A DNA stretch of 64,000 bases. Origin: Podocnemis expansa (Eukaryota > Chordata > Testudines > Podocnemididae). Location of the stretch: NCBI GenBank assembly GCA_007922195.1, contig ML682059.1, forward strand, positions 10,311,118 to 10,375,117, read 5' to 3'. The notes beneath the pieces are model-generated. The model saw only the letters and a list, made by a program, of their open reading frames with translations. It ran no database searches and was not told the origin of the DNA. Positions 1 through 64,000 of this stretch are shown here, in pieces; the first letter of the stretch is position 1, and each line of letters begins with the position of its first letter. Made by a program: the position numbers and the translations under genes.

Positions 1-1645
1 CCCCATTCTCCATGAGTTTTGAAAGATAATAGCCAGAGGTGCTGCTATCTCATCGGCCAATTCCCTCAGCACCCTTGGATTCAGTTCGTCCGGCCCCATG
101 GACTTGTGCACATCCAGCTTCTTTAAGCAGTCCCTAACCTGACCTTCTGTCACCAAGGGCCTCTCTTCTTCTCTCCAATCTGTCACACCCATGGTAGTGG
201 GCTGGGAGCTGACCCTACCTGTGAAAACTGAAGAAAAAAAATCATTGAGCACTTCAGCTTTTTCTTCATCCTCTGTCACGAGGATGCCTGCCCCATTCAG
301 CAAGGGACCTACACCATCCCTGATCCTCTTCTTGTTATTAACATACTTGTAGAACCCCTTCTTGTTATCCTTTACATCCCTCGCTAGCTGCAGCTCCATT
401 TGTCCTTTGGCCTTTCTGATTTTATCCCTGCAGTCCCTAGCAATATCTTTATATGCCTCCTTGGTCATCTGACCAAGCTTCCACTTCTTGTAAGCTTCCT
501 TTTTATGTTTAAGCTCAGAGCAGAGTTCTCTGCTAAGCCATTCTGGCTGCCTCACATATTTATTCTTTCTTCTAATTGGAATGGCAACTTCCTGTGCCCT
601 TAGCAGGGTTTCTTTAAAATATAACCAACTTTCTTGGACTCCTTTTCCCTTCAGATTAGCTTCCCAAGGGATCCTGCCCATCAGTTCCCTGAGGAAGCCA
701 AAATCTGCTTTTTTGAAGTCCAGGGTTTTTGTTTTGCTTCTTTCCTTCCCTCCTTTAATCAGCATCCTGAACTCAACCATGTCATGGTCACTACTTCCTA
801 GCTTGCCATTTACCTCTACGTCCCTGATCAATTGTTCCCTGTTTGTGAGCAGCAGGTCGAGAGGTGCAAGGCCCCTAGTTGGTTCCTCAAGCATTTGTGC
901 TAGAAAGTTGTCCCCAACACTATCTAAAAATTTCCTGGATTGCCCATGCACTGCTGTATTGGCCTCCCAGCAGATGTCAGGGTAATTGAAATCGCCCATC
1001 AGCACCAGGGCCTGTGATCTAGAAACTTCCGCTAGTTGTCCATAGAACACCTCATCCACCTCCTGCTTCTGGTCTGGTGGTCTATAGCAGACCCCCACAA
1101 CAACATTCCCCTTGTTGCTTTCCCCTCTCAATGTAACCCACAGACTTTCTACTGGCACGCTTCCACTTCCATAATGGAGCTCTGAGCAGTCATAGAGCTC
1201 TTTTACATATAGTGCTACTCCTCCCCCTCTTCTTCCCTGCCTGTCTTTCCTGAACAGTTTATATCCATCCATGGCAGAGCTCCAGTCATGCAGACTATTC
1301 CACCACATCTCCGTTTATTCCTATGATATCATAGTTCCTTGTCTGCGCTAGTACTTCCAATTCTTCCTGTTTATTTCCTAGGCTCCTCGCATTAGTGTAT
1401 AGGCACCTAAGGTACTTGCTCAATTGCCCTACTTTGTCAGTTTGGTTTTCAATTCTATTACATGAACCTCCTTGCGTTTTTTCTTGGAGTCCTCCTCCCT
1501 CACTCTCCTCACGTGTTGGGGCTTCAGTGGAACATTTAAGACAATTATTTGATTCCCCCCTCATGTTCCAACTACCTTCTCCTTTATTTCTCATACTAGA
1601 GTCCCAGCACCTCCCAAGTTCCATCCCTTCCTCCAGATCTCCCAC
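1..1645 (-). pseudogene. CR1 ORF2 (endonuclease-reverse transcriptase), N-terminal part, frameshifted
   Basis: The minus-strand frame begins with the CR1 ORF2 leader and enters the APE-type endonuclease at CLYTNARSLGNKQEELE. It breaks at about 1305, where one extra A compared with the plus-strand copy at 53127 throws the ITETWW motif out of frame. Beyond the break the other frame matches the 53140-54400 copy, including a GDFNYPDICWEA-type endonuclease segment and the linker to the reverse transcriptase, and seems to stay open to the window edge. The rest of the gene lies outside the window. It is inactive because of the frameshift. Confidence 0.85.
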
Positions 1646-1864
1646 ATTGCCACTTACCTGTGGGCTTTGGTCCCCTTCCCCCCTCGAACCTAGTTTAAAG
1701 CCCTCGTCACTAGGTCAGCCAGTCTGTGCCCAAATACGCTCTTCCCCTTCCTGGACAGGTGAAGGCCATCTTTGCCTATCAATCCTCTGTCCTGAAACAG
1801 GACTCCATGGTCAAGGAAGCCAAATCCCTCCTGACCACAGCATCTTCGCAGCCAGGCATTCACC

Positions 1865-2725
1865 TCAAGGATGCATCTCTCTCCTCAGGCCTCTAGCCTT
1901 GACTGGAAGGATTGATGAGAATGCCACCTGTGCTCCAAACTCCTTCACCTTTGCTCCCAGAGCCCTGAAGTCAGCTTTGATCTGCTGAGGATCACCTCTC
2001 GCCATGTCATTGGTACCCACATGGATAAGAAGCATGGGGTAGTAGTCTGAGGGGCGGATGATTTTTGGCAGTCCTTCCGTAACATCTCGGATACGGGCAC
2101 CTGGCAGGCAGCATACCTCCCTAGAGGCCTTGTCAGGGTGACAGATGTGTGCGTCCATTCCTCTCAGGAGGGAGTCCCCAATCACCACAACCCTAAGTTT
2201 CCTCTTATGTGAGGTGGCTGTGATCTGCCCAGCCTTTGGGGTGGATGGCCTCTCCTCTACCTCCTTCATCGTGTCCAGCACCGCATAACGGTTCCTCACC
2301 ACAACGGATGGTGGGATGTGGGCAGGCATGGAGCACTGTCTATGGCCAGAGGTGACCAGCTGCCACTTTCCTCCCTCTGCCATAGGCATCCCATCCTTTA
2401 CCAGAGCTGTGACAGTAGCTTTTGGCACTGGGATAGGGACCTCCTCCTTGCAGGTCTCATCGTGGACACTGTCAAGGAACTTTTCCAGAGCATATATACC
2501 CTGGAGTCGTGACACCTCCTCCTGTAACTCTCCTACCTGTTTCCGGAGAGATGCCACCAGAAGGCACCTATCACATAGGCTCATCTCCCTTGCCTGATCA
2601 TCAGTGGCAGGAAAATGAAGGCCACAGTCCTTGCAAATCCACACCAGGATCTGGGTGGAGATATCCATGGACAGACACTGTCTGGCTACAAACAGTGGCA
2701 AAGGAAACAGCAGGGGTGCTGACAA
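1865..2725 (-). CDS. CR1 ORF1 protein: zinc-finger/coiled-coil plus SGNH esterase-like domain
   Basis: An uninterrupted 286-codon frame on the minus strand. Residues 30-60 hold a cysteine cluster (WICKDCGLHFP and CDRC), followed by a short leucine/glutamate-rich coiled coil (LRKQVGELQEEVSRLQ). From about residue 178 there is an SGNH/GDSL hydrolase-like domain: block I VVVIGDSLLRGMD with the presumed catalytic Ser, and later HVGTNDMARGD with the GxND block. CR1 ORF1 proteins of birds and reptiles are known to combine a zinc finger with such an esterase and are thought to bind RNA or lipid in the retrotransposition particle. No stop or frameshift was seen. It lies just upstream of ORF2 on the same strand. 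The start is the first ATG of the open frame. Confidence 0.85.
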   Translation of the reverse strand: MSAPLLFPLPLFVARQCLSMDISTQILVWICKDCGLHFPATDDQAREMSLCDRCLLVASLRKQVGELQEEVSRLQGIYALEKFLDSVHDETCKEEVPIPVPKATVTALVKDGMPMAEGGKWQLVTSGHRQCSMPAHIPPSVVVRNRYAVLDTMKEVEERPSTPKAGQITATSHKRKLRVVVIGDSLLRGMDAHICHPDKASREVCCLPGARIRDVTEGLPKIIRPSDYYPMLLIHVGTNDMARGDPQQIKADFRALGAKVKEFGAQVAFSSILPVKARGLRREMHP

Positions 2726-3008
2726 GCAGTGCGGCTCCTCCTCACCATCTTGGCCTCCCCTAGCTCCCTCACAAACTCCCCTGTTTGCAGTCCTCTGGTC
2801 GCTCTAGCAGTGGCTTTTAAAGGCCTTCTCTGCCTAGGTCAGCTCTTGCCCCTTGCTAGTCACACAGGGGGCAGGCCAATCACAAGGCTGCTAGAGGCTG
2901 CTAGAAGCTGGTGATTAAAGGGGATCAGGGAACAATGGTGCAAACAACCCCCACCCAATCACACAAGCATAGTCCCACAACTAACAGTAATCACCTGGAG
3001 GGAAAAAA

Positions 3009-3010
<2 letters not shown>

Positions 3011-3056
<46 letters not shown>

Positions 3057-3066
3057 NNNNNNNNNN

Positions 3067-3113
<47 letters not shown>
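3011..3113. repeat. (CA)n microsatellite containing a 10-base assembly gap
   Basis: A pure CA dinucleotide run from 3011 to 3113 is interrupted by ten N at 3057-3066. The true repeat length is unknown. It sits in the 5' region of the left CR1. Confidence 0.98.
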
Positions 3114-3116
<3 letters not shown>

Positions 3117-3429
3117 GCAGCAAAGCACCTGGAAGGAAAAAGACACAATCCAATCACTTACCTAGGATGCACCTGGCACCAACTCCTTCCCTCACAAACT
3201 CCCCTGTTTGCATGTTTGAATGTTCCCTTTTGACCTCTTCCAACAGAACAACAGTAACAGATATGGAAGCAGTTCATTTACCTTGCTAACCTCTTAACAG
3301 GATATACGTAAACATCATCAAGAAACCACTAATGATACACATGCATATCAAAGCCCTAACCTACTTGTAACACCACCACTGTATTTTCCTGTAAATATGT
3401 CTTCATTGCCCAAATCTAGTCTCTGTATT

Positions 3430-3800
3430 TTACAAGATGGCTTGGCCTTCTCAGGCCTAACATGACACCCCTAAGCACTTTTGTTGCCCTTCTCTGTACC
3501 TTTTCCAGTTCCAATAGATCTAATTTTGTGAAGGGGCCATCTAGAATGGCACATGGCACTCAACTCCATGGTACATCCACACCTTGTATAGTGCCATTAT
3601 TATATCTCCTATCTAGTAATGCAGACTCTGAAAGTAACAACAATTATTTCCTTTCTAGACTGGCATAGATGGTAGACCTGCAGCAAGGGAGATTTACATT
3701 AGATATTGGGAAAAACTTTCTAACTGTAAGGGTAACTGAGCTCTGAAAGAGGCTTCCAAGGGAGGTTGTGAAATTGCCATCTTTGTAGGCTTCAAGGCAT
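3430..3800. mobile_element. Two short CR1 3'-region remnants in opposite orientation
   Basis: 3465-3600 reads like the reverse complement of a CR1 3' region (a 'ttttgttgcccttctctgtacc' type segment). 3640-3800 reads in the sense direction: the 'aaaaactttctaactgtaagggt ... ccaagggaggttgtgaaattgccatctttg' segment parallels the CR1 3' coding end at 55675-55760. Both are old and diverged. 3215-3430 shows nothing recognisable. Confidence 0.6.
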
Positions 3801-5076
<1,276 letters not shown>

Positions 5077-8000
5077 TCCTGGCTTTACTACTGAAGAGCA
5101 CTTTAAAGATCCATATCTGCTCCTGGGTGGTGTGTTCAGAAGGTTAATAGCTTAATTGCTCTACCTCACTGAGGAAACAGAAGGATATTGCTGCCTTTTG
5201 ATACTTTTATGGGAACATCAGTTGTTTGCCCCAGGATTTCTGTGGACATGGTAAACATTTGTGTTTGGGTCTTTTTTGTGCACTAAAAACACCTCTTTCC
5301 CAGGACACTGAAAAACATTGTGTAGTCTAGTTTTATTTTTATTAATGTGTAACTCATTTTTAAAAGTTGATTACTGGTCTTAACTTTTCATTAACTATGC
5401 TGAAGACATGAAGATTATTTTTAAGATAGTGGAGCTGATTCACTGAATGGTATACAGTGCATTGAGGGTTTTAAGTGATGGTTTTATTTGTGGTTGGTAC
5501 AGAGTATTCTGAACCACTGCAAAAATTTTCTTTGATTCAGGTTTTGAATGTACTATTGCAGTATAACTTTCTAGCTATTAAGCTTAATCTATTGGACACC
5601 TACCTTAAGTTACAAAAGTGACCTCATTCAGTTGTGGGGAACATAATTTATGCAATTATATTTTGTACACTGTTACTGTGCTTTCACTTCTTCAGAACAT
5701 TGCATTGCCTTCAAAATAGATTGTACTATACCAGTAAGTGCCAGTTCTGAGCCTTTCTAATGCAAATCAATAGGAACATGTGGTTTCAAAACAGTAGACT
5801 AAAAAATTCAGTTATTCATTTGCTTAATTACATAATTAACTTTCTATTTGGCATGTAGCTACATCATTCATGGAATACACTTATTACCAAGATCTAATTC
5901 TTAAACCACTATGGGACTTAAATTGTATGCAAATCAGTTAATTCAGTGTTATGTTCTATAACTGTGCTTCACATTTAATAAGTTCTAATTACAGTATCTA
6001 AGAATAACTTAATGAAGTGGTATTCTTAAAATATTTAAGATTGGTCTAAAAAGTAAGAGGGTGAAAAGTTTTTACAGTAGAAGGGAAGAAGCTTTACTCT
6101 TTGAAGCCACTTGAAATTTACTTTCAGTTTCTCAAACTTTTTCTATTCTCAAAGAACAGTATTAGTTGCCAAGAAAAGAATTAACTTTGTATATAATTAG
6201 AGATAATTAGCAGTACTTTTGGGGCTTGTTTTTAGAAAGTTAAAAACTGCTCTCAAGTTACACATAGTAAACACATGTATATCTGCAGGGCTTTGGAGAC
6301 TACACCGCAAGGTTCTGGTACCCATGTTACAGCTGCAAGAGCAGAGATTCAAACAGGTCCATCTTATCATAGGATTTTCTCAAATTAAGATACAAAATGT
6401 ATCACTACCTACTTGAATGTCTATTAAATTGTTAAATGTGAATTTTTTAAAAAATCCTAAAGAATAATCTTTTTGTCCTGAAGCCGAAGGATTGTTCTAT
6501 GCACATCAACTCTCACTTGTACCCCACCCCAGCAGTCATAATCTCTGTCACTCACATACACCCTTTTGGTAGTGCACCTATCTTACACCACATGCTGCAA
6601 TTTTAACTTTGCTCCACTATAAACCTTTATGCTCCTCCTTAAGTGGTTTTTCCCCCCTCCCCCCAGTAGTTGCATGGAGAAAAAATAGTCTGGACAAGGG
6701 ATGTCATAATTGCACTTAAGGGTGTGTTGACGTGGTCTGTGGTATATGCTAGTTGTACTAAAAGTAAGATGTGTGTACGTGTGGGTGAAGGAGAAGAGGA
6801 TATGTATTATTAGATGGCATAAGGTTTAACTTCCTTGCTTTCTCAGGTGTCTGCTATGAACTGTGTAATGTATAGCAACCCCAAGTGCTTCAGTCTTGTT
6901 TCCTAGCATTGTAATGCTTAACTGGGGGATAAAACTTAAATGAAATGGGGATTGTAGGCCTGTGGTGGGGGGACAGAAGTGGAATTGCTGACTGGATATT
7001 TTATTACCACTGAGCATGAACATCCTATTCTGCTGTAGAACAAAGTCTGGCAGAAAAGCGAAGCTCTTGGTGAATGATTGGGTCTGAGCATACACTAATT
7101 TGATGTTTGCCTGTGCCTGCCCCATCTAACTAATCATGCTGGTATGGCCTCTGCTCCATCAATATATTTGTGTGTATTTGGCCACAATCAGTTTGTGTGC
7201 ATAATCAGTCATGTCTATGTGCACTCAGACTCCTTCAATCGCGATTGAGGTGCATGGCACATCAGCTTCCATTTATAACATGAATGGCTGAAAAATAACC
7301 CTGAATGTACTATCTGTTGCATGAGATCTGTTCAGCATCCACCTCTTTACCAGGTTTTCTGTAGATATGTGGTACCCTTTTTTTAAGGGATTGATCAACA
7401 ATAAAAAGTAGAACTGCCAAGGTACAGCCAGAACCAAATTTCAAAGACTTCCCATTTAAAAAAAAAAAAATTGAGAAACCAAGTGATAACTTGCACAGTT
7501 GATTATACCCTCTGAATTTCTGACTCTGGATGATATTTTGTGCTAGTTGGCTCACGGTTTTAGAGGAAAACATATATTTTTCCATTTTGGATACAGAGCC
7601 AATTATGGAGTACCCATCAGGTGTCTCCATAACTCTGTATTCTGTAAGTGATTTTTAGGTTTTATTTTTAGAAAAATATTTTCTGACCTTTTACAATAGC
7701 AGTAAAAGGGATATATTTCACAGCTATGATTTTAAAAACAAAATTAAACACTTTTTTAAAATACAATGTTCATCACACTCAGTTAGATCCAGATGTACAA
7801 CACTCAGCCAGCAATCTGTTCCAGTCAGCTGTAATATAAGTGATTATATAATGCTGTCTCTCACCTAGTACTGTAGCTTTCTCTTGAAGGCTGCATTTTT
7901 TTCTAAATTTGTCCTGAGTTTTTCAATATTTCATAGTAGAACCATGCAAAAAGAAGCTGGATTGATATTGTCTGATTTTAATGATTATTTTTGAGGACAA

Positions 8001-9415
8001 ACATTATTTGAATATCATAAAATGCAAAACAGAAATATTGCGAATAAGCCTAAATGTACCTTGGGTTCAGATGGCATCATAAATTTGTTTTGTTCTTGTT
8101 TTTTCCATTATAAAATCAGAATGCTGTTATGAATGGGTGTGTCTGTATATTATATGTAGCTTTTTATATCTGTTAGTGTAAAATCATATATCTATGTGCA
8201 CACAGGCACACATTAATATTTTTTAAATTCAGCTTGTAAATCACCAGTTCTGCTCTGGAAATCCAGGGGGACCAAAATATTTTAGCACTCAAATATTAAT
8301 TTTATATCATCTCAAGGATATACCAAAACAGTTTGATATTAGAAGTACTGATGCAAATGTTTATTGTAAATATGCATATATTATACATTCACGTCAAGGT
8401 TCATGCGTTTTATTAAATTGACATTCTAGTAGTATTGAAGCCTCACTTCAAATTACAGACATGGCCAGATGGCTGTGGACATACATAGAAGGATTGTTGG
8501 AAATAGACTTGTCTTGAAAAGACTCAGTCTCCTTTAGACATGCTGGAATTCTTCAGGGACCTTCCAACCTTGAAAGCTGGAATTCTGGGATGTCTTTATG
8601 CTGTCTGTTCAGTGCTGGCACTCTTTGGCCTCCAACTTAAACTTCTTTCACTTGTAATCCTAATGAGAGGTTTGTATATAGGGTTAATAATATTGGGATT
8701 GACTCTGTGAGGATTTTCAGCTATCAAGTGAAGTCAGAGGCTTTTTTTATTATTATTATTTCACAAAATAATTTTGTGAGTTGGGTGCCATGAAATCTAC
8801 CCTCTAGCCTAGCTCCTTGTTTATATTGTGCCATTGAAAAGATTGAGGGTGTTTTGAAATTATATTACATGTAAAAGAAAAGCTTCAGTATGTCAGTTGC
8901 TTTAAACTTCAATTACCTCTTAAAAGACCAAGGTACATTTACCTCATTGTGTATATAATGTTTAATATTTTTCACAACATTCTCCATGTTTGCATTTACA
9001 TGTTTCTCAAAAAACATGGTTATTGCTAAATTTATAAACTTCAGTGGTACTAACTGTATTGTTGATCGTGCCCAAAATACACGCCTTTTGTTTTCTGTAT
9101 TTTATTGTATTGCTGTAAGTTTATTGCTGCTTTGTCAATGTAGCATTTGCTCTTCCAGAGCTGTGTGGATAATGCCTTGTATAAATTCTGCATTTCGGGT
9201 GATAAGAATCCTGTACAGATGAGTTTGTCATTTTTTAAAACCTTACACAGTTGTGCATTTCCCCTTATATTTCTGAGAATTATGTATTGTATTTGTAGAG
9301 TATACAGTACAATGGATTGTAAATAAGAAGTAGAAGAGTGATGCTTATGTTAAGTGCTAACACTACAGTAGAAAGATTAAAGCAATGAAAATAAATTACT
9401 TTTTTCAAAGTAGAT
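5077..9415 (+). other. TGFBR1: TGFBR1 3' untranslated region
   Basis: AT-rich sequence, free of recognised transposons, running from the TAA stop to a polyadenylation signal about 4.3 kb downstream. TGFBR1 transcripts are known to have a very long 3' UTR of several kb, so this extent is expected. It has many T/A-rich and ATTTA-like stretches typical of regulated 3' UTRs. The UTR end is inferred from the signal at 9390 and from transposon-like sequence beginning beyond it. Small open frames here are not considered real. Confidence 0.7.
9390..9395 (+). terminator. Candidate polyadenylation signal of TGFBR1
   Basis: AATAAA, followed by T-rich sequence within about 20 bases. It is the last canonical signal before degraded transposon sequence. 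Earlier signals could give shorter isoforms. Confidence 0.55.
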
Positions 9416-10649
9416 AAGTGAGCTGTGTCTTGCCTCTTGGAAGAAAAAGGGGAAACATTCTATAAATACCATAGTTACAGTAAACAGGATGCTCTGATCT
9501 ACTGTGGCCACTTTTGTCAGGCATATGGTAGAAAATTTGTTTGGTGTGGGAGGTCTCTGCTGGTGTGATAGCAGAGATGGCTTGCCAACTCTTGTGCCAA
9601 CCATAAGGGAAGTGAGGGAGTTCCTGGATCTCCATCACATAATCTGCCTCCTGCATAGGTCTAACCTTGTTCTTCAGGAATTTGCCTATGTGCTGAAGCA
9701 TGAGGTTTAATATTACTTCTAAACATCTCATAATAGTTCTTGATCAATATAAGTATCCAGTCCCTTCTGTGAAAATTATTGTTAGGTTTTTTGAACAGCT
9801 CTACCTCAACCAGTACATGTGCCTCTGCAGCAGAAGATTTTTGTTAGCAGTCTGTTCAGTCCACAATGCATCCTGCATATCTTAATGTTGCATATTGAGG
9901 CTTTATAGGGCTGCACAGGCAAACCGCCGTTAGTTCCTTCTCATCCATATTGAATGCTTGAATTTCTGGAAATCAGTCACCTCAAAAGAGTTCAAGGATT
10001 TGCAACACAATTTGACATTTTACAATCACTGTCATTCAGAGTTACGTTCCTTATTGATGAAGCACAGCTGGACTCCCACACATTGGCAGTTGCCTGCTAT
10101 GATGATTCCATCTTGCAAATGAACAGATTTAAAAAAAAAATTCTCTCCAAGGACTCAATTTTTCTCCCTCCTCTCACCTAATTCTTTAGTGGCAGATACA
10201 GTGAACAAATTGGGTGAGCAGTTCTACTCCAAGTCTACCCTGTATAATAAGGACTAGAAGTGCTTGGACCTCTGTAGATGGAAATTCTGCTCATCCATGA
10301 TCCTTAAACTCCAGATCACAAACAATCCAGACTACAATACATCAACTTCTATTGATCATTGTTTATAGAATCAGTGGTTGGGCCATTTCTGAGAGTCAGC
10401 TGCTAACCAGAACTTCACATCAAGCATGCATAAATGCTGAAGGCTGCATGGACAGGTCCATCTCTTCAGTGGTAGTTGTGTACAGTGTGTCAGTCATGGC
10501 TCCAAGTATTGGTGTTCCTCAGCAGTTCAGGACACTGTCAAAGATCTTCCCTTCAGGGGTCTGAAGCAGTTTTCATAGATCACAGGTGAACCTGCAGGAG
10601 CATTTTACAATCTCCAGGTATTGACGCACTAGGAGTAAAAGATTTTAGC
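9416..10649. other. Unclassified intergenic sequence, possibly degraded transposon
   Basis: Several medium open frames occur on both strands (for example 9405-9731 on the minus strand), but none gives a recognisable protein. The stretch just before 10650 may be decayed DIRS gag. I cannot support a specific call. Confidence 0.3.
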
Positions 10650-11720
10650 AGGTAACAAACTGTCCAAAGAGCTACCTGGTTCAATTCTATGGTTTTCTTG
10701 TACCTCAATGAGTGGCTGATCAAGGGTCAACCATAAAAGCAGTACTGTCACCCACTTAGATAGCCCTTTCTCTTTTCCTGTAATTGGGTTTTCAACACAA
10801 TGTAAGAAAAGCCACATGAACCTCTGAATAGAAAATAAAATTTGTGGAGGCATCCTTGGATTCATTTGACAGCCAGGGCCCACTTCCCTTTTCATATCAT
10901 TATTAAATCTGGCCAGTACCATGCAAGGGAATTCTCCATACTTCAGGAAAGAACTGTTTATAGCTTCTGGGTCATAAAGTAGCTTGCACATTTTGGTATT
11001 AATCATATGAGAGAGTCTCCATTGCTTCCAGGAGCTGGCTCAAAAAGGTCTATGTATTCATCAGAAACAGCTGTTAATATCCCTTTGTGTAAAGCATGCT
11101 GTAGACTGACAAAAGATCAGCTCAATGTCAGTCCAATCCTTCCTTTCTTTTGTCCAACTCCAATGATCACTGGGACAATGGGTGCATCCCTTTTGGAATC
11201 GGAAGCTTACCTCAATACTTCTAAGGCTCTAGGCAGATGGTGACCTCAAGAAACCAGTCTTCATATCAACCTGTTTGGTACTCAGAGCAGTTAGGAATTC
11301 CTGCCTTCATTTTCTACCCTTCATGGGGGACATATCAATTGGGATTATGACAGAGAACGTAGAAAACAAAGGGAAGCAAAACTTCTCTTGCTATGCACAG
11401 AAGCATTGAAACTAGAACTGTTGTATAGCTTATAAGATCCATATCTCAGCTGTCTACCTTCCTGGTACGCAAAACACAATAGCTAATCCTATCAGCTGGT
11501 ATTTTTTTTTTTTCCCCAGTACTATGAATGGAAATGGGTTTTTCCATGGTATGCTCCAGACTTGGAGGTTTCTAAAGATGGATCTCTTTGCTACCTTTCC
11601 TTTAAGTGAAGGCCAAGGTCATCTCCCTATGATCATGATTACTTCTATGTCATTCATGCAACCACCACCCTTCTTGCCAGCCAAAACATATCCAGAAGAA
11701 CAGTTAGTTTGGCATGTCAG
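10650..11720 (+). mobile_element. DIRS-type retroelement remnant (RT-RNase H region), heavily decayed
   Basis: Frames on the plus strand broken by stops resemble DIRS-type polyprotein. Around 10695-10725 the sequence reads YLNEWLIKG (RT catalytic block, YLDDWLIK in better copies). A GASL...GRW stretch at 11185-11240 parallels the RNase H start. PQETSLHIN occurs at about 11246-11272. Around 11385-11500 a CTEALKLE segment is followed by an AVYLPG-type end, and MDLFATF occurs at about 11578. The same blocks occur in order in the better preserved DIRS copies at 34380-36800 and, on the minus strand, at 52660-50600. It is clearly inactive. Confidence 0.7.
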
Positions 11721-13005
11721 AGGAGCAAGAAAAGAGCAGTGGACAACCACACAGACCCAACAGGATCAGCACAGAGAAGGAAAGGGGGGGGGGGTCAAGG
11801 AGCAAAGAGACAGCATAAAAGACTGGAAGTTTCGATCAGAATTCATTGGTAAGCTTCATCAAAAGGCACTGGTGCATCTCGGGTTTTGAGGGGCCAGGCT
11901 GAGTTTGTCGTGCTCTCATAACTGAAAGGTAATCCTTTGCTAGAACAGAATAGACGGAACTTTTGATGAACCAGAAGGGATCTGCAAAAAGGTAGTGAGA
12001 GTAAAGAGTGTTTAAGTTTGCATGTGAATAAAGCTGAGTGTCTGGCATATGTGAGGGTCCAGTGCAGCCAGCCAGCAACTGTCTGAATAATATTTGCTTA
12101 GATAATTTGTTTCCATAGATATTAAGACTATTAAGGACTTTTCCATTTTAATAGTTTTAGAACTTTGTTTACCACAGTAAGATTGGCAGTGTACGTGTAA
12201 TTGTTTTCAGTTTTTGAATCTCACTGTATTAATACTTGAATTAAATAAACATTAGCTTTTGTTTTCAAAGAAAATACTGCTCTTAGTGTTTTGATTCTTG
12301 ATCAGGGGGCTATATCTATTTCCTGAGGTTATTGAAAAAACATTAGGTGGGCAGATGCACAGATTTTATCCCAGAAGATTAGGAAAAATAGTGTTAATAG
12401 GTGATTTTAACTTTCTGGAGTAATAAATTGGCATCTCTTACAGGGTGGGCTTGCTTGCCTAAAAAGAAATAGATACTAGATGGTAAAATCTTTTTGAAGA
12501 GGTTAAAACTGAAAATCATGTTTAAATGTGTTTAAAATAAAGGCTTTTGTATGGGTAGAATTTGAATGTATTTGTTTGTGCGTGCATGCATGCATACATG
12601 CTTGTGCACAATACATACACGAATAACATGCACACTACATATCAGTTGCACAGCTGCAACATGAAAACACAAATTAGCACAATTTAGTGGTACACATACT
12701 TGCATAATTATGTAAACTAACACTAACATGAGTACACAACCAAACACAGCTACATACCACAGATAACTTTGTATACACACTGTAGTAAGGCATAGCTATA
12801 CAAATCCATACAACTGCATGACAAAAATACACAAAGCACTAATGAAGCCTCTGGATGGGGTGAGTCAAATTGTGATGAAAGTAGTAGTTTGGTATCCCAT
12901 GCTTGGTGTCTCCAGGAACACTAAAGAAGTAGATCAAGATACAGTAAAAAGAGATTTGACATCCAAGCCTAGTATTTTTATAACACTGTTAAAGAATGGG
13001 GAGAG
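11721..13005. other. Intergenic sequence between the DIRS remnant and the provirus
   Basis: AT-rich DNA. A GTGATTTTAACTTTC stretch near 12400 is reminiscent of a LINE endonuclease GDFN motif but is too short to assign. 12570-12780 is rich in CA/TG steps. No gene is seen. Confidence 0.4.
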
Positions 13006-13009
13006 GGTG
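13006..13009. repeat. Left target-site duplication of the provirus
   Basis: ggtg directly before the 5' LTR, matched by ggtg at 31679-31682 directly after the 3' LTR. A 4-bp duplication is typical of gammaretroviruses and spumaviruses. Confidence 0.75.
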
Positions 13010-14634
13010 TGTAGCCTGAGATTTTTGCTATCTCTTTAGCATCACAGCAAACCTTGATTGAATAAAGGACACGTGGGTAGAAAACAGTGTAAGGTAATCT
13101 AATAGAAGTTCTAGTTAAAATAAAGCTGGAAACAGCATAATATGTAATAATCAGTAGTAAAGAATTCATAAATCATAATTTATCAATGTTTTAAACAAAG
13201 TTGGTATTAAAAGGGCATTCAGCAAGTGAAAATGGAGAGATCATAGGTTTAGCAGATTCCATAGGTATATCTCAGCAGATTCAACAGATAAATCTTTTGG
13301 AAAAGTAGGTCAAGATGGAGGAAGATTTTGAACTCACTCAGTCCCCCTCTAATCAAGGATTCTAAAGTGTCCACCCACTGTCAAAGGACCATCAAAAGTA
13401 TTGATTTTTGCTCAGGTGGCAGGTGAAATCACTCTTTTTTTCAATTGGGTGGAGATGAAATCACACCTTTGGGATTGGTCAAGAAGAAGATGGGAGTGAT
13501 AGAAGAGCAAATAAAAGGTGCTGCACAGAGCAGAACTTCAGAGATCTCTCTCCCACTCCTTACTGGGTTCCACTGGGCTCTGGCTATGTTCCCGCTGCAC
13601 TAAGGAGTCTCACTCACACTCATCCCTAGAGAGAGTGACAACTTCTCTAGTGGAAGCCTGGGAGCTGGGTCTTTAGACTTAGTCTCTGAAAGGCACGGGG
13701 CTGTATTTCTGAGCGGTGACTCAGGATACAGTCCTTGAGCTGAGTCTTTGGACTTAGTCTCAGAAGGGACTCCGATAAAACTCATAAGCAGGCAGCTATC
13801 TCAGTCCTGCGTACAGCTTGTGGGCAACGAACTGATACTTTTGTAGCTCCAGTTTCTGAGCAACTGCACGTGCAGGCGTTGAGCTGTGCCTAAGTTCCAG
13901 TTTCCATGGCAACCAGACCAGAGCTGAGCAGAGACTTAGAAAAGTTCCAGCCTGCAGCTGTGAGCCTCCATTTGAAGAAGCAGCACACCCTCTCCCAGAG
14001 AAAGAGACTCTGCCTTTTTCCTTCAAGTTTTGGGTAAGAAAAGGATCCTAAGGAGGGGAGGAAAACTAGTAGAAAGCCCCAAAGATCTTTAAATTATTTT
14101 AGTACTGTTAAGAAGCCTAAGCCTTACAATATAACTGTATGATTATAAGTAAACCACCTAGAAAGAGTGAGATAAGAAACCCAGATTAAGATCTAAAGGA
14201 GTAATAGTAAGAGTTGAGATCTCTCCATTTAGCAAGTGCCTGATCCCCACTTGCTGAATGTTCCTTTTGTCTACCTAAGTATTGTTTCTGTTATAATTGT
14301 ATAGAATAGTTTTAATATGTTATATTACTGTTGAGCTATCCGTGAAGCAAATATAAGTTCCCTGTCAGTTTTCGGAGTAGATATTGCAGTAAACCTGATT
14401 TTTGTCTTTCACAAATCATTGGCTCTAAGTCTTTTATTTGCTTCTGGTCTGTGCTTGATCGGCGGGCTGTAGCCGTATCCTCCACTCGGGACATTTATCC
14501 GGGGTGCCGGTATTTGTCCGTTTAGGTGAAAAATGGTCCCCCCTCGTTTCCCCTGAGGGTCTCCAAATTAAACTTCAGACTGAAGGACGGTCTGGAGATT
14601 AGTAAATTGATTGATTCAATTTTCTGGGGTAACA
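13010..14634 (+). repeat. 5' LTR of the provirus
   Basis: 1625 bases, TGTAGCC...TAACA, nearly identical to 30055-31678 with scattered substitutions and a few short indels (a few percent by eye). An A/T-rich TATA-like box (aaataaaagg, about 13509-13518) and a downstream initiator region suggest U3 ends near 13540. A gtaagaa at 14034 could be a splice donor within R/U5, as in foamy viruses. An AGTAAA near 14388 is a possible polyadenylation signal. AATAAA near 13057 and 13119 lies in U3. The length is near that of foamy-virus LTRs and well above the usual 300-800 bases. Confidence 0.95.
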
Positions 14635-14638
14635 GTTG

Positions 14639-14656
14639 TGGCGCCCGAACAGGGAC
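14639..14656 (+). promoter_or_regulatory. Primer binding site, tRNA-Lys3 type
   Basis: tggcgcccgaacagggac, four bases after the LTR end. This is the 18-base complement of the tRNA-Lys3 3' end known from lentiviruses and MMTV. It primes minus-strand DNA synthesis. Confidence 0.93.
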
Positions 14657-15822
14657 ATTTTCGCCTAAATTGGGGGATCGCAGACCACGAAGCAATATAG
14701 GTTGTGGCGCAGTTAAAAATTCTCTGAGCCTGGTCTGTTGAGCCGATAACGAACGTTCTAGGACTAGCACCCAAGTCTTTTTGCCCACTCAACAGACCCT
14801 GCATCTTTTCAGAATTTTTAAGGAAGATTGGTAAATTTTTTAAATTTAAAAAAAATAGAAAAAATTAATATTTTTACTGCAGTTATTTTTAAGAAGGTGC
14901 ACCCATGAAGGTAACATCAACTAGTGAGTATTAGAGCAGCTGTATTGGTTAGAAAAGGTATACCTAAAAGCCATTAAGGCAGGTTTTGAAGGATCTAAGA
15001 TCTGAGTAAGTGCCATAGTTTCAGTATACGTTCCCGCTAGAGAAGATGTGTCTAGCCCTGTTGGTGCAAATAATGTGTCGTGGCAGGTAAATTGCCCCGC
15101 CGGAGGTGCGTATCCAGGCAGACTAGCTAGAAATTGCCCCGCTGGAGGCGCGTATCCAGTAAGACTAGCTAGTAACTGAAGTGCGGTAAGGCGTTGAAGC
15201 AGTGAAATGTGAGAGATTTATTTAGAGCAGTTTTTGGCAGATATATTTAAATATCCTCAAGGCAAGAGTTTGGAAGATATAGAATTAAAGCAGTGGAATT
15301 GTGAAAGTATAGCTTGAGCTGTCAAGCTGGAGGACTGTATCCAGTAGACCCGTAACCGATATAGTAAGGGTATAGGACAGCCTTGCTTGAGGGGTACAGG
15401 GCCTGTGGCCACCGTGAGTGAGACGTCACTATGGATGAGGCAGGTTTATAGTTAGTCTCAGAGGTTATGGTTGGTAGTGGACTAACTGAGGAATTTCTAG
15501 GTATCTCTAGAGATCAATTATCTCTTTGAGGTTTTATTGATGGGGAGAAGTCAGACTAGAAGATTCCGATGGGCTGCTCAGTCCTGAAGTGAGTTTTAGA
15601 GAGACTGTCCCGTGTTACTCCCATTAGAGAAAATGTTTGACCCTGTCGTTGCACAAGGCAGACAGTGATACTTCCGTTAGAGCGTCTAACCCTGTTGTTG
15701 CTTAAGGCAAGATAGCAGGTAAATTAGTTTGTGTTGAAAGACGTGTCCAGTAGTGTTAAAACTAGCTTAAGAAAAGTTTGGAAAAGATTTGAAGCAGAAA
15801 ACTTCTAGCATAAGATTGTAAG
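14657..15822 (+). other. Retroviral leader (untranslated, about 1.2 kb)
   Basis: Non-coding stretch between the primer binding site and the first gag ATG. It is unusually long and holds short duplicated GC-rich segments. It should contain the packaging signal and probably the major splice donor, but neither can be pinpointed. Confidence 0.7.
15089..15172 (+). repeat. Tandem 42-base duplication in the retroviral leader
   Basis: 15089-15130 and 15131-15172 are near-identical copies (aaattgccccgc.ggagg.gcg ... agactagctag). A third partial copy is recognisable near 15318-15345 (gctggaggactgtatccagta). The unit has inverted GC-rich halves that could fold as a stem-loop, so a packaging or RNA-structure role is possible. 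Confidence 0.7.
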
Positions 15823-17345
15823 ATGTTGAGGGTACAGAAGCAAAAGGGTTGTGAAGTCAGCAAAAGTAATTCTGATAAAATGCTAGGAGATTTTGTGCAG
15901 AAAATAGGAAAAGGTCCATGGAAAGAAAATGCTTTTATGGGACCAGGAGCTTTCCAGCAATTATGTAAGCAATGGGATCAGTGGATCCAGGAAGATCAGA
16001 AAGGAATTTTCAAAGGAAAGCCTAGTAAAAAGGAAAGAAAAAGAGCTGCTATGCAAGGATTATATCTAGTAGCAGCCATTTTAGATAAAGAATCAGAAAA
16101 ACTAATAGCAGAAAAACAAAGAATGCAAAAAGAAAAAGATAGTAATATTAAACAGCTAAAGTATTTGGAAGCTGAGACTAGCAACCTAAGAACTGTTCTG
16201 TTAACACAATCTACTCAGCTAAGGATGTGCCAGAAAGAAATAGAAGAAGGAAAAGAGGAAATAGTTAGATTGCTCAAAGAAAATGAAAAATGGAAGAAGG
16301 TGGCTATGGACAGCCAAGCTGCTATAAGAGTAATGCTTTCAGATGCAGAAGAAAAAGGAAGGATAGACCATGCAGATTGTTTAAAGCAGATAGAAGCTCT
16401 AAAAAAGGAACTAAGAGTTAGTAAAGGAGTAATTTCAGTAGTGAAGGGCAATGCAAGTCATTGGAGGTATGAGGAAGTAGGAACAGATGAAAAAGAGTGG
16501 GAAGATATTGAGGAAGATTGTGAAAGGATACCACAGAAAGAAACCTTATATAGTGCTTCAAGAAAAGAGCTAAAGGAGCTTGATAAATCACCACCAGTAA
16601 TAACCACTAAAGTAACTAAGAAAACAAGAACGGGCAGAACAGGAGGAACAGAGGAATGAATAGAAGAAAGACCATATGCGCCTGAACAAATTAAAGCTCT
16701 AGGAAGAACCTTAGGAGTCTTAGATAAAAGTTCAGCAGTCAAATGGCTTTCCAGAAAAACAGGAATGCCAGGATTAACAGGAACAGATGTATCAGCCTTA
16801 ATTAAAGAATGTATGGGGATGGAAAACTTTGCAGGGCTTCCCTATGATATACAAGGTGGGGAAGAAAAGGATAAGGACATTGTAGAGATGGAAATTTTAA
16901 AGTTCTTCACCCTGGAGAAGACCCAGTTATATGGTTTCATAGGGAAAAGCAACAACCTGGAGAAAGACTTGAACCTTATATAACTAGGAAAAAGTTGGTA
17001 TATAAACATTCGGGTCTTGGAACCCCAAAAGAAGATGCAGAAAATCCATTTTTAGATTGGGGAGATCTTATTGATTATGATGTATTGCAATTTAGAAAAG
17101 CACTATTGCTAGGGTTTGTCCCCAGTATGAGAACTGCAATGATCTCTATGGATCTCTATGAAGACCCATTTAAGGGAGAGAGAGTACTTTTTGCTTTTTC
17201 CTCTATGAAATTCAAAGAGAAACTTGCCCTGCACCTAGGAAAAGAATTGAAAGGGTATCAACAGTAACCTTTTCAAATAATGGTCCACAAAAGAGAGAAC
17301 TTTCCACCTAGACAAGAAATGGCAGAAATGAAGGGTGGAACATAA
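15823..17345 (+). pseudogene. gag: Retroviral gag, interrupted
   Basis: The first 278 codons are open to a TGA at 16657. The same frame reopens to 16983, and a neighbouring frame then continues to 17267 and beyond, so there is at least one in-frame stop and one frameshift near 16900. N-terminal residues 1-80 are basic with conserved tryptophans (KGPWKEN, QWDQW). Residues 80-215 are a long glutamate/lysine-rich coiled coil. The later part (NPFLDWGDLIDYDVLQF ... FVPSMRTAMIS) looks like capsid. Near 17515-17545 a PTPSAPPLP stretch offers a PSAP late-domain motif for ESCRT recruitment. No CCHC zinc knuckle was found, unlike most orthoretroviral gags. A diverged copy of this gene lies at 38990-40640. 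Confidence 0.85.
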
Positions 17346-17582
17346 AACAGAATAAGAAGTTCCTATTCTTATCCAAATATTGCTTATCCCTTAAAGAGAG
17401 TAGATCCAGTTAGAGTGTGGGCATGGAAAAAGTTGTCAGAGTATGAGCCAAAGGAGGAAATTGATGGATTGCCTTTGGGAGAAATATTAAAGAGGCTAGC
17501 AAAATATGAAAGCCCAACTCCATCTGCCCCTCCTCTTCCACAGGATCAAAAATAGGGAGGCTGAGCACCCCCTATTTCCCCA

Positions 17583-18104
17583 GTGTCAGCCAGAGAACAT
17601 GCTGACTTAGTGGCACATTTAGATCAAGATAGATGGGGAAGACCTACAGTTTATGTAGAGTTTAAACAGGGAGCGTTCGGACAAAACATGCTAATTGATA
17701 CACATGCCACTTTCTCATTAGTTAGTACTAGAAAGAAAAATTTATTTGGACCTCCGGTCATTGTTAGAAACCTGCAGGGATTTAACGAAGCAGAAAGTAA
17801 AGTTCCATTCAGCCCTGTAGTAAATTTTAGATTAGGAAACAGATCTGGAAAGGGACAATTCGGCCTAATAGAACTAGATGGAAATGGAATAATAGGAATA
17901 GATATTCTAAGAAATCTCAGACTTATAGTTGAGCTGGTGAACAAAACCTTATGGAACGTGTCCATAAGCCCGGAAGACACTGCCAAAGAATCTGTAATTA
18001 TAGAAGCAGGCTATAGGCTAGCTGCTGTAAAAGCAGCAGAAGTGAAATGGCCTGATTGGCCACAAGACATTCTAGAAATCGCTTTACAGCATAGAGAAGT
18101 GTAG
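17583..18104 (+). pseudogene. pro: Retroviral aspartic protease with altered active site
   Basis: Retropepsin-like domain in the frame that leads into reverse transcriptase. The substrate-side strand VYVEFKQGAFGQ is followed by the active-site segment LIDTHATFSLV, with the aspartate codon at 17697, and by GQFGLIELDGNGIIGIDIL, the hydrophobic-Gly-x-Asp end of the fold. The catalytic triplet should be Asp-Thr-Gly. Here the glycine codon is CAT (His, 17703), which should abolish activity. The related broken copy at 40765-40800 still has Thr-Gly at this position, so the change is probably post-integration. An amber TAG at 18102-18104 separates it in frame from RT. It would process Gag and Pol. 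This domain appears to be the parent of the five accessory ORFs downstream. Confidence 0.85.
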
Positions 18105-20256
18105 GTGAAAAACAAAGCAGAATGTGGGAAAATTAATGCAGAAGTTTTAATTACGAGACCTGATCCCCCACCTCAAAAACAATACAAATATCCCAAGGAA
18201 GCTGAAGAAAGTTTAGCAAAAACCATTCAGGGTCTGATAGATCAAGGAGTTGTAGTAGAAAAGCAAAGCAGAAATAATGCAGCTATTTGGCCAGTTCTGA
18301 AAGCAGATGGAAAAACATGGAGATTAACTATTGACTTTAGGCCTTTGAACAAGGTAACTCCAATAACTGCACTAGTTGTGGCCAAATATCCAGAAGTAAT
18401 GGCTTCTATAATAGGAGGAGCAAAATGGTTTACAGTGTTAGATCTGGCAAATGCATTCTTTTCCATACCATTACACCTGGAGTGTTGGTATAAATTTTCC
18501 TTTACTTTTCAAGGCAGACAACTGTGTTTCTGTTGAACTCCACAAGGGTTTCACTTGTCACCAACAATATGCCATATGCATGTGATCAAAATGTGGGATG
18601 ATATGCCCAAAAAGGATAATATCTCCTCGGTTGATGACATTCCGATTAGCACAAAACCCAGAGAAGAAAATTTAGAAATTCTAGATCAATTTCTGCAGAA
18701 AATAGAAGAAACAGGTTTCAAGGTTAGCCCTGAAAAAGCACAGATATGCCAACAGCAGGTAAACTATCTAGGAGTAACTCTGGGACAAGGACATTCACCA
18801 GATAAGCAGAGAGTAGAACTCCTACAGAAATTGCCAGCTCCTACAGACACTTCCACTCTGCGATCATTCTTAGGAATGATGAATTTTTCCCAGAGATTTT
18901 GTGGAAAATTATGCAGAAAAAGCTTCTCCATTATACAAGTTATTGAGGAAAGGTACCCAATGGGAATGGGGAACAGACCAACAAACAGCATTTACACCGT
19001 TGAAACAAGCACTAGCATAAGCTCCAGCTCTAGTATACCCAAAGGTAGAAAAACCTTTTGTGCTTCAATTAGCTACCACAGACACTGGAATGAGCGCAAT
19101 CCTTAGTCAGGATCATGGTACTGGGTTAAGACCTGTAGCTTATGCTTCTAAGAATCTCAACGGAGTTGAACAAGGTTTCACTCCCTGTGAGAAGGAAGTA
19201 TTAGCATTAGTGTGGGCTTTACAGCATTGGGAATATCTAGTTGGATTATCCCCAGTATTACCGAAAACCTCACACTCCCCTGTGAAATATGTGCTAACAG
19301 GAAAAATTAATGAAGGTCATGTATCCAGTCCTAGGTTAGCTAAATGGACATTAGCCCTACTAAACAAGAATGTAAGTATGGAGAAAGTTCCAGCTTTATC
19401 TCCAGTCCCTTATGGACTTATAATAGAAGGAGAACAACATGAATGTCCATTGCCAGAAATCCTTCGAGAAGGTCCTATATTATTCCAAGGAGGAACAAAA
19501 CTGCAGGAGGTAAAAGATCAGTTAGATGAGATTTGGTTTGTAGATGGATCAAGTTACTGCAAGGAAGGACAGCATTTCACTGGGTATGCAGCAGTTAGAA
19601 TCTCTGATGAAAGGGTCATAAAGGGACAATGTTTACCACATTCAGCTCAAGCAGCTGAAATAGTAGCTGTCATTGTAGTATTAGAAAATGTCCCAAAAGA
19701 TAAACAAGTTGTCATCTTCACAGATTCTGATTGGGTATTAAGAGCCATAGTAGATTGGATGCCTCATTGGCAGAAAAGGGGAATGAAATCAGCTGATGGC
19801 AAGCCCATAACTCATTCTGAAAAATTTATATACCTGTGGAACTTAGCTCAAATGAGATCACAACCAGTGTTAATGGGAAAAGTAAAAGCACATAGGAAAA
19901 ACACAGAAGAGGCTCAATGGAATAATAAAGCAGATGAGCAAGCTAACTTAGGAGCCAAGGAGGGGTTTCTCTGGAATCCCAAAATACAGTTCCAAACAGC
20001 CCCAATAGCTAGTATAGGAGAAGAACAAGTGGAGCAAGTTGATCTAATAGCATTGCAAAAGAAGGCTCCCAAAATAAAGAAACTAGTGGAAAAAGGAGAA
20101 TTTCATGGATGGCATGTTAAAAGGCATGAAACAGGACTAATACTAGCAGCTAAAACAGAGGAAGAAATCCCTATATGGGTAGTACCATCTGATCTTAGAA
20201 CAGAAATGATAGCCTTAGCACATGATCATGGACATTTTGGTGTAGATAAAACCTGA
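18105..20256 (+). pseudogene. pol: Retroviral reverse transcriptase and RNase H, multiply broken
   Basis: RT runs in frame with the protease to a TGA at 18534 and then on. Visible blocks: WPVLKADGKTWRLTIDFRPL, VLDLANAFFSIPL (catalytic block A, about 18438), TPQGFHLSPTI and SVDD (18627-18638). The last should be an aromatic-VDD motif, so its first position is lost. A frameshift lies near 18905 and a TAA at 19017. The 398-codon frame from 19060 holds the connection domain and a complete RNase H: WFVDGSSY, QAAEIVAV, IFTDSDWVLRAIV and the final NNKADEQA, giving the four acidic residues. It ends at TGA 20254 inside the integrase zinc finger. Together these domains copy viral RNA into DNA. It cannot be expressed as one protein. 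Confidence 0.9.
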
Positions 20257-21236
20257 GAGACTACAAATGGCAGGATGGTGGCCTAATATGAGATCAGATA
20301 TAGAGCAATATGTGAATAATTGTCTGCCTTGTGCAGCAAACAATGCAGGCCCTAAGATAGTAAAAGGAAAATTAGGACACCAAAGGATTGAAGGTCCGTG
20401 GTCAAGATTACAAATTGATTATATTGGTCCACTCGCGAATACTGCTAAGGGAAACAAGTACTGCTTAGTGATTGTCGATCCTTTCACTAAATGGGTAGAA
20501 ACAATTCCTACCAAGAATAACAGCGCTAACTGCTGCTAGGGTATTAGTAGATCAAGTCTTTTCCAGATGGGGAATTCCGAAAGAGAGAGATTCAGATCAA
20601 GGTCCGCACTTTGTAGGTAAAATAACGAAAGGACTGTGCCAAGCATTTGGAATTAAGCAAAGATTACACATAGCAGGACATCCACAAAGTTCAGGACAAG
20701 TAGAAAGAACGAACAGGACTATAAAGAATGCCTTAAAAAAAGTAGTAAATCTGCAAGGGAAAAATTGGGATCAAAAACTATCTTTAATATTAATGGCTAT
20801 TAGAGGAACAGTAGCATCTCATAGAGTGACACCATTGACAGGAAGAAACATGAGGTTGCCAGAACAATGGTGGTTAGTCGGAAACCCTACAGATGAAATA
20901 CAACCAAAAGTGCTAACAGACCACTGGATGCAACAACTCCTAAAACCCATTTCAGAAACTCATAAGCAGATAGCAATAGCCCTGAAAGCAAAAGCTTAGC
21001 AAATGGATCAGAAACTAGGACCAATTCTGCACCCACAAGAATGGCAAATAGGAGATAGGGTGATGTATAGACAGTTTAAAGAAAAGGACCATGTCTTATG
21101 TCCTGTATGGGAAGGCCCAGTTAAAATTGTCAATAAAGCAAGTCCCACTGTATATATGCTGGAGATTAAACGAGGAAAAAGAAAAATAGTCAAATGGTTC
21201 CATTCCTCTCAAATGAAAAAGTGGAAGGGAGAGTAA
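20221..21236 (+). pseudogene. pol: Retroviral integrase, frameshifted
   Basis: The HHCC zinc finger begins with HDHGHFG before the TGA at 20254 and continues in a shifted frame with CLPC (about 20322-20333). The catalytic core has its first aspartate in IDYIGP (20417), its second in DSDQGPHF (about 20595) and its glutamate in GQVERTNR (about 20703), so the D,D-35-E triad is present. A frameshift near 20525 and a stop at 20997 break the frame. The C-terminal part (PVWEGPVKIVNKASPTVYMLE, ending KKWKGE) is the SH3-like domain with a GPY/F-like module, as in gammaretroviral and class III integrases. It inserts viral DNA into the genome. Confidence 0.9.
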
Positions 21237-21298
21237 ACAAACAGTAAAAACAAACCATTATTGGAAAAGAAAACTTTGTATATATGTATAGTTTAAGA

Positions 21299-21321
21299 AT
21301 AGTTGGTTTTCATTTTTGTAG
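21299..21321 (+). promoter_or_regulatory. Splice-acceptor-like site before accessory ORF 1
   Basis: T-rich tract (gttggttttcatttttgtag) ending in AG at 21320-21321, with the ORF 1 ATG 5 bases later. It is the first of six such sites preceding the accessory ORFs and env. Confidence 0.6.
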
Positions 21322-21326
21322 GAAAT

Positions 21327-21776
21327 ATGGAGAGTGAAAGTGAAGAAAGTGGATATGAGAGTGGTATAGAAGAGAAGATCAGAATGAATTATTGGATGGA
21401 GAAATTGCAAGATTAATAGAGGACTTTGATCATAGATGGTTTACCATAGCAACAATACTAATAGAAGGAAGAATAAGAACTGTATTTTACTATAAATACA
21501 GGAGCAGCCTTTTCAATTTTAAACATTAATGGAATGTATGTTGATAATATAGTTACAGAGGAGGCTAGGTGGATTCATTCTTCATCAGGATGGAGAATGA
21601 TCCCAATAAGCATACCTCTAAAGGTGAACATAAGAACAAAAAGGTTGCTTGGAAATTTTGGGCTTATAGATTTGGGTCCACATCAGTATGGTGTTCTGGG
21701 GCTAGATGCAATCATGGCAATGAACTGTGTAATAGACTTTGGAAGGAGAAGGTTACTGGAAAGTACTAATGAATAG
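21327..21776 (+). pseudogene. Accessory ORF 1: protease-like protein retaining Thr-Gly in the active-site segment, frameshifted
   Basis: Starts with an acidic stretch (MESESEESGYESG). Two frameshifts, near 21385 and 21485, separate three readable segments. The middle one reads EIARLIEDFDHRWF, which parallels an RLIRD motif in accessory ORF 5. The third contains NTGAAFSIL, aligning with DTHATFSLV of the viral protease, and then NFGLIDLGPHQYGVLGLDAI, aligning with QFGLIELDGNGIIGIDIL. The spacing between the two motifs is also similar. I infer a duplicated protease domain with Asp changed to Asn. Function is unknown; a decoy or dominant-negative protease, or a scaffold, is possible. The splice-site-like sequence just upstream suggests expression from a spliced mRNA. 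Confidence 0.7.
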
Positions 21777-21842
21777 AAGTAGTGCATAAAAACAATAATA
21801 GATATAGGAAGTAATTAAGTTATTCTTGTAAAATTTAGAAAT

Positions 21843-22460
21843 ATGGCGGATTGGGTAGAGGAAGTAACCTCAATAGAAGAAGATGAGGTATTGAAAATGT
21901 TGGACCAGGGAAATACCACGCAAAGAGGTTTAGAAATTGAGCGGATTTTGTGACAAGAAGATCAGAACGAAAAACAAACCTCAAGTGATGAGTTGAGGAG
22001 GAACCTTCTCTTTGACATTAACGATACAAAAGAAGAAGAGACTCAGACAGAAGACGTTCCAACAGTCATGTTTATGGACAATAGATAAGTTGTTTTGCCA
22101 CTGTTAAAAGACCATCAGAACAGACCATTAGTAGTAATATATGTAAAAATGAGGGATAATGAAATGAGTCATATATGTTATATAGATCCTACACCATCAC
22201 ATTCTATAATCAATACCAAAAGTATGCCCCAGATTCTTTTGCACAGAACATATAAGAAAATTAAGATAGGAAAAATACCTGGAACAGTGGAAGTCACAAT
22301 TCCCATAACTGTACGGATAGGAAATAAGAGAGTAGAAAATGTTAAATTTGGATTAATTGAAATGGATGAAAGTCCATATGGAATATTGGGGATTGAAATC
22401 TTAAGAATGTTAAAGTGCTCAATTGATTTAGAAAAAGATGCCCTGGTCCAATTCCTCTAA
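21843..22460 (+). pseudogene. Accessory ORF 2: protease-like protein without catalytic triad, two in-frame stops
   Basis: One continuous 205-codon frame from ATG 21843, interrupted only by TGA (21951-21953) and TAA (22086-22088). The N-terminal 80 residues are acidic (WVEEVTSIEEDEV ... KEEETQTEDV). The C-terminal 120 residues look like a retropepsin fold: VVIYVKMRDNE, then YIDPTPSHSIIN at the active-site position, then VKFGLIEMDESPYGILGIEIL. The Asp is kept, but Thr-Gly is replaced by Pro-Thr, so it should be catalytically dead. A weak acceptor-like ttattcttgtaaaatttag ends 4 bases before the ATG. The frame between the stops is well preserved, suggesting recent decay. Confidence 0.75.
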
Positions 22461-22600
22461 AGATGGTGTATTTAAACTGAGAAGTAATTTTAAGTAGCTG
22501 TATTAGAAATCATAGTAACATAGGTATAAGTAGTGTGTAAAGTATATATGTAATATATGAAAGTAAGTAACGTGTTAGCTTATAGGTACATTGAGTAAAA

Positions 22601-23115
22601 ATGACTGAGCAAAGAAGAAAAGAACAGATAACTGAACATGTTCTTCCCGTAGCTGCTGAGGCAGAAGTAAATGGAGAGGCAATGTATCCACAGGAAGCCC
22701 AAATTGCAGAAGTGCACAATAATGTTTTAGAGCAACAAGATTGGGACCATGATCTAACTCTCATAGTGAGGCTAACCAGAGATTCCATCACAGGAAATCT
22801 TTTAGCCCCCATAACATTAATCTGTACAACCCATACAACCACTCAGTACTTCCAGTTAAGACCTAATTTGGCATATTCCATGATAAATCTAACAAGATGG
22901 GATATTCTCACCTCAAACAGCAGGATACATCAGAAATATGGGAAGGAGGAAAATTAGAATGTCACCCTGTTCAGATTAGAATTGGAAGGAAAATTATCTA
23001 TCATAGATTTAGAATGATAGCTTTACTCAATGTTACCTGTGGGCACTACTGGAAATGACATCTTAAGGAAAATACATGGAAATATAATAGATGGTGAAAG
23101 GTTAGAAATTAGATA
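22601..23115 (+). pseudogene. Accessory ORF 3: diverged protease-like protein, frameshifted
   Basis: Open for 118 codons from ATG 22601, after which a frameshift near 22935 moves the homology to another frame. The N-terminus is acidic and glutamine-rich (MTEQRRKEQ), followed by LEQQDWDHDLTLIVRLTRDS, which lines up with EREEWEENSDRIARLIRDP of ORF 5. RPNLAYSMIN occupies the active-site position. After the shift, HPVQIRIGRKIIYHRF matches HPIYTQIGRKGIYHRF of ORF 5, and a further shifted segment gives GNDILRK. There is no Asp-Thr-Gly. A gcttatag ends 15 bases before the ATG as an acceptor-like site. Confidence 0.65.
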
Positions 23116-23269
23116 ATTTTTAAGATAAAGCAGTTAAGCTCTTAATATACTTTAGAATCGTAAGATAAGTGAGGTATTCATTACTATTAATAGTTAGTTA
23201 TAATGTACATAGTAAAAGTTAAGATGGTAAGTTATTTTTAATTTTAGCATCAGACAGATAGAAAAAGAG

Positions 23270-23818
23270 ATGGCAGAAAGACAGAATGAATTAGACAGAC
23301 AGAGTGTAGAGCCAGAGATAATGGAAGCTCAAGAGGCAGGGAGAGAGGGACAGGACCAGGCAGCACTGCCACTGGAGGAAGGAATTATTAATGAAGAGGA
23401 ATTTGAGGCAGAAGATTGGGAGGCTGCTAGGGACCCGGTGGTTCAATTGTTTTGCAACGGGGTGGGGGCACTAACTGTCCCAGCAATATTAAATATGAGG
23501 GTCAAGTTTGCATGATTTTCTTCAATCTGGCCCTGAGCTCAACTCGATCCATCTTGAACGTGAACCAGCCCCCTATCGTGCCCCCACCCCCCTTTTGCTG
23601 GAATAAGCCGACTGTACCGGCCACCTGCCGGGGAACAGGCACAATTAATCCCTGTCAGCCATCCTATCCAAGTCCGCATCGGCTGAAAGCAAGTGAACCA
23701 TTGATTTGGTTTAATCAATGTGAACTCAAGTGTGCAAACAACTTTGGGCGAGGACCTGTTGGCAAAAATTAATGGAAGAATCAGAGATCTGGAAAGGCTA
23801 GAAATCAGGGAGGTTTAA
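23270..23818 (+). pseudogene. Accessory ORF 4: protease-like family member with several TGA stops
   Basis: From ATG 23270 the frame is open for 81 codons with a strongly acidic N-terminus (EEGIINEEEFEAEDWEAARDP). It then meets several stops, mostly TGA, but the same frame continues with recognisable family sequence: HPIQVRIG (about 23660), a FGLINV block and LGEDLLAKINGRI, ending LERLEIREV just before TAA near 23818. ORFs 3 and 5 have the matching LEIR and LEIQEA ends. A strong acceptor-like gttatttttaattttag ends 22 bases before the ATG. The middle part (23520-23640) is C-rich and unlike its neighbours. Confidence 0.6.
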
Positions 23819-23819
23819 T

Positions 23820-24140
23820 TTTGTTTTTTCAGTAAAGTTTCTTAAGCAAAGAACGGAGATATAAGTTTGTTTTAAAGATGGATTGATTTTAAGTTAATAG
23901 TATAAACATAGTATAGAATTATAGAAAATATGTAGTTGTTAGTAAGTATAAGTATAGGAATTAAAAAATATATTATTGTTAAATAGATACATATATAGGA
24001 AAAAAATTGTTAATAAATAAAAATATTAAATATATATAAAATTTTCTTTAGTATTGTTACTAAATATTTTTTGTTTATCAAAAAAAGCGTGTAGTCAGTT
24101 TCTTACTAAGTACGTAGAACAAAACAGGGAATAAAAGCCT
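23820..24140 (+). other. A/T-rich spacer between accessory ORFs 4 and 5
   Basis: Very A/T-rich, with long TA/AT stretches at 23930-24070 and no reading frame. Similar A/T-rich spacers separate the other accessory ORFs. It may hold splicing branch points. Confidence 0.5.
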
Positions 24141-24185
24141 TTTACATTTCCAATTTTAGCCAAATAAAAGAAAATAAAGAAAAGA

Positions 24186-24689
24186 ATGATAGTTGAGGAC
24201 AAGGAAATCCAAGTTGCAGATGAAGCAGAAATACCAGGAGATGAAGCAACACTACCAGTCAGAAAAGCACAAAGACAAATGCTTATCAATCTTATATTAG
24301 AGAGAGAAGAATGGGAGGAAAATTCCGATCGAATTGCAAGACTCATTAGGGATCCAAGTAATGGATGTGTGTTGATTTCTGTGATTTTAACACATTCTAA
24401 CTCAACACAGTTAGACTATTTCTATTTTATGCCCACTGCACCCCGATCTTTTATAAATCTAAGGAGAATGGAGACACTCCCACTGACTGCAGGTCAAATA
24501 CGGTTCCAACATACCAAAATAAATATAACCCATCCAATTTATACCCAAATTGGTAGAAAAGGTATTTACCATAGATTTGGCATAAAGTTTTGGCACTACT
24601 CTGCCTTCGGGATCATTGGAAAGGATATCCTAAGAGCCCTTAAAGCCTCAATTATTGATTTTGCTTGCTTGGAGATTCAAGAAGCATAA
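24186..24689 (+). CDS. Accessory ORF 5: intact 167-residue protease-fold-like protein
   Basis: The only accessory frame that is fully open. Residues 1-45 are acidic (MIVEDKEIQVADEAEIPGDE). Residues 60-80 hold EREEWEENSDRIARLIRDP. Residues 83-110 form hydrophobic strands leading to YFMPTAPRSFIN at the active-site position. Residues 115-160 contain HPIYTQIGRKGIYHRF and AFGIIGKDILRALKASIIDF, which parallels GIIGIDILRNL of the viral protease. The catalytic Asp-Thr-Gly is absent, so it is probably a non-enzymatic derivative. The acceptor-like site cttttacatttccaattttag ends 26 bases before the ATG. Homology to the protease rests mainly on the C-terminal Gly-x-Asp-Ile-Leu block and on the intermediate family members. 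Confidence 0.75.
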   Translation: MIVEDKEIQVADEAEIPGDEATLPVRKAQRQMLINLILEREEWEENSDRIARLIRDPSNGCVLISVILTHSNSTQLDYFYFMPTAPRSFINLRRMETLPLTAGQIRFQHTKINITHPIYTQIGRKGIYHRFGIKFWHYSAFGIIGKDILRALKASIIDFACLEIQEA

Positions 24690-24739
24690 AATATCAGTAG
24701 AACATAAAATAGCATGTAAATTGTAATTGTTAATACAAA

Positions 24740-26800
24740 TAACACTAATAAAAAATTCTCCTCTCACCCCTATGGATGGTATGTGTCATCCTCAGCCTCG
24801 GGTCCTCTACCAGAGGCCTGGGAGTTTGAGGGTCCTGCGCAGTATCTTAGCTGTTCCTAGCACTGCACTCTTCTGGACAGAGAGCTCTGATGTTGTTCCT
24901 GGGATCTGTTGGAGCCACTCTCCCAGCTTAGGAATCACAGCCCCAAGTGCTTCTACCACCACTGGGACCACTTTGGCCTTCACTTTCCACATCCTCTCTA
25001 GTTCCTCTTTCAGGCCCTGGTGCTTCTCCAGCTTCTCATACTCCTTCTTCCTGATGTTGCTGTCACTTGGCACTGCTACATCTATCACCACCGCTGTCTT
25101 CTGGTCCTTGTCTATTACCACGATGTCTGGTTGATTGGCCAGTACCTGCCTGTCTGTCTGGATCAGGAAGTCCCACAGAATCTTAGCCCTGTTATTCTCC
25201 ACGACCTTCTGTGGAATCTCCCATCTGGTCTTGGAAGGATCTAGCCCATACACTGTGCAGATGTTCCTGCACACAATGCCAGCTACTTGGTTGTGCCGTT
25301 CAATGTATGCTGTTCCTGCCTGCATCTTACATCCTGCCACTATGTGTTGGACTGTCTCTGAGGCCTCTCTGCACAGTCTGCACCTTGGGTCCTGTCTAGT
25401 GTGGTACACCCCTGCTTCAATGGATCTGGTGCTCAGTGCCTGTTCTTGTGCTGCTATGATCAGTGCTTCAGCACTGTCTTTTAGTCCAGCCTTTTCCAGC
25501 CACTGGTAGGATTTCCCAATGTCAGCCACCTCAGCTATCTGGCGATGGTACATCCCATGCAGGGTCTTGTCTTGCCATGGCATGTCTTCTGCTTGATCTT
25601 CCTCCCATGTCTGCTGCTGCCTCAGGCATTCTCTCAGCAGCTCATCTTTGGGTGCCATCTTACTGATGTACTCCTGGATGCTCTGGGTTTCATCCAGGAC
25701 AGTGGCTTTGACACTCACCAAACCCCGCCCTCCTTCTTTCCGGCTGGCGTACAGTCTCTGGGTGTTGGACTTGGGGTGGAAACCTCCGTACATTGTGAGG
25801 AGCTTCCGGGTCTTCACATCGGCAGCCTCCATATCCTCCTTTGGCCAGCTCACTATACCGGCAGGGTATCTGATGACTGGCAGGGTGTACCTGTTGATGG
25901 CGTGGATCTTGTTCTTCCCATTGAGCTGGCTCTTCAGGACCTGTCTTATCCTTTGGTGGTACTTGGATGTTGCTGTCTTCCTTGCCTCCTCATTGTGGTT
26001 CCCATGTGACTGTGGGATGCCAAGGTACTTGTAGCTGGTCTGTATGTCTGCTATGTGGCCTGCTGGTAGTTCCACCCCATCACTTGACTACCTTTCCTCT
26101 CTTTACTACCATCCAGCCACACTTCTCCAGTCTGAATGACATCCCAATATCCTCACTGTAGATCTGTGTCAGGTGGATTAACGAGTCGATGTCTCGTTCA
26201 TTCTTAGCATACAGCTTGATGTCATCCATGTAAAGGAGGTGGCTGATGGTAGTTCCACTCTTAAACTTGTATCCATATCCAGTCCTTGTGATTATCTGGC
26301 TGAGGGGGTTCAAGCCAATGCAGAACAGCAGCGGGGACAGCGCATCACCTTGGTATATGCCGCACTTGATAGCCACTTGTGCAAGCTGTCTTGAGTTGAC
26401 TTCCAGTGTTGTCTTCCACAGTCCCATTGAGTTCTTGAGGAAGGTCCTTAGTGTCCTGTTGACTTTGTATAGCGCCGGACATTCACAGATCCATGTGTGC
26501 GGCATTGAGTCGTAGGCTTTCCTGTAGTCAATCCAGGCTGTGCTCAGATTGGTCTGTCTAGACCTTGAGTCTTGGGCGACTGCTCTATCTATGAGCAACT
26601 GGTGTTTTGAGCCTCTGGTGGTGTTCCTAATGCCCTTCTGAGCTGTGCTCTTGTACTGGCCCATGTGGTCCTGTAGCTTGGCGGCTAGGATGCCTGATAG
26701 GACTTTCCATGTTGTGGGGAGGCAGGTTATTGGCCGGTAGTTGGATGGTGCTGTTCCCTTGTGGGGGGTTTTCATGATCAGCACTGTCCTTCCTTGTGTT
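24740..26800 (-). mobile_element. 5'-truncated R4/Dong-type LINE inserted into the provirus
   Basis: Minus-strand non-LTR element interrupting the spacer between accessory ORF 5 and env. The flanks are TAA-rich (actaataaaaa on the left, ataataataaaataac on the right), with taataaaa on both sides as a likely target duplication. Dong elements of this clade are known to insert into TAA repeats. The 5' end is cut within the reverse transcriptase. Confidence 0.8.
24807..26784 (-). pseudogene. R4/Dong-type reverse transcriptase with restriction-like endonuclease, frameshifted
   Basis: Read right to left. RT blocks: NYRPITCLP, WIDYRKAYDSMPH (first catalytic Asp), GIYQGDALSPLLFCIGLNPL and LLYMDDIKLYAK with the YMDD motif. 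A short indel near 26085 creates a stop after MVVKRGKVVK, and the other frame continues for 422 codons: thumb region, a cysteine-histidine finger (CRLCREASETVQHIVAGC) and PDIVVIDKDQKTAVVIDVAVP, the PD-(D/E)xK restriction-like endonuclease typical of R2/R4-group LINEs. There is no APE domain. The N-terminal DNA-binding part is missing by 5' truncation. The enzyme would nick its target and prime reverse transcription there. Confidence 0.88.
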
Positions 26801-26844
26801 ATATAATAATAAAATAACAGTTGCTTAAAGAAGGAAGGAAGGGT

Positions 26845-26868
26845 TTCTTTGTGTTTATTTCGTTCCAG
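26845..26868 (+). promoter_or_regulatory. Splice-acceptor-like site before env
   Basis: tttctttgtgtttatttcgttccag, with AG at 26867-26868 and the env ATG at 26886. A stronger pyrimidine tract than the other sites, as expected for the env subgenomic mRNA. Confidence 0.6.
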
Positions 26869-26885
26869 AATTTAATGGATGGAAG

Positions 26886-29800
26886 ATGGAGTTATATTTG
26901 CATTGGCCTTTTTGGGTCTTTGCCTACTCGTGCTGCTGTTATGGTACTGTGAACAAGATAGCCCTGACTGCAACCATTGAATGGAGCAAACTAACTGAAG
27001 ATTCCAGTATTACACATGGAAGAATAGAAGAATGTACTTTCACACTCCCATCACTTCACAACACAAAAATCATAGCTTTTATGGGACCATAATAGAAAGT
27101 GTAACACTCTTAGCTCAAAACAACAGTTCATCTACACATGGTGCCCATAAATGTTTTCTGGAATTTAATAATGAAGAAAAAGGTTGGGTAAATATTGTAG
27201 GATCTAGTAGGGTATTGACACAACCTTTTAGTTGCACATGGGATGACACCAGAAAACAAGGGAAACTGATTGGTAAGGTGAATAGAGTAGGTTCTTGGCA
27301 GTGTGTTCTTAGTCAAAACTCTAGTATTATTGCTAGAGCATCCATTAAAAGAGTTACAAAAGAGAAAGTACAATCATTAGACAGGCAAGAAATGGTCACC
27401 AGCATTCAATGGATTGATTCTCCCACAACATGGATAGTAAATCAGGTTCAAGGTTGTGAATTCACAATTCAAAAAAGGCTAAGAAAGGAGATAGTAAAAA
27501 AGAATAAACCTTTTACCATAATGATGGGTACATTAGAAGCTATTACACAGAGGGACAATATACGAAATGTCGCTACACAACTCTCACATAAGTGTTCTCT
27601 CAAATTTGACACAGTAGAACGAGGAAGAATTTTAACACATCCACACTACTATTCTGCCCCTAAACCATCTACTTGTGGATGGGCTAATGACCTGAATAAA
27701 GGAAAAATATCAGGAGCAATGATTATACCATGACATTGGCAATGTGCTATCATAGAGGGACAAAATGTAGTGTCAAGATCAGAACAAAGAACAATCATGA
27801 TCGAAAAAGAATCTAGATGCAGAGTCATTGTTTGGTTTATTCCATTGTGGAATAAAGGAAATGTACAGGAGATACATATTCGATGGTATCATAATAGGCA
27901 TAACGATACTATACACACACTTAAGTTAGAAGATCCTGAAGGTAATCTTACCACACATACTTTTACGTGTCAAATGAACATAAGTATTATAACCAAAGAA
28001 GATGTAGCACAAGCTCACCCAGCAACGTATAAATGTTTTATTCATGAAAAGGAATGCCAAACGGGATCATATCAGCAAACATTATTTCATTATTATTGTG
28101 AAACAGATGTAAACATAATAAGACAAAGGAGCAGTGGAACATGGAAACTTATAGGTAAAGATTTCAGTTATACTTTTCCATTTACATGGGTACTCAAACC
28201 AACAGTAATGAATATTGGTCCTTACGTGGTAAAAGAAGATATTAGAAGACAGTTGATAATAGATGTGGCCTATTCACTTAAGAAAATAGTGTTAGATCTC
28301 ACACAAGTATTCTCTTTAAAACCTCAATGCCAAAACTATACCAAACCTTTAGAGGAAGGATGGAAAAGATGGATATACACCCAAGTTTTTCCAAGTACTA
28401 CTAAAGATAGAAAGAAGAGAAGCATGATGGAAACAGCTCTAGGAGGAGCAGGAACAGGATTGGGAATTTTGAATAGCATAGATGTAGAAATATTGGCAAA
28501 TAAATTGAGCAGGTTAGGACAACAATTGGGAAATTTGGCAAAACCATTACAAACCTCCTTAACAGAAATGAGCTCAAGTCAATATATAGCTGCCAAATTG
28601 CTTCCAGAATGGGAAAAGTCCCATAAAACTGATCATTTAACAATTTTGGATACAATTGAAACTTTGCAAAATAATGTATCCCTTGCATTAGCATGTATCC
28701 AAGCTCGAGCATGGATGCTTGATGTAATGAAAGATGCCATCGGAGATGGAATGAGTAGACAATTGCCACTAGAAATAAAAAGTGCAATTTGGAAGCATGT
28801 TTCAAAGTTTGAAACTGAATTACATGAATGGTGGAAAATGATCAACTTCACCTATAATCCCTATGAAAATCAAAGTACTGTATACATAGTAATGATCACC
28901 AAGGCTCAAGTTAAATGGATGTCTCCAGTAATTGGCTTAGGGATAAATTTAAACTCAACAGTAATGCAGCCAATGGGATATAAATTGTGGGCATTAAAAC
29001 AGGAAAACAGCTGGAAAACCATAGAACTTGAGGCTTGTGTTAAAGAATCAGACGGTGTCAGATATGTTTGTAATCAAAATGCTATTCAATCCTGTGATGT
29101 TTGTTTGAACAGGGAACAAGGAGAATGTTGTTATCAATTGAATCTGAGATCTTCCAATGAATCAATGATTGTATATGTTGGAAAAACTTGTATATGTATA
29201 AGAAGTTGGTGTACGTTGTTTAAAGTGAACTATGCTTATGATGTACATAATCCATATGAAAATCAATGTTTATGTAATATTACATCTTTAGTAGGGTGCG
29301 ATGTTGAATACAACTTACCCCCAATGGTTGATGAAGAAATTAAAGAAGAATACCAACTGTATGAACAAATTGATCAAGTTCCATTGGGACCAAATATCAC
29401 TACTGTCTGGAAATTGATAGAACACCCCGATTTGAAGAAAGAAGTGGAAAAGGTAAAAGAAACTGCTCAAAGTGTATTGCTCACCATATGGCATTCGGCT
29501 AAACAAACTGAACAAGTTATGGAAGGAGTCAAAGGAATCTCCCAACACAATTGGTGGAGAGTATTCATGGGATTGTCCCCCACAGCCACAAAATACTTAA
29601 ATGTTTTGTTACACCCAATGGTAATGTTATTAATGATGCAGATTGCCTTGGCTATTTCACTCCTAATATTAGTGTTCTGGATAAGACGAAAAATTAGCAA
29701 ATTGAAATTCCTATTGTGGCTATTGAGTGGCAAAATATATTGCCATTCCCCAACAAATTCACTTGACAGATCCTCGCGCATGGATCCGGATGGAAGAGAC

Positions 29801-29986
29801 TTGTGCCAGTACGAAGACATGATGGCTCGGTCTCCTAGCATGGAGAGCCTTGAGCGCAAACTGGACAAGAAACTCTATGAATGGATCCCAATGGAACTAC
29901 CACCTCATTATGAGAACATGATGATTCAATCTCCTTCGCTGGAGACTTTTAAACCAAAATTAAAAGAGCATCTTCCAGAGGATTAA
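26886..29986 (+). pseudogene. env: Retroviral envelope glycoprotein (SU-TM), broken in SU
   Basis: About 1030 codons in all, long for a retroviral Env. The start ATG at 26886 leads a hydrophobic signal-like segment; a second upstream ATG at 26875 is in another frame. A frameshift lies between about 27030 and 27090, and a TGA at 27731. The frame is then open for more than 740 codons to 29986. SU holds repeated Cys-rich blocks. A furin site RKKR (28409-28420) is followed by a glycine-rich fusion peptide (ALGGAGTGLGIL), a heptad region and, near 29100-29130, CLNREQGECC. A membrane helix (VMLLMMQIALAISLLILVFW, about 29618-29680) precedes a tail of about 95 residues with two YxxM-containing repeats. 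It would mediate attachment and membrane fusion. TM is intact, SU is not. Confidence 0.9.
29800..29965 (+). repeat. Duplicated YxxM segment in the Env cytoplasmic tail
   Basis: Two copies of a tail segment about 33 residues apart, YEDMMARSPSMESLERKL (from 29810) and YENMMIQSPSLETFKPKL (from 29909). Both keep Y-E-[DN]-M-M, then S-P-S and a terminal K-L. Confidence 0.85.
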
Positions 29987-30042
29987 ATTGGACAAAAAAT
30001 ATTTAAAGGTGCTGGACTTGAAAACAGGTTTTCAAACCCAGC

Positions 30043-30053
30043 AAGGAGGGGAA
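30043..30053 (+). promoter_or_regulatory. Polypurine tract
   Basis: aaggaggggaa immediately before the 3' LTR. It is the plus-strand primer for viral DNA synthesis. Confidence 0.9.
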
Positions 30054-30054
30054 T

Positions 30055-31678
30055 TGTAGCCTGAGATTTTTGCCATCTCTTTAGCATCACAGCAAACCTT
30101 GATTGAATAAGGACACATATGGGCAGAAAATAGTGTAAGGCAATCTAATAGAAGTTCTAGTTAAAATAAAGCTGGAAACAGCATAATATGTAATAATCAG
30201 TAATAAAGAATTCATAAATCATAATTTATCAATGTTTTAAACAAAGTTGGTATTAAAAGGGCATTCAGCAAGTGAAAATGGAGAGATCATAGGTTTAGCA
30301 GATTCCATAGGTATATCTCTATCAGCAGATTCAACAGATATATCTTTTGGAAAAGTAGGTCAAGATGGAGGAAGATTTTGAACTTTTGAACTCACTCAGT
30401 CCCCCTCTAATCAAGGATTCTAAAGTGTCCACCCACTGTCAAAGGACCATCAAAAGTATTGATTTTTGCTCAGGTGGCAGGTGAAATCACTCTTTTTTCA
30501 ATTGGGTGGAGATGAAATCACACCTTTGGGATTGGTCAAGAAGAAGATGGGAGTGGCAGAAGAGCGAATAAAAGGTTCTGCACATAGCAGAACTTTGGAG
30601 ATCTCTCCTACTCCTTACTGGGTTCCGGCTATGTTCCCGCTGCACTAAGGAGTCTCACTCACACTCATCCCTAGAGAGAGTGACAATGTCTCTAGTGAAA
30701 GCCTGGGAGCTGGGTCTTTAGACTTAGTCTCTGAAAGGCACGGGGCTGTATTTCTGAGCAGTGACTCAGGATTCAGGCCTTGAGCTGAGTCTTTGGACTT
30801 AGTCTTAGAAGGGCCTCCGATAAAACTCACAAGCAGGCAGCTAACTCAGTCCTGCGTACAGCTTGTGGGCAATGAACTGATACTTTGTAGCTCCAGTCTC
30901 TGAGCAACTGCACCTGCAAGCTTTGAGCTGTGCCTAAGTTCCAGTTTCCACAGCAACCAGACCAGAGCTGAGCAGAGACTTAGAAAAGTTCCAGCCTGCA
31001 GCTGTGAGCCTCCATTTGAAGAAGCAACACACCCTCTCCCAGAGAAAGAGACTCTGCCTTTTTCCTTCAAGTTTTGGGTAAGAAAAGGATCCTAAGGAGG
31101 GGAGGAAAACTAGTAGAAAGCCCCAAAGATCTTTAAATTATTTTAGTACTGCTAAGAAGCCTAAGCCTTACAATGTAACTGTATGATTATAAGTAAACCA
31201 CCTAGAAAGAGTGAGATAAGAAACCCAGATTAAGATCTAAAGGAGTAATAGTAAGAGTTGAGATCTCTCCATTTAGCAAGTGCCTGATCCCCACTTGCTG
31301 AATGTTCCTTTTGTCTACCTAAGTATTGTTTCTATGTTATAATTGTATAGAATAGTTTTAATATGTTATATTACTGTTGAGCTATCTGTGAAGCAAATAT
31401 AAGTTCCCTGTCAGTTTTCGGAGTAGATATTGCAGTAAACCTGATTTTGTCTTTCACAAATCATTGGCTCTAAGTCTTTTATTGCTTCTGGTCTGTGCTT
31501 GATCGGCGGGCTGTAGCCATATCCTCCACTCGGGACGTTTATCCCGGGCACCAGTATTTGTCCATTTAGGTGAAAAATGGTCCCCCCTCGTTTCCCCCGA
31601 GGGTCTCCAAATTAAACTTCAGACTGTGGGATGGTCTGGAGATTAGTAAATTGATCAATTTGATTTTCTGGGGTAACA
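30055..31678 (+). repeat. 3' LTR of the provirus
   Basis: 1624 bases matching the 5' LTR from TGTAGCC to TAACA, with scattered substitutions and small indels. It is followed by the ggtg target duplication at 31679-31682. Confidence 0.95.
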
Positions 31679-32143
31679 GGTGTGGTGTTCAAACTGATTA
31701 CTTTAAAGGCAAGGTAAGAGGGAACAGCATTTAACACAATCACAAAATACAAATACACTAACATAACACATACACTGTGTCTAGAACAGTATCAACAGGT
31801 AAGCAAAATAAGGAATAGTCTAATTCCTGTATAGTTAATACAATTGTAAGCTGCTACTTAGAGTGGTCCCAGAGTCTTCTATTCTTTCTCAACCACCAGT
31901 CCAGATGGAGTGTTGTCTTCAGTCTATGAAAGGTATCTTTTTCTTAATGTTACTTTTAGTTTTTTTGGACCTCCCTTTCCTCAGTTACCTTCTAATTTCT
32001 CACTATTATCCTTCCCTGACTACCTAAATAAATAATTGTGCGTCTCTCTCTTCTTGTGGTTCCCTTCATCGTAGCTCTCTTTTTCCTCTGCCCCCCCCCA
32101 AAAGAGAGACAGAAGAAGAGAGGGGAGAAAAAAAAGGTAGAGA
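31679..32143. other. Sequence between the provirus and the DIRS element
   Basis: No gene is recognised. A C/A-rich and G/A-rich stretch occurs at 32085-32135. It may include the 5' terminal part of the following DIRS element, but I cannot identify its left repeat. Confidence 0.35.
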
Positions 32144-32179
32144 TTGGTAACAGTCTCTGCCGTTGATGTTAGCTCAATA

Positions 32180-33780
32180 CTTAAATCTTTCAATGCCCCA
32201 GAATGCTGGGCTTCCCCCAGTTTCAAGCACTGCTCAACTTGCAGGGATGCCATGCCTGCCTCCGAGGGACATGTGTCTTGTGTATGGTGCCTTGGAGAGT
32301 TGCACATAGTGCTAAAATGCATTCAATGCAAAAAAAATTTGAGAACAAGAGCCTGAAAGGGCAGAGAACTTTGCCTTAAGCTATTCCTTCTCAAACTCCT
32401 TGAGACCAGCCTCTGATCCTGATCCCAGTAAACAACCTTCTGTGAGCTCTGATAGAAAGTGTTCACAGTCTCTTAATTCTGTGCAGTCTGTTAAGAAAAA
32501 GAAATCTTCATTGCCTACTTTACATGCCAAAGAGGCTAAAGGTTCCTCTGGCTCTTAAATGACTATCAAGATCAAAGGATGAAACGTGTCCTCAGAAAAG
32601 AGAGACCCCATTACAGGCTCTGTAAAGGCTCTGTGACAGCTACAAGAACTTTCAAGCTGCGTGTCAAAGGCACTGTCAGTGCCGACTCCTACCTCCAGCA
32701 CTGGACACCTCAGTTCCGACATCAGTGCTGTCTCATAAGGCCACTTCTAGCATGGTACTGAACCTTGTGACCCTAGCACCACTGCTGGTGCCATTAGTAT
32801 CTGCAGCAACATATTTCAAGTATGTCCATAGCCTTGATGAGGATGCCAGGTTTTTTTCTGGAACATTTGTCTCCCACCAGGCCTACTTTTCCAAGAGTTA
32901 GAATTACATCAAAAGGGATCATCCGCCTTCTCATTTGTATCATTTGTGGTATCCTCCAGTGCCTACATATCAAATTCAATAGAATCCTTATTAACCCTAC
33001 TACAGTCATTACCAACCACTACTGCCCCTATTCCACCAGCCTCTCCTTCAGTGAGGCCCTCAACATCTGGAATCTATTCAAGGCCAACATCTCATTCCCA
33101 AACTGAGACTGTACCCAGTTTTCCTGATACCTCAGGTGACATTTGTGACTCTTCTTCATCACCAGGTGACACTGTGGTCCCTTCATCCACTCCTGTACCA
33201 GATGACCCCAAAGCTCTTTAATGAGCTGTTCAAATGCCTTGCTCATGACTTAGAGATTCCTTTTGGAGGAGATTAGGGAGTTGCATCATAAGTAACTAAA
33301 GATCCTCCATGCATCTAACTCTTCAAAGATTGCAGTTCCTATGAATATGGCTCTCATTGAACCAGCTGAATCTATGTGGTTTACACCAGTTTTGATACTA
33401 CTAACTAACAAGAGGAACAATAATATTACATATCTCCCAAGGACATGCAATTCTTGTTTACTCACCCAAACCCAAATTTGTGAGTGGTTGATGCTGCCAC
33501 TCAAAGTGAGATGGTCAACCCATAGGTCCACTCCACGTGATTAAATCAAATCTTTTGCAGTTTTTTGGGAAGAATAATTTATTCTTCAGCCACTTTGATG
33601 CTCTGGATAGTGAATTATGGAGCTCTTCTGGTGAATTATGACCATGGAATTTATGAGAAGTTGTCTCTCTTTGTGGATGATCTACCTGAAAGCAAGAGAG
33701 AACAATATAACAGATTGCTTGCCGAAGATCAACTGGTGGCACATCCTTCTTTATAGGAGGCTCTTAATACAGCAGATACG
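32180..33780 (+). pseudogene. DIRS gag-like region
   Basis: Around 32230-32345 a Cys/His pattern (CSTCRDAMPASEGHVSCVWCLGELH, then CIQC) matches the N-terminal zinc-binding segment typical of DIRS gag in vertebrates. The following frames (to about 33780) are serine/proline-rich and shifted repeatedly. No intact protein remains. Confidence 0.55.
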
Positions 33781-34378
33781 GCTGCAAGAGCGATTGCCAT
33801 AGCTGTGGTAATGTGTTGAGCTGCTCGGCTCAACAATGCTGGTCTCCCCAGAGACCTGCACTTGAAGATGGAAGACCTGCCAGTTGACAAATCTCACATA
33901 TTTGCAGGGGGGAAAAAATTGAGGTTCTTCATTCTATGAAAGACTCAAATGACATTGCATACTTTAGGGATGTATACCCCATCATTTAGATGTGCTCAAT
34001 ATAAATTCCAGCTTTACCAGCATAGATACCCCACTCAAAATCAATATAGAAACAATGATAATCAATGACCTAGATAACACTCTAAGCGACGTAGACAGCA
34101 ACAGAAGCAGTCTACTTCTTCACAAATACTGCAGGCCAAGCCTCAGTTTTGAACTGTTGGTTAAGGATTCAATTTTTCCTCCTCTCAAGTACACTATGTC
34201 CCTTTCAACGCAACTGGAGTGTCTCCTCAGACCTTTTTACACAACTGCTCCTCAATAATAGACAGATGTGTCTTGCAAATAATCGGATCTGGCTACACCA
34301 TCCCTTTTTTTATCCACTGGTCCCACCCATCACCCTACCCCATCCCTCTTCAGGGACCCAACTCACAAACAACTCCTG

Positions 34379-35224
34379 TTGCAAAAAGTAGAACACCTTC
34401 TTCAGACAGGAGGTATAGAAAGTGTGCCACCCGAATTCATGAACAGAGGCTTCTACTCCTGTTACTTTGCCGTGCTAAAAAAATTGGGAGGATTGAGACC
34501 TGTTCTAGATCTGAGATCTCTAAACAGATACATAAGAAAGGAGAAATTCAGGATGGTGACACTAAATACAATAATACTGTCACTACAAAGAGGAGATTGA
34601 TACTCATCCCTCGACCTTCAGGATGCTTATTTTGATATCACAATCCATCCCCCACATAGGCGATTCCTCCATTTTCTTATAGGAAACCAACATTTCCAAT
34701 ACAAGGTCCTGCTTTTTGGTCTATCCACGGCCCTCAGAGTTTTCTCAAAGTTTCTGGCAGTGGTCACAGCATATCTACACCCACAAGTAATGGTCACTTT
34801 TCCTTATCTGGACAGTTGCCTTATACGAGCTCACATTATCTCACACACAAACAGTATGACACTTGACTGTCCAAACCTTTTGATCTCTGGGTCTCAAAAT
34901 AAACAGATAAAAGTCCATTTTGGAACCATCTCAATGTATCCAATTCATAGGAGCTCAGTTGGATTCGTCACAAGACAAAGCTTTCTTGCCTCAAGAAAGA
35001 TTCTTGGCAATTCAGGAACTAATCACAAAGGCATTCACGTTGCGCATTGTACGCACTTGCATGGTACTCCAATGTCTTAGGCACATGGCGGCATCAACAT
35101 TTGTAGTACTTCATGCTTGCCTTCACAGGCATGGACTTAGAATGTGGCTTAGCACTGTTTACAAGCCAAACAGGCATTTTCTCCAAAAGCCTCTAGTCAT
35201 ACCTCCAGAGATGAAGAAAGCTTC
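34379..35224 (+). pseudogene. DIRS reverse transcriptase fragment
   Basis: Recognisable RT blocks: FYSCYFAVLKKLGGLRPVLD, SLNRYIRKEKFRMVTL, then LDLQDAYFDITIHPPHRRFL in a shifted frame, LLFGLSTAL and FPYLDS. The catalytic YLDD is altered to YLDS. The same order occurs in the minus-strand copy at 52600-51800. The frame is shifted near 34600 and the domain is cut by the LTR insertion at 35225. Confidence 0.85.
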
Positions 35225-36218
35225 TGTCATAGGGTGCACATCTGGGCACCCTGGATTATGATGTACATGATTTTCCTGTTCACTTGCACACTGGAATTTG
35301 CGGCCAGTTGCACCATGCAATGTTTCTGTGTGGATGCTAATAACCTATTCTGCATGATTTCTTTAATGATATGTTTCCTACAACTTCATAAGTGTGAATA
35401 AACATGTAACATGCTTTCTATGGCTCAGGGATAAGGGAACAGACAGAGGTCTCTCCCTGCAGCAGTGAGCCTAAGGTATGCTAATGGTGGTGTCTGTGAA
35501 GAGACAAAAGAATCAACTCAGCCCTGAAAGGGAGGGACTGAGGGGTTGGAAACAAAGACTGAGACCTGGAAGTTTTAAGGGGCTTTTGAGCTGTGACTCT
35601 CCATCTTCTAACAACTTCAGGTAAGATCTGGGCCCTGCCTGGCCTCAGGCAGAGACTGGCTGTGCAAACATCTAACAGCTAAACACCTTGAGCATAAATT
35701 TGTTTGGGCTATGAGGTTAGTTTAAGTAGAAGTATTAGGCTAGCATGCGTATTTTGCCTTTTATTTTCTTGTGCTCTCTCCTGACTTGCTTATACTGTGA
35801 TTCTGCCATGCTTGGCCACAATCTCACTTAGAATTATGATTCGATCAATAAACTAGTAGTAGTTTTACCTAAAGCTGTGTGGTCTTTGGAGGGTGTGAGT
35901 GAAGGAGGCTGGGCACAATCCATTTCTTGGTTAAATGGATGCACTTGAGTGTGAGATGCTTGGGAGTAGTTCCCAATCTCTGTAGACAGTGGCTCCTGGT
36001 ATAGTAACTGGGGCTGGGGGTGCTTGCTGGGGGACTGTCTCTTGAATAGCAAGGGGGCATACACCCACTGCCCGGGACTGATCGCAGGCAAGAGGCTGGA
36101 GTGGACTGACTCAGGAGTGAGTGGTCACTTGGCAAGGCGGGGTGAATCAGGGTTCAGGAGTGGGAATTGGGAGGTCACAGCAGCACACCAGACTGGACTG
36201 GGGGAGCAGCCTGTTACA
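35225..36218 (+). mobile_element. Probable solo LTR inserted in the DIRS element
   Basis: About 994 bases of non-DIRS sequence, beginning TGTCATAGGG and ending CCTGTTACA, split the DIRS coding region between RT and RNase H. AATAAA at about 35846 could be its polyadenylation signal. A flanking repeat (gcttc and gctat) is only partly conserved, so the boundaries are approximate. Confidence 0.5.
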
Positions 36219-37970
36219 GCTATGTTCATGAACAATCGAACAGAACTTAGGGAGCAGTGTGCAGTTCAACTGTGTAAGTCCAGCAGTAACTATCACAATC
36301 GATGCATCTCTCAAGGATTGGGGAGCTCACATGCAACATCTGACCACTCAAGGTTGATGGTTAGAATGGCATCCTTCTTACATATCAACATTCTCAAACT
36401 CCATGTGGTACACAATGCTTTGATACATAAACAAATCTGTGAAAAGTCTCACAGACAACGTGATGTGTATGTTTTATAAACCATCAGGAGGGGAGCCAGA
36501 TCCCAATCTCTATGCATGGAAGCAATCAAACTATGGAATTGGTGCACAAGACATGAGATTGACATCTTGGCCTCCTATCTACCAGGCACACACAATGCCC
36601 TAGTAGATGACTTCAACAGGCATTTCCCTACCAGTCATGAGTGGTAATTGAACAATTTAGTCCTCAAAAACACATTCTGGAGATGGGGCAAAGTGACAAT
36701 AGATTTGTTTGCAATGGAATGGAATCAGAAGTGCCACAGATATTGTCCCAGACAAGATATAGGCAACCGTTCCATGGGAGATGCATTCCTGATAACATGA
36801 AACAATTCACTTTGTCTTCTTTCTGTTTCCTCCTCTTCACAAAGTGATTCACAAGATAAAAACAAAGCTGTTGTGATTCTTATTGCTCAGACATGGTCGA
36901 GACAAATTGGTTTTCAGACCTTGTGCACCTCTCGGTTCATCAGCCGATCAAGCTACCGATTCAACAAAACCTCCTCTATCAGCAACACGACACAATGCTT
37001 TATCCAGATGGCTGGAGATTACACCTTGCCCCTTGGATCATAGATGGTTCTTGATGGATGAGTTCCAGTGTTTTGTTGGAGGTCAAACACATTTTAATCA
37101 ACAGTAGAGGAACTTCCACTAGGCAGACTTATCCTTATAAGTGGAACATATTCCTCTCCTGGTGCAAATGTATCCATATGGATGCCTGTTCGTGTTCCAT
37201 CCCCAACCATAATGGAATAACTTTTGCACTTAAAATCAGGACACTCTCTTAGCTCTTTAAAAGTACACTTATCCACTGTTTCTGTTTTTCCATAGCAAGC
37301 AATACAACAAATAAATTTTTTCTCATCCTGTGGTGAAGCACTTCTTGACTTGGCTCAATAAGAGCTATCCACCTGTTCATGACCCTGTTTCACAATGGGA
37401 TCTTAACTTAGTTTTAAAATGCCTAACAAGATGACCCTTTGAACCTCTGGCCACCTGTTCGTTCCTCCATCTTTCAGTGAAGGTGGTTTTCCTAATCACT
37501 GTCACTTTAGCTAGGTGGGTCAGTGAAATAGCAGCATTAATGGCTGATCCACTATCCACTATCTTTTATCAGGATAAAGTAACACTAAGACCATACTCAA
37601 AATTTTTACCAAAAATTGTCACTCCTTTCCATATTAATGAGCCTATAAACTTACCAGTTTTCCGCCCCAAACCACACAGCTTTTCAGAAGTCTATACTGC
37701 ACATGCTTCACATGAGGTGAATGCTCACATTCTACTTGGAGAGAACAAACTCCTTTAGAAAATCAAATAGACTATTCATATCTCTAGTGTCACAGTTGAA
37801 AGGCAAAACAATATCTCAGATCTCAAAATGGATTTCTTCTTGTATAGAACTATGTTATTGTCTAAAGAACATTGAACCACCTTTAAGGGTCAATGTGCAT
37901 TCAACTAGATCAATGGCCACATTAGTGGCTTTCCTCAAAAATGTCCTTCTCCTAGACAGACATATGTAGG
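36219..37970 (+). pseudogene. DIRS RNase H and tyrosine recombinase
   Basis: RNase H resumes with TIDASL.DWGAHMQH (about 36297). VTIDLFAMEWNQKCH near 36690-36735 is the conserved block after RNase H. The recombinase shows FLITVTLARWVSEIAAL (about 37485-37530), where the first catalytic arginine segment is altered compared with SSRRVSEL in the minus-strand copy, and VHSTRSMAT (about 37890-37915), the H-x-x-R box. It would join a circular DNA copy into the host. It is interrupted by several stops. Confidence 0.8.
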
Positions 37971-38127
37971 GTGGCCATATGGTTCTTGCCTCAAGTGTTC
38001 ATTGAACACTATGCTATAGAACAGTTATCACTATTGACTCCTACCTAGGAGCTTCAGTATTGTCTACTATTAAACAGACATAGGACTTCTGAAGTCCCTC
38101 CTCCTGTCAGGAATTTGCTATATAGTA

Positions 38128-38485
38128 ACCACAAGTGGAGCACCCACAGGGACCACTTGAAGAAAAAAAGTTTACTCACCGGGTGCAGTAACTGGACTTC
38201 TTTGAGACATGTGTCCCTGTGGGTGCTCCACAACCTTCCCTCCTCCCTCTACTTCAAAGTCTGTTTTCTCAACAGGTCAGCTTCATGGTAGAGAAGGAAT
38301 GGAGGTCTCCAGCACATACCCAACAGAATGCACCAACAGCTCCTGATTCACTGGATGTGTGCATGGCCTCGCTACTTATACAGCTACAAAAGTCTCCAAC
38401 TCTGGGCACCACGGGACACAACGCCACAAGTGGAGCATCCACAGGGACACACATCTTGAAGAAGTTCAGTTACTGCACCTGGTGA
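38128..38485. repeat. Inverted repeats at the right end of the DIRS element
   Basis: 38178-38230 (caccgggtgcagtaactg ... gtgctccac) is the reverse complement, with few mismatches, of 38432-38483. A third related piece lies at 38128-38180. Split inverted repeats of this kind are a hallmark of DIRS ends. Confidence 0.8.
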
Positions 38486-38490
38486 GTAAC

Positions 38491-38989
38491 ATTTTCTTTC
38501 AGTGAATAGGCTATAGAGTGGCTGGTTGGGCACCATGGGATTGAAACTACCCTGGAAGACAGGCTGGATAATCAAGAACTGGGTGGCAGATTAAAAGGTC
38601 AAAATGAATCAGGTGCCATAGAAAGTAGCAGGTTAAAAGCCAAAATGTGAAAAATAAATATAGGGCTGCAGAAGATTTACTATGTGTTAATTTGAAACAC
38701 CTTCATGAATAGTAGAGTTGCTTTCCAAATACTGAGACAAGAATCATAGCTTTGGAAAACTCATGTAGTAAAAAAACCTCTGGTTTTATTTCAAAGTTAC
38801 CTTAGGTACTAAGGGAAAATACAGTAATTCTGATGGATTTCAGGTAAGGACCTAGTTGAAGATCTCAAATTAAGGTGCAGCAGGTGCTGTTTGATTTTTT
38901 TATGTAATATCTAGGATGGATTTCCCAACAAAGCTTAGGAAAGAGTGCCTTTGTGTACTACAGCATATTGGGAAAGGAAAAACAAAACT
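38491..38989. other. Unassigned sequence before the second retroviral copy
   Basis: AT-rich. It may be the decayed leader of the second provirus copy but no alignment to the first copy was convincing. No gene is seen. Confidence 0.3.
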
Positions 38990-39804
38990 AAGTAACACCT
39001 CAGGAATTATGTTAGGAGATAACAGATTAAAATATTTTGTTGAAAAAATAATATAGGATCCATGGAAGGAAAGTGTATTGGACCTTGTGCCTACCAGCAG
39101 CTATGAAGCCAATCGTTTCAGTCAGGAAGGAAAAGAATTTTCTCAGGAATACCCACAAAAAAGGAGAAAAAGTAAGGTGCCATGCAAGTATTACATATCA
39201 CAGTACTTCTTTTAGATAAAGAAATATGAAAATCAGTAGTAAAGACAAGGAGTAAAAGAAAAGGATAAAACTAGTGAGGAACTAAATAGTGCAAAAGCTG
39301 AGGCAGGTGCATTAAAAACCACCATGTTAAGACAAACAACTCAGTTAATCACTTTCCAGACTGAGTCAGATGAAAGGAAGGAGATGTAAGAGAATGATAC
39401 AGGAAATGGAAGTAAAGGGCAATAGCCACTGAAGTTGCAGTGAGAGCAATACTCTTGGATTCAGAAGAAATGGGAAAAAATAAATCATGCAGCATGCTTA
39501 AGAAGAACTAACATTAAACAAAGGTGTAGTAGCAGCGGTTAAATGTAACTGTGATCGGTGGGACAATGAATAAATAGAATTAGAAGATTGGGATAACTTC
39601 ATGGTTATCTAAAAGAAAAAACTTTCCACAGGACCTTACAGCTTTTTAAGGGAAGAACTACAGAGACCTCCCCCTGTACCACCAATAATGACACCCATGG
39701 TCACTAAGACTACTGAGGCAGGTAATGCAAGAGGGACAGAACTACACAGAGAGGAAGGCCTTATTCCCCTGAACAGATAAGAGCTTTAGGAAAATCTATG
39801 GGTC

Positions 39805-40164
39805 CCTTAAATGGGACATCAAGACATCAAAGAGCAACAGCCAAAACTGAACTAATATGCAGATTAGATTGTGTGAAAGCAGGACTGAATCGTGACTATG
39901 GATTCTTTCCACATTATGACAGGTAATTTGACTTCACTCTCCCGCTGTGCTGTTTCCCAGAGTTTGAATCTTTACAAATGCTCTGATTTGTTGTTGCAGT
40001 ACGACCTGATCCCATGTCTTACACTCCCCTGCATTTATTCTCATCCCTTTCTGTAAATTCCCCCTCTTAAAAGCATCTGATGAAGTGGGATTTTCTCCCA
40101 CGAAGGTTTATGCGATAAATAAATCTGCCAGTCTTTAAGTGCTGCAAAACTCCTTGTTTTTTTG
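39805..40164 (+). mobile_element. Penelope-like element 3' fragment inside the old provirus
   Basis: Ends with the phrase aagcatctgatgaagtgggattttctcccacgaagg ... aataaatctgccagtctttaagtgctgcaaaactccttg, which recurs at 58260-58360, 60390-60480 and, reversed, at 59107-59345. The upstream part (gacatcaagacatcaaagagcaacagc) matches 58029-58060 and the GIY-YIG-bearing copy at 60095. Confidence 0.75.
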
Positions 40165-40759
40165 GGAAAAAGTTAGTGTTTAAACATTCTAGATTGATTG
40201 ACAGGGAAGGCTTTGCCACTTGAATTTAATCCTCATATAAGAACAGCAATGATTTCAGCTAACACTTAGTTTACTTTGCTGCAGTTTATAGAGGAGAAGG
40301 AGGTAACCTTATATGAGATTCAGAGAGAAACTCTCACTGTGCATAAGTAGTTTGATTAAAGTATCAACAGTAACTTGCTCAAATAATGGTCTCCAGGGAA
40401 AATGGAACCATCAGGGGGAGCAAAATAGAGAAAAAGAAGAAAAATTCTTACTCCTGTCAAAATAACTCTCAAAGGACATTGGATCAGATAAGATCTTGGA
40501 TCTGGGGAAGACTAATAAAAATATTAATCAAGGGTAAAATTGATAATTAGCTACTGAAGAATTGCTTCAAAGGTTAGCTTGATGTGAAAGATGTATCCCT
40601 ACAGGCCCACCCTGCACAAAAGTTCAAAAAATAGGCAGGCCAAGTACCACCTACCTCCCCAGTATCACCTAAGGAGCATGCTGATCCAGTGGCACATTTA
40701 AAATATTATATGTAGCATTTAATGAGCGAGTTTTTGGACAAAATATATTAAATGAACAC

Positions 40760-40820
40760 AGGTACCACTTTCTCATTAGTTAGTACTAGGAGAAAAATCT
40801 ATTTGGACCTCCGGTAGTGA
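40760..40820 (+). pseudogene. Protease fragment of the old provirus (left half)
   Basis: Reads NTGTTFSLVSTR in one frame, followed by sequence for a LFGPPV-like block. It keeps the Thr-Gly that the younger copy has lost. It is cut by the solo LTR and resumes at 42289. Confidence 0.75.
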
Positions 40821-40825
40821 CAAGC

Positions 40826-42288
40826 TGTAATATAAAGGGCCCTTTCCTCAGCAGGGTCTCCAGTACACTCAGTGAAGGCACACTTGATGCATGGATATAT
40901 TGCTTTATTGCATTAATATAAGTTGTTTAGCACTTTAGTCTTATAAAGTATATATTACTGTAACCAGCAAGTGTAACCAGGGGCTGGCCTCAGCACCTTC
41001 TCGACTTGTTGGGGGTGGGGTGAAGCTTGAGAGTGGCACCCTCGCAATTCCCCCAGCACAAGAAGGCAAACACACACAGTCTCAATAGTTTGGGGCCTTT
41101 AACCCCAGCGAGGGGTAAAGCAAGCATCTGGTAGCCCGGAGAGCAGCAGGGGAGGGAAGGGGAATGCAGGCCCACCTGCTCCACTGCGTTCCAGCCCAGG
41201 GCCCTACTAGTGGCAAGCACAGGGTGCCACTATGTCAGCAAGGCTCCCACCAAAATGCACTGACTCACTAAACCATCCCTGGGCTACTTCCTTCCCGCTT
41301 CTCCCCATGATACCTGGGGTATGTAGTCCTTGCTGTCCTCCGGGTAGGCTTCCCAGGTTATCCCAGTCAAGCCCTCGCTATCTTCGGGTGGCAACACAGG
41401 TAATTCGGCCTCATCTGCCAATGACAGTTCCTCCAGATCGCACGGGTCTGGGGTGGCCGGCTCGCTGCCTTCACCAGCAGAGGGAAGCTCATCGAGTCCC
41501 CATAGGCATCTGGCTGATTCCCTGGCCCTAGGCTCTCTGCTGAGGGAAGCTCGTCCAGGTCTTCCCCTGGCGGAGTTTTCTCTAGGCACGCAGCCGGCCA
41601 GTGTTCTTCTCCTTGGCTCTCATGGGATGGGGGATCTTGCTGTTGGTCGGGCCTCTCTGGCTTCCAGGGAGGGAGGTCTGCCAGTGGCAGCAGCCATCTC
41701 CCCCTCTATTTCCCCCATGGCTGCCTGGTCCAGCCCCTTATATAGTCTTCCTGCTCTCTCTGGCTGTCAGTTTGGTTCTGGCCCGGGCTCTTCTGCAAGG
41801 TCTCTTCAGCCCAGTAGTGGGAGTGCTGGCACCCAACTACCTCTCCGCCAGTGGGTAACTGTCCCCCTCTACCACAATTACTCACAAGCAGGCAGATGAG
41901 GTTCAAACATTCATGTCTCTTCTGCTATGGGGAAGCCCCTGACCCTCTATTCCCTTTACCTGAGGGTCTGTAGCAAGCATTGCTCCAGTGTGGGGAAAGC
42001 CCTGGGCACTCCGCAGGGATCAGGGTCCCACGTGAGGCTGCTGTCCAAGCAGGCACACCCAATTCTCACATACCTAACATACACCTCCCTCCCCCTCTAG
42101 GGATGGATGTGTTCCCAGGGCGGCTCTGGCAGAAAACAACCTGCTATCTTATAAACAATATTTTCAAGGTTAGCTGATTCCCAGCCTACTCTGCAGCAGG
42201 AGTGAATTCAAGGCAACTCAGCACTAGCTCAGTCTGAAAGAGAAGCAGTTCTTAATCTGTGCAGGGGTAACCAGCGGTCACCTCAACA
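40826..42288 (-). mobile_element. Solo LTR (about 1.46 kb) of an LTR retroelement
   Basis: Insertion with TG...CA ends, flanked by caagc (40821-40825) and caagg (42289-42293), a 5-bp duplication with one mismatch. Removing it restores alignment of the protease of the older provirus. On the minus strand it has a TATA box (tatataaggggctgg, 41731-41745) and an AATAAA signal near 40900 close to the end, so the LTR is oriented leftward. The GC-rich open frames at 41284-41899 are probably spurious. Confidence 0.75.
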
Positions 42289-42672
42289 CAAGGTGATTAC
42301 AGGGATTTAATGAAACTAAAAGTAAAGTGCCATTCAGCCCTCTACCATATTTGCTGTTAGGAAAATAATGAGGGAAAAGACAATTTGGCTTAATAAAGTT
42401 AGTTGGTAATGGAATATCAAGAATAGATAAATAAAGTTGTTTAAGAATTATAATAGATGTGCACAATAAAGTTGAGTGGAAAATGCCATCATCTAATGTA
42501 GATAGATTAGAAAAACCAGTGGTTACAGAAGCAGGCTATAGATTGGCTTCTCTTAAAGCTATGGAAGAAATGAAATGGCCTGATTGGCCAGAGGAAATAT
42601 TAAAAATTGCATAGAAACACAAAGTAATATGGGTAAAGAATAGCCAGAGTGTGGGCAAAAAGATGCAGAAGT

Positions 42673-43979
42673 GGGGAGGGGGGCGCTGTGCAGTGCTCAG
42701 CTCTGCAGACCTTGGTTCCATTCCCAATTTGTGCTGATTGCTGCACACCTCCAGTATGCCCACATCTCTGTAACGCACAAAGACCCTAGGGCACAACTAA
42801 AGCTTTCAATGTTTATTGACAGGAAACATTGCTCAAACAGCAGCAGGCTCCATCCACCTTGGGAGGCCACCACCGGGGGTTCTCATGGAAGGTCTGGTTC
42901 ATCTGGGCTTAGCAGAGGCTGTCAACATCTTGCACAGGAGATGGGGATGAAATCAGGAGCTCCCTAACCGCTCCCCCTCTTCCTCCTCCTCTTTCACATA
43001 TGACTTCTTCGCCTCCTTCTGCCAGATCACCTCCTTCTCCTCTTCCTATATCGACCCCCCCAGCCTCCCCGCTTTCGTCTCCTGTGAAGACTCTGGCTCC
43101 TGCTCCTCCTGCATCTGCGTCTGCATCTCGCCATTCCTGGAAGGCTTCTGTCTTCCCAGCTCTCAGCAGCAGGGGGCAGCTCTCAGCCAGGCTTTGGTGG
43201 GATGCCCGGAGCTTCTGAGCTCAACTGGCACCTTCAGCCTTTAATAGACAAGCTGGCCAGCGGGTCACAAAGGCCGTGTCACTCACTCACTCACTGTGAT
43301 GGGCCAGAATGGGCCGGTCCCCATATGGCCAGCACTTATCCTGTGGAGCTGCATGCCGATATTACGGAATATCCCACAAGCTTTGACCCTCTCTAGCCAT
43401 CAAGCCCCACTGCTGGGTGTCCACGGACTCAGACGGTATGATCCCATGTGGCCATAAAGCAGCAGGCACTCTGTTGAAATGACACAGCAGGAAGCTACTG
43501 AGGTGCTGAAAATTTACAGGATATGCTCAGTGAGGATCCATGAAACTGAATGGATGCCCAGAGTGCTAGTTTGCGCCAGGTTTCTAGAGGCAAGGTTTTT
43601 GAGGCAGCATGACATAAAACAAGGGTTCTGCCACAAATTAGCAGGGCTGTTTGATCCTTGAACATGTTCATTTTCTGTGTAATTCTGGCACTTCCAAACA
43701 TCCCCGGGTCCCAAATCAGAGCACCAGTGCCTGATGTTTTACTGTTGTGCTAGAAAAGGTTCAACTGCCCTGACTATTTAGTCACTCAGTTTTCAGTATA
43801 AACTGGTGAGCTGAATTGGCAGACGCAACACAAGGGCTGATTGAAAATTTTCCATCAAACACCACTCTGCCTGCAAACTGGGTTTTTGAGAATAGAAGTA
43901 TTAGTAGAAAGTATCTGCTTTCCTTGACTTGTTTTTCTCCCCCACCCCAAGCTTTCTACTGGAAAACCAAAGCCCCAGC
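42673..43979. other. Unclassified sequence
   Basis: Abrupt end of the old provirus at about 42672, then GC-richer sequence with pyrimidine-rich stretches (42960-43140). Open frames look like chance products. Probably another transposon type, not recognised. Confidence 0.3.
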
Positions 43980-44475
43980 CAGAGGCGTCACTGGCCGGGG
44001 GAGGGACCCAGGGCAAGGGAACAAGCCCCAGGCCTCGCCCCTGGCCCGCAGGCCCCACCTCCAGCCTTTGGGCTCCACCCCCTGGCCACGAACAGGAACA
44101 GAAGTCATCGTGCCACCGCAGGCGGCTAGGCCCCGCATCCCTAGATGGGGACAAGTATAGACGTGGCCGCGGGAGGCTGGGCCCCACATCCTTGGATGGG
44201 GACGAAAGCGGCCGCAGGAAGCTGGCCCCCGCATCCCCGGCTGGGGATGGTGCCGGAAGCAGCTGTGGGCGGTGGGGTCCTGCATCCCTGGTGGGGATGG
44301 TGCTGCTGCTGGCGTGGGCGGGCAGGCCCCAGATTCCCCGCGGTAGCTGCGGGCAGCCAGACCCCAGATCCCTGGCCAGGGAAAGGGCCGCCCCGGCCGC
44401 CGGTGGCTGGGCCCCGGATCTCCGGCTTGATTGGCCTGGAGATCCAGGGCACCGGCGCTGGGATTTTGTTTGCAC
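43980..44475. mobile_element. GC-rich MITE copy with internal minisatellite, right end lost
   Basis: Begins cagaggcgtcactgg, nearly the TIR of the MITE at 56321. It contains about six GC-rich repeats built on ctgggcccc.catcc..ggatgggga, and reaches ccagggcaccggcgctgggatttt, which the 56321 element also has before its right TIR. Here the right TIR is missing. Confidence 0.65.
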
Positions 44476-44540
44476 TTTTCACACAAAAAATTTCAGGTTT
44501 GGATTGTGATGCTTCAATGAAAAATTGAAATCTTCTAGTC

Positions 44541-44917
44541 CAGTGGTTTCCCACCCGTGGTCCAGAGACCCTCAGATGTTCAGGGACATGTTGCAGGGGG
44601 TCCGTGGAGCCTCCCCGTACTGGGGCCAGAATCCAGCTACAGCCTCGATGCTCCTTGCCAGGGCTGCTTTTGCCTGCAGCAGCTCCCTGGCATGGGCATG
44701 GGTAGGGGGCCATAGTTTCTGCATTTTGGCTCTGCTCCCCAGGGGTGTGGGCAATGGAGGTGGCAGCGCTGCTCATCAGCTGTCCCAGTGTTGCTGCCAG
44801 AGTGGTGCTGGCCAGATTCTGCCTGTATGGTCCAGGTTAGATAATCAGCCGGGGGGGCACAAAGATTTTTTTTTTGTCAAAAGGGGTCCCCAGCCTGGAA
44901 TAGGTTGGGAACTACTG
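44541..44917. mobile_element. hAT-type MITE
   Basis: Inverted ends cagtggtttcccacc (44541) and ggttgggaactactg (to 44917), with a partly matching 8-base flank (ttctagtc / atctagat). Typical of nonautonomous hAT elements. No transposase. Confidence 0.65.
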
Positions 44918-44925
44918 ATCTAGAT

Positions 44926-45140
44926 GATACCAAATCCTGCCATGAGTGGAAAAGGATGCCCTAGAAGATCTCTCAAGGTCCCTTCCATCCCACACTTCTG
45001 TGATTTCATAGAATCATAGGATTGGAAGGGACCTCATGAGGTCATCTAGTCCAACCCCCTGCCAAAAAAAGCAGGACCACTCCCACTAAATTATTCCAGC
45101 TAAAGGTTTATCCAGCTGGTCCTTGCACATCTTGGTGGGT
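44926..45140. mobile_element. Two CR1 3' ends placed tail to tail
   Basis: 44926-45005 reads as a sense CR1 3' end (agatctctcaaggtcccttcca ... ttctgtgatt). 45006-45140 reads as an antisense one (tcatagaatcataggattgg ... ctagtccaaccccctg). Confidence 0.75.
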
Positions 45141-45436
45141 GAAAAGAAGGATTGACTGGAAGAAGAGCCAAAAGTGAGGAACTGGGGTTGGCTATGAAAA
45201 GAGACTGGAAATAAGAAGCAAGGAATGGGGTGAGGGCAAACTGGAACTGGCTACACGAGGAGAATGGGACTAAAATGAACCTTCAGTGGAGTAGGGGCAG
45301 GACAATCAGGATGGCAAGTAGGGGAAGGACTTACACAGGTGTGTGTGGGGGGGGGTTACAGATGGTGCATAGGGCTCCCCAAAAGGGGTGTGTGTTGGTA
45401 TCCTACCAGTCCCATGATGGTGGCCCTGAAGTGTCA
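45141..45436. other. Intergenic, no feature recognised
   Basis: G/A-rich single-copy-like DNA with a poly-G run near 45346. No gene. Confidence 0.4.
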
Positions 45437-45720
45437 TACTGGACAGTAATGCTGGCTTGAAGCCCTCTAGGCATGGTAGAGCTTAACAAGTAGCCAGGCG
45501 GGGAGTAAAACAGTCCTGAAGCCCTTGTGAGTATGGCAGGGTTTAAAGAAGCAACACTGCTGAGCAATAATGCTGTCCCAAAGGCAAAGCTCCTCCGGGT
45601 GTGTTAGGGCTCACTGAACAGGAATACCAAACAATACGGCAATCCTGAATCCCCTCTGAGCATAGCAGGGCTCAGCAACCCAGCAATGCAGAGCAGTCCT
45701 GGTGGATTCTGGGCATGCGT
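45437..45720. repeat. Degenerate minisatellite, about 63-base unit, 4-5 copies
   Basis: Successive units share 'a(g)caat..g.c.tcctgaa.ccc.ct..gcatggcagggctcA.caa'. The best pair is around 45505-45560 and 45625-45690. Confidence 0.6.
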
Positions 45721-46714
45721 CTTCTGTTATCCCAACCTGCTTTGAGACCTTTGCTGGGTTTTTAACCCCCAGTTTCTGCCAACAATTGTGCAGCATGTGT
45801 GCCAGGGAGGGGTCTTTCTTGCCCTGGAGGGAACTGAGGGCTCTTCCTGTGGCAGGAGGAGCAGGTATACTCCATTACAGGGAAAAGAGTCTGGGGCCTA
45901 CTAGAATCCACTCTTCTCCTGAATCTAGAATGAAAACCAAGACTACCAAGTTATACAATTCCTCTGCTGTCAGCAAGTACTGCTGAAGCCACTGACAAAG
46001 TATTTCATTCTCCTCTAGAGCTGGTTCACACAATACCTCAGGCAGCACAGACCTGAGTGAGCTAAAGGTTTGAACGCTGCTAGTCCCTCTTGGGTATCAA
46101 TGTGATGGAATTTTGTGTTTTCAGTCTGATCAGAAAACTACATAAATAAAACCTTTTTTAAAAAAAGAAGGTTGTCACATTAAGCACGCATATGTTAGTA
46201 AATGCCAGAATTATGGTTTCTTGTGCAGCTTGAACTCAGTCCCCTCGTACACGTGTTATAATATAGTCTTTAATTAGACGGTCACATATGATGGGCTCCA
46301 GTTGACCCGCTCCCCCATTCAGTCCATAGGACGCACCGGTTCTGAGATGGAATCAAGGTTGTGTAAGTTCCCTATCTCATCTGCTGCAAAAATTGGAAAG
46401 TATACAGTGAATGAGGCAGGGGAGCACAGACAGAAAAGGGATGGCCTTATGCTTGAAGCAGCTGAATCCTGCCTTGGGGAACCAGATTCTATCCCTGCCT
46501 ATGCTACATAGATAAAGCCCTGCAAATTGTCAGATATCCACATTATATCCTGGACCATGTTTGCAGATCCTGCATCAGATATGGACACAAATTTTGTATT
46601 CACACAGGACGCTATAAATAGTTTTTGTTGGATGCGGTGTAAATCACTTAAGCTAAACCGTTCACAAACGTTCGCTAATTGTGGTTCCCATTTTCTGAAT
46701 GCCTAACGTAAGAC
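45721..46714. other. Intergenic, no feature recognised
   Basis: No coding or transposon signature seen. Confidence 0.4.
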
Positions 46715-46960
46715 CCTGTGATCTGATTTGCAACAATGCTGAGTGCTCTGCAACTGAAGACAATGTGAGCTTGCTTTGAATTTGTAAAGCACTATGTACT
46801 TTGAATTCAAGTCCTAGACGTCTCAAATTGGGATCACAAAATTAGTGGATACGTTTGACCTCCAGCTATCTGTGTCTCAATTTTCCAGCTGTAAAATGGG
46901 GATAATTCCACCCCTTCATCTCAGAGAGGTTTTGTGAAAGTAACTTAAACAATAGTCTTC
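46715..46960 (+). mobile_element. MIR-like SINE remnant
   Basis: 46862-46930 contains ctgtgtctcaattttccagctgtaaaatggggataat..., the characteristic 3' core of the ancient MIR family ('ctcagtttccccatctgtaaaatggggataa'). The upstream boundary is approximate. Confidence 0.65.
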
Positions 46961-49204
46961 TCTGAATGTCTGCCACCACATGCGCAGGAGATCAGACTTT
47001 TTTAACCATCAGTGTCAGCGGGGGGCCACACATGCACCCTGCAGGCCTTTGCACCATGCTTTGTTCTGTGCCAAACGCATAAAGGACAAAGCATCTCTAA
47101 CCATGATTCAGACCCTTCTTATCACCCAAGACAGCAAGATAAAACAACCTCAGTGTCTTTTCTTAGGGACTGTAGTCCTCTAACTTGTTTCATAGTTAAT
47201 ATAGTTACTGTACCTGCTTCCTTTACTTTTTATATTTCTGGTTCGCTTTATTGTTTTTTTCTGTTTGCTGCAGATACAAAAAACAAGATTGTTATTCTGT
47301 ATAGCAATGGACTCATTTCTCTCTTCATATACTTAGTAATAAAAAGATGAAAGATACTCCTAATGATAGAGAATAACTTAAATTATCCTATATTTATTCA
47401 ATATAATTTTATTTCCAGTCCACACTAAAATTTTCTAGAGTATGTGAAGGAAATAAATATGCATAAACTGGTTCCAATGAGGTGGTTTTTTTCTCCTAGC
47501 AGAACCATTGGACAGGAAGATGGTCTTGAAGTATTTTATTAAATACCTGGCACCACTGTTGGAAAAGACAGTATTACTATGTTCCCTTCAGAAGGCATAA
47601 ACAAATTGAAAAATTTGTAAACTCTTGCTACACAAGAGGAAAGATCTCTGCAATGATCAGGCCATATGGAGTTTGTATATTGCTCTCTGAGGTTTGAGAT
47701 GGTTGACAATTTTAAATGTACCTCTTGGCAGGAGTCTGGCTAACTTACCCTAGTGCTGCTGTGAGGAAAATGAGATGGTGCTGGACAGAGATGCAAAAAT
47801 GCTGATAGAGAAGTCTCACTATCAGGCATGTATGTGAAGGGAGGGTAAGAAAGAATGATGCTGGGAAAAGAGAATTTCTCTGCTCAGATAGATGATTTAA
47901 ACCTGTGAGCTTTAGTTTCCAAGAGATACCACTATCTTTTGACTCAATATAAGATAAAAACATACTTGTGATTTATTGTTTTGTGCCCAGTGTTTCTGGG
48001 TGATAAATACAGAAACTTTAGTTGTAATAAACATTCCATGTTTTCATTTTATAGGTGAAGCCATTAAACACATCATTCTGAATTGCATCTGCTTGGGGCA
48101 TTCATGTGGTTGTCAAGATTGTTGCTTTTGGTCAGCTATAATTTACTTTGATGATCCTGAATGGTGAGGCATATGTCTTCCAGAAAGGATGCTTTGTTAC
48201 TCTGTAACATGGGAAAATGGCATGCAAGACTGAAGCATGTATAAATCAGGTAGTAGAATTCTTTTATAAAAGTGTCTATAACTGCAACAGCAGTGCAAAG
48301 CCACTACTTCCTCATGATATGATCACCATAATTTATTTTAGCCACAACATTTAATGTGGAATGTGAAATTACTTATTCTTACTTATAATAAGATTATAAA
48401 TCTAATATAGTTATGTATTTAAGTAAACATTTGAAATGGTTGTAATGTGTGTTACAGCTTTTAGGCTCTGTTCAAGTGAAATATTCTATTCATCTTATTG
48501 TCTTTTGGATTTTTGCTTTCTGGCAGTCTAATATTCATTATTTAGGTTGACACTCCTTTCCAAAAAAGAAAAAAATAGTGACACTCTATAAAGTGTTGTG
48601 GAGCTGTTCCTGGGTGGCACTATGTATAAATTATAGCATTAGTTTTCTGTTTTCTTGTAAAATATTTTTGTTAAGCTAAATCCAGTTTTCACTCCTTTGT
48701 GTGAAATTAAGGGAGGAAGTACATGTTCCAAAGTCAGCCATCTCCATGTAGCTTATTGTTTAATGTTTTGACCCCAAACAGAATATTTAATTATGGAATG
48801 AGGGAGCTGACCCACCCTGACCATGAAATATGGTCATTAGTGTGTACTCTCCTTTACCAGAAGTGGAGGGTGGCTCTTACTCCCTTAATTGCACTGCCTG
48901 ACTACACCCTCCTCTATGGCAGTATGGACCTTCCTTTTCCCTCCCTCTTGATTGCAGTGATCCTGACATCCTGAAACATTTAAAGATGAAAATCTGACAT
49001 CCAAACTTCAAAGAAAAATTCTTGTGTATGCTCCCACTTGTTAATGAACTAAGCAAAAGAAGTAGATGACCCATTTGAATTTGTACTTTCATTTTAAAAG
49101 CTCAATTTTGAAAGGTTCCAAATTTTATTTTTTAATTTAAGTAGAAGGGAAGATTCCAATGGCCTCAATCTTTCTATTGATATTGAGGGAATGGCTGGGA
49201 TATT
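46961..49204. other. Intergenic AT-rich sequence
   Basis: No gene or transposon recognised. Open frames of 60-110 codons here lack any family signature. Confidence 0.4.
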
Positions 49205-49212
49205 TAAAAAAG

Positions 49213-49516
49213 GGTTAGTTACTTGCCTGTAACTACTGTTGTTCGAGATGAGCTGCTCACTTCCATTATACTCTGTGTTTGCATGTGCCAGCATGCTCAG
49301 CCACCGGAAACTCTTTCCCTAGCCTGCCCTGCGGGACCAGCGGTGGAGCCCCCTGGAGTGGTGCGCATACCACCCCAGTTAACTACCCATGCTGGTCCAG
49401 CAGGTGTCAGTCCCTTCTTTCCGCCACTCCGAAAGCGGGGACGGTGGGTGGGTGTGGAATGGAAGTGAGCAGCGCATCTCGAAGAACAGTAGTTACAGGC
49501 AAGTAACTAACCCTTT
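49213..49516. repeat. Inverted repeats at the DIRS 3' end
   Basis: 49213-49250 (gggttagttacttgcctgta...) is the reverse complement of about 49478-49516 (...tacaggcaagtaactaaccc), enclosing a 230-base spacer. Confidence 0.85.
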
Positions 49517-49991
49517 CTTCTTCAAGCAGCTGCTCACATGCATTCCACTCTGGGTCGACTACAAGTCTTGTCCTGGATGGTGGGCGGAGTTAGGAGAGAG
49601 GCCGAACCGAAGGACAGCCTCGCCAAAGGCTGCATCGTCCCTGGCCTGTTGCACTATGGCATAATGGGTAGTAAAGGTGTGTGCCGATGCCCATGTTGCC
49701 GCACGACAGATATCTCAGACCGGAACTCCTGCGAGGAAGGCCATTGATGAGGCCTGGGCCCTTGTTGAATTGACCTTCACCCCCCCCCCCCGGGCAATGG
49801 CACATGCAACAGTTGGTAGCATGTCTTTATACAGGACGTAATCCAAGACGAAACTGTCTGGGAGAAACCGGGTTCCCTCTCACACAGTCTGCCACCTCCA
49901 CAAAGAGCTGGGTAGACTTCCTGAAGGGCTTTGTTCTCTGAATGTAAAAGGCCCAGGCTCTTCTTACATCCAGCATATACAACCACCTCTG

Positions 49992-50660
49992 TTAGCACAA
50001 CGAGTGTGGCTTTGGACAGAACACTGGGAAGAATAAGTCCTGGTTAAGGTGGAAGTCCGATACCACCTTTGGGAGGCATGCCAGATGGGGTCTGAGCCTT
50101 ACCTTGTCCTTAAAAAAGACCGTGTAGGGGGGTTCCGTGGAGAGCGCCCTCAACTCGGAAACCCTCCGTGAGGAGGTCACTGCCACCAAGAATGCTACAT
50201 TGTGTGATAGGGATAATAATGGGCAGGTGGCCAATGGTTCGAACGGCAGCCCTGTCAGTCTTTGGAGAACCAAATTCAGATCCCATTGCGGAAGGGGTGG
50301 CCTCGTTGAGGGAAAAACCCTCTCTGACCCCTTTAAAAACCTCGTTACCAACGGGTGAGCGAAAACCAAACGACCTGCCACATGGACATGGGCTGCCGAG
50401 ATGGCTGCAAGATGGACCTTTAGTGACGCCTGCACAAGGCCAGAGTGCTTTAGTTCTAAAAGGTAGTCCAGGATGTTCGGAATGGGTGCAACTCAAGGGT
50501 CCAAGTTCCTATCCTGAGCCCATCTGTGAAAGCGTAGCCACTTGGTGCTGTACATTGCGTGGGTTGAGGCTTTCCTGCTACCAACCAGGATACGCCTCAC
50601 CTGAGCTGAACATGCAAGTTCTCCAGTGGACAGCCAGAGAGTCTCCACGCTGTTAGGTGG
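49992..50660 (-). pseudogene. DIRS tyrosine recombinase, fragmented
   Basis: N-terminal SAM-like part (RRILVGSRKASTHAMYSTKW) at 50600-50500 and the catalytic segment VAFLVAVTSSRRVSELRALS with the first active-site arginine (about 50190-50140), followed by FFKDKVRLRPH. The C-terminal H-x-x-R and Tyr boxes are not clearly readable, so the enzyme is incomplete. Confidence 0.75.
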
Positions 50661-51148
50661 AGTGATCTCAGCTTTGGGTGGAGTAGCTGCATTAACAGGT
50701 CGGGACGTAACGGGAGTTCCCGGGGCAGGGCTATCAAAAGTTCCCTCAGCAGATGGTACCAGTGCTGTCTTGGCCAGGCGGGGGTGATCAAAATCACCTG
50801 GGCCCTGTCCCTCTTTATCTTTAGCAGCACTCTGTGCAGTAACAGGAAGGGAGGAAAGGCGTACATCAGTGGTCCCCCCCATGGTAGTAAAAAGGCATCT
50901 GGAAGGGAACCCACCTCCCAACCCTCCAGGGAGCAAAATTGGCTGCATTTGCGATTCACCTGAGGTGCAAACAGGTCAATTAGGGGATACCCCCAACTGC
51001 GGAAGATTGGGCCCAGGACTCCCGGGTGCAGAGACCACTCGTACTGGAAGTTGAATTGCCTGCTGAGGTGATCTGTCTTGTCGTTCCTCACTCCCAGTAG
51101 GTGAGAAGCGACAATGTGAAAGTCGTAAGTTACTGCTAATTCCCAAAG

Positions 51149-52663
51149 CTAGGTTGCCTTGCGGCAGAGTGCCAATGAGCGAGCGCCCCCCTGGCGATTT
51201 ACATAGTGCATAGCCACTGAATTGTCTGTCAAGACTGGGACTAAGCGGCCCCTCAGCTGATATCGGAACACCCCGTACGCGAGTTTTACGGACCTTAGTT
51301 CCCTGACATTGATGTGGAGCAGTTTCTCCATCTCTGACCATCTTCCTTGCATGCTGACGCCCGTGCTGAGGTGTGTGCCCCAACCAAGGTCCAAAGCATC
51401 CGTAATTAAAGTCACCGAGGGAGCCGTCACTCCAAAAGGTACTCCCTTCAACACCTGCTGAGGGCTTTGCCACCAGTCCAGTTGCGATAGGCCCTTGCAG
51501 TCCACTGTCACTACCCTGTCCAACTGATGCTTGCTGGGGCAGAATACCGAACGGAGCCATCCCTGGAATGGACGGGCCAGGGGAACTACACTGGTGGAGG
51601 CTGCCATGTGGCATAGGAGCCCAAGGCAGCGTCTTGCAGTGGTGGTCGGGTTCCACTTTAGATGAACGATCATGTCTGACATAGCCTTGAACCTTGTTTG
51701 TGGAAGGAAAGCCCTGGCACGGGAAGAGTCCAACACCGCCCCTATAAATTCTATCCTCTGGACTGGGCAAAACTGAGACTTCTGTTCATTGATGATACGC
51801 CCAGGTGGTTTCACAGCGCTCGAACTATTTGGACTCTTGTCTCGAACCGGTCCCCTCGATCGATCACAGATCAGCCAGTCATTGAGGTACGGGAAAATAC
51901 TGACTCTCTTCCGTCGCAGCTGAGCCACGACTACTGCCATACATTTTGTAAACACTCTTGGCGCTAAAGAGAGGCTGAGAGGAAGGGCCGTGAACTGCAG
52001 ATGTCTGTGCCCTTTCACAAAGCGCAGGAATCTCCTGTGCTGGGGTTCGATTGCCACGTGGAAGTACGCGTCCTGTAAATTGAGGGAGGCGATCCAATCC
52101 CCAGGATCCAGGGAAGGAATGATTTGCTTGAGGGTCACCATCCTGAACTTTAACTTTGCCAGGAACCTGTTTAGCCCGCGTAAATCGAGGATGGGCCTTA
52201 ACCCCCCATTGGACTTGGGGATCAGAAAATAACAGGAGTAAAACCCTCTCCCTTCCTGTCCTCTCGGCACTTCCTCCACTGCCCCTAGTGCAAGGAGCTT
52301 GTCCACCTCCTGGTTCAGGTATTGCTCGTGAGAGGTGTCTCTGAAGAGGGACTGGGAAGGGGGAGGATGATGGGGGAGCCTGGCATCGAACTGCAGCGAA
52401 TAGCTGTCCTGCACCGTTCTCAAGACCCAACGGTCTGTGGTGATACAGGCCCACTGGGAGTAGAATGGGGACAGTTGGTTGAGGAATAGTGGATCCTGGG
52501 GTGAAGTATTTGGCTCGTTGCCCTCAAGCATCTCGTCAAAACCGCCGCATTTGATTGGTAGAGTGATGACGGTTGGGTTGGGTAGACCGACGTGGGGAAG
52601 AGAAAGGCCTACTCCGGGAGGCTCTACCCTTGTCTCTGTCTCTCTGCCTAGGTCTGTTGGCAA
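51149..52663 (-). pseudogene. DIRS reverse transcriptase-RNase H (504-codon open frame)
   Basis: RT blocks: GRGFYSCYFLIPKSNGGLRP, LNRFLAKLKFRMVTL, LNLQDAYFHVAIEPQHRRFL, LSLSLAPRVFTKCM and FPYLNDWL. The last has Asp to Asn in the YLDD motif, which should inactivate it. RNase H follows: VTLITDALDLGWGTHL, ELRSVKLAY and PVLTDNSVAMHYVNRQGG. The frame ends at 51149, after which shifted frames carry PLIDLFAPQVNRKC and ITPAWPRQHWY. It copies the element RNA for circular-DNA integration by the adjacent recombinase. Confidence 0.88.
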
Positions 52664-53021
52664 ACGATTGTCTCGGTTGGGAAGGGCCCTGTCTGAACTG
52701 CTGTCTGAAAGGGCGATGGGACGGCTGAGGGGAGACTAATCCCAAAGATTGAAGCGTCGCTGTTGAGTCCTTTAACCCGTGGAGCTTCGCATCTGTCAAC
52801 TCAGAGAAGAGCGCCATGACCTCAAAGGGTAAGTCTTGAATTGATTGTTGAACCAAGGGGGGGGACCTGAGGCTTGCAAACACGCTGTCCTTCACAGAGT
52901 CACTGCCGTGGCCACGATCCTGCCCGCCGAATCTGCAGCATCCCACGACGCTTGCAGCAGCGCTCGAGCGACCACCCGGCCCTCCTCTAGGATGGTATTG
53001 AAGTCAAGGCGGCAGTCTGAT
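52536..53021 (-). pseudogene. DIRS gag, C-terminal part
   Basis: Contains CRLDFNTILEEGRVVARALL and QASWDAADSAGRIVATAV, then ELTDAKLHGLKDSTATLQSLG and an arginine/serine/proline-rich basic tail. This is the familiar C-terminal layout of vertebrate DIRS gag, probably the nucleic-acid-binding end. It is split over two frames near 52900. Confidence 0.75.
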
Positions 53022-55874
53022 GGAATCATAGAATCATGGGGTTGGAAGGGACCTACACTAATGAGAGGAGCCTGGGAAATAAGCAAGAAGAATTGGTAGT
53101 ACTAGCGCAGACAAGGAACTATGATATCATAGGAATAACGGAGACGTGGTGGGATAGTCTGCATGACTGGAGCTCTGCCATGGATGGATATAAACTGTTC
53201 AGGAAAGACAGGCAGGGAAGAAGAGGGGGAGGAGTAGCACTATATGTAAAAGAGCTCTATGACTGCTCAGAGCTCCATTATGGAAGTGGAAGCTTGCCAG
53301 TAGAAAGTCTGTGGGTTACATTGAGAGGGGAAAGCAACAAGGGGGATGTTGTGGTGGGTGTCTGCTATAGACCACCAGACCAGAAGCAGGAGGTGGATGA
53401 GGTGTTCTATGGACAACTAGCGGAAGATTCTAGATCACAAGCCCTGGTGCTGATGGGTGACTTCAATTACCCTGACATCTGCTGGGAGGCCCATATAGCA
53501 GTGCATGGGCAATCCAGGAAATTTTTAGAGTGTTGGGGACAACTTTCTAGTACAAATGCTAGAGGAACCAACTAGGGGCCTTGCACCTCTCAACCTGCTG
53601 CTCACAAACAGGGAAGAATTGATCAGGGAGGTAGAGTTAAATGGCAAGATAGGCAGTAGTGACCATGACATGGTTGAGTTCAGGATGCTGATTAAAGGAA
53701 GGAAGGAAAGAAGCAAAACACAAACCCTGGACTTCAAAAAAGCAGATTTTGGCTCCCCCAGGGAACTGATGGGCAGAATCCATTGGGAAGCTAATCTGAA
53801 GGGGAAAGGAGTCCAAGAAAGTTGGTTATATTTTAAAGAAACCCTGCTAAGGGCACAGGAAGTTGCCATTCCAATTAGGAGAAAGAACAAACATGTGCGG
53901 CAGCCAGAATGGCTTAGCCAAGAACTCTGCTCTGAGCTTAAACATAAAAAGGAAGCTTACAAGAAGTGGAAGCTTGGTCAGATGACCAAGGAGGCATATA
54001 AAGATATTGCTAGGGACTGCAGGGATAAAATCAGAAAGGCCAAAGGACGAATGGAGTTGCGGCTAGCGAGGGATGTAAAAGATAAGAAGAAGGGGCTCTA
54101 CAAGTATGTTAATAACAAGAAGAGGATCAGGGATGGTGTAGGTCCCTTACTGAATGGGGCAGGCATCCTCGTGACAGAGGATGAGGGAAAAGCTGAAGTG
54201 CTCAATGCTTTTTTTTGCTTCAATTTTCACAGGCAGGGTCAGCTCCCAGCCCACTACCATGGGTACAGCAGATTAGGGAGAAGAAGAAAGGCCCTTGGTG
54301 ACAGAAGGTCAGGTTAGGGACTGCTTAAAGAAGCTGAATGTGCACAAGTCCATGGGGCCGGACGAACTGCATCCAAGGGTGCTAAGGGAATTGGCCGATG
54401 AGATAGCAGCACCGCTGGCCATTATCTTTCAAAACTCATGGAGAACAGGGGAGGTGCCAGAGGACTGGAAAAAGGCAAATATAGTGCCTATTTTCAAGAA
54501 AGGGAAAAAGGAGGATCCGGGGAATTACATACCAGTCATCCTCACCTCAATCCCTGGCAAAATTATGGAGCAGGTTCTCAAAGAATCCATCCTCAAACAC
54601 TTAGAGGAAAATAAAGTGATCAGGAACAGTCAGCATGGATTTACCAAGGGTAAATCATGCCTCACCAATCTCATTTCCTTCTATGATCAGATGACTGGTT
54701 TTCTGGATGCAGGAAGAACTGTTGATGTGATATACCTTGATTTTAGCAATGCTTTTGATACAGTTTCCCACAGCATTCTCATTTGCAAATTAAGGAAGTA
54801 TGGGTTGGACAGGTGGACTATAGGGTGGATAGAAAACTGGCTAGATCAACGGTTTCAGCGGGTAGCAATCAATAGTTCCATGTCTAGCTGGCAACCAGTA
54901 ACGAGTGGTGTGCCCCAGGGGTCGGTCCTGCGGCCGGCTCTGTTCAACATTTTCACCAGTGATCTGGATGATGGAGTAGACTGCACTCTCAGTTAGTTTG
55001 CGTATGACACCAAGCTGGGGGGAACAGTAGACACGTTGGAGGGCAAGGACAGGATTCAAGGAGACCTAGATAAATTGGAACAGTGGGCCAATAGAAATCT
55101 TATGAGGTTCAAGAAGGACAAGTGTAAAATCCTGCACGTGGGACGGAAAAACCCCATGCACTGCTACAGGCTGGGGAATGTTCAGCTAAGTAGCAGCACT
55201 GGAGAAGAGGACCTGGGGGTCATGGTGGATGGGAAGCTAGATATGAGTCAGCAGTGTGGTCTTGCTGCCAAAAAGGCCAATGGCATACTGGGCTGCATCA
55301 AAAGAAGTATTACCAGCAGATCAAGGGATGTGATCATTCCCCTCTATTCTGCACTGGTGAGGCCACATCTAGAATACTGTGTTCAGTTTTGGGCTCCCCA
55401 CTACAAAAAAGACAGGGACATGCTAGAGAGAGTTCAGAGGAGGGCAACCAAAATGATTAAAGGGCTGGAGCACAAGCCCTATAAGGAAAGACTGAAAGCA
55501 TTCGGCTTATTCAGTCTGCAGAAGAGAAGATTGAGGGGGGATTTGATAGCAGCCTTCAACTACTTGAAGGGATGCTCCAGGGAAGATGGAGCTCGACTGT
55601 TCTCGGTAGTAAGAGAGGACAGAACCAGGAGCAATGGTCTCCAGTTGCGGTTAGGGAGGTCGAGGCTGGATATTAGAAAAAACTTTTTTATTAGGCGAGT
55701 GGTGAAGCATTGGAATGAGCTGCCTAGGGAGGTGGTGGAATCTCCATCTTTGGAGGTGTTTACGGCCCGGCTGGACAAAACCATGACTGGGATGGTTTAG
55801 TGGAAGTGGTCCTGCCTCTGGCAGGGGGTTGGACTAGATGACCTATGAGGTCCCTTCCAACCCTAGGATTCTAT
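53022..55874 (+). mobile_element. CR1 LINE, near-complete ORF2, inserted at the end of the DIRS
   Basis: Opens with about 30 bases of antisense CR1 3' tail (gaatcatagaatcatggggttgg), then switches to sense CR1 from the start of the endonuclease and continues to the 3' end (ggtcccttccaaccctaggattctat). It lacks ORF1. Confidence 0.9.
53051..55800 (+). pseudogene. CR1 ORF2: APE endonuclease and reverse transcriptase, broken
   Basis: The endonuclease spans 53051-53560 (SLGNKQEELVVLAQTRNYDI, ITETWWDSLHDWS, VLMGDFNYPDICWEA). A frameshift near 53556 and another near 54230-54300 follow. RT from 54295: [63 protein letters not shown] and SGVPQGSVL. At 54994-55008 an amber stop is followed by FAYDTKL, where the catalytic F-A-D-D motif has Asp to Tyr. 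The last frame (55036-55800) carries the thumb and C-terminus. Both the stop and the missing aspartate make it inactive. Confidence 0.9.
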
Positions 55875-56312
55875 TTCAGCAAACCAAACAAATTCTTTTG
55901 ATTGGAGCACTGTGGAAGGCCTTGTAACAGTGGCAGGTGAGGCTGTAGATCTTCAGTGCTCCTGCTTCCACTATGTATAACACTAGGGAAAGTGGCATGG
56001 GAACAATTTTTACACTAGCAGTGCTGCTGAATAACACTGTGACCTTTACACATAACGGAGCCCACTGCGGTGCGGGGTTGTTGGTACACATGGTTTTCCC
56101 TTCCTTACTGCTTATTGTAAAGTCTGGCATACTGCAACCCCACTTGCCTCCAGTTCTCTAACCCTAGAGCAGGACTGAATGTCACCCTAACAACTTGGGT
56201 AAGTTCTCCATCTTCAGGCATCTGACAAAGGGGGACTTTTCTCCCAAGAAAGCTCAGGTGCAGAGCCAGCTCTACCATGAGGCAAGAGACAACCATGGCT
56301 TCAGGTGACAGT
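55875..56312. other. Short intergenic stretch
   Basis: No feature recognised between the CR1 and the MITE. Confidence 0.4.
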
Positions 56313-56320
56313 TCTTAGGG

Positions 56321-56561
56321 CAGGGGCGTCACTGTCCCGAGGAAGCATTTGGGGCACTGGCCAAGCCCACGACCCCTGGCTGGGGACAGGGCCCAGAGCT
56401 GCCTCCCCGGCTGCGGGCGGCTGAGGCCTGGATCCCCGGCCGGGGACTGGGCTTCCGTGGGTGGCTGGGCCACGGATCGGGCCAGAGACCGGGAGAGGCG
56501 GGCCCTGTGAGACCCAGGGCACTGGTGCTGGGATTTGGGGCACATGCCAGTGACACCCCTG
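56321..56561. mobile_element. hAT-type MITE with GC-rich core
   Basis: TIRs caggggcgtcactgtc (56321) and gccagtgacacccctg (to 56561) are flanked by an 8-base duplication with one mismatch (tcttaggg 56313-56320, tctttggg 56562-56569). An 8-bp duplication is the hAT signature. The interior holds the same GC-rich repeats as 43980-44475. Confidence 0.85.
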
Positions 56562-56879
56562 TCTTTGGGGCACCTAGCCCCCCGAAGATCAGGCTTGCTC
56601 CTGCCTCTTCAACTCTTTCCTAGCAGCTCAGGCCGTCAGTCAACCCGCAGCTCAAGTCCTGTAGGCAGAGTGTGCTTTAAATGCCTCTGCAGACAGATGC
56701 TGGAGATTCACGCACTTTGGAAAACCGTTTTCAACCTCTATAAATGAGGTTGGGGGGGGGCGCCAAATCAAAATTTGGCTTGGGGCGTCACAGTCCCTTG
56801 AGCCGGCGCTGCTCACGGGACAAATAAACTTGTTAGTCTTTAAACAGTGCCTGGCACTCCTCGTTTCTTTAACTTGGGC

Positions 56880-57450
56880 ATGTTATTTCTGACACAGGCC
56901 AGTTACAGTGGGGGGAGGGGGCTGCTAGCTGGAGGAGACCAAGGCGGCCTGAGGGGCTGCGGCCACCGAGGCGCGCGCACCGTCCACCCCTCAACTGTCC
57001 CCTCCTTAAAAGCGAAGGGGGCGGGGCGCGGGGGCGCTGCAGCCAATGGGCGGGCTCGGGAGGAGCGGGTCTCTGTGGGGTCCAGGGGGCGCGAGCGGCG
57101 AGGCCGGAGTCGGGAGCGGGCGGCGCCATGGAGCTAACGGCCGCTCCGCGGCCCTGGGCCTTCCTCCCGCTGGCGGCCGCCGCGCTGCTGCTCCCGGGGG
57201 CGGCGGGTGAGTAACGGGCCGGGGGGCGGCTCCCGTCACCAACATGGCGCACGGGCCGGCCCCGGGGGGGGTCTGGCAGCCCCCGCCGCCTCGCTCTGCG
57301 CGGCCCGGCCCTGGCCCTGTCCAGGGGGAAGGGAGCGGGCGCGCGCGCGCGAGCGCCTGGAGGGACCAACACGCGCCTCGCCCCGCTGCCGGCGCCTCAG
57401 GGGCTCCTTCCCGCCAGGGCTGGGCCGCTGTTCTCCTCAGGACTTGAAAT
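56880..57450 (+). promoter_or_regulatory. CpG island and promoter of the TGFBR1-like gene
   Basis: Dense CpG. A GC box (ggggcggggc, 57017-57026) and a CCAAT box (57043-57047) lie 70-110 bases before the ATG, with no good TATA box. This is a typical housekeeping/growth-factor-receptor promoter. Confidence 0.75.
57128..57206 (+). CDS. TGFBR1: TGFBR1-like first coding exon (signal peptide)
   Basis: The ATG in gccgccatgg-like context opens 26 codons: a short polar start, then APRPWAFLPLAAAALLLPGA, a classic signal peptide. The exon ends at a GTGAGT donor (57207) in phase 1. TGFBR1 exon 1 is known to encode just such a leader (M-E..., A-A-P-R-P, Leu/Ala core, L-L-P-G-A) and to end in phase 1. The resemblance, the phase and the CpG island support TGFBR1 or a close duplicate. 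The assignment is less secure than for the terminal exon because signal peptides are short. Exon 2, with the ligand-binding domain, is not in the window. Confidence 0.7.
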
Positions 57451-57635
57451 GGGGGGGGGGGTCACTAATTTGGTGTAAGACTGTTACTAGCTGACAGCGG
57501 GGGGGTATAGGAGGATGTTAGGGAAATCACTGGGGTTTGGCTTGGAAAACCCTTGCTTGTGGGGAGGTGAGAGAATTGAGGGGAAAAGCAGCTCAGATCC
57601 CACCTTGAGTGGCTTGGGTCTTCAAGGGTTCAACA

Positions 57636-57947
57636 CCAAGGGTCTCAAACAAAAATCACCATGAGGACTAGTGTGTTAGCCCGAGGGCTGCACCGCTGAA
57701 AACTTTTCATACAGCGATATTGCAAATAGCAATAGTGTCATCGTGGGCTGCAGGAAATAGCTTTAGGGGCTGCGTGTTTGAGACCCCTGCACCAGGGGTC
57801 TCACTCAAATCACCGTGAGGGCCGCGTGAGAGCTAATATGTTAACCCGAGGGCAGCGCCACTGAAATCTTCTCATACAACGATATTGCAGTAGTGTCATT
57901 GTGGGCTATAGGAAATAACTTTAGAGGCCACAAGTTTGAGACCCCTG
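57636..57947. mobile_element. Two tandem copies of a hAT-like MITE
   Basis: 57636-57790 and 57793-57947 are about 155-base copies, each running from 'agggtctcaaac/aggggtctcactc' to 'tttgagacccctg', inverted terminal repeats. The interiors match (cgataTTGCA, gtgtcat.gtgggct..aggaaata). Confidence 0.75.
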
Positions 57948-58027
57948 ATGTACAGGCTGGTCTCAGAGCACCCATCAACTGACTCAGATGACGGATTTGT
58001 TAACGACTGTCATTGGAGATGTAGCTG

Positions 58028-58362
58028 GGACATCAAGACTTCAAAGAGAAACAGCTGAACTCAAATAAATATGCAAGCTAAATTCTGTGAAAGCAGGACT
58101 TAATTGAGACTGTGGGTTCTTTTCCCATTACAAAGGGTAATTTGACTTCAGGCTTCCCATGGTTTGAGCCTGTAAACTGCTCTGATTTGCTGTTACTTTA
58201 TGACCTGATCCTATGTTTTATACCCCCTTGCATTTAGTTTCATTCCTTTCTGTAAGTTCACCCATCTTCAAAGCATCTGAGGAAGTGGGATCTTCTCCCA
58301 CAAAAGCTCATGCAAAAAATAAATCTGTTAGTCTTAAAATGCCACACAACTCCTTGTTGTTG
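58028..58362 (+). mobile_element. Penelope-like element 3' fragment
   Basis: Same sequence as 39815-40164, from gggacatcaagacttcaaag to aaaatgccacacaactccttg. Confidence 0.75.
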
Positions 58363-59019
58363 TTTTTTTTTCATGGGGGTGGACTGCAGGGCTACAGGGA
58401 ACAGTGGAGTTGTTTGGGCTGTGGGTGGCCTCTGAGACCTTCCCCACTAGCCAGGTTTGAGCATCAGGACAGCAGCCCAGCCTGAACAGGGCTGTTTTTA
58501 GCCCCCATGTCAGCCAACCCAGGTTCAGAGACTTGCTGCTGGGTGTCTTTGCAGCATAGACAAACCCTTAAGCAGCAAGAGAGAAGAGTAAAGCATACAG
58601 GTTGGCTTTAAATAACCCTTCCCCCCCCCCCCCCCCGTGCCCTGGAAGCCAGGTGTGTAGCACTTGCAGCTGTTTCTAACTAGCTTTTTAATGAATGAGC
58701 TAGTTTTCAAGGTGATGCTGAAATTTGCACTTCCTCCCAAAGTGCTAGGCTGTAAAACAGCCTCACCATGGACGCATGAGGACTGGTGCTTCCAACATTA
58801 AATTGGCAGTTTGATGCTAAATCTTATTGAAGGCTGAATGGGAAATCAAAATGCACAGTGTTTCAGTGTGACCTGAAAGGCTTGTTATGACAAAAAAAAA
58901 AAAAAACTGGTAAGAAAATCACACTAGAACTCTCTGTTCTTAAAGCCAATTTCACAACACTGCTCATAATTCCATATACATATAAATGTATGTGTGTGTG
59001 TGTATTTTGTCTTGTAGAG

Positions 59020-59490
59020 TAATGGTTCTCAACCACTGTCTAGACGCATTACCTTACTGCCACATAGCAGTAAGTTCTAAAGGGGCAGATGTGTTACTCT
59101 AGTTCAGTAAAACAAACAAGGAGTCCTGTGATACTTAAAGACTAACAAATTTATTAATTGTGTGAGCTTTTGTGGGAGAAAAATCCCACTTCATCAGATG
59201 CTTTAAAGATGGGGGAGCTCAAGGAATGGGAAGAAATAAATGCAGGGAAGTGTAAGTCATGGAATCAGGTCATACTGTAACAGCTCATGCAATAAATAAA
59301 AAAATAAATACATTTTGTTAGTCCAAATGCCACAGGACTCCTTGTTTGTGTTACAGTAGTAAGTGTGTCATGTAGAGCCAGGGAGATGGCAGGATTTGGC
59401 CTGGGGGAAGGGTGAGTGGTCTGGTGTGGCCTATAGTGTTGTGAAATGCTGCCAAGTGTGTTACAACCCACAAAAGGTTGAGAACCATTG
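59020..59490. mobile_element. hAT-type MITE split by a Penelope fragment
   Basis: Ends taatggttctcaacc (59020) and ggttgagaaccattg (to 59490). 59107-59345 inside it is the Penelope 3' end in reverse. A partial second copy of the MITE right end follows at 59515-59575. Confidence 0.7.
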
Positions 59491-59605
59491 CTTTGGAGGG
59501 GGCAGGAGGGGCTGGTGAGTCCTGTAGGGTTGCAAAATGTCACCAAGTGTACCATGACCTGCAAAAGGTCTCTGCTCTACAGTTTACTTGCTCCATGCTT
59601 AGCCA

Positions 59606-60148
59606 AGCAAACAAGGAGTCTTGCGGCACTTTTATAGACTAACAAATATATTTATCGGATGAGCTTTTATGGGAGAAATCTCTCTTTATCAAATGCTTAA
59701 AGACAGCCCCCCCAACCTTAAGCAGATATGCACTAGCAACACAGACCTAACAACAGAACCATTAAAGCAAGCACATATACTTGCAACAAACCACGCTGCC
59801 AACTTTGCCCCCACATCTACACAAAAGACACCATCCCAGGACCAATTCAAACCAGCTGCTCCATAAAGGGCTCATTCACCTGCTCATCCACCAATGTGAT
59901 TTATGCCTTCATGTGCCAGAAATGCCCCCGGCCTCATATGTTGGACACATAGGACAGTCTTTGTGCAAAAGAATAAATGGGCATAAATCTGACATCAGAA
60001 ATCACAACATTCAAAAATCAGTAGGTAAGCACTTCAGTCTTCCTGATCACTCCGTTAATGATTTGCTAATAGCTGTGTTCAAGCAAATCCATAACACATC
60101 AAGGCTTCAAAGAGAAACTGCAGAATTGGTATTCATATGCAAATTTGA

Positions 60149-60198
<50 letters not shown>

Positions 60199-60500
60199 TC
60201 AGGACTAAATAAGGACTTTGGATTTTTTTCTCATTACAGCTGGTGATTTGACTTTATCTTCCTCTGTATGCTGTTCCCAGTGTTTGAATCTTAACAACTG
60301 TTTTGACTTACTGTTACAGTGTGACCTGATTTTATGACTTACACTTTGGTGAATTTTTTTCTCCCATTCTGTAAGTTCCTGCATCTTTAAAGCATCTGAT
60401 GAAGTGGGATTTTCTCCTATGAATGCTCATGCAATATATACATTTGTTAGTCTTTTTGAAAGTACCACAGCACTCTTGGTTTGTTTTGCTGAACTAGACT
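59606..60500 (+). mobile_element. Penelope-like element with GIY-YIG domain remnant and inverted head
   Basis: 59606-59705 is the element 3' end in reverse orientation. From 59706 the sense strand runs to the normal 3' end at about 60490. In between, shifted frames read STNVIYAFMCQKCP, then YVGHIGQSLCKRINGHKSDI and a LPDHSVNDL segment, resembling the GIY-YIG endonuclease at the C-terminus of Penelope-like retroelements. Inverted partial copies at the head are usual for this group. The coding part is frameshifted. Confidence 0.7.
60150..60196. repeat. (CT)n microsatellite
   Basis: Pure CT run inside the Penelope-like element. Confidence 0.95.
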
Positions 60501-62434
60501 AACAGGGCTACCCCTTGGAATTATGCTTAGGCAGGCATTAACAGAAACAAAACTGAAGGGAGATTAATGATCTCAAGCCATATTCTCTGGTCCTTAATAT
60601 TGAGCTATTATTATACTTTATATTTTGCATTTGCAAAAGTCAAAAATGAGTGAACAGATATTTCATTATACTGTCCTCATTTATACAGGTTTTTAATAAT
60701 TACTAGGGGAATATTTTTCTCCTTTTTCTGCATTTCAGAAGACTGCTTTTACTTAGGCCTGTAATTATGAGGTCAGTTAACTTGGTAACTTGAAATAAGC
60801 AGTCATTCAGCGTTTCACAGGACCTAGCTCTCTTATTCAGACAGTAAACCTATGTTTGCATTGCAGACACCAAACTTAAAGCAACACAGCTACAGTGCTG
60901 TAAAGTAGGCACTTCCTTCATTGACAGGGGAGGGTTTTCTGCTGCTTCTCAGAGAGGTGGTGGTTATATCAATGGAAACACTCTTCTGTCAGCCTAGCTT
61001 CCTCTACTTAACCTGGGCATTCAGGGGGTGAAATTTTTGATAGCCCTGAGTGATGTAACTAAGTTGACTTAAGGCTTCGGTCTAGACTAGGTCTGGTAGT
61101 TCCATGAACTATTCAAATCTTGTTGTCCTCACTTGTCTAGTACTCGGTGTCTTTTCAGCTTGTTACAGGATTTGAAAAATTTATCAGACAACTTATAGTC
61201 AAAGCAGTGTATCTACTAGCTATATTGGTCAATACTGAAGGTTGGGACGGGAGGAGATGATCATCTCAGCAGGTCTGAGTTAAACCTAGACCTTGGGATT
61301 CTGTTTCTTCTGTGGCAGTGATGGCAGTGATCAGTGACCAAACCACTTCTTAAAGCAAAATTTAGAACAAATGTTTTCTCAAGCATTTTACCATCTTCCA
61401 GATAGGGACCCTTTTGATCTACTTTCCTGTTGACTACTTTGAGACCTCTAGGATCTGAATGGCAAGTCAGTTCCCTAAAATCTCAAAACATGTCTCGCCC
61501 AGGCTCAGGGACATACTCTCTTCTCAATGATGGTCACTTTTTAACTGTGTGTGGCCTGTTAGTTTCCAGGTTGCAGTTACTTGATGACAAGATACATGAT
61601 CTCTTAAACTTGCATTTGCCCATTGTCTTTCAGTTGTGTAACTGAATGTTTTTATATGGGATGCAGTTATATTGCTTCCTTGTTCTTCCCCGTAACCCCA
61701 GTATGTTAGATCAGTGCTTTCATACAGGAAATTCTTAAACCCAGTACAGAATAATTTCTGTCACTGACTTACCACATACAGAGTTCATAAACTTATTATG
61801 AACATATCAACTCCATTTCTGTCATGATGTATATACTAAGTCAACCCACAGATGGTGCCAAAATGAACTAATGCTGTAGGTGTTCAGACTTCGAAAATAT
61901 GATCTTCCCTCTCCTTTCTTATGTATTTTGAGCTATGAAAAGTTAACAGTATTAGCATTTAAAGAATTATCACTTGCATCTGATTGGCAGCCATGTAGCT
62001 GAATGGTGCATGTAACACCATTGAGCTTTAGTTTCAGGTTCTGCAAACAGGTGTTATTGCAAATATACTTCTTGTGTTTTGATGCTGTATCAGCAATAAC
62101 AACATGTAGATATTTAGCTTTCAGTGAAAAAAGTTACATTCTGTAGAACAAAAAGCAGCATGAAGGAGTTTCTGGTACCAGGTGAATCTGAGACCTGCTC
62201 TAGTGTGCTCTCTTTTTTATTGGCCCTAGATCTTTCGAGTAGTCATCCTCTGTTGTGAGTACTTCATTCAGTTCCTGCCTTTGTCACTACTTAGGAAAGC
62301 AGCAAAGTGAAATTTATATTGTTTCACTTGCCAGCACAGTTCTGAATGAGTGAGACTGGTCAGTGTTGCTAAATTCAAGCTGCTGCTGCTCAGAGCCAGC
62401 TCAAAGGGCTGTGGCATCCCAAGCCGGCTTTTGC

Positions 62435-62900
62435 TTTGGTGCCCCCCCCCCCCGGCGGGTTGGAACTCAGCCTCTGCTCTGGGCCAGCACACCCTGCTCC
62501 CAAAGTGGGGAACAGCCAGCCCAGGGGCTCAACGGGCCAGCTCAGAGGCCGGGCTCTGCTCTCTCACCCCTCCCCTGGGCTGGCTGTCACTTTCTAGGGG
62601 TGGAAGAGGGCCAGCCCAGGAGAGGGGTGAGAGAGCAGAGTCCGCCTCATGGGCTGGCCCACTTCACCCCTGCGCTGGCTGTTCCCTGCCCTGGGAGCAG
62701 AGCAGGCTGGTTGGGGGGCTGAGTTCTGCTCTCCCACCCCACCTCTGGGCCAGCCCTCTCCACACCTAGGGAGGAACAGCCGGCCCAGGGGAGGGGTGAG
62801 ATAGCAGAGCCCAGTCTCTGAGCTGGCCTGCTCTGCCCCTGGGCTGGCTGTTCCTTGTCTTGAGGAGTGGGACGAGCCGGCCCAGAGCAGGGGTGCTGCA
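62435..62900. repeat. GC-rich minisatellite region
   Basis: After a C run (62444-62454), segments such as ggctggctgttcc, gccagcccaggggaggggtgag and gcagagtccg recur in both orientations several times. The unit is irregular, about 60-130 bases. Open frames through it are artefacts. Confidence 0.65.
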
Positions 62901-64000
62901 TGCTGAAGCAGTGCTCCTAAGCTTTGCTGCTCTGAGCCGGGCCTCACTGGCTCATCGGGAGAGCTGGCCCTGCTGCTGCTTGAGAAAATCACAAACAGCA
63001 GCAGAGGAGTGGACCTGGTCTGTAGATCTAAGGCAACAACATTCCATCAACTTTTGTTTTATGTTGGAAGCCATCTTTGAAGTTCAAGTGCTCCGTTTTT
63101 TTTAAAGAGACTAGTTTTTGTGGAACTAAGCTTCTGATTTGACTGGAATTTTCCAGCTGTTGAGGGAAAATATAAAGATGGGCTCCAAATCCCAGTTGGA
63201 TGTACAGTTAATTTGATAACATAATCTTCTACCAAAAGACAGCTTTTTGGCCTACTGTTGATTTTTGGTTGTCTATTTATTTTAAGATATTAATTTGATT
63301 TTTCATATGAACCACCAATTTTCCAATTAAAGTGATGTCAAAATATGTAGTCTGCACACATTAGATCCTTAGTCTGTGATTTATGCTACATCATTTTTGT
63401 CTTCTGCAGTTCTAAGAATGCCATTGTGTTTTAAATGTAAACTAACATTTCATTAATACTTTGATATAATTTTAAAGACTGTTTCATTTATCTGGAGTAT
63501 TATTTAAATAGACAGGCAATAATACAGGTTCAACAAGCTGACCCATTGAGGAGTTACTACTTCTCCAGAAAGCTACAATGTAAATAAGAGTCCAGCTGAG
63601 GGCAGTTAGCTGCAGAATAAGACAAAGTTTGTTCTGAGTCGGATTTAAGGTGCTGAGTGATGAATTAAGGACTGGGACAAGAGACTTCTTTTTTTAATGT
63701 TAATTTAACAGTAAACAGGATAATACATGTGTTAAGTTAATAACTGTGGTTTTGAAGTAAAAATCAACTGCTGTTAAAAATAGCTTATGGAAGATCCAAG
63801 GAAGTCCATGTGGAATTTATAGTGTCCTGTTCATACATTATTATAAGAGCTATATGTACATGAAGTGTAAACATTTTTCTCTTATGGAGGAAAATATACG
63901 AGAGCTTTAATGGCAATTAAGAAAGCAGAGTTGCCGTACTAGTTTATATCGCTGGTTCCTTTAATCCAGAACCCCACCTTTGACAATAGTTGTACCAGCT

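What the first reader, a model, noticed from the sequence alone, without database searches (positions are those of the whole stretch)
21327..24689. Array of five protease-derived accessory ORFs between pol and env
Five consecutive ORFs share one architecture: an acidic N-terminus, an [E/D]-W....RL.RD segment in several of them, a strand leading to a former active-site position, and a C-terminal FGL[I]...G[I/V][L/I]G.[D/E][I/A] block. Compare the true protease DTHATFSLV ... GIIGIDIL with ORF1 NTGAAFSIL ... GVLGLDAI, ORF2 DPTPSHSII ... GILGIEIL, ORF3 RPNLAYSMI ... GNDIL and ORF5 MPTAPRSFI ... GIIGKDIL. I know of no described retrovirus with a serial duplication of retropepsin turned into accessory genes. 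Possible roles are dominant-negative dimer partners that delay Gag processing, capsid/assembly scaffolds, or host-factor antagonists.
Basis: partly seen in the sequence, partly recalled or inferred. Interest (0 to 1): 0.9.

Follow-up and report, generated by a model that had tools for sequence, protein, structure and literature searches.

The report
Dead-protease accessory genes in ancient retrovirus
An old retrovirus buried in what looks like a reptile genome carries, between its polymerase and envelope genes, five tandem relatives of its own protease that have mostly lost the cutting site, apparently a viral accessory-gene family grown out of a viral enzyme.

Summary
A provirus with 1.62-kb LTRs (13010-14634, 30055-31678; K2P 0.035) carries five tandem units at 21327-24689 related to each other and to its protease (PR, 17583-18104). 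A profile built only from units finds PR at E=1.6e-5 among 2676 six-frame fragments; 0 of 100 column-shuffled profiles do. Shuffle p-values: PR-U2 6e-10, U1-U2 3e-9, U2-U5 1e-10, U3-U5 1e-12; lowest of 20 control pairs 0.049. A joint PR+units profile hits 13 PDB sequences, 11 named as retropepsin-type and two by recall. Only U5 is an intact full-length ORF. DTGA has become DPTP (U2), RPNL (U3), MPTA (U5), NTGA (U1); the proline shared by three units suggests loss of catalysis before insertion. Splice-acceptor-like sites precede the ATGs more than chance (P=0.004), though unevenly. Structure prediction failed (pLDDT 38-42) and no relative of the units was found, so fold, distribution and function are unproven. 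Best reading: a retroviral accessory-gene family made of catalytically dead retropepsin domains, probably binding proteins.

The parts
13006..13009 (+). 5' copy of the 4-bp target-site duplication (GGTG)
   Evidence: read; same 4 bases at 31679-31682
13010..14634 (+). 5' LTR, TG...CA, 1625 bp
   Evidence: exact ends read by eye
14639..14656 (+). primer-binding site, tRNA-Lys type (identity of the tRNA recalled)
   Evidence: sequence printed
15823..17267 (+). gag-like region (coiled-coil ORF 15823-16659, then 16765-16983 and 16995-17267), interrupted; gag assigned by position
   Evidence: a relative of the first ORF lies at 38973-39741
17583..18104 (+). PR, the protease domain of pol; active site DTHA in this copy, DTGA in relatives P0001 and P0002
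   Evidence: PR alone has no retropepsin hit in Pfam or PDB
18105..21236 (+). RT, RNase H and integrase, interrupted; N-terminal RT piece closest to foamy virus RT among PDB chains (virus names recalled)
21321..21321 (+). last base of the strong splice-acceptor-like site just before the U1 ATG (best of 317 AG sites)
21327..21776 (+). U1: acidic start, RLIED segment in another frame, NTGAAFSIL, GVLGLDAI block (21477-21776 open)
21843..22460 (+). U2: ATG, acidic N-terminus with two stops, then open retropepsin-like domain 22089-22457 (DPTP)
22601..23116 (+). U3: N-terminal half open (22601-22957, RPNL), C-terminal block after in-frame stops
23270..23818 (+). U4: N-terminal part open (23270-23515), C-terminal block 23564-23815 broken
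24159..24159 (+). last base of the splice-acceptor-like site 27 nt before the U5 ATG (rank 11 of 317)
24186..24689 (+). U5: intact 167-aa ORF, acidic N-terminus, EEW, RLIRD, MPTA, GIIGKDIL
24807..26784 (-). later insertion of a non-LTR retrotransposon between U5 and env; not part of the virus
   Evidence: composition differs
26886..29986 (+). env, interrupted, assigned by position and anatomy; acceptor-like tract ends at 26868 (by eye; ATGs at 26875, 26879 and 26886)
30045..30053 (+). polypurine tract next to the 3' LTR
   Evidence: sequences
30055..31678 (+). 3' LTR, 1624 bp
31679..31682 (+). 3' copy of the target-site duplication (GGTG)

Best explanation
The retrovirus that left this provirus carried a family of small accessory genes made by serial duplication of its own protease domain. 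Each unit was a separate gene: its own ATG, an acidic N-terminal extension, then a retropepsin-like domain without the PR-RT linker. Most likely each was made from its own spliced mRNA. At least U2, U3 and U5 had lost the catalytic motif before insertion, so they worked as binding proteins, not as enzymes. I think it most likely (about 0.45) that they bound host proteins, diversifying like other retroviral accessory paralogs; regulation of PR by mixed dimers is second (about 0.2). Shown: relatedness, order, absence of DTG, provirus context. Inferred: spliced expression, loss before insertion, protein function. Not shown: fold, partner, activity.
For: Similarity (Gumbel fits to 400 shuffles): U2 to PR p=6e-10, U1-U2 3e-9, U2-U5 1.4e-10, U3n-U5 1.1e-12, U4n-U5 3e-4, U1 to PR relative P0001 3e-8. 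A profile of units alone finds PR at 1.6e-5, and a PR-family profile finds U2 at 2.1e-6 and U1 at 1.1e-3, among 2676 fragments; 0 of 100 column-shuffled profiles reach that, best PR E-value 22. U2's three best Pfam matches of four are retropepsin families, best RVP E=0.0039. The joint PR+units profile has 13 PDB matches up to E=10, best 0.0097: 11 named DDI1/DDI2, ASPRV1 or EIAV protease, and two (7efy, 7d66) DDI1-type by recall. Virus-like A-rich composition: 37.5% A in the array, 36-41% in gag, PR, RT-IN and env, 28-30% in LTRs and flanks. The third longest ATG ORF (103 codons, part of U2) exceeds that of all 1000 shuffles. Third codon positions are near random identity (0.31) while first and second are 0.50 and 0.60, pooled over 505 aligned codons. 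Acceptor-like scores before the five ATGs: P=0.0036 against other ATGs.
Against: One provirus copy only; no relative of U2 or U5 was found in the collections searched. Four of five units are interrupted in this copy. AlphaFold models have pLDDT 38.0 and 41.9 and their Foldseek lists (50 of 230 rows and 5 of 5 rows shown) hold no retropepsin. U2's RVP score (17.9 bits) is below the curated cut-off (20.7); U1, U3, U4, U5 and even PR have no retropepsin hit in Pfam, and PR alone none in the PDB. The units-only profile's best PDB hit is an unrelated dehydrogenase (0.84), DDI1 second (0.96). Acceptor scores of U2 and U3 are ordinary (ranks 49 and 28 of 317), and five of the six best AG sites do not precede a unit ATG. 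The codon-position contrast is partly built in, since codons were aligned by protein similarity. The longest ORF is matched or exceeded in 1 of 1000 shuffles, the antisense strand also has ORFs of 100 and 83 codons, and the fourth longest sense ORF (86) is an off-frame one overlapping U4.
Confidence: 0.6

Rival explanations
1. The units are dominant-negative or regulatory partners of the virus's own PR: they pair with PR monomers (in Gag-Pol or free) and delay or tune maturation. (A different function for the same gene family, so not exclusive of the main reading's ancestry.)
For: Same domain and the C-terminal GI(I/L)G.(D/E)IL block kept. U1 has NTG, which resembles the classical inactive Asp-to-Asn form (recalled).
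Against: U2, U3 and U5 lost the Thr of DTG as well, which in known retropepsins helps hold the dimer (recalled). Five strongly diverged copies are more than one regulator needs (judgement). U1's Asn could be a single post-insertion base change.
Confidence: 0.2
2. Non-functional by-products: reverse-transcription errors duplicated PR, and the copies decayed without ever having a role.
For: Four of five units are interrupted; serial duplications by template switching are common in retroviruses (recalled).
Against: Units keep open stretches, ATGs and core pattern at about 25-35% protein identity with third positions near random; a copy without function should have lost its ORF or been deleted in the virus before such divergence. 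LTR divergence is only 0.035, so nearly all unit divergence predates insertion.
Confidence: 0.1
3. The units come from another retropepsin source, such as a captured host DDI/ASPRV1-type gene or another virus's protease, and then multiplied.
For: PDB hits of U2 are mostly DDI1-type, E 0.066-0.27; host gene capture between pol and env is documented in crocodilian ERVs (PMC4299795: outline with abstract, found passages and section 15 read).
Against: Per comparison, units fit this virus's PR better than DDI1: A4 to PR 1.6e-5 in 2676 fragments against 0.96 in 177635 sequences. Divergence is deep, so another retroviral PR is not excluded.
Confidence: 0.15
4. The region downstream of integrase is a decayed dUTPase domain, as in ERV3-type elements.
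For: Position: some crocodilian ERV3 groups have dUTPase downstream of integrase (PMC4299795, passages).
Against: No dUTPase match for the open part of any unit at E<=1, while U2's top match is retroviral protease.
Confidence: 0.01

Closest known systems
Retropepsin domain (Pfam RVP; DDI1, ASPRV1, retroviral PR)
   Same: Sequence pattern of the domain core, above all the GI(I/L)G.(D/E)IL block
   Different: Catalytic D-T-G absent in U2, U3 and U5; stand-alone ORFs with an acidic N-terminal extension and no RT behind them
Snakehead retrovirus (SnRV) and Ovex1-like endogenous retroviruses
   Same: Ovex1 PR motif MLIDTGASYSIL resembles MLIDTHATFSLV; Ovex1 Gag has no zinc finger, and none was hit in the three gag ORFs here; Ovex1 RT resembles foamy and fish virus RTs (PMC2717909, passages), as the RT piece here resembles foamy RT. 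SnRV has several small ORFs from spliced mRNAs (PMC12193657, passages)
   Different: Ovex1 is reported to have no obvious accessory ORFs; no protease-like accessory ORF was seen in the passages read for either. SnRV sequences were not compared
CrocERV29 KIT-ligand insertion between pol and env
   Different: There a host gene was captured; here a viral domain seems to have been multiplied five times
Accessory paralogs: lentiviral Vpr/Vpx (recalled), walleye virus orfA/orfB (named in PMC4299795)
   Same: Accessory paralogs that diverge
   Different: None is known to me to derive from a viral enzyme

Membership tests
Active retropepsin (aspartic protease) | Sequence similarity to the family | tested here: met
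   U2 RVP E=0.0039, though below the curated bit cut-off; joint profile 13 PDB hits, 11 named retropepsin-type and two by recall; other units through U2, PR and U5. U1, U3, U4 and U5 have no Pfam retropepsin hit of their own
Active retropepsin (aspartic protease) | Catalytic D-(T/S)-G | tested here: not met
   U1 NTG, U2 DPT, U3 RPN, U5 MPT; none recognised in U4. Filed as retropepsin-derived, not as proteases
Active retropepsin (aspartic protease) | Retropepsin fold and dimer | tested here: inconclusive
   models of pLDDT 38.0 and 41.9, no useful fold match
Retroviridae provirus | Paired LTRs, target duplication, primer site, polypurine tract, gag-pol-env | tested here: met
   gag and env assigned by position and anatomy only (no retroviral match)
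SnRV/Ovex1-like clade | Place in a pol tree | not tested
   no reference set of retroviral pol sequences at hand; only motif resemblance to printed Ovex1 motifs
Retroviral accessory genes | Separate ORFs from spliced subgenomic mRNAs | tested here: inconclusive
   acceptor-like sites P=0.0036 overall, strong for U1, moderate for U4 and U5, weak for U2 and U3; no RNA data
ERV3-type dUTPase | dUTPase domain downstream of integrase | tested here: not met
   open parts of the five units

The most novel reading that the evidence does not exclude
A retrovirus lineage built a five-member accessory gene family out of its own protease by serial duplication, switched off catalysis, and expressed each dead protease from its own spliced message as a separate binding protein: a viral enzyme turned into an accessory-gene nursery.
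Probability: 0.6. Interest if true: 0.85.

Novelty: new variant of a known kind. Interest (0 to 1): 0.73.

Why it matters
Many retroviral accessory genes have no traceable origin (recalled). Here the likely parent gene is in the same provirus, with several stages side by side: PR with its motif nearly intact, U1 with NTG, U2 with DPT, U3 and U5 fully changed. If relatives confirm it, this would show how accessory genes can be born from a viral enzyme, and it makes the retropepsin fold a candidate scaffold for host-directed viral factors. I saw no such case in the listings of the ten searches (open-licence papers only; some listings capped).

Tried and rejected
Structure prediction of U2 and U5 gave low-confidence models, probably for want of relatives; the Foldseek searches are therefore not used as evidence either way. 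PR itself was not folded, so there is no positive control for that failure. Protein search with U5: 23 candidates, none significant; PR: P0001 only, of 39 candidates; joint profile A2: P0001 and P0002, both PR-like, of 4538 candidates at E<=10. Viral contigs: RNase H region, env, PR profile, U2 and U5 gave no relative; bacterial and archaeal genomes, searched with the PR profile only, none. These collections are poor places for a vertebrate ERV. PR alone against the PDB: two hits, both NADH dehydrogenase subunits; PR-family profile: ten hits at E 0.75-1.7, nine of them retropepsin-type. NCBIfam gave nothing relevant. dUTPase origin rejected. Gag origin of the N-terminal parts: control p 0.049 (U2) and 0.081 (U5), not convincing. 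The tree of seven pieces groups the three PR sequences (100/98) and U3 with U5 (92/96, midpoint root), but two of four inner branches are open and two rows are under half filled; order of duplication is not settled. Rfam and tRNA scans found nothing. The promoter scan and the annotated phage, plasmid and E. coli collections were not used.
Full report
Setting. The array lies inside one provirus. LTRs at 13010-14634 and 30055-31678 start TGTAGCC and end AACA, and are flanked by the same four bases (GGTG). A tRNA-Lys-type primer site (identity recalled) follows the first LTR, and a purine tract precedes the second. The LTRs differ by 55 substitutions in 1609 columns, K2P 0.035, with 11 gap openings. 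RT, RNase H and integrase pieces are recognised by Pfam. The N-terminal RT piece fits foamy virus RT best among PDB chains (60 of 204 matches shown), while the RNase H piece fits murine leukaemia virus-type chains best (virus names of the chains recalled). No clade was assigned by a tree. Gag and env are assigned by position; neither has a retroviral match. A non-LTR retrotransposon lies in reverse orientation at 24807-26784, between the array and env; its composition (17% A on the + strand) is unlike the virus.

The observation. Three-frame translation shows five units at 21327-24689, all on the + strand. Pairwise shuffle tests used ten stop-free sequences (nine window pieces and P0001): 17 of 45 pairs reach p<0.02, and 12 are printed at or below 0.001. 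Apart from PR-P0001 (1.7e-46), the strongest are U3n-U5 1.1e-12, U2-U5 1.4e-10, PR-U2 6e-10 and U1-U2 2.8e-9. These are Gumbel fits to 400 shuffles. In 20 control pairs with gag, RNase H and env ORFs the lowest p is 0.049. tblastn of U5 against the window finds the U3 region at 5.9e-13, U2 at 1.5e-7 and the U4 region at 2.7e-7; PR finds U2 at 1.4e-6. These E-values were made without composition correction or low-complexity filter.

Link to the protease. A profile of U1, U2, U3n and U5 only (A4) ranks PR first among sequences not used to build it, E=1.6e-5 of 2676 fragments, and next finds pieces of U4 and U3 (0.0041, 0.023, 0.26). A profile of PR, P0001 and P0002 only (A5) finds U2 (2.1e-6), U1 (1.1e-3) and, not significantly, U5 (0.14), besides pieces of the second provirus. 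In 100 column-shuffled versions of A4 the best E-value for PR was 22, and the best for any fragment 0.069. Against outside families: U2 alone matches RVP (0.0039), Asp_protease_2 (0.011) and gag-asp_proteas (0.013), all below curated cut-offs; U1, U3, U4, U5 and PR have no such hit. In the PDB, U2 alone has four hits at E 0.066-0.83, two named DDI1/DDI2, one (7efy, the best) DDI1-type by recall, one unrelated. PR alone has two, both unrelated. The units-only profile has two, an unrelated dehydrogenase at 0.84 and DDI1 at 0.96. The PR-family profile has ten at 0.75-1.7, nine of them retropepsin-type. PR plus units has 13 at 0.0097-0.77: 11 named DDI1/DDI2, ASPRV1 or EIAV protease, two DDI1-type by recall. 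So no single sequence proves the family; the joint profile does so fairly well, and only together with the internal links.

Loss of catalysis. Relatives of PR found in public data have DTGA. The units read NTGA, DPTP, RPNL and MPTA, with proline codons CCT, CCT, CCC at the Thr position of U2, U3 and U5. With about 1.8% substitution per LTR copy since insertion, roughly 4-5% of residues should have changed (hand arithmetic), so two or three changes out of three in each of three units, with a shared proline, are very unlikely to be later decay. One result is against this tidy picture: PR itself has DTH, and Gly to His (CAT) needs two base changes, so a rare double change did occur in PR, before or after insertion. 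U1's Asn may be later decay. The window's second, related fragment reads NTGT.

Were they genes? The array shares the A-rich composition of gag, pol and env (37.5% A). The third longest ATG ORF (103 codons, part of U2) exceeds that of all 1000 dinucleotide shuffles; the fourth (86) does so too, but it is an off-frame ORF overlapping U4; the longest (167, U5) is matched or exceeded in 1 of 1000. The antisense strand has ORFs of 100 and 83 codons, so length alone is not decisive. Pooled over seven overlapping pairs and 505 aligned codons, identity by codon position is 0.50, 0.60, 0.31; the third position is close to the random expectation (0.26-0.37 against 0.27-0.32 per pair). Since codons were paired by protein alignment, positions 1 and 2 are raised by construction; the informative part is that synonymous sites look saturated while protein similarity persists. 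All five ATGs have a purine at -3, which is not rare in A-rich sequence. Each is the first ATG after an acceptor-like AG (read), and the mean acceptor score before the five ATGs exceeds that of random sets of five from 68 other ATGs with P=0.0036; U1 ranks 1, U5 11, U4 13, U3 28 and U2 49 of 317 AG sites, and five of the six best sites do not precede a unit ATG. An acceptor-like tract also ends at 26868 before env (by eye).

Mechanism. Shown: a tandem family related to PR, with the catalytic motif absent in at least three members, in an LTR-bounded provirus. Inferred: separate proteins from spliced mRNAs, loss before insertion, constraint in the living virus. Proposed: binding proteins. I favour host partners, since five copies at about 25-35% identity suit diversification; this is judgement, not data. 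A PR-dimer role remains possible, most of all for U1.

What failed. AlphaFold models of U2 and U5 are of low confidence (38.0, 41.9), so the fold is untested. No relative of the units was found. The window's own genome could not be searched. Whether other proviruses carry the array is the main open question.

Literature. Ten searches of open-licence papers showed, in their listings, no retrovirus with protease-derived accessory genes; others (15 of 85; 10 of 29) were capped lists. Read: PMC4299795 (outline with abstract, found passages, section 15), PMC2717909, PMC12193657, PMC6001957 and PMC4977317 (found passages only). Subscription papers and Repbase were not searched, so 'not described' is provisional.

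Noticed in passing
38973-42640: Remains of a second, related provirus on the + strand: gag-like and PR pieces (PR 53% identical over 113 residues), PR split by about 1.4 kb of other DNA; active site NTGT.
   Followed up: partly
27032-27808: The N-terminal part of env contains an internal repeat (22.6% identity over 106 residues, E=9.7e-9 without composition correction), so the surface protein may also have grown by domain duplication.
   Followed up: no
17694-17708: The PR active site of this copy is DTHA; Gly to His needs two base changes.
   Followed up: partly
24807-26784: Non-LTR retrotransposon in reverse orientation with RT and zf-RVT matches inserted between U5 and env.
   Followed up: partly
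49992-52946: Minus-strand ORFs that look like a DIRS-type retrotransposon (judged by eye).
   Followed up: no
1-1399 and 53054-54450: Inverted copies about 1.4 kb long, 93-97% complementary; the second overlaps CR1-like LINE ORFs (53036-55800, judged by eye).
   Followed up: no
40065-40136, 58265-58336, 60384-60455: Dispersed 72-nt repeat, 83% identical, resembling a reptile SINE tail (recalled); with the LINE and DIRS look, the only hint to the host seen here.
   Followed up: no
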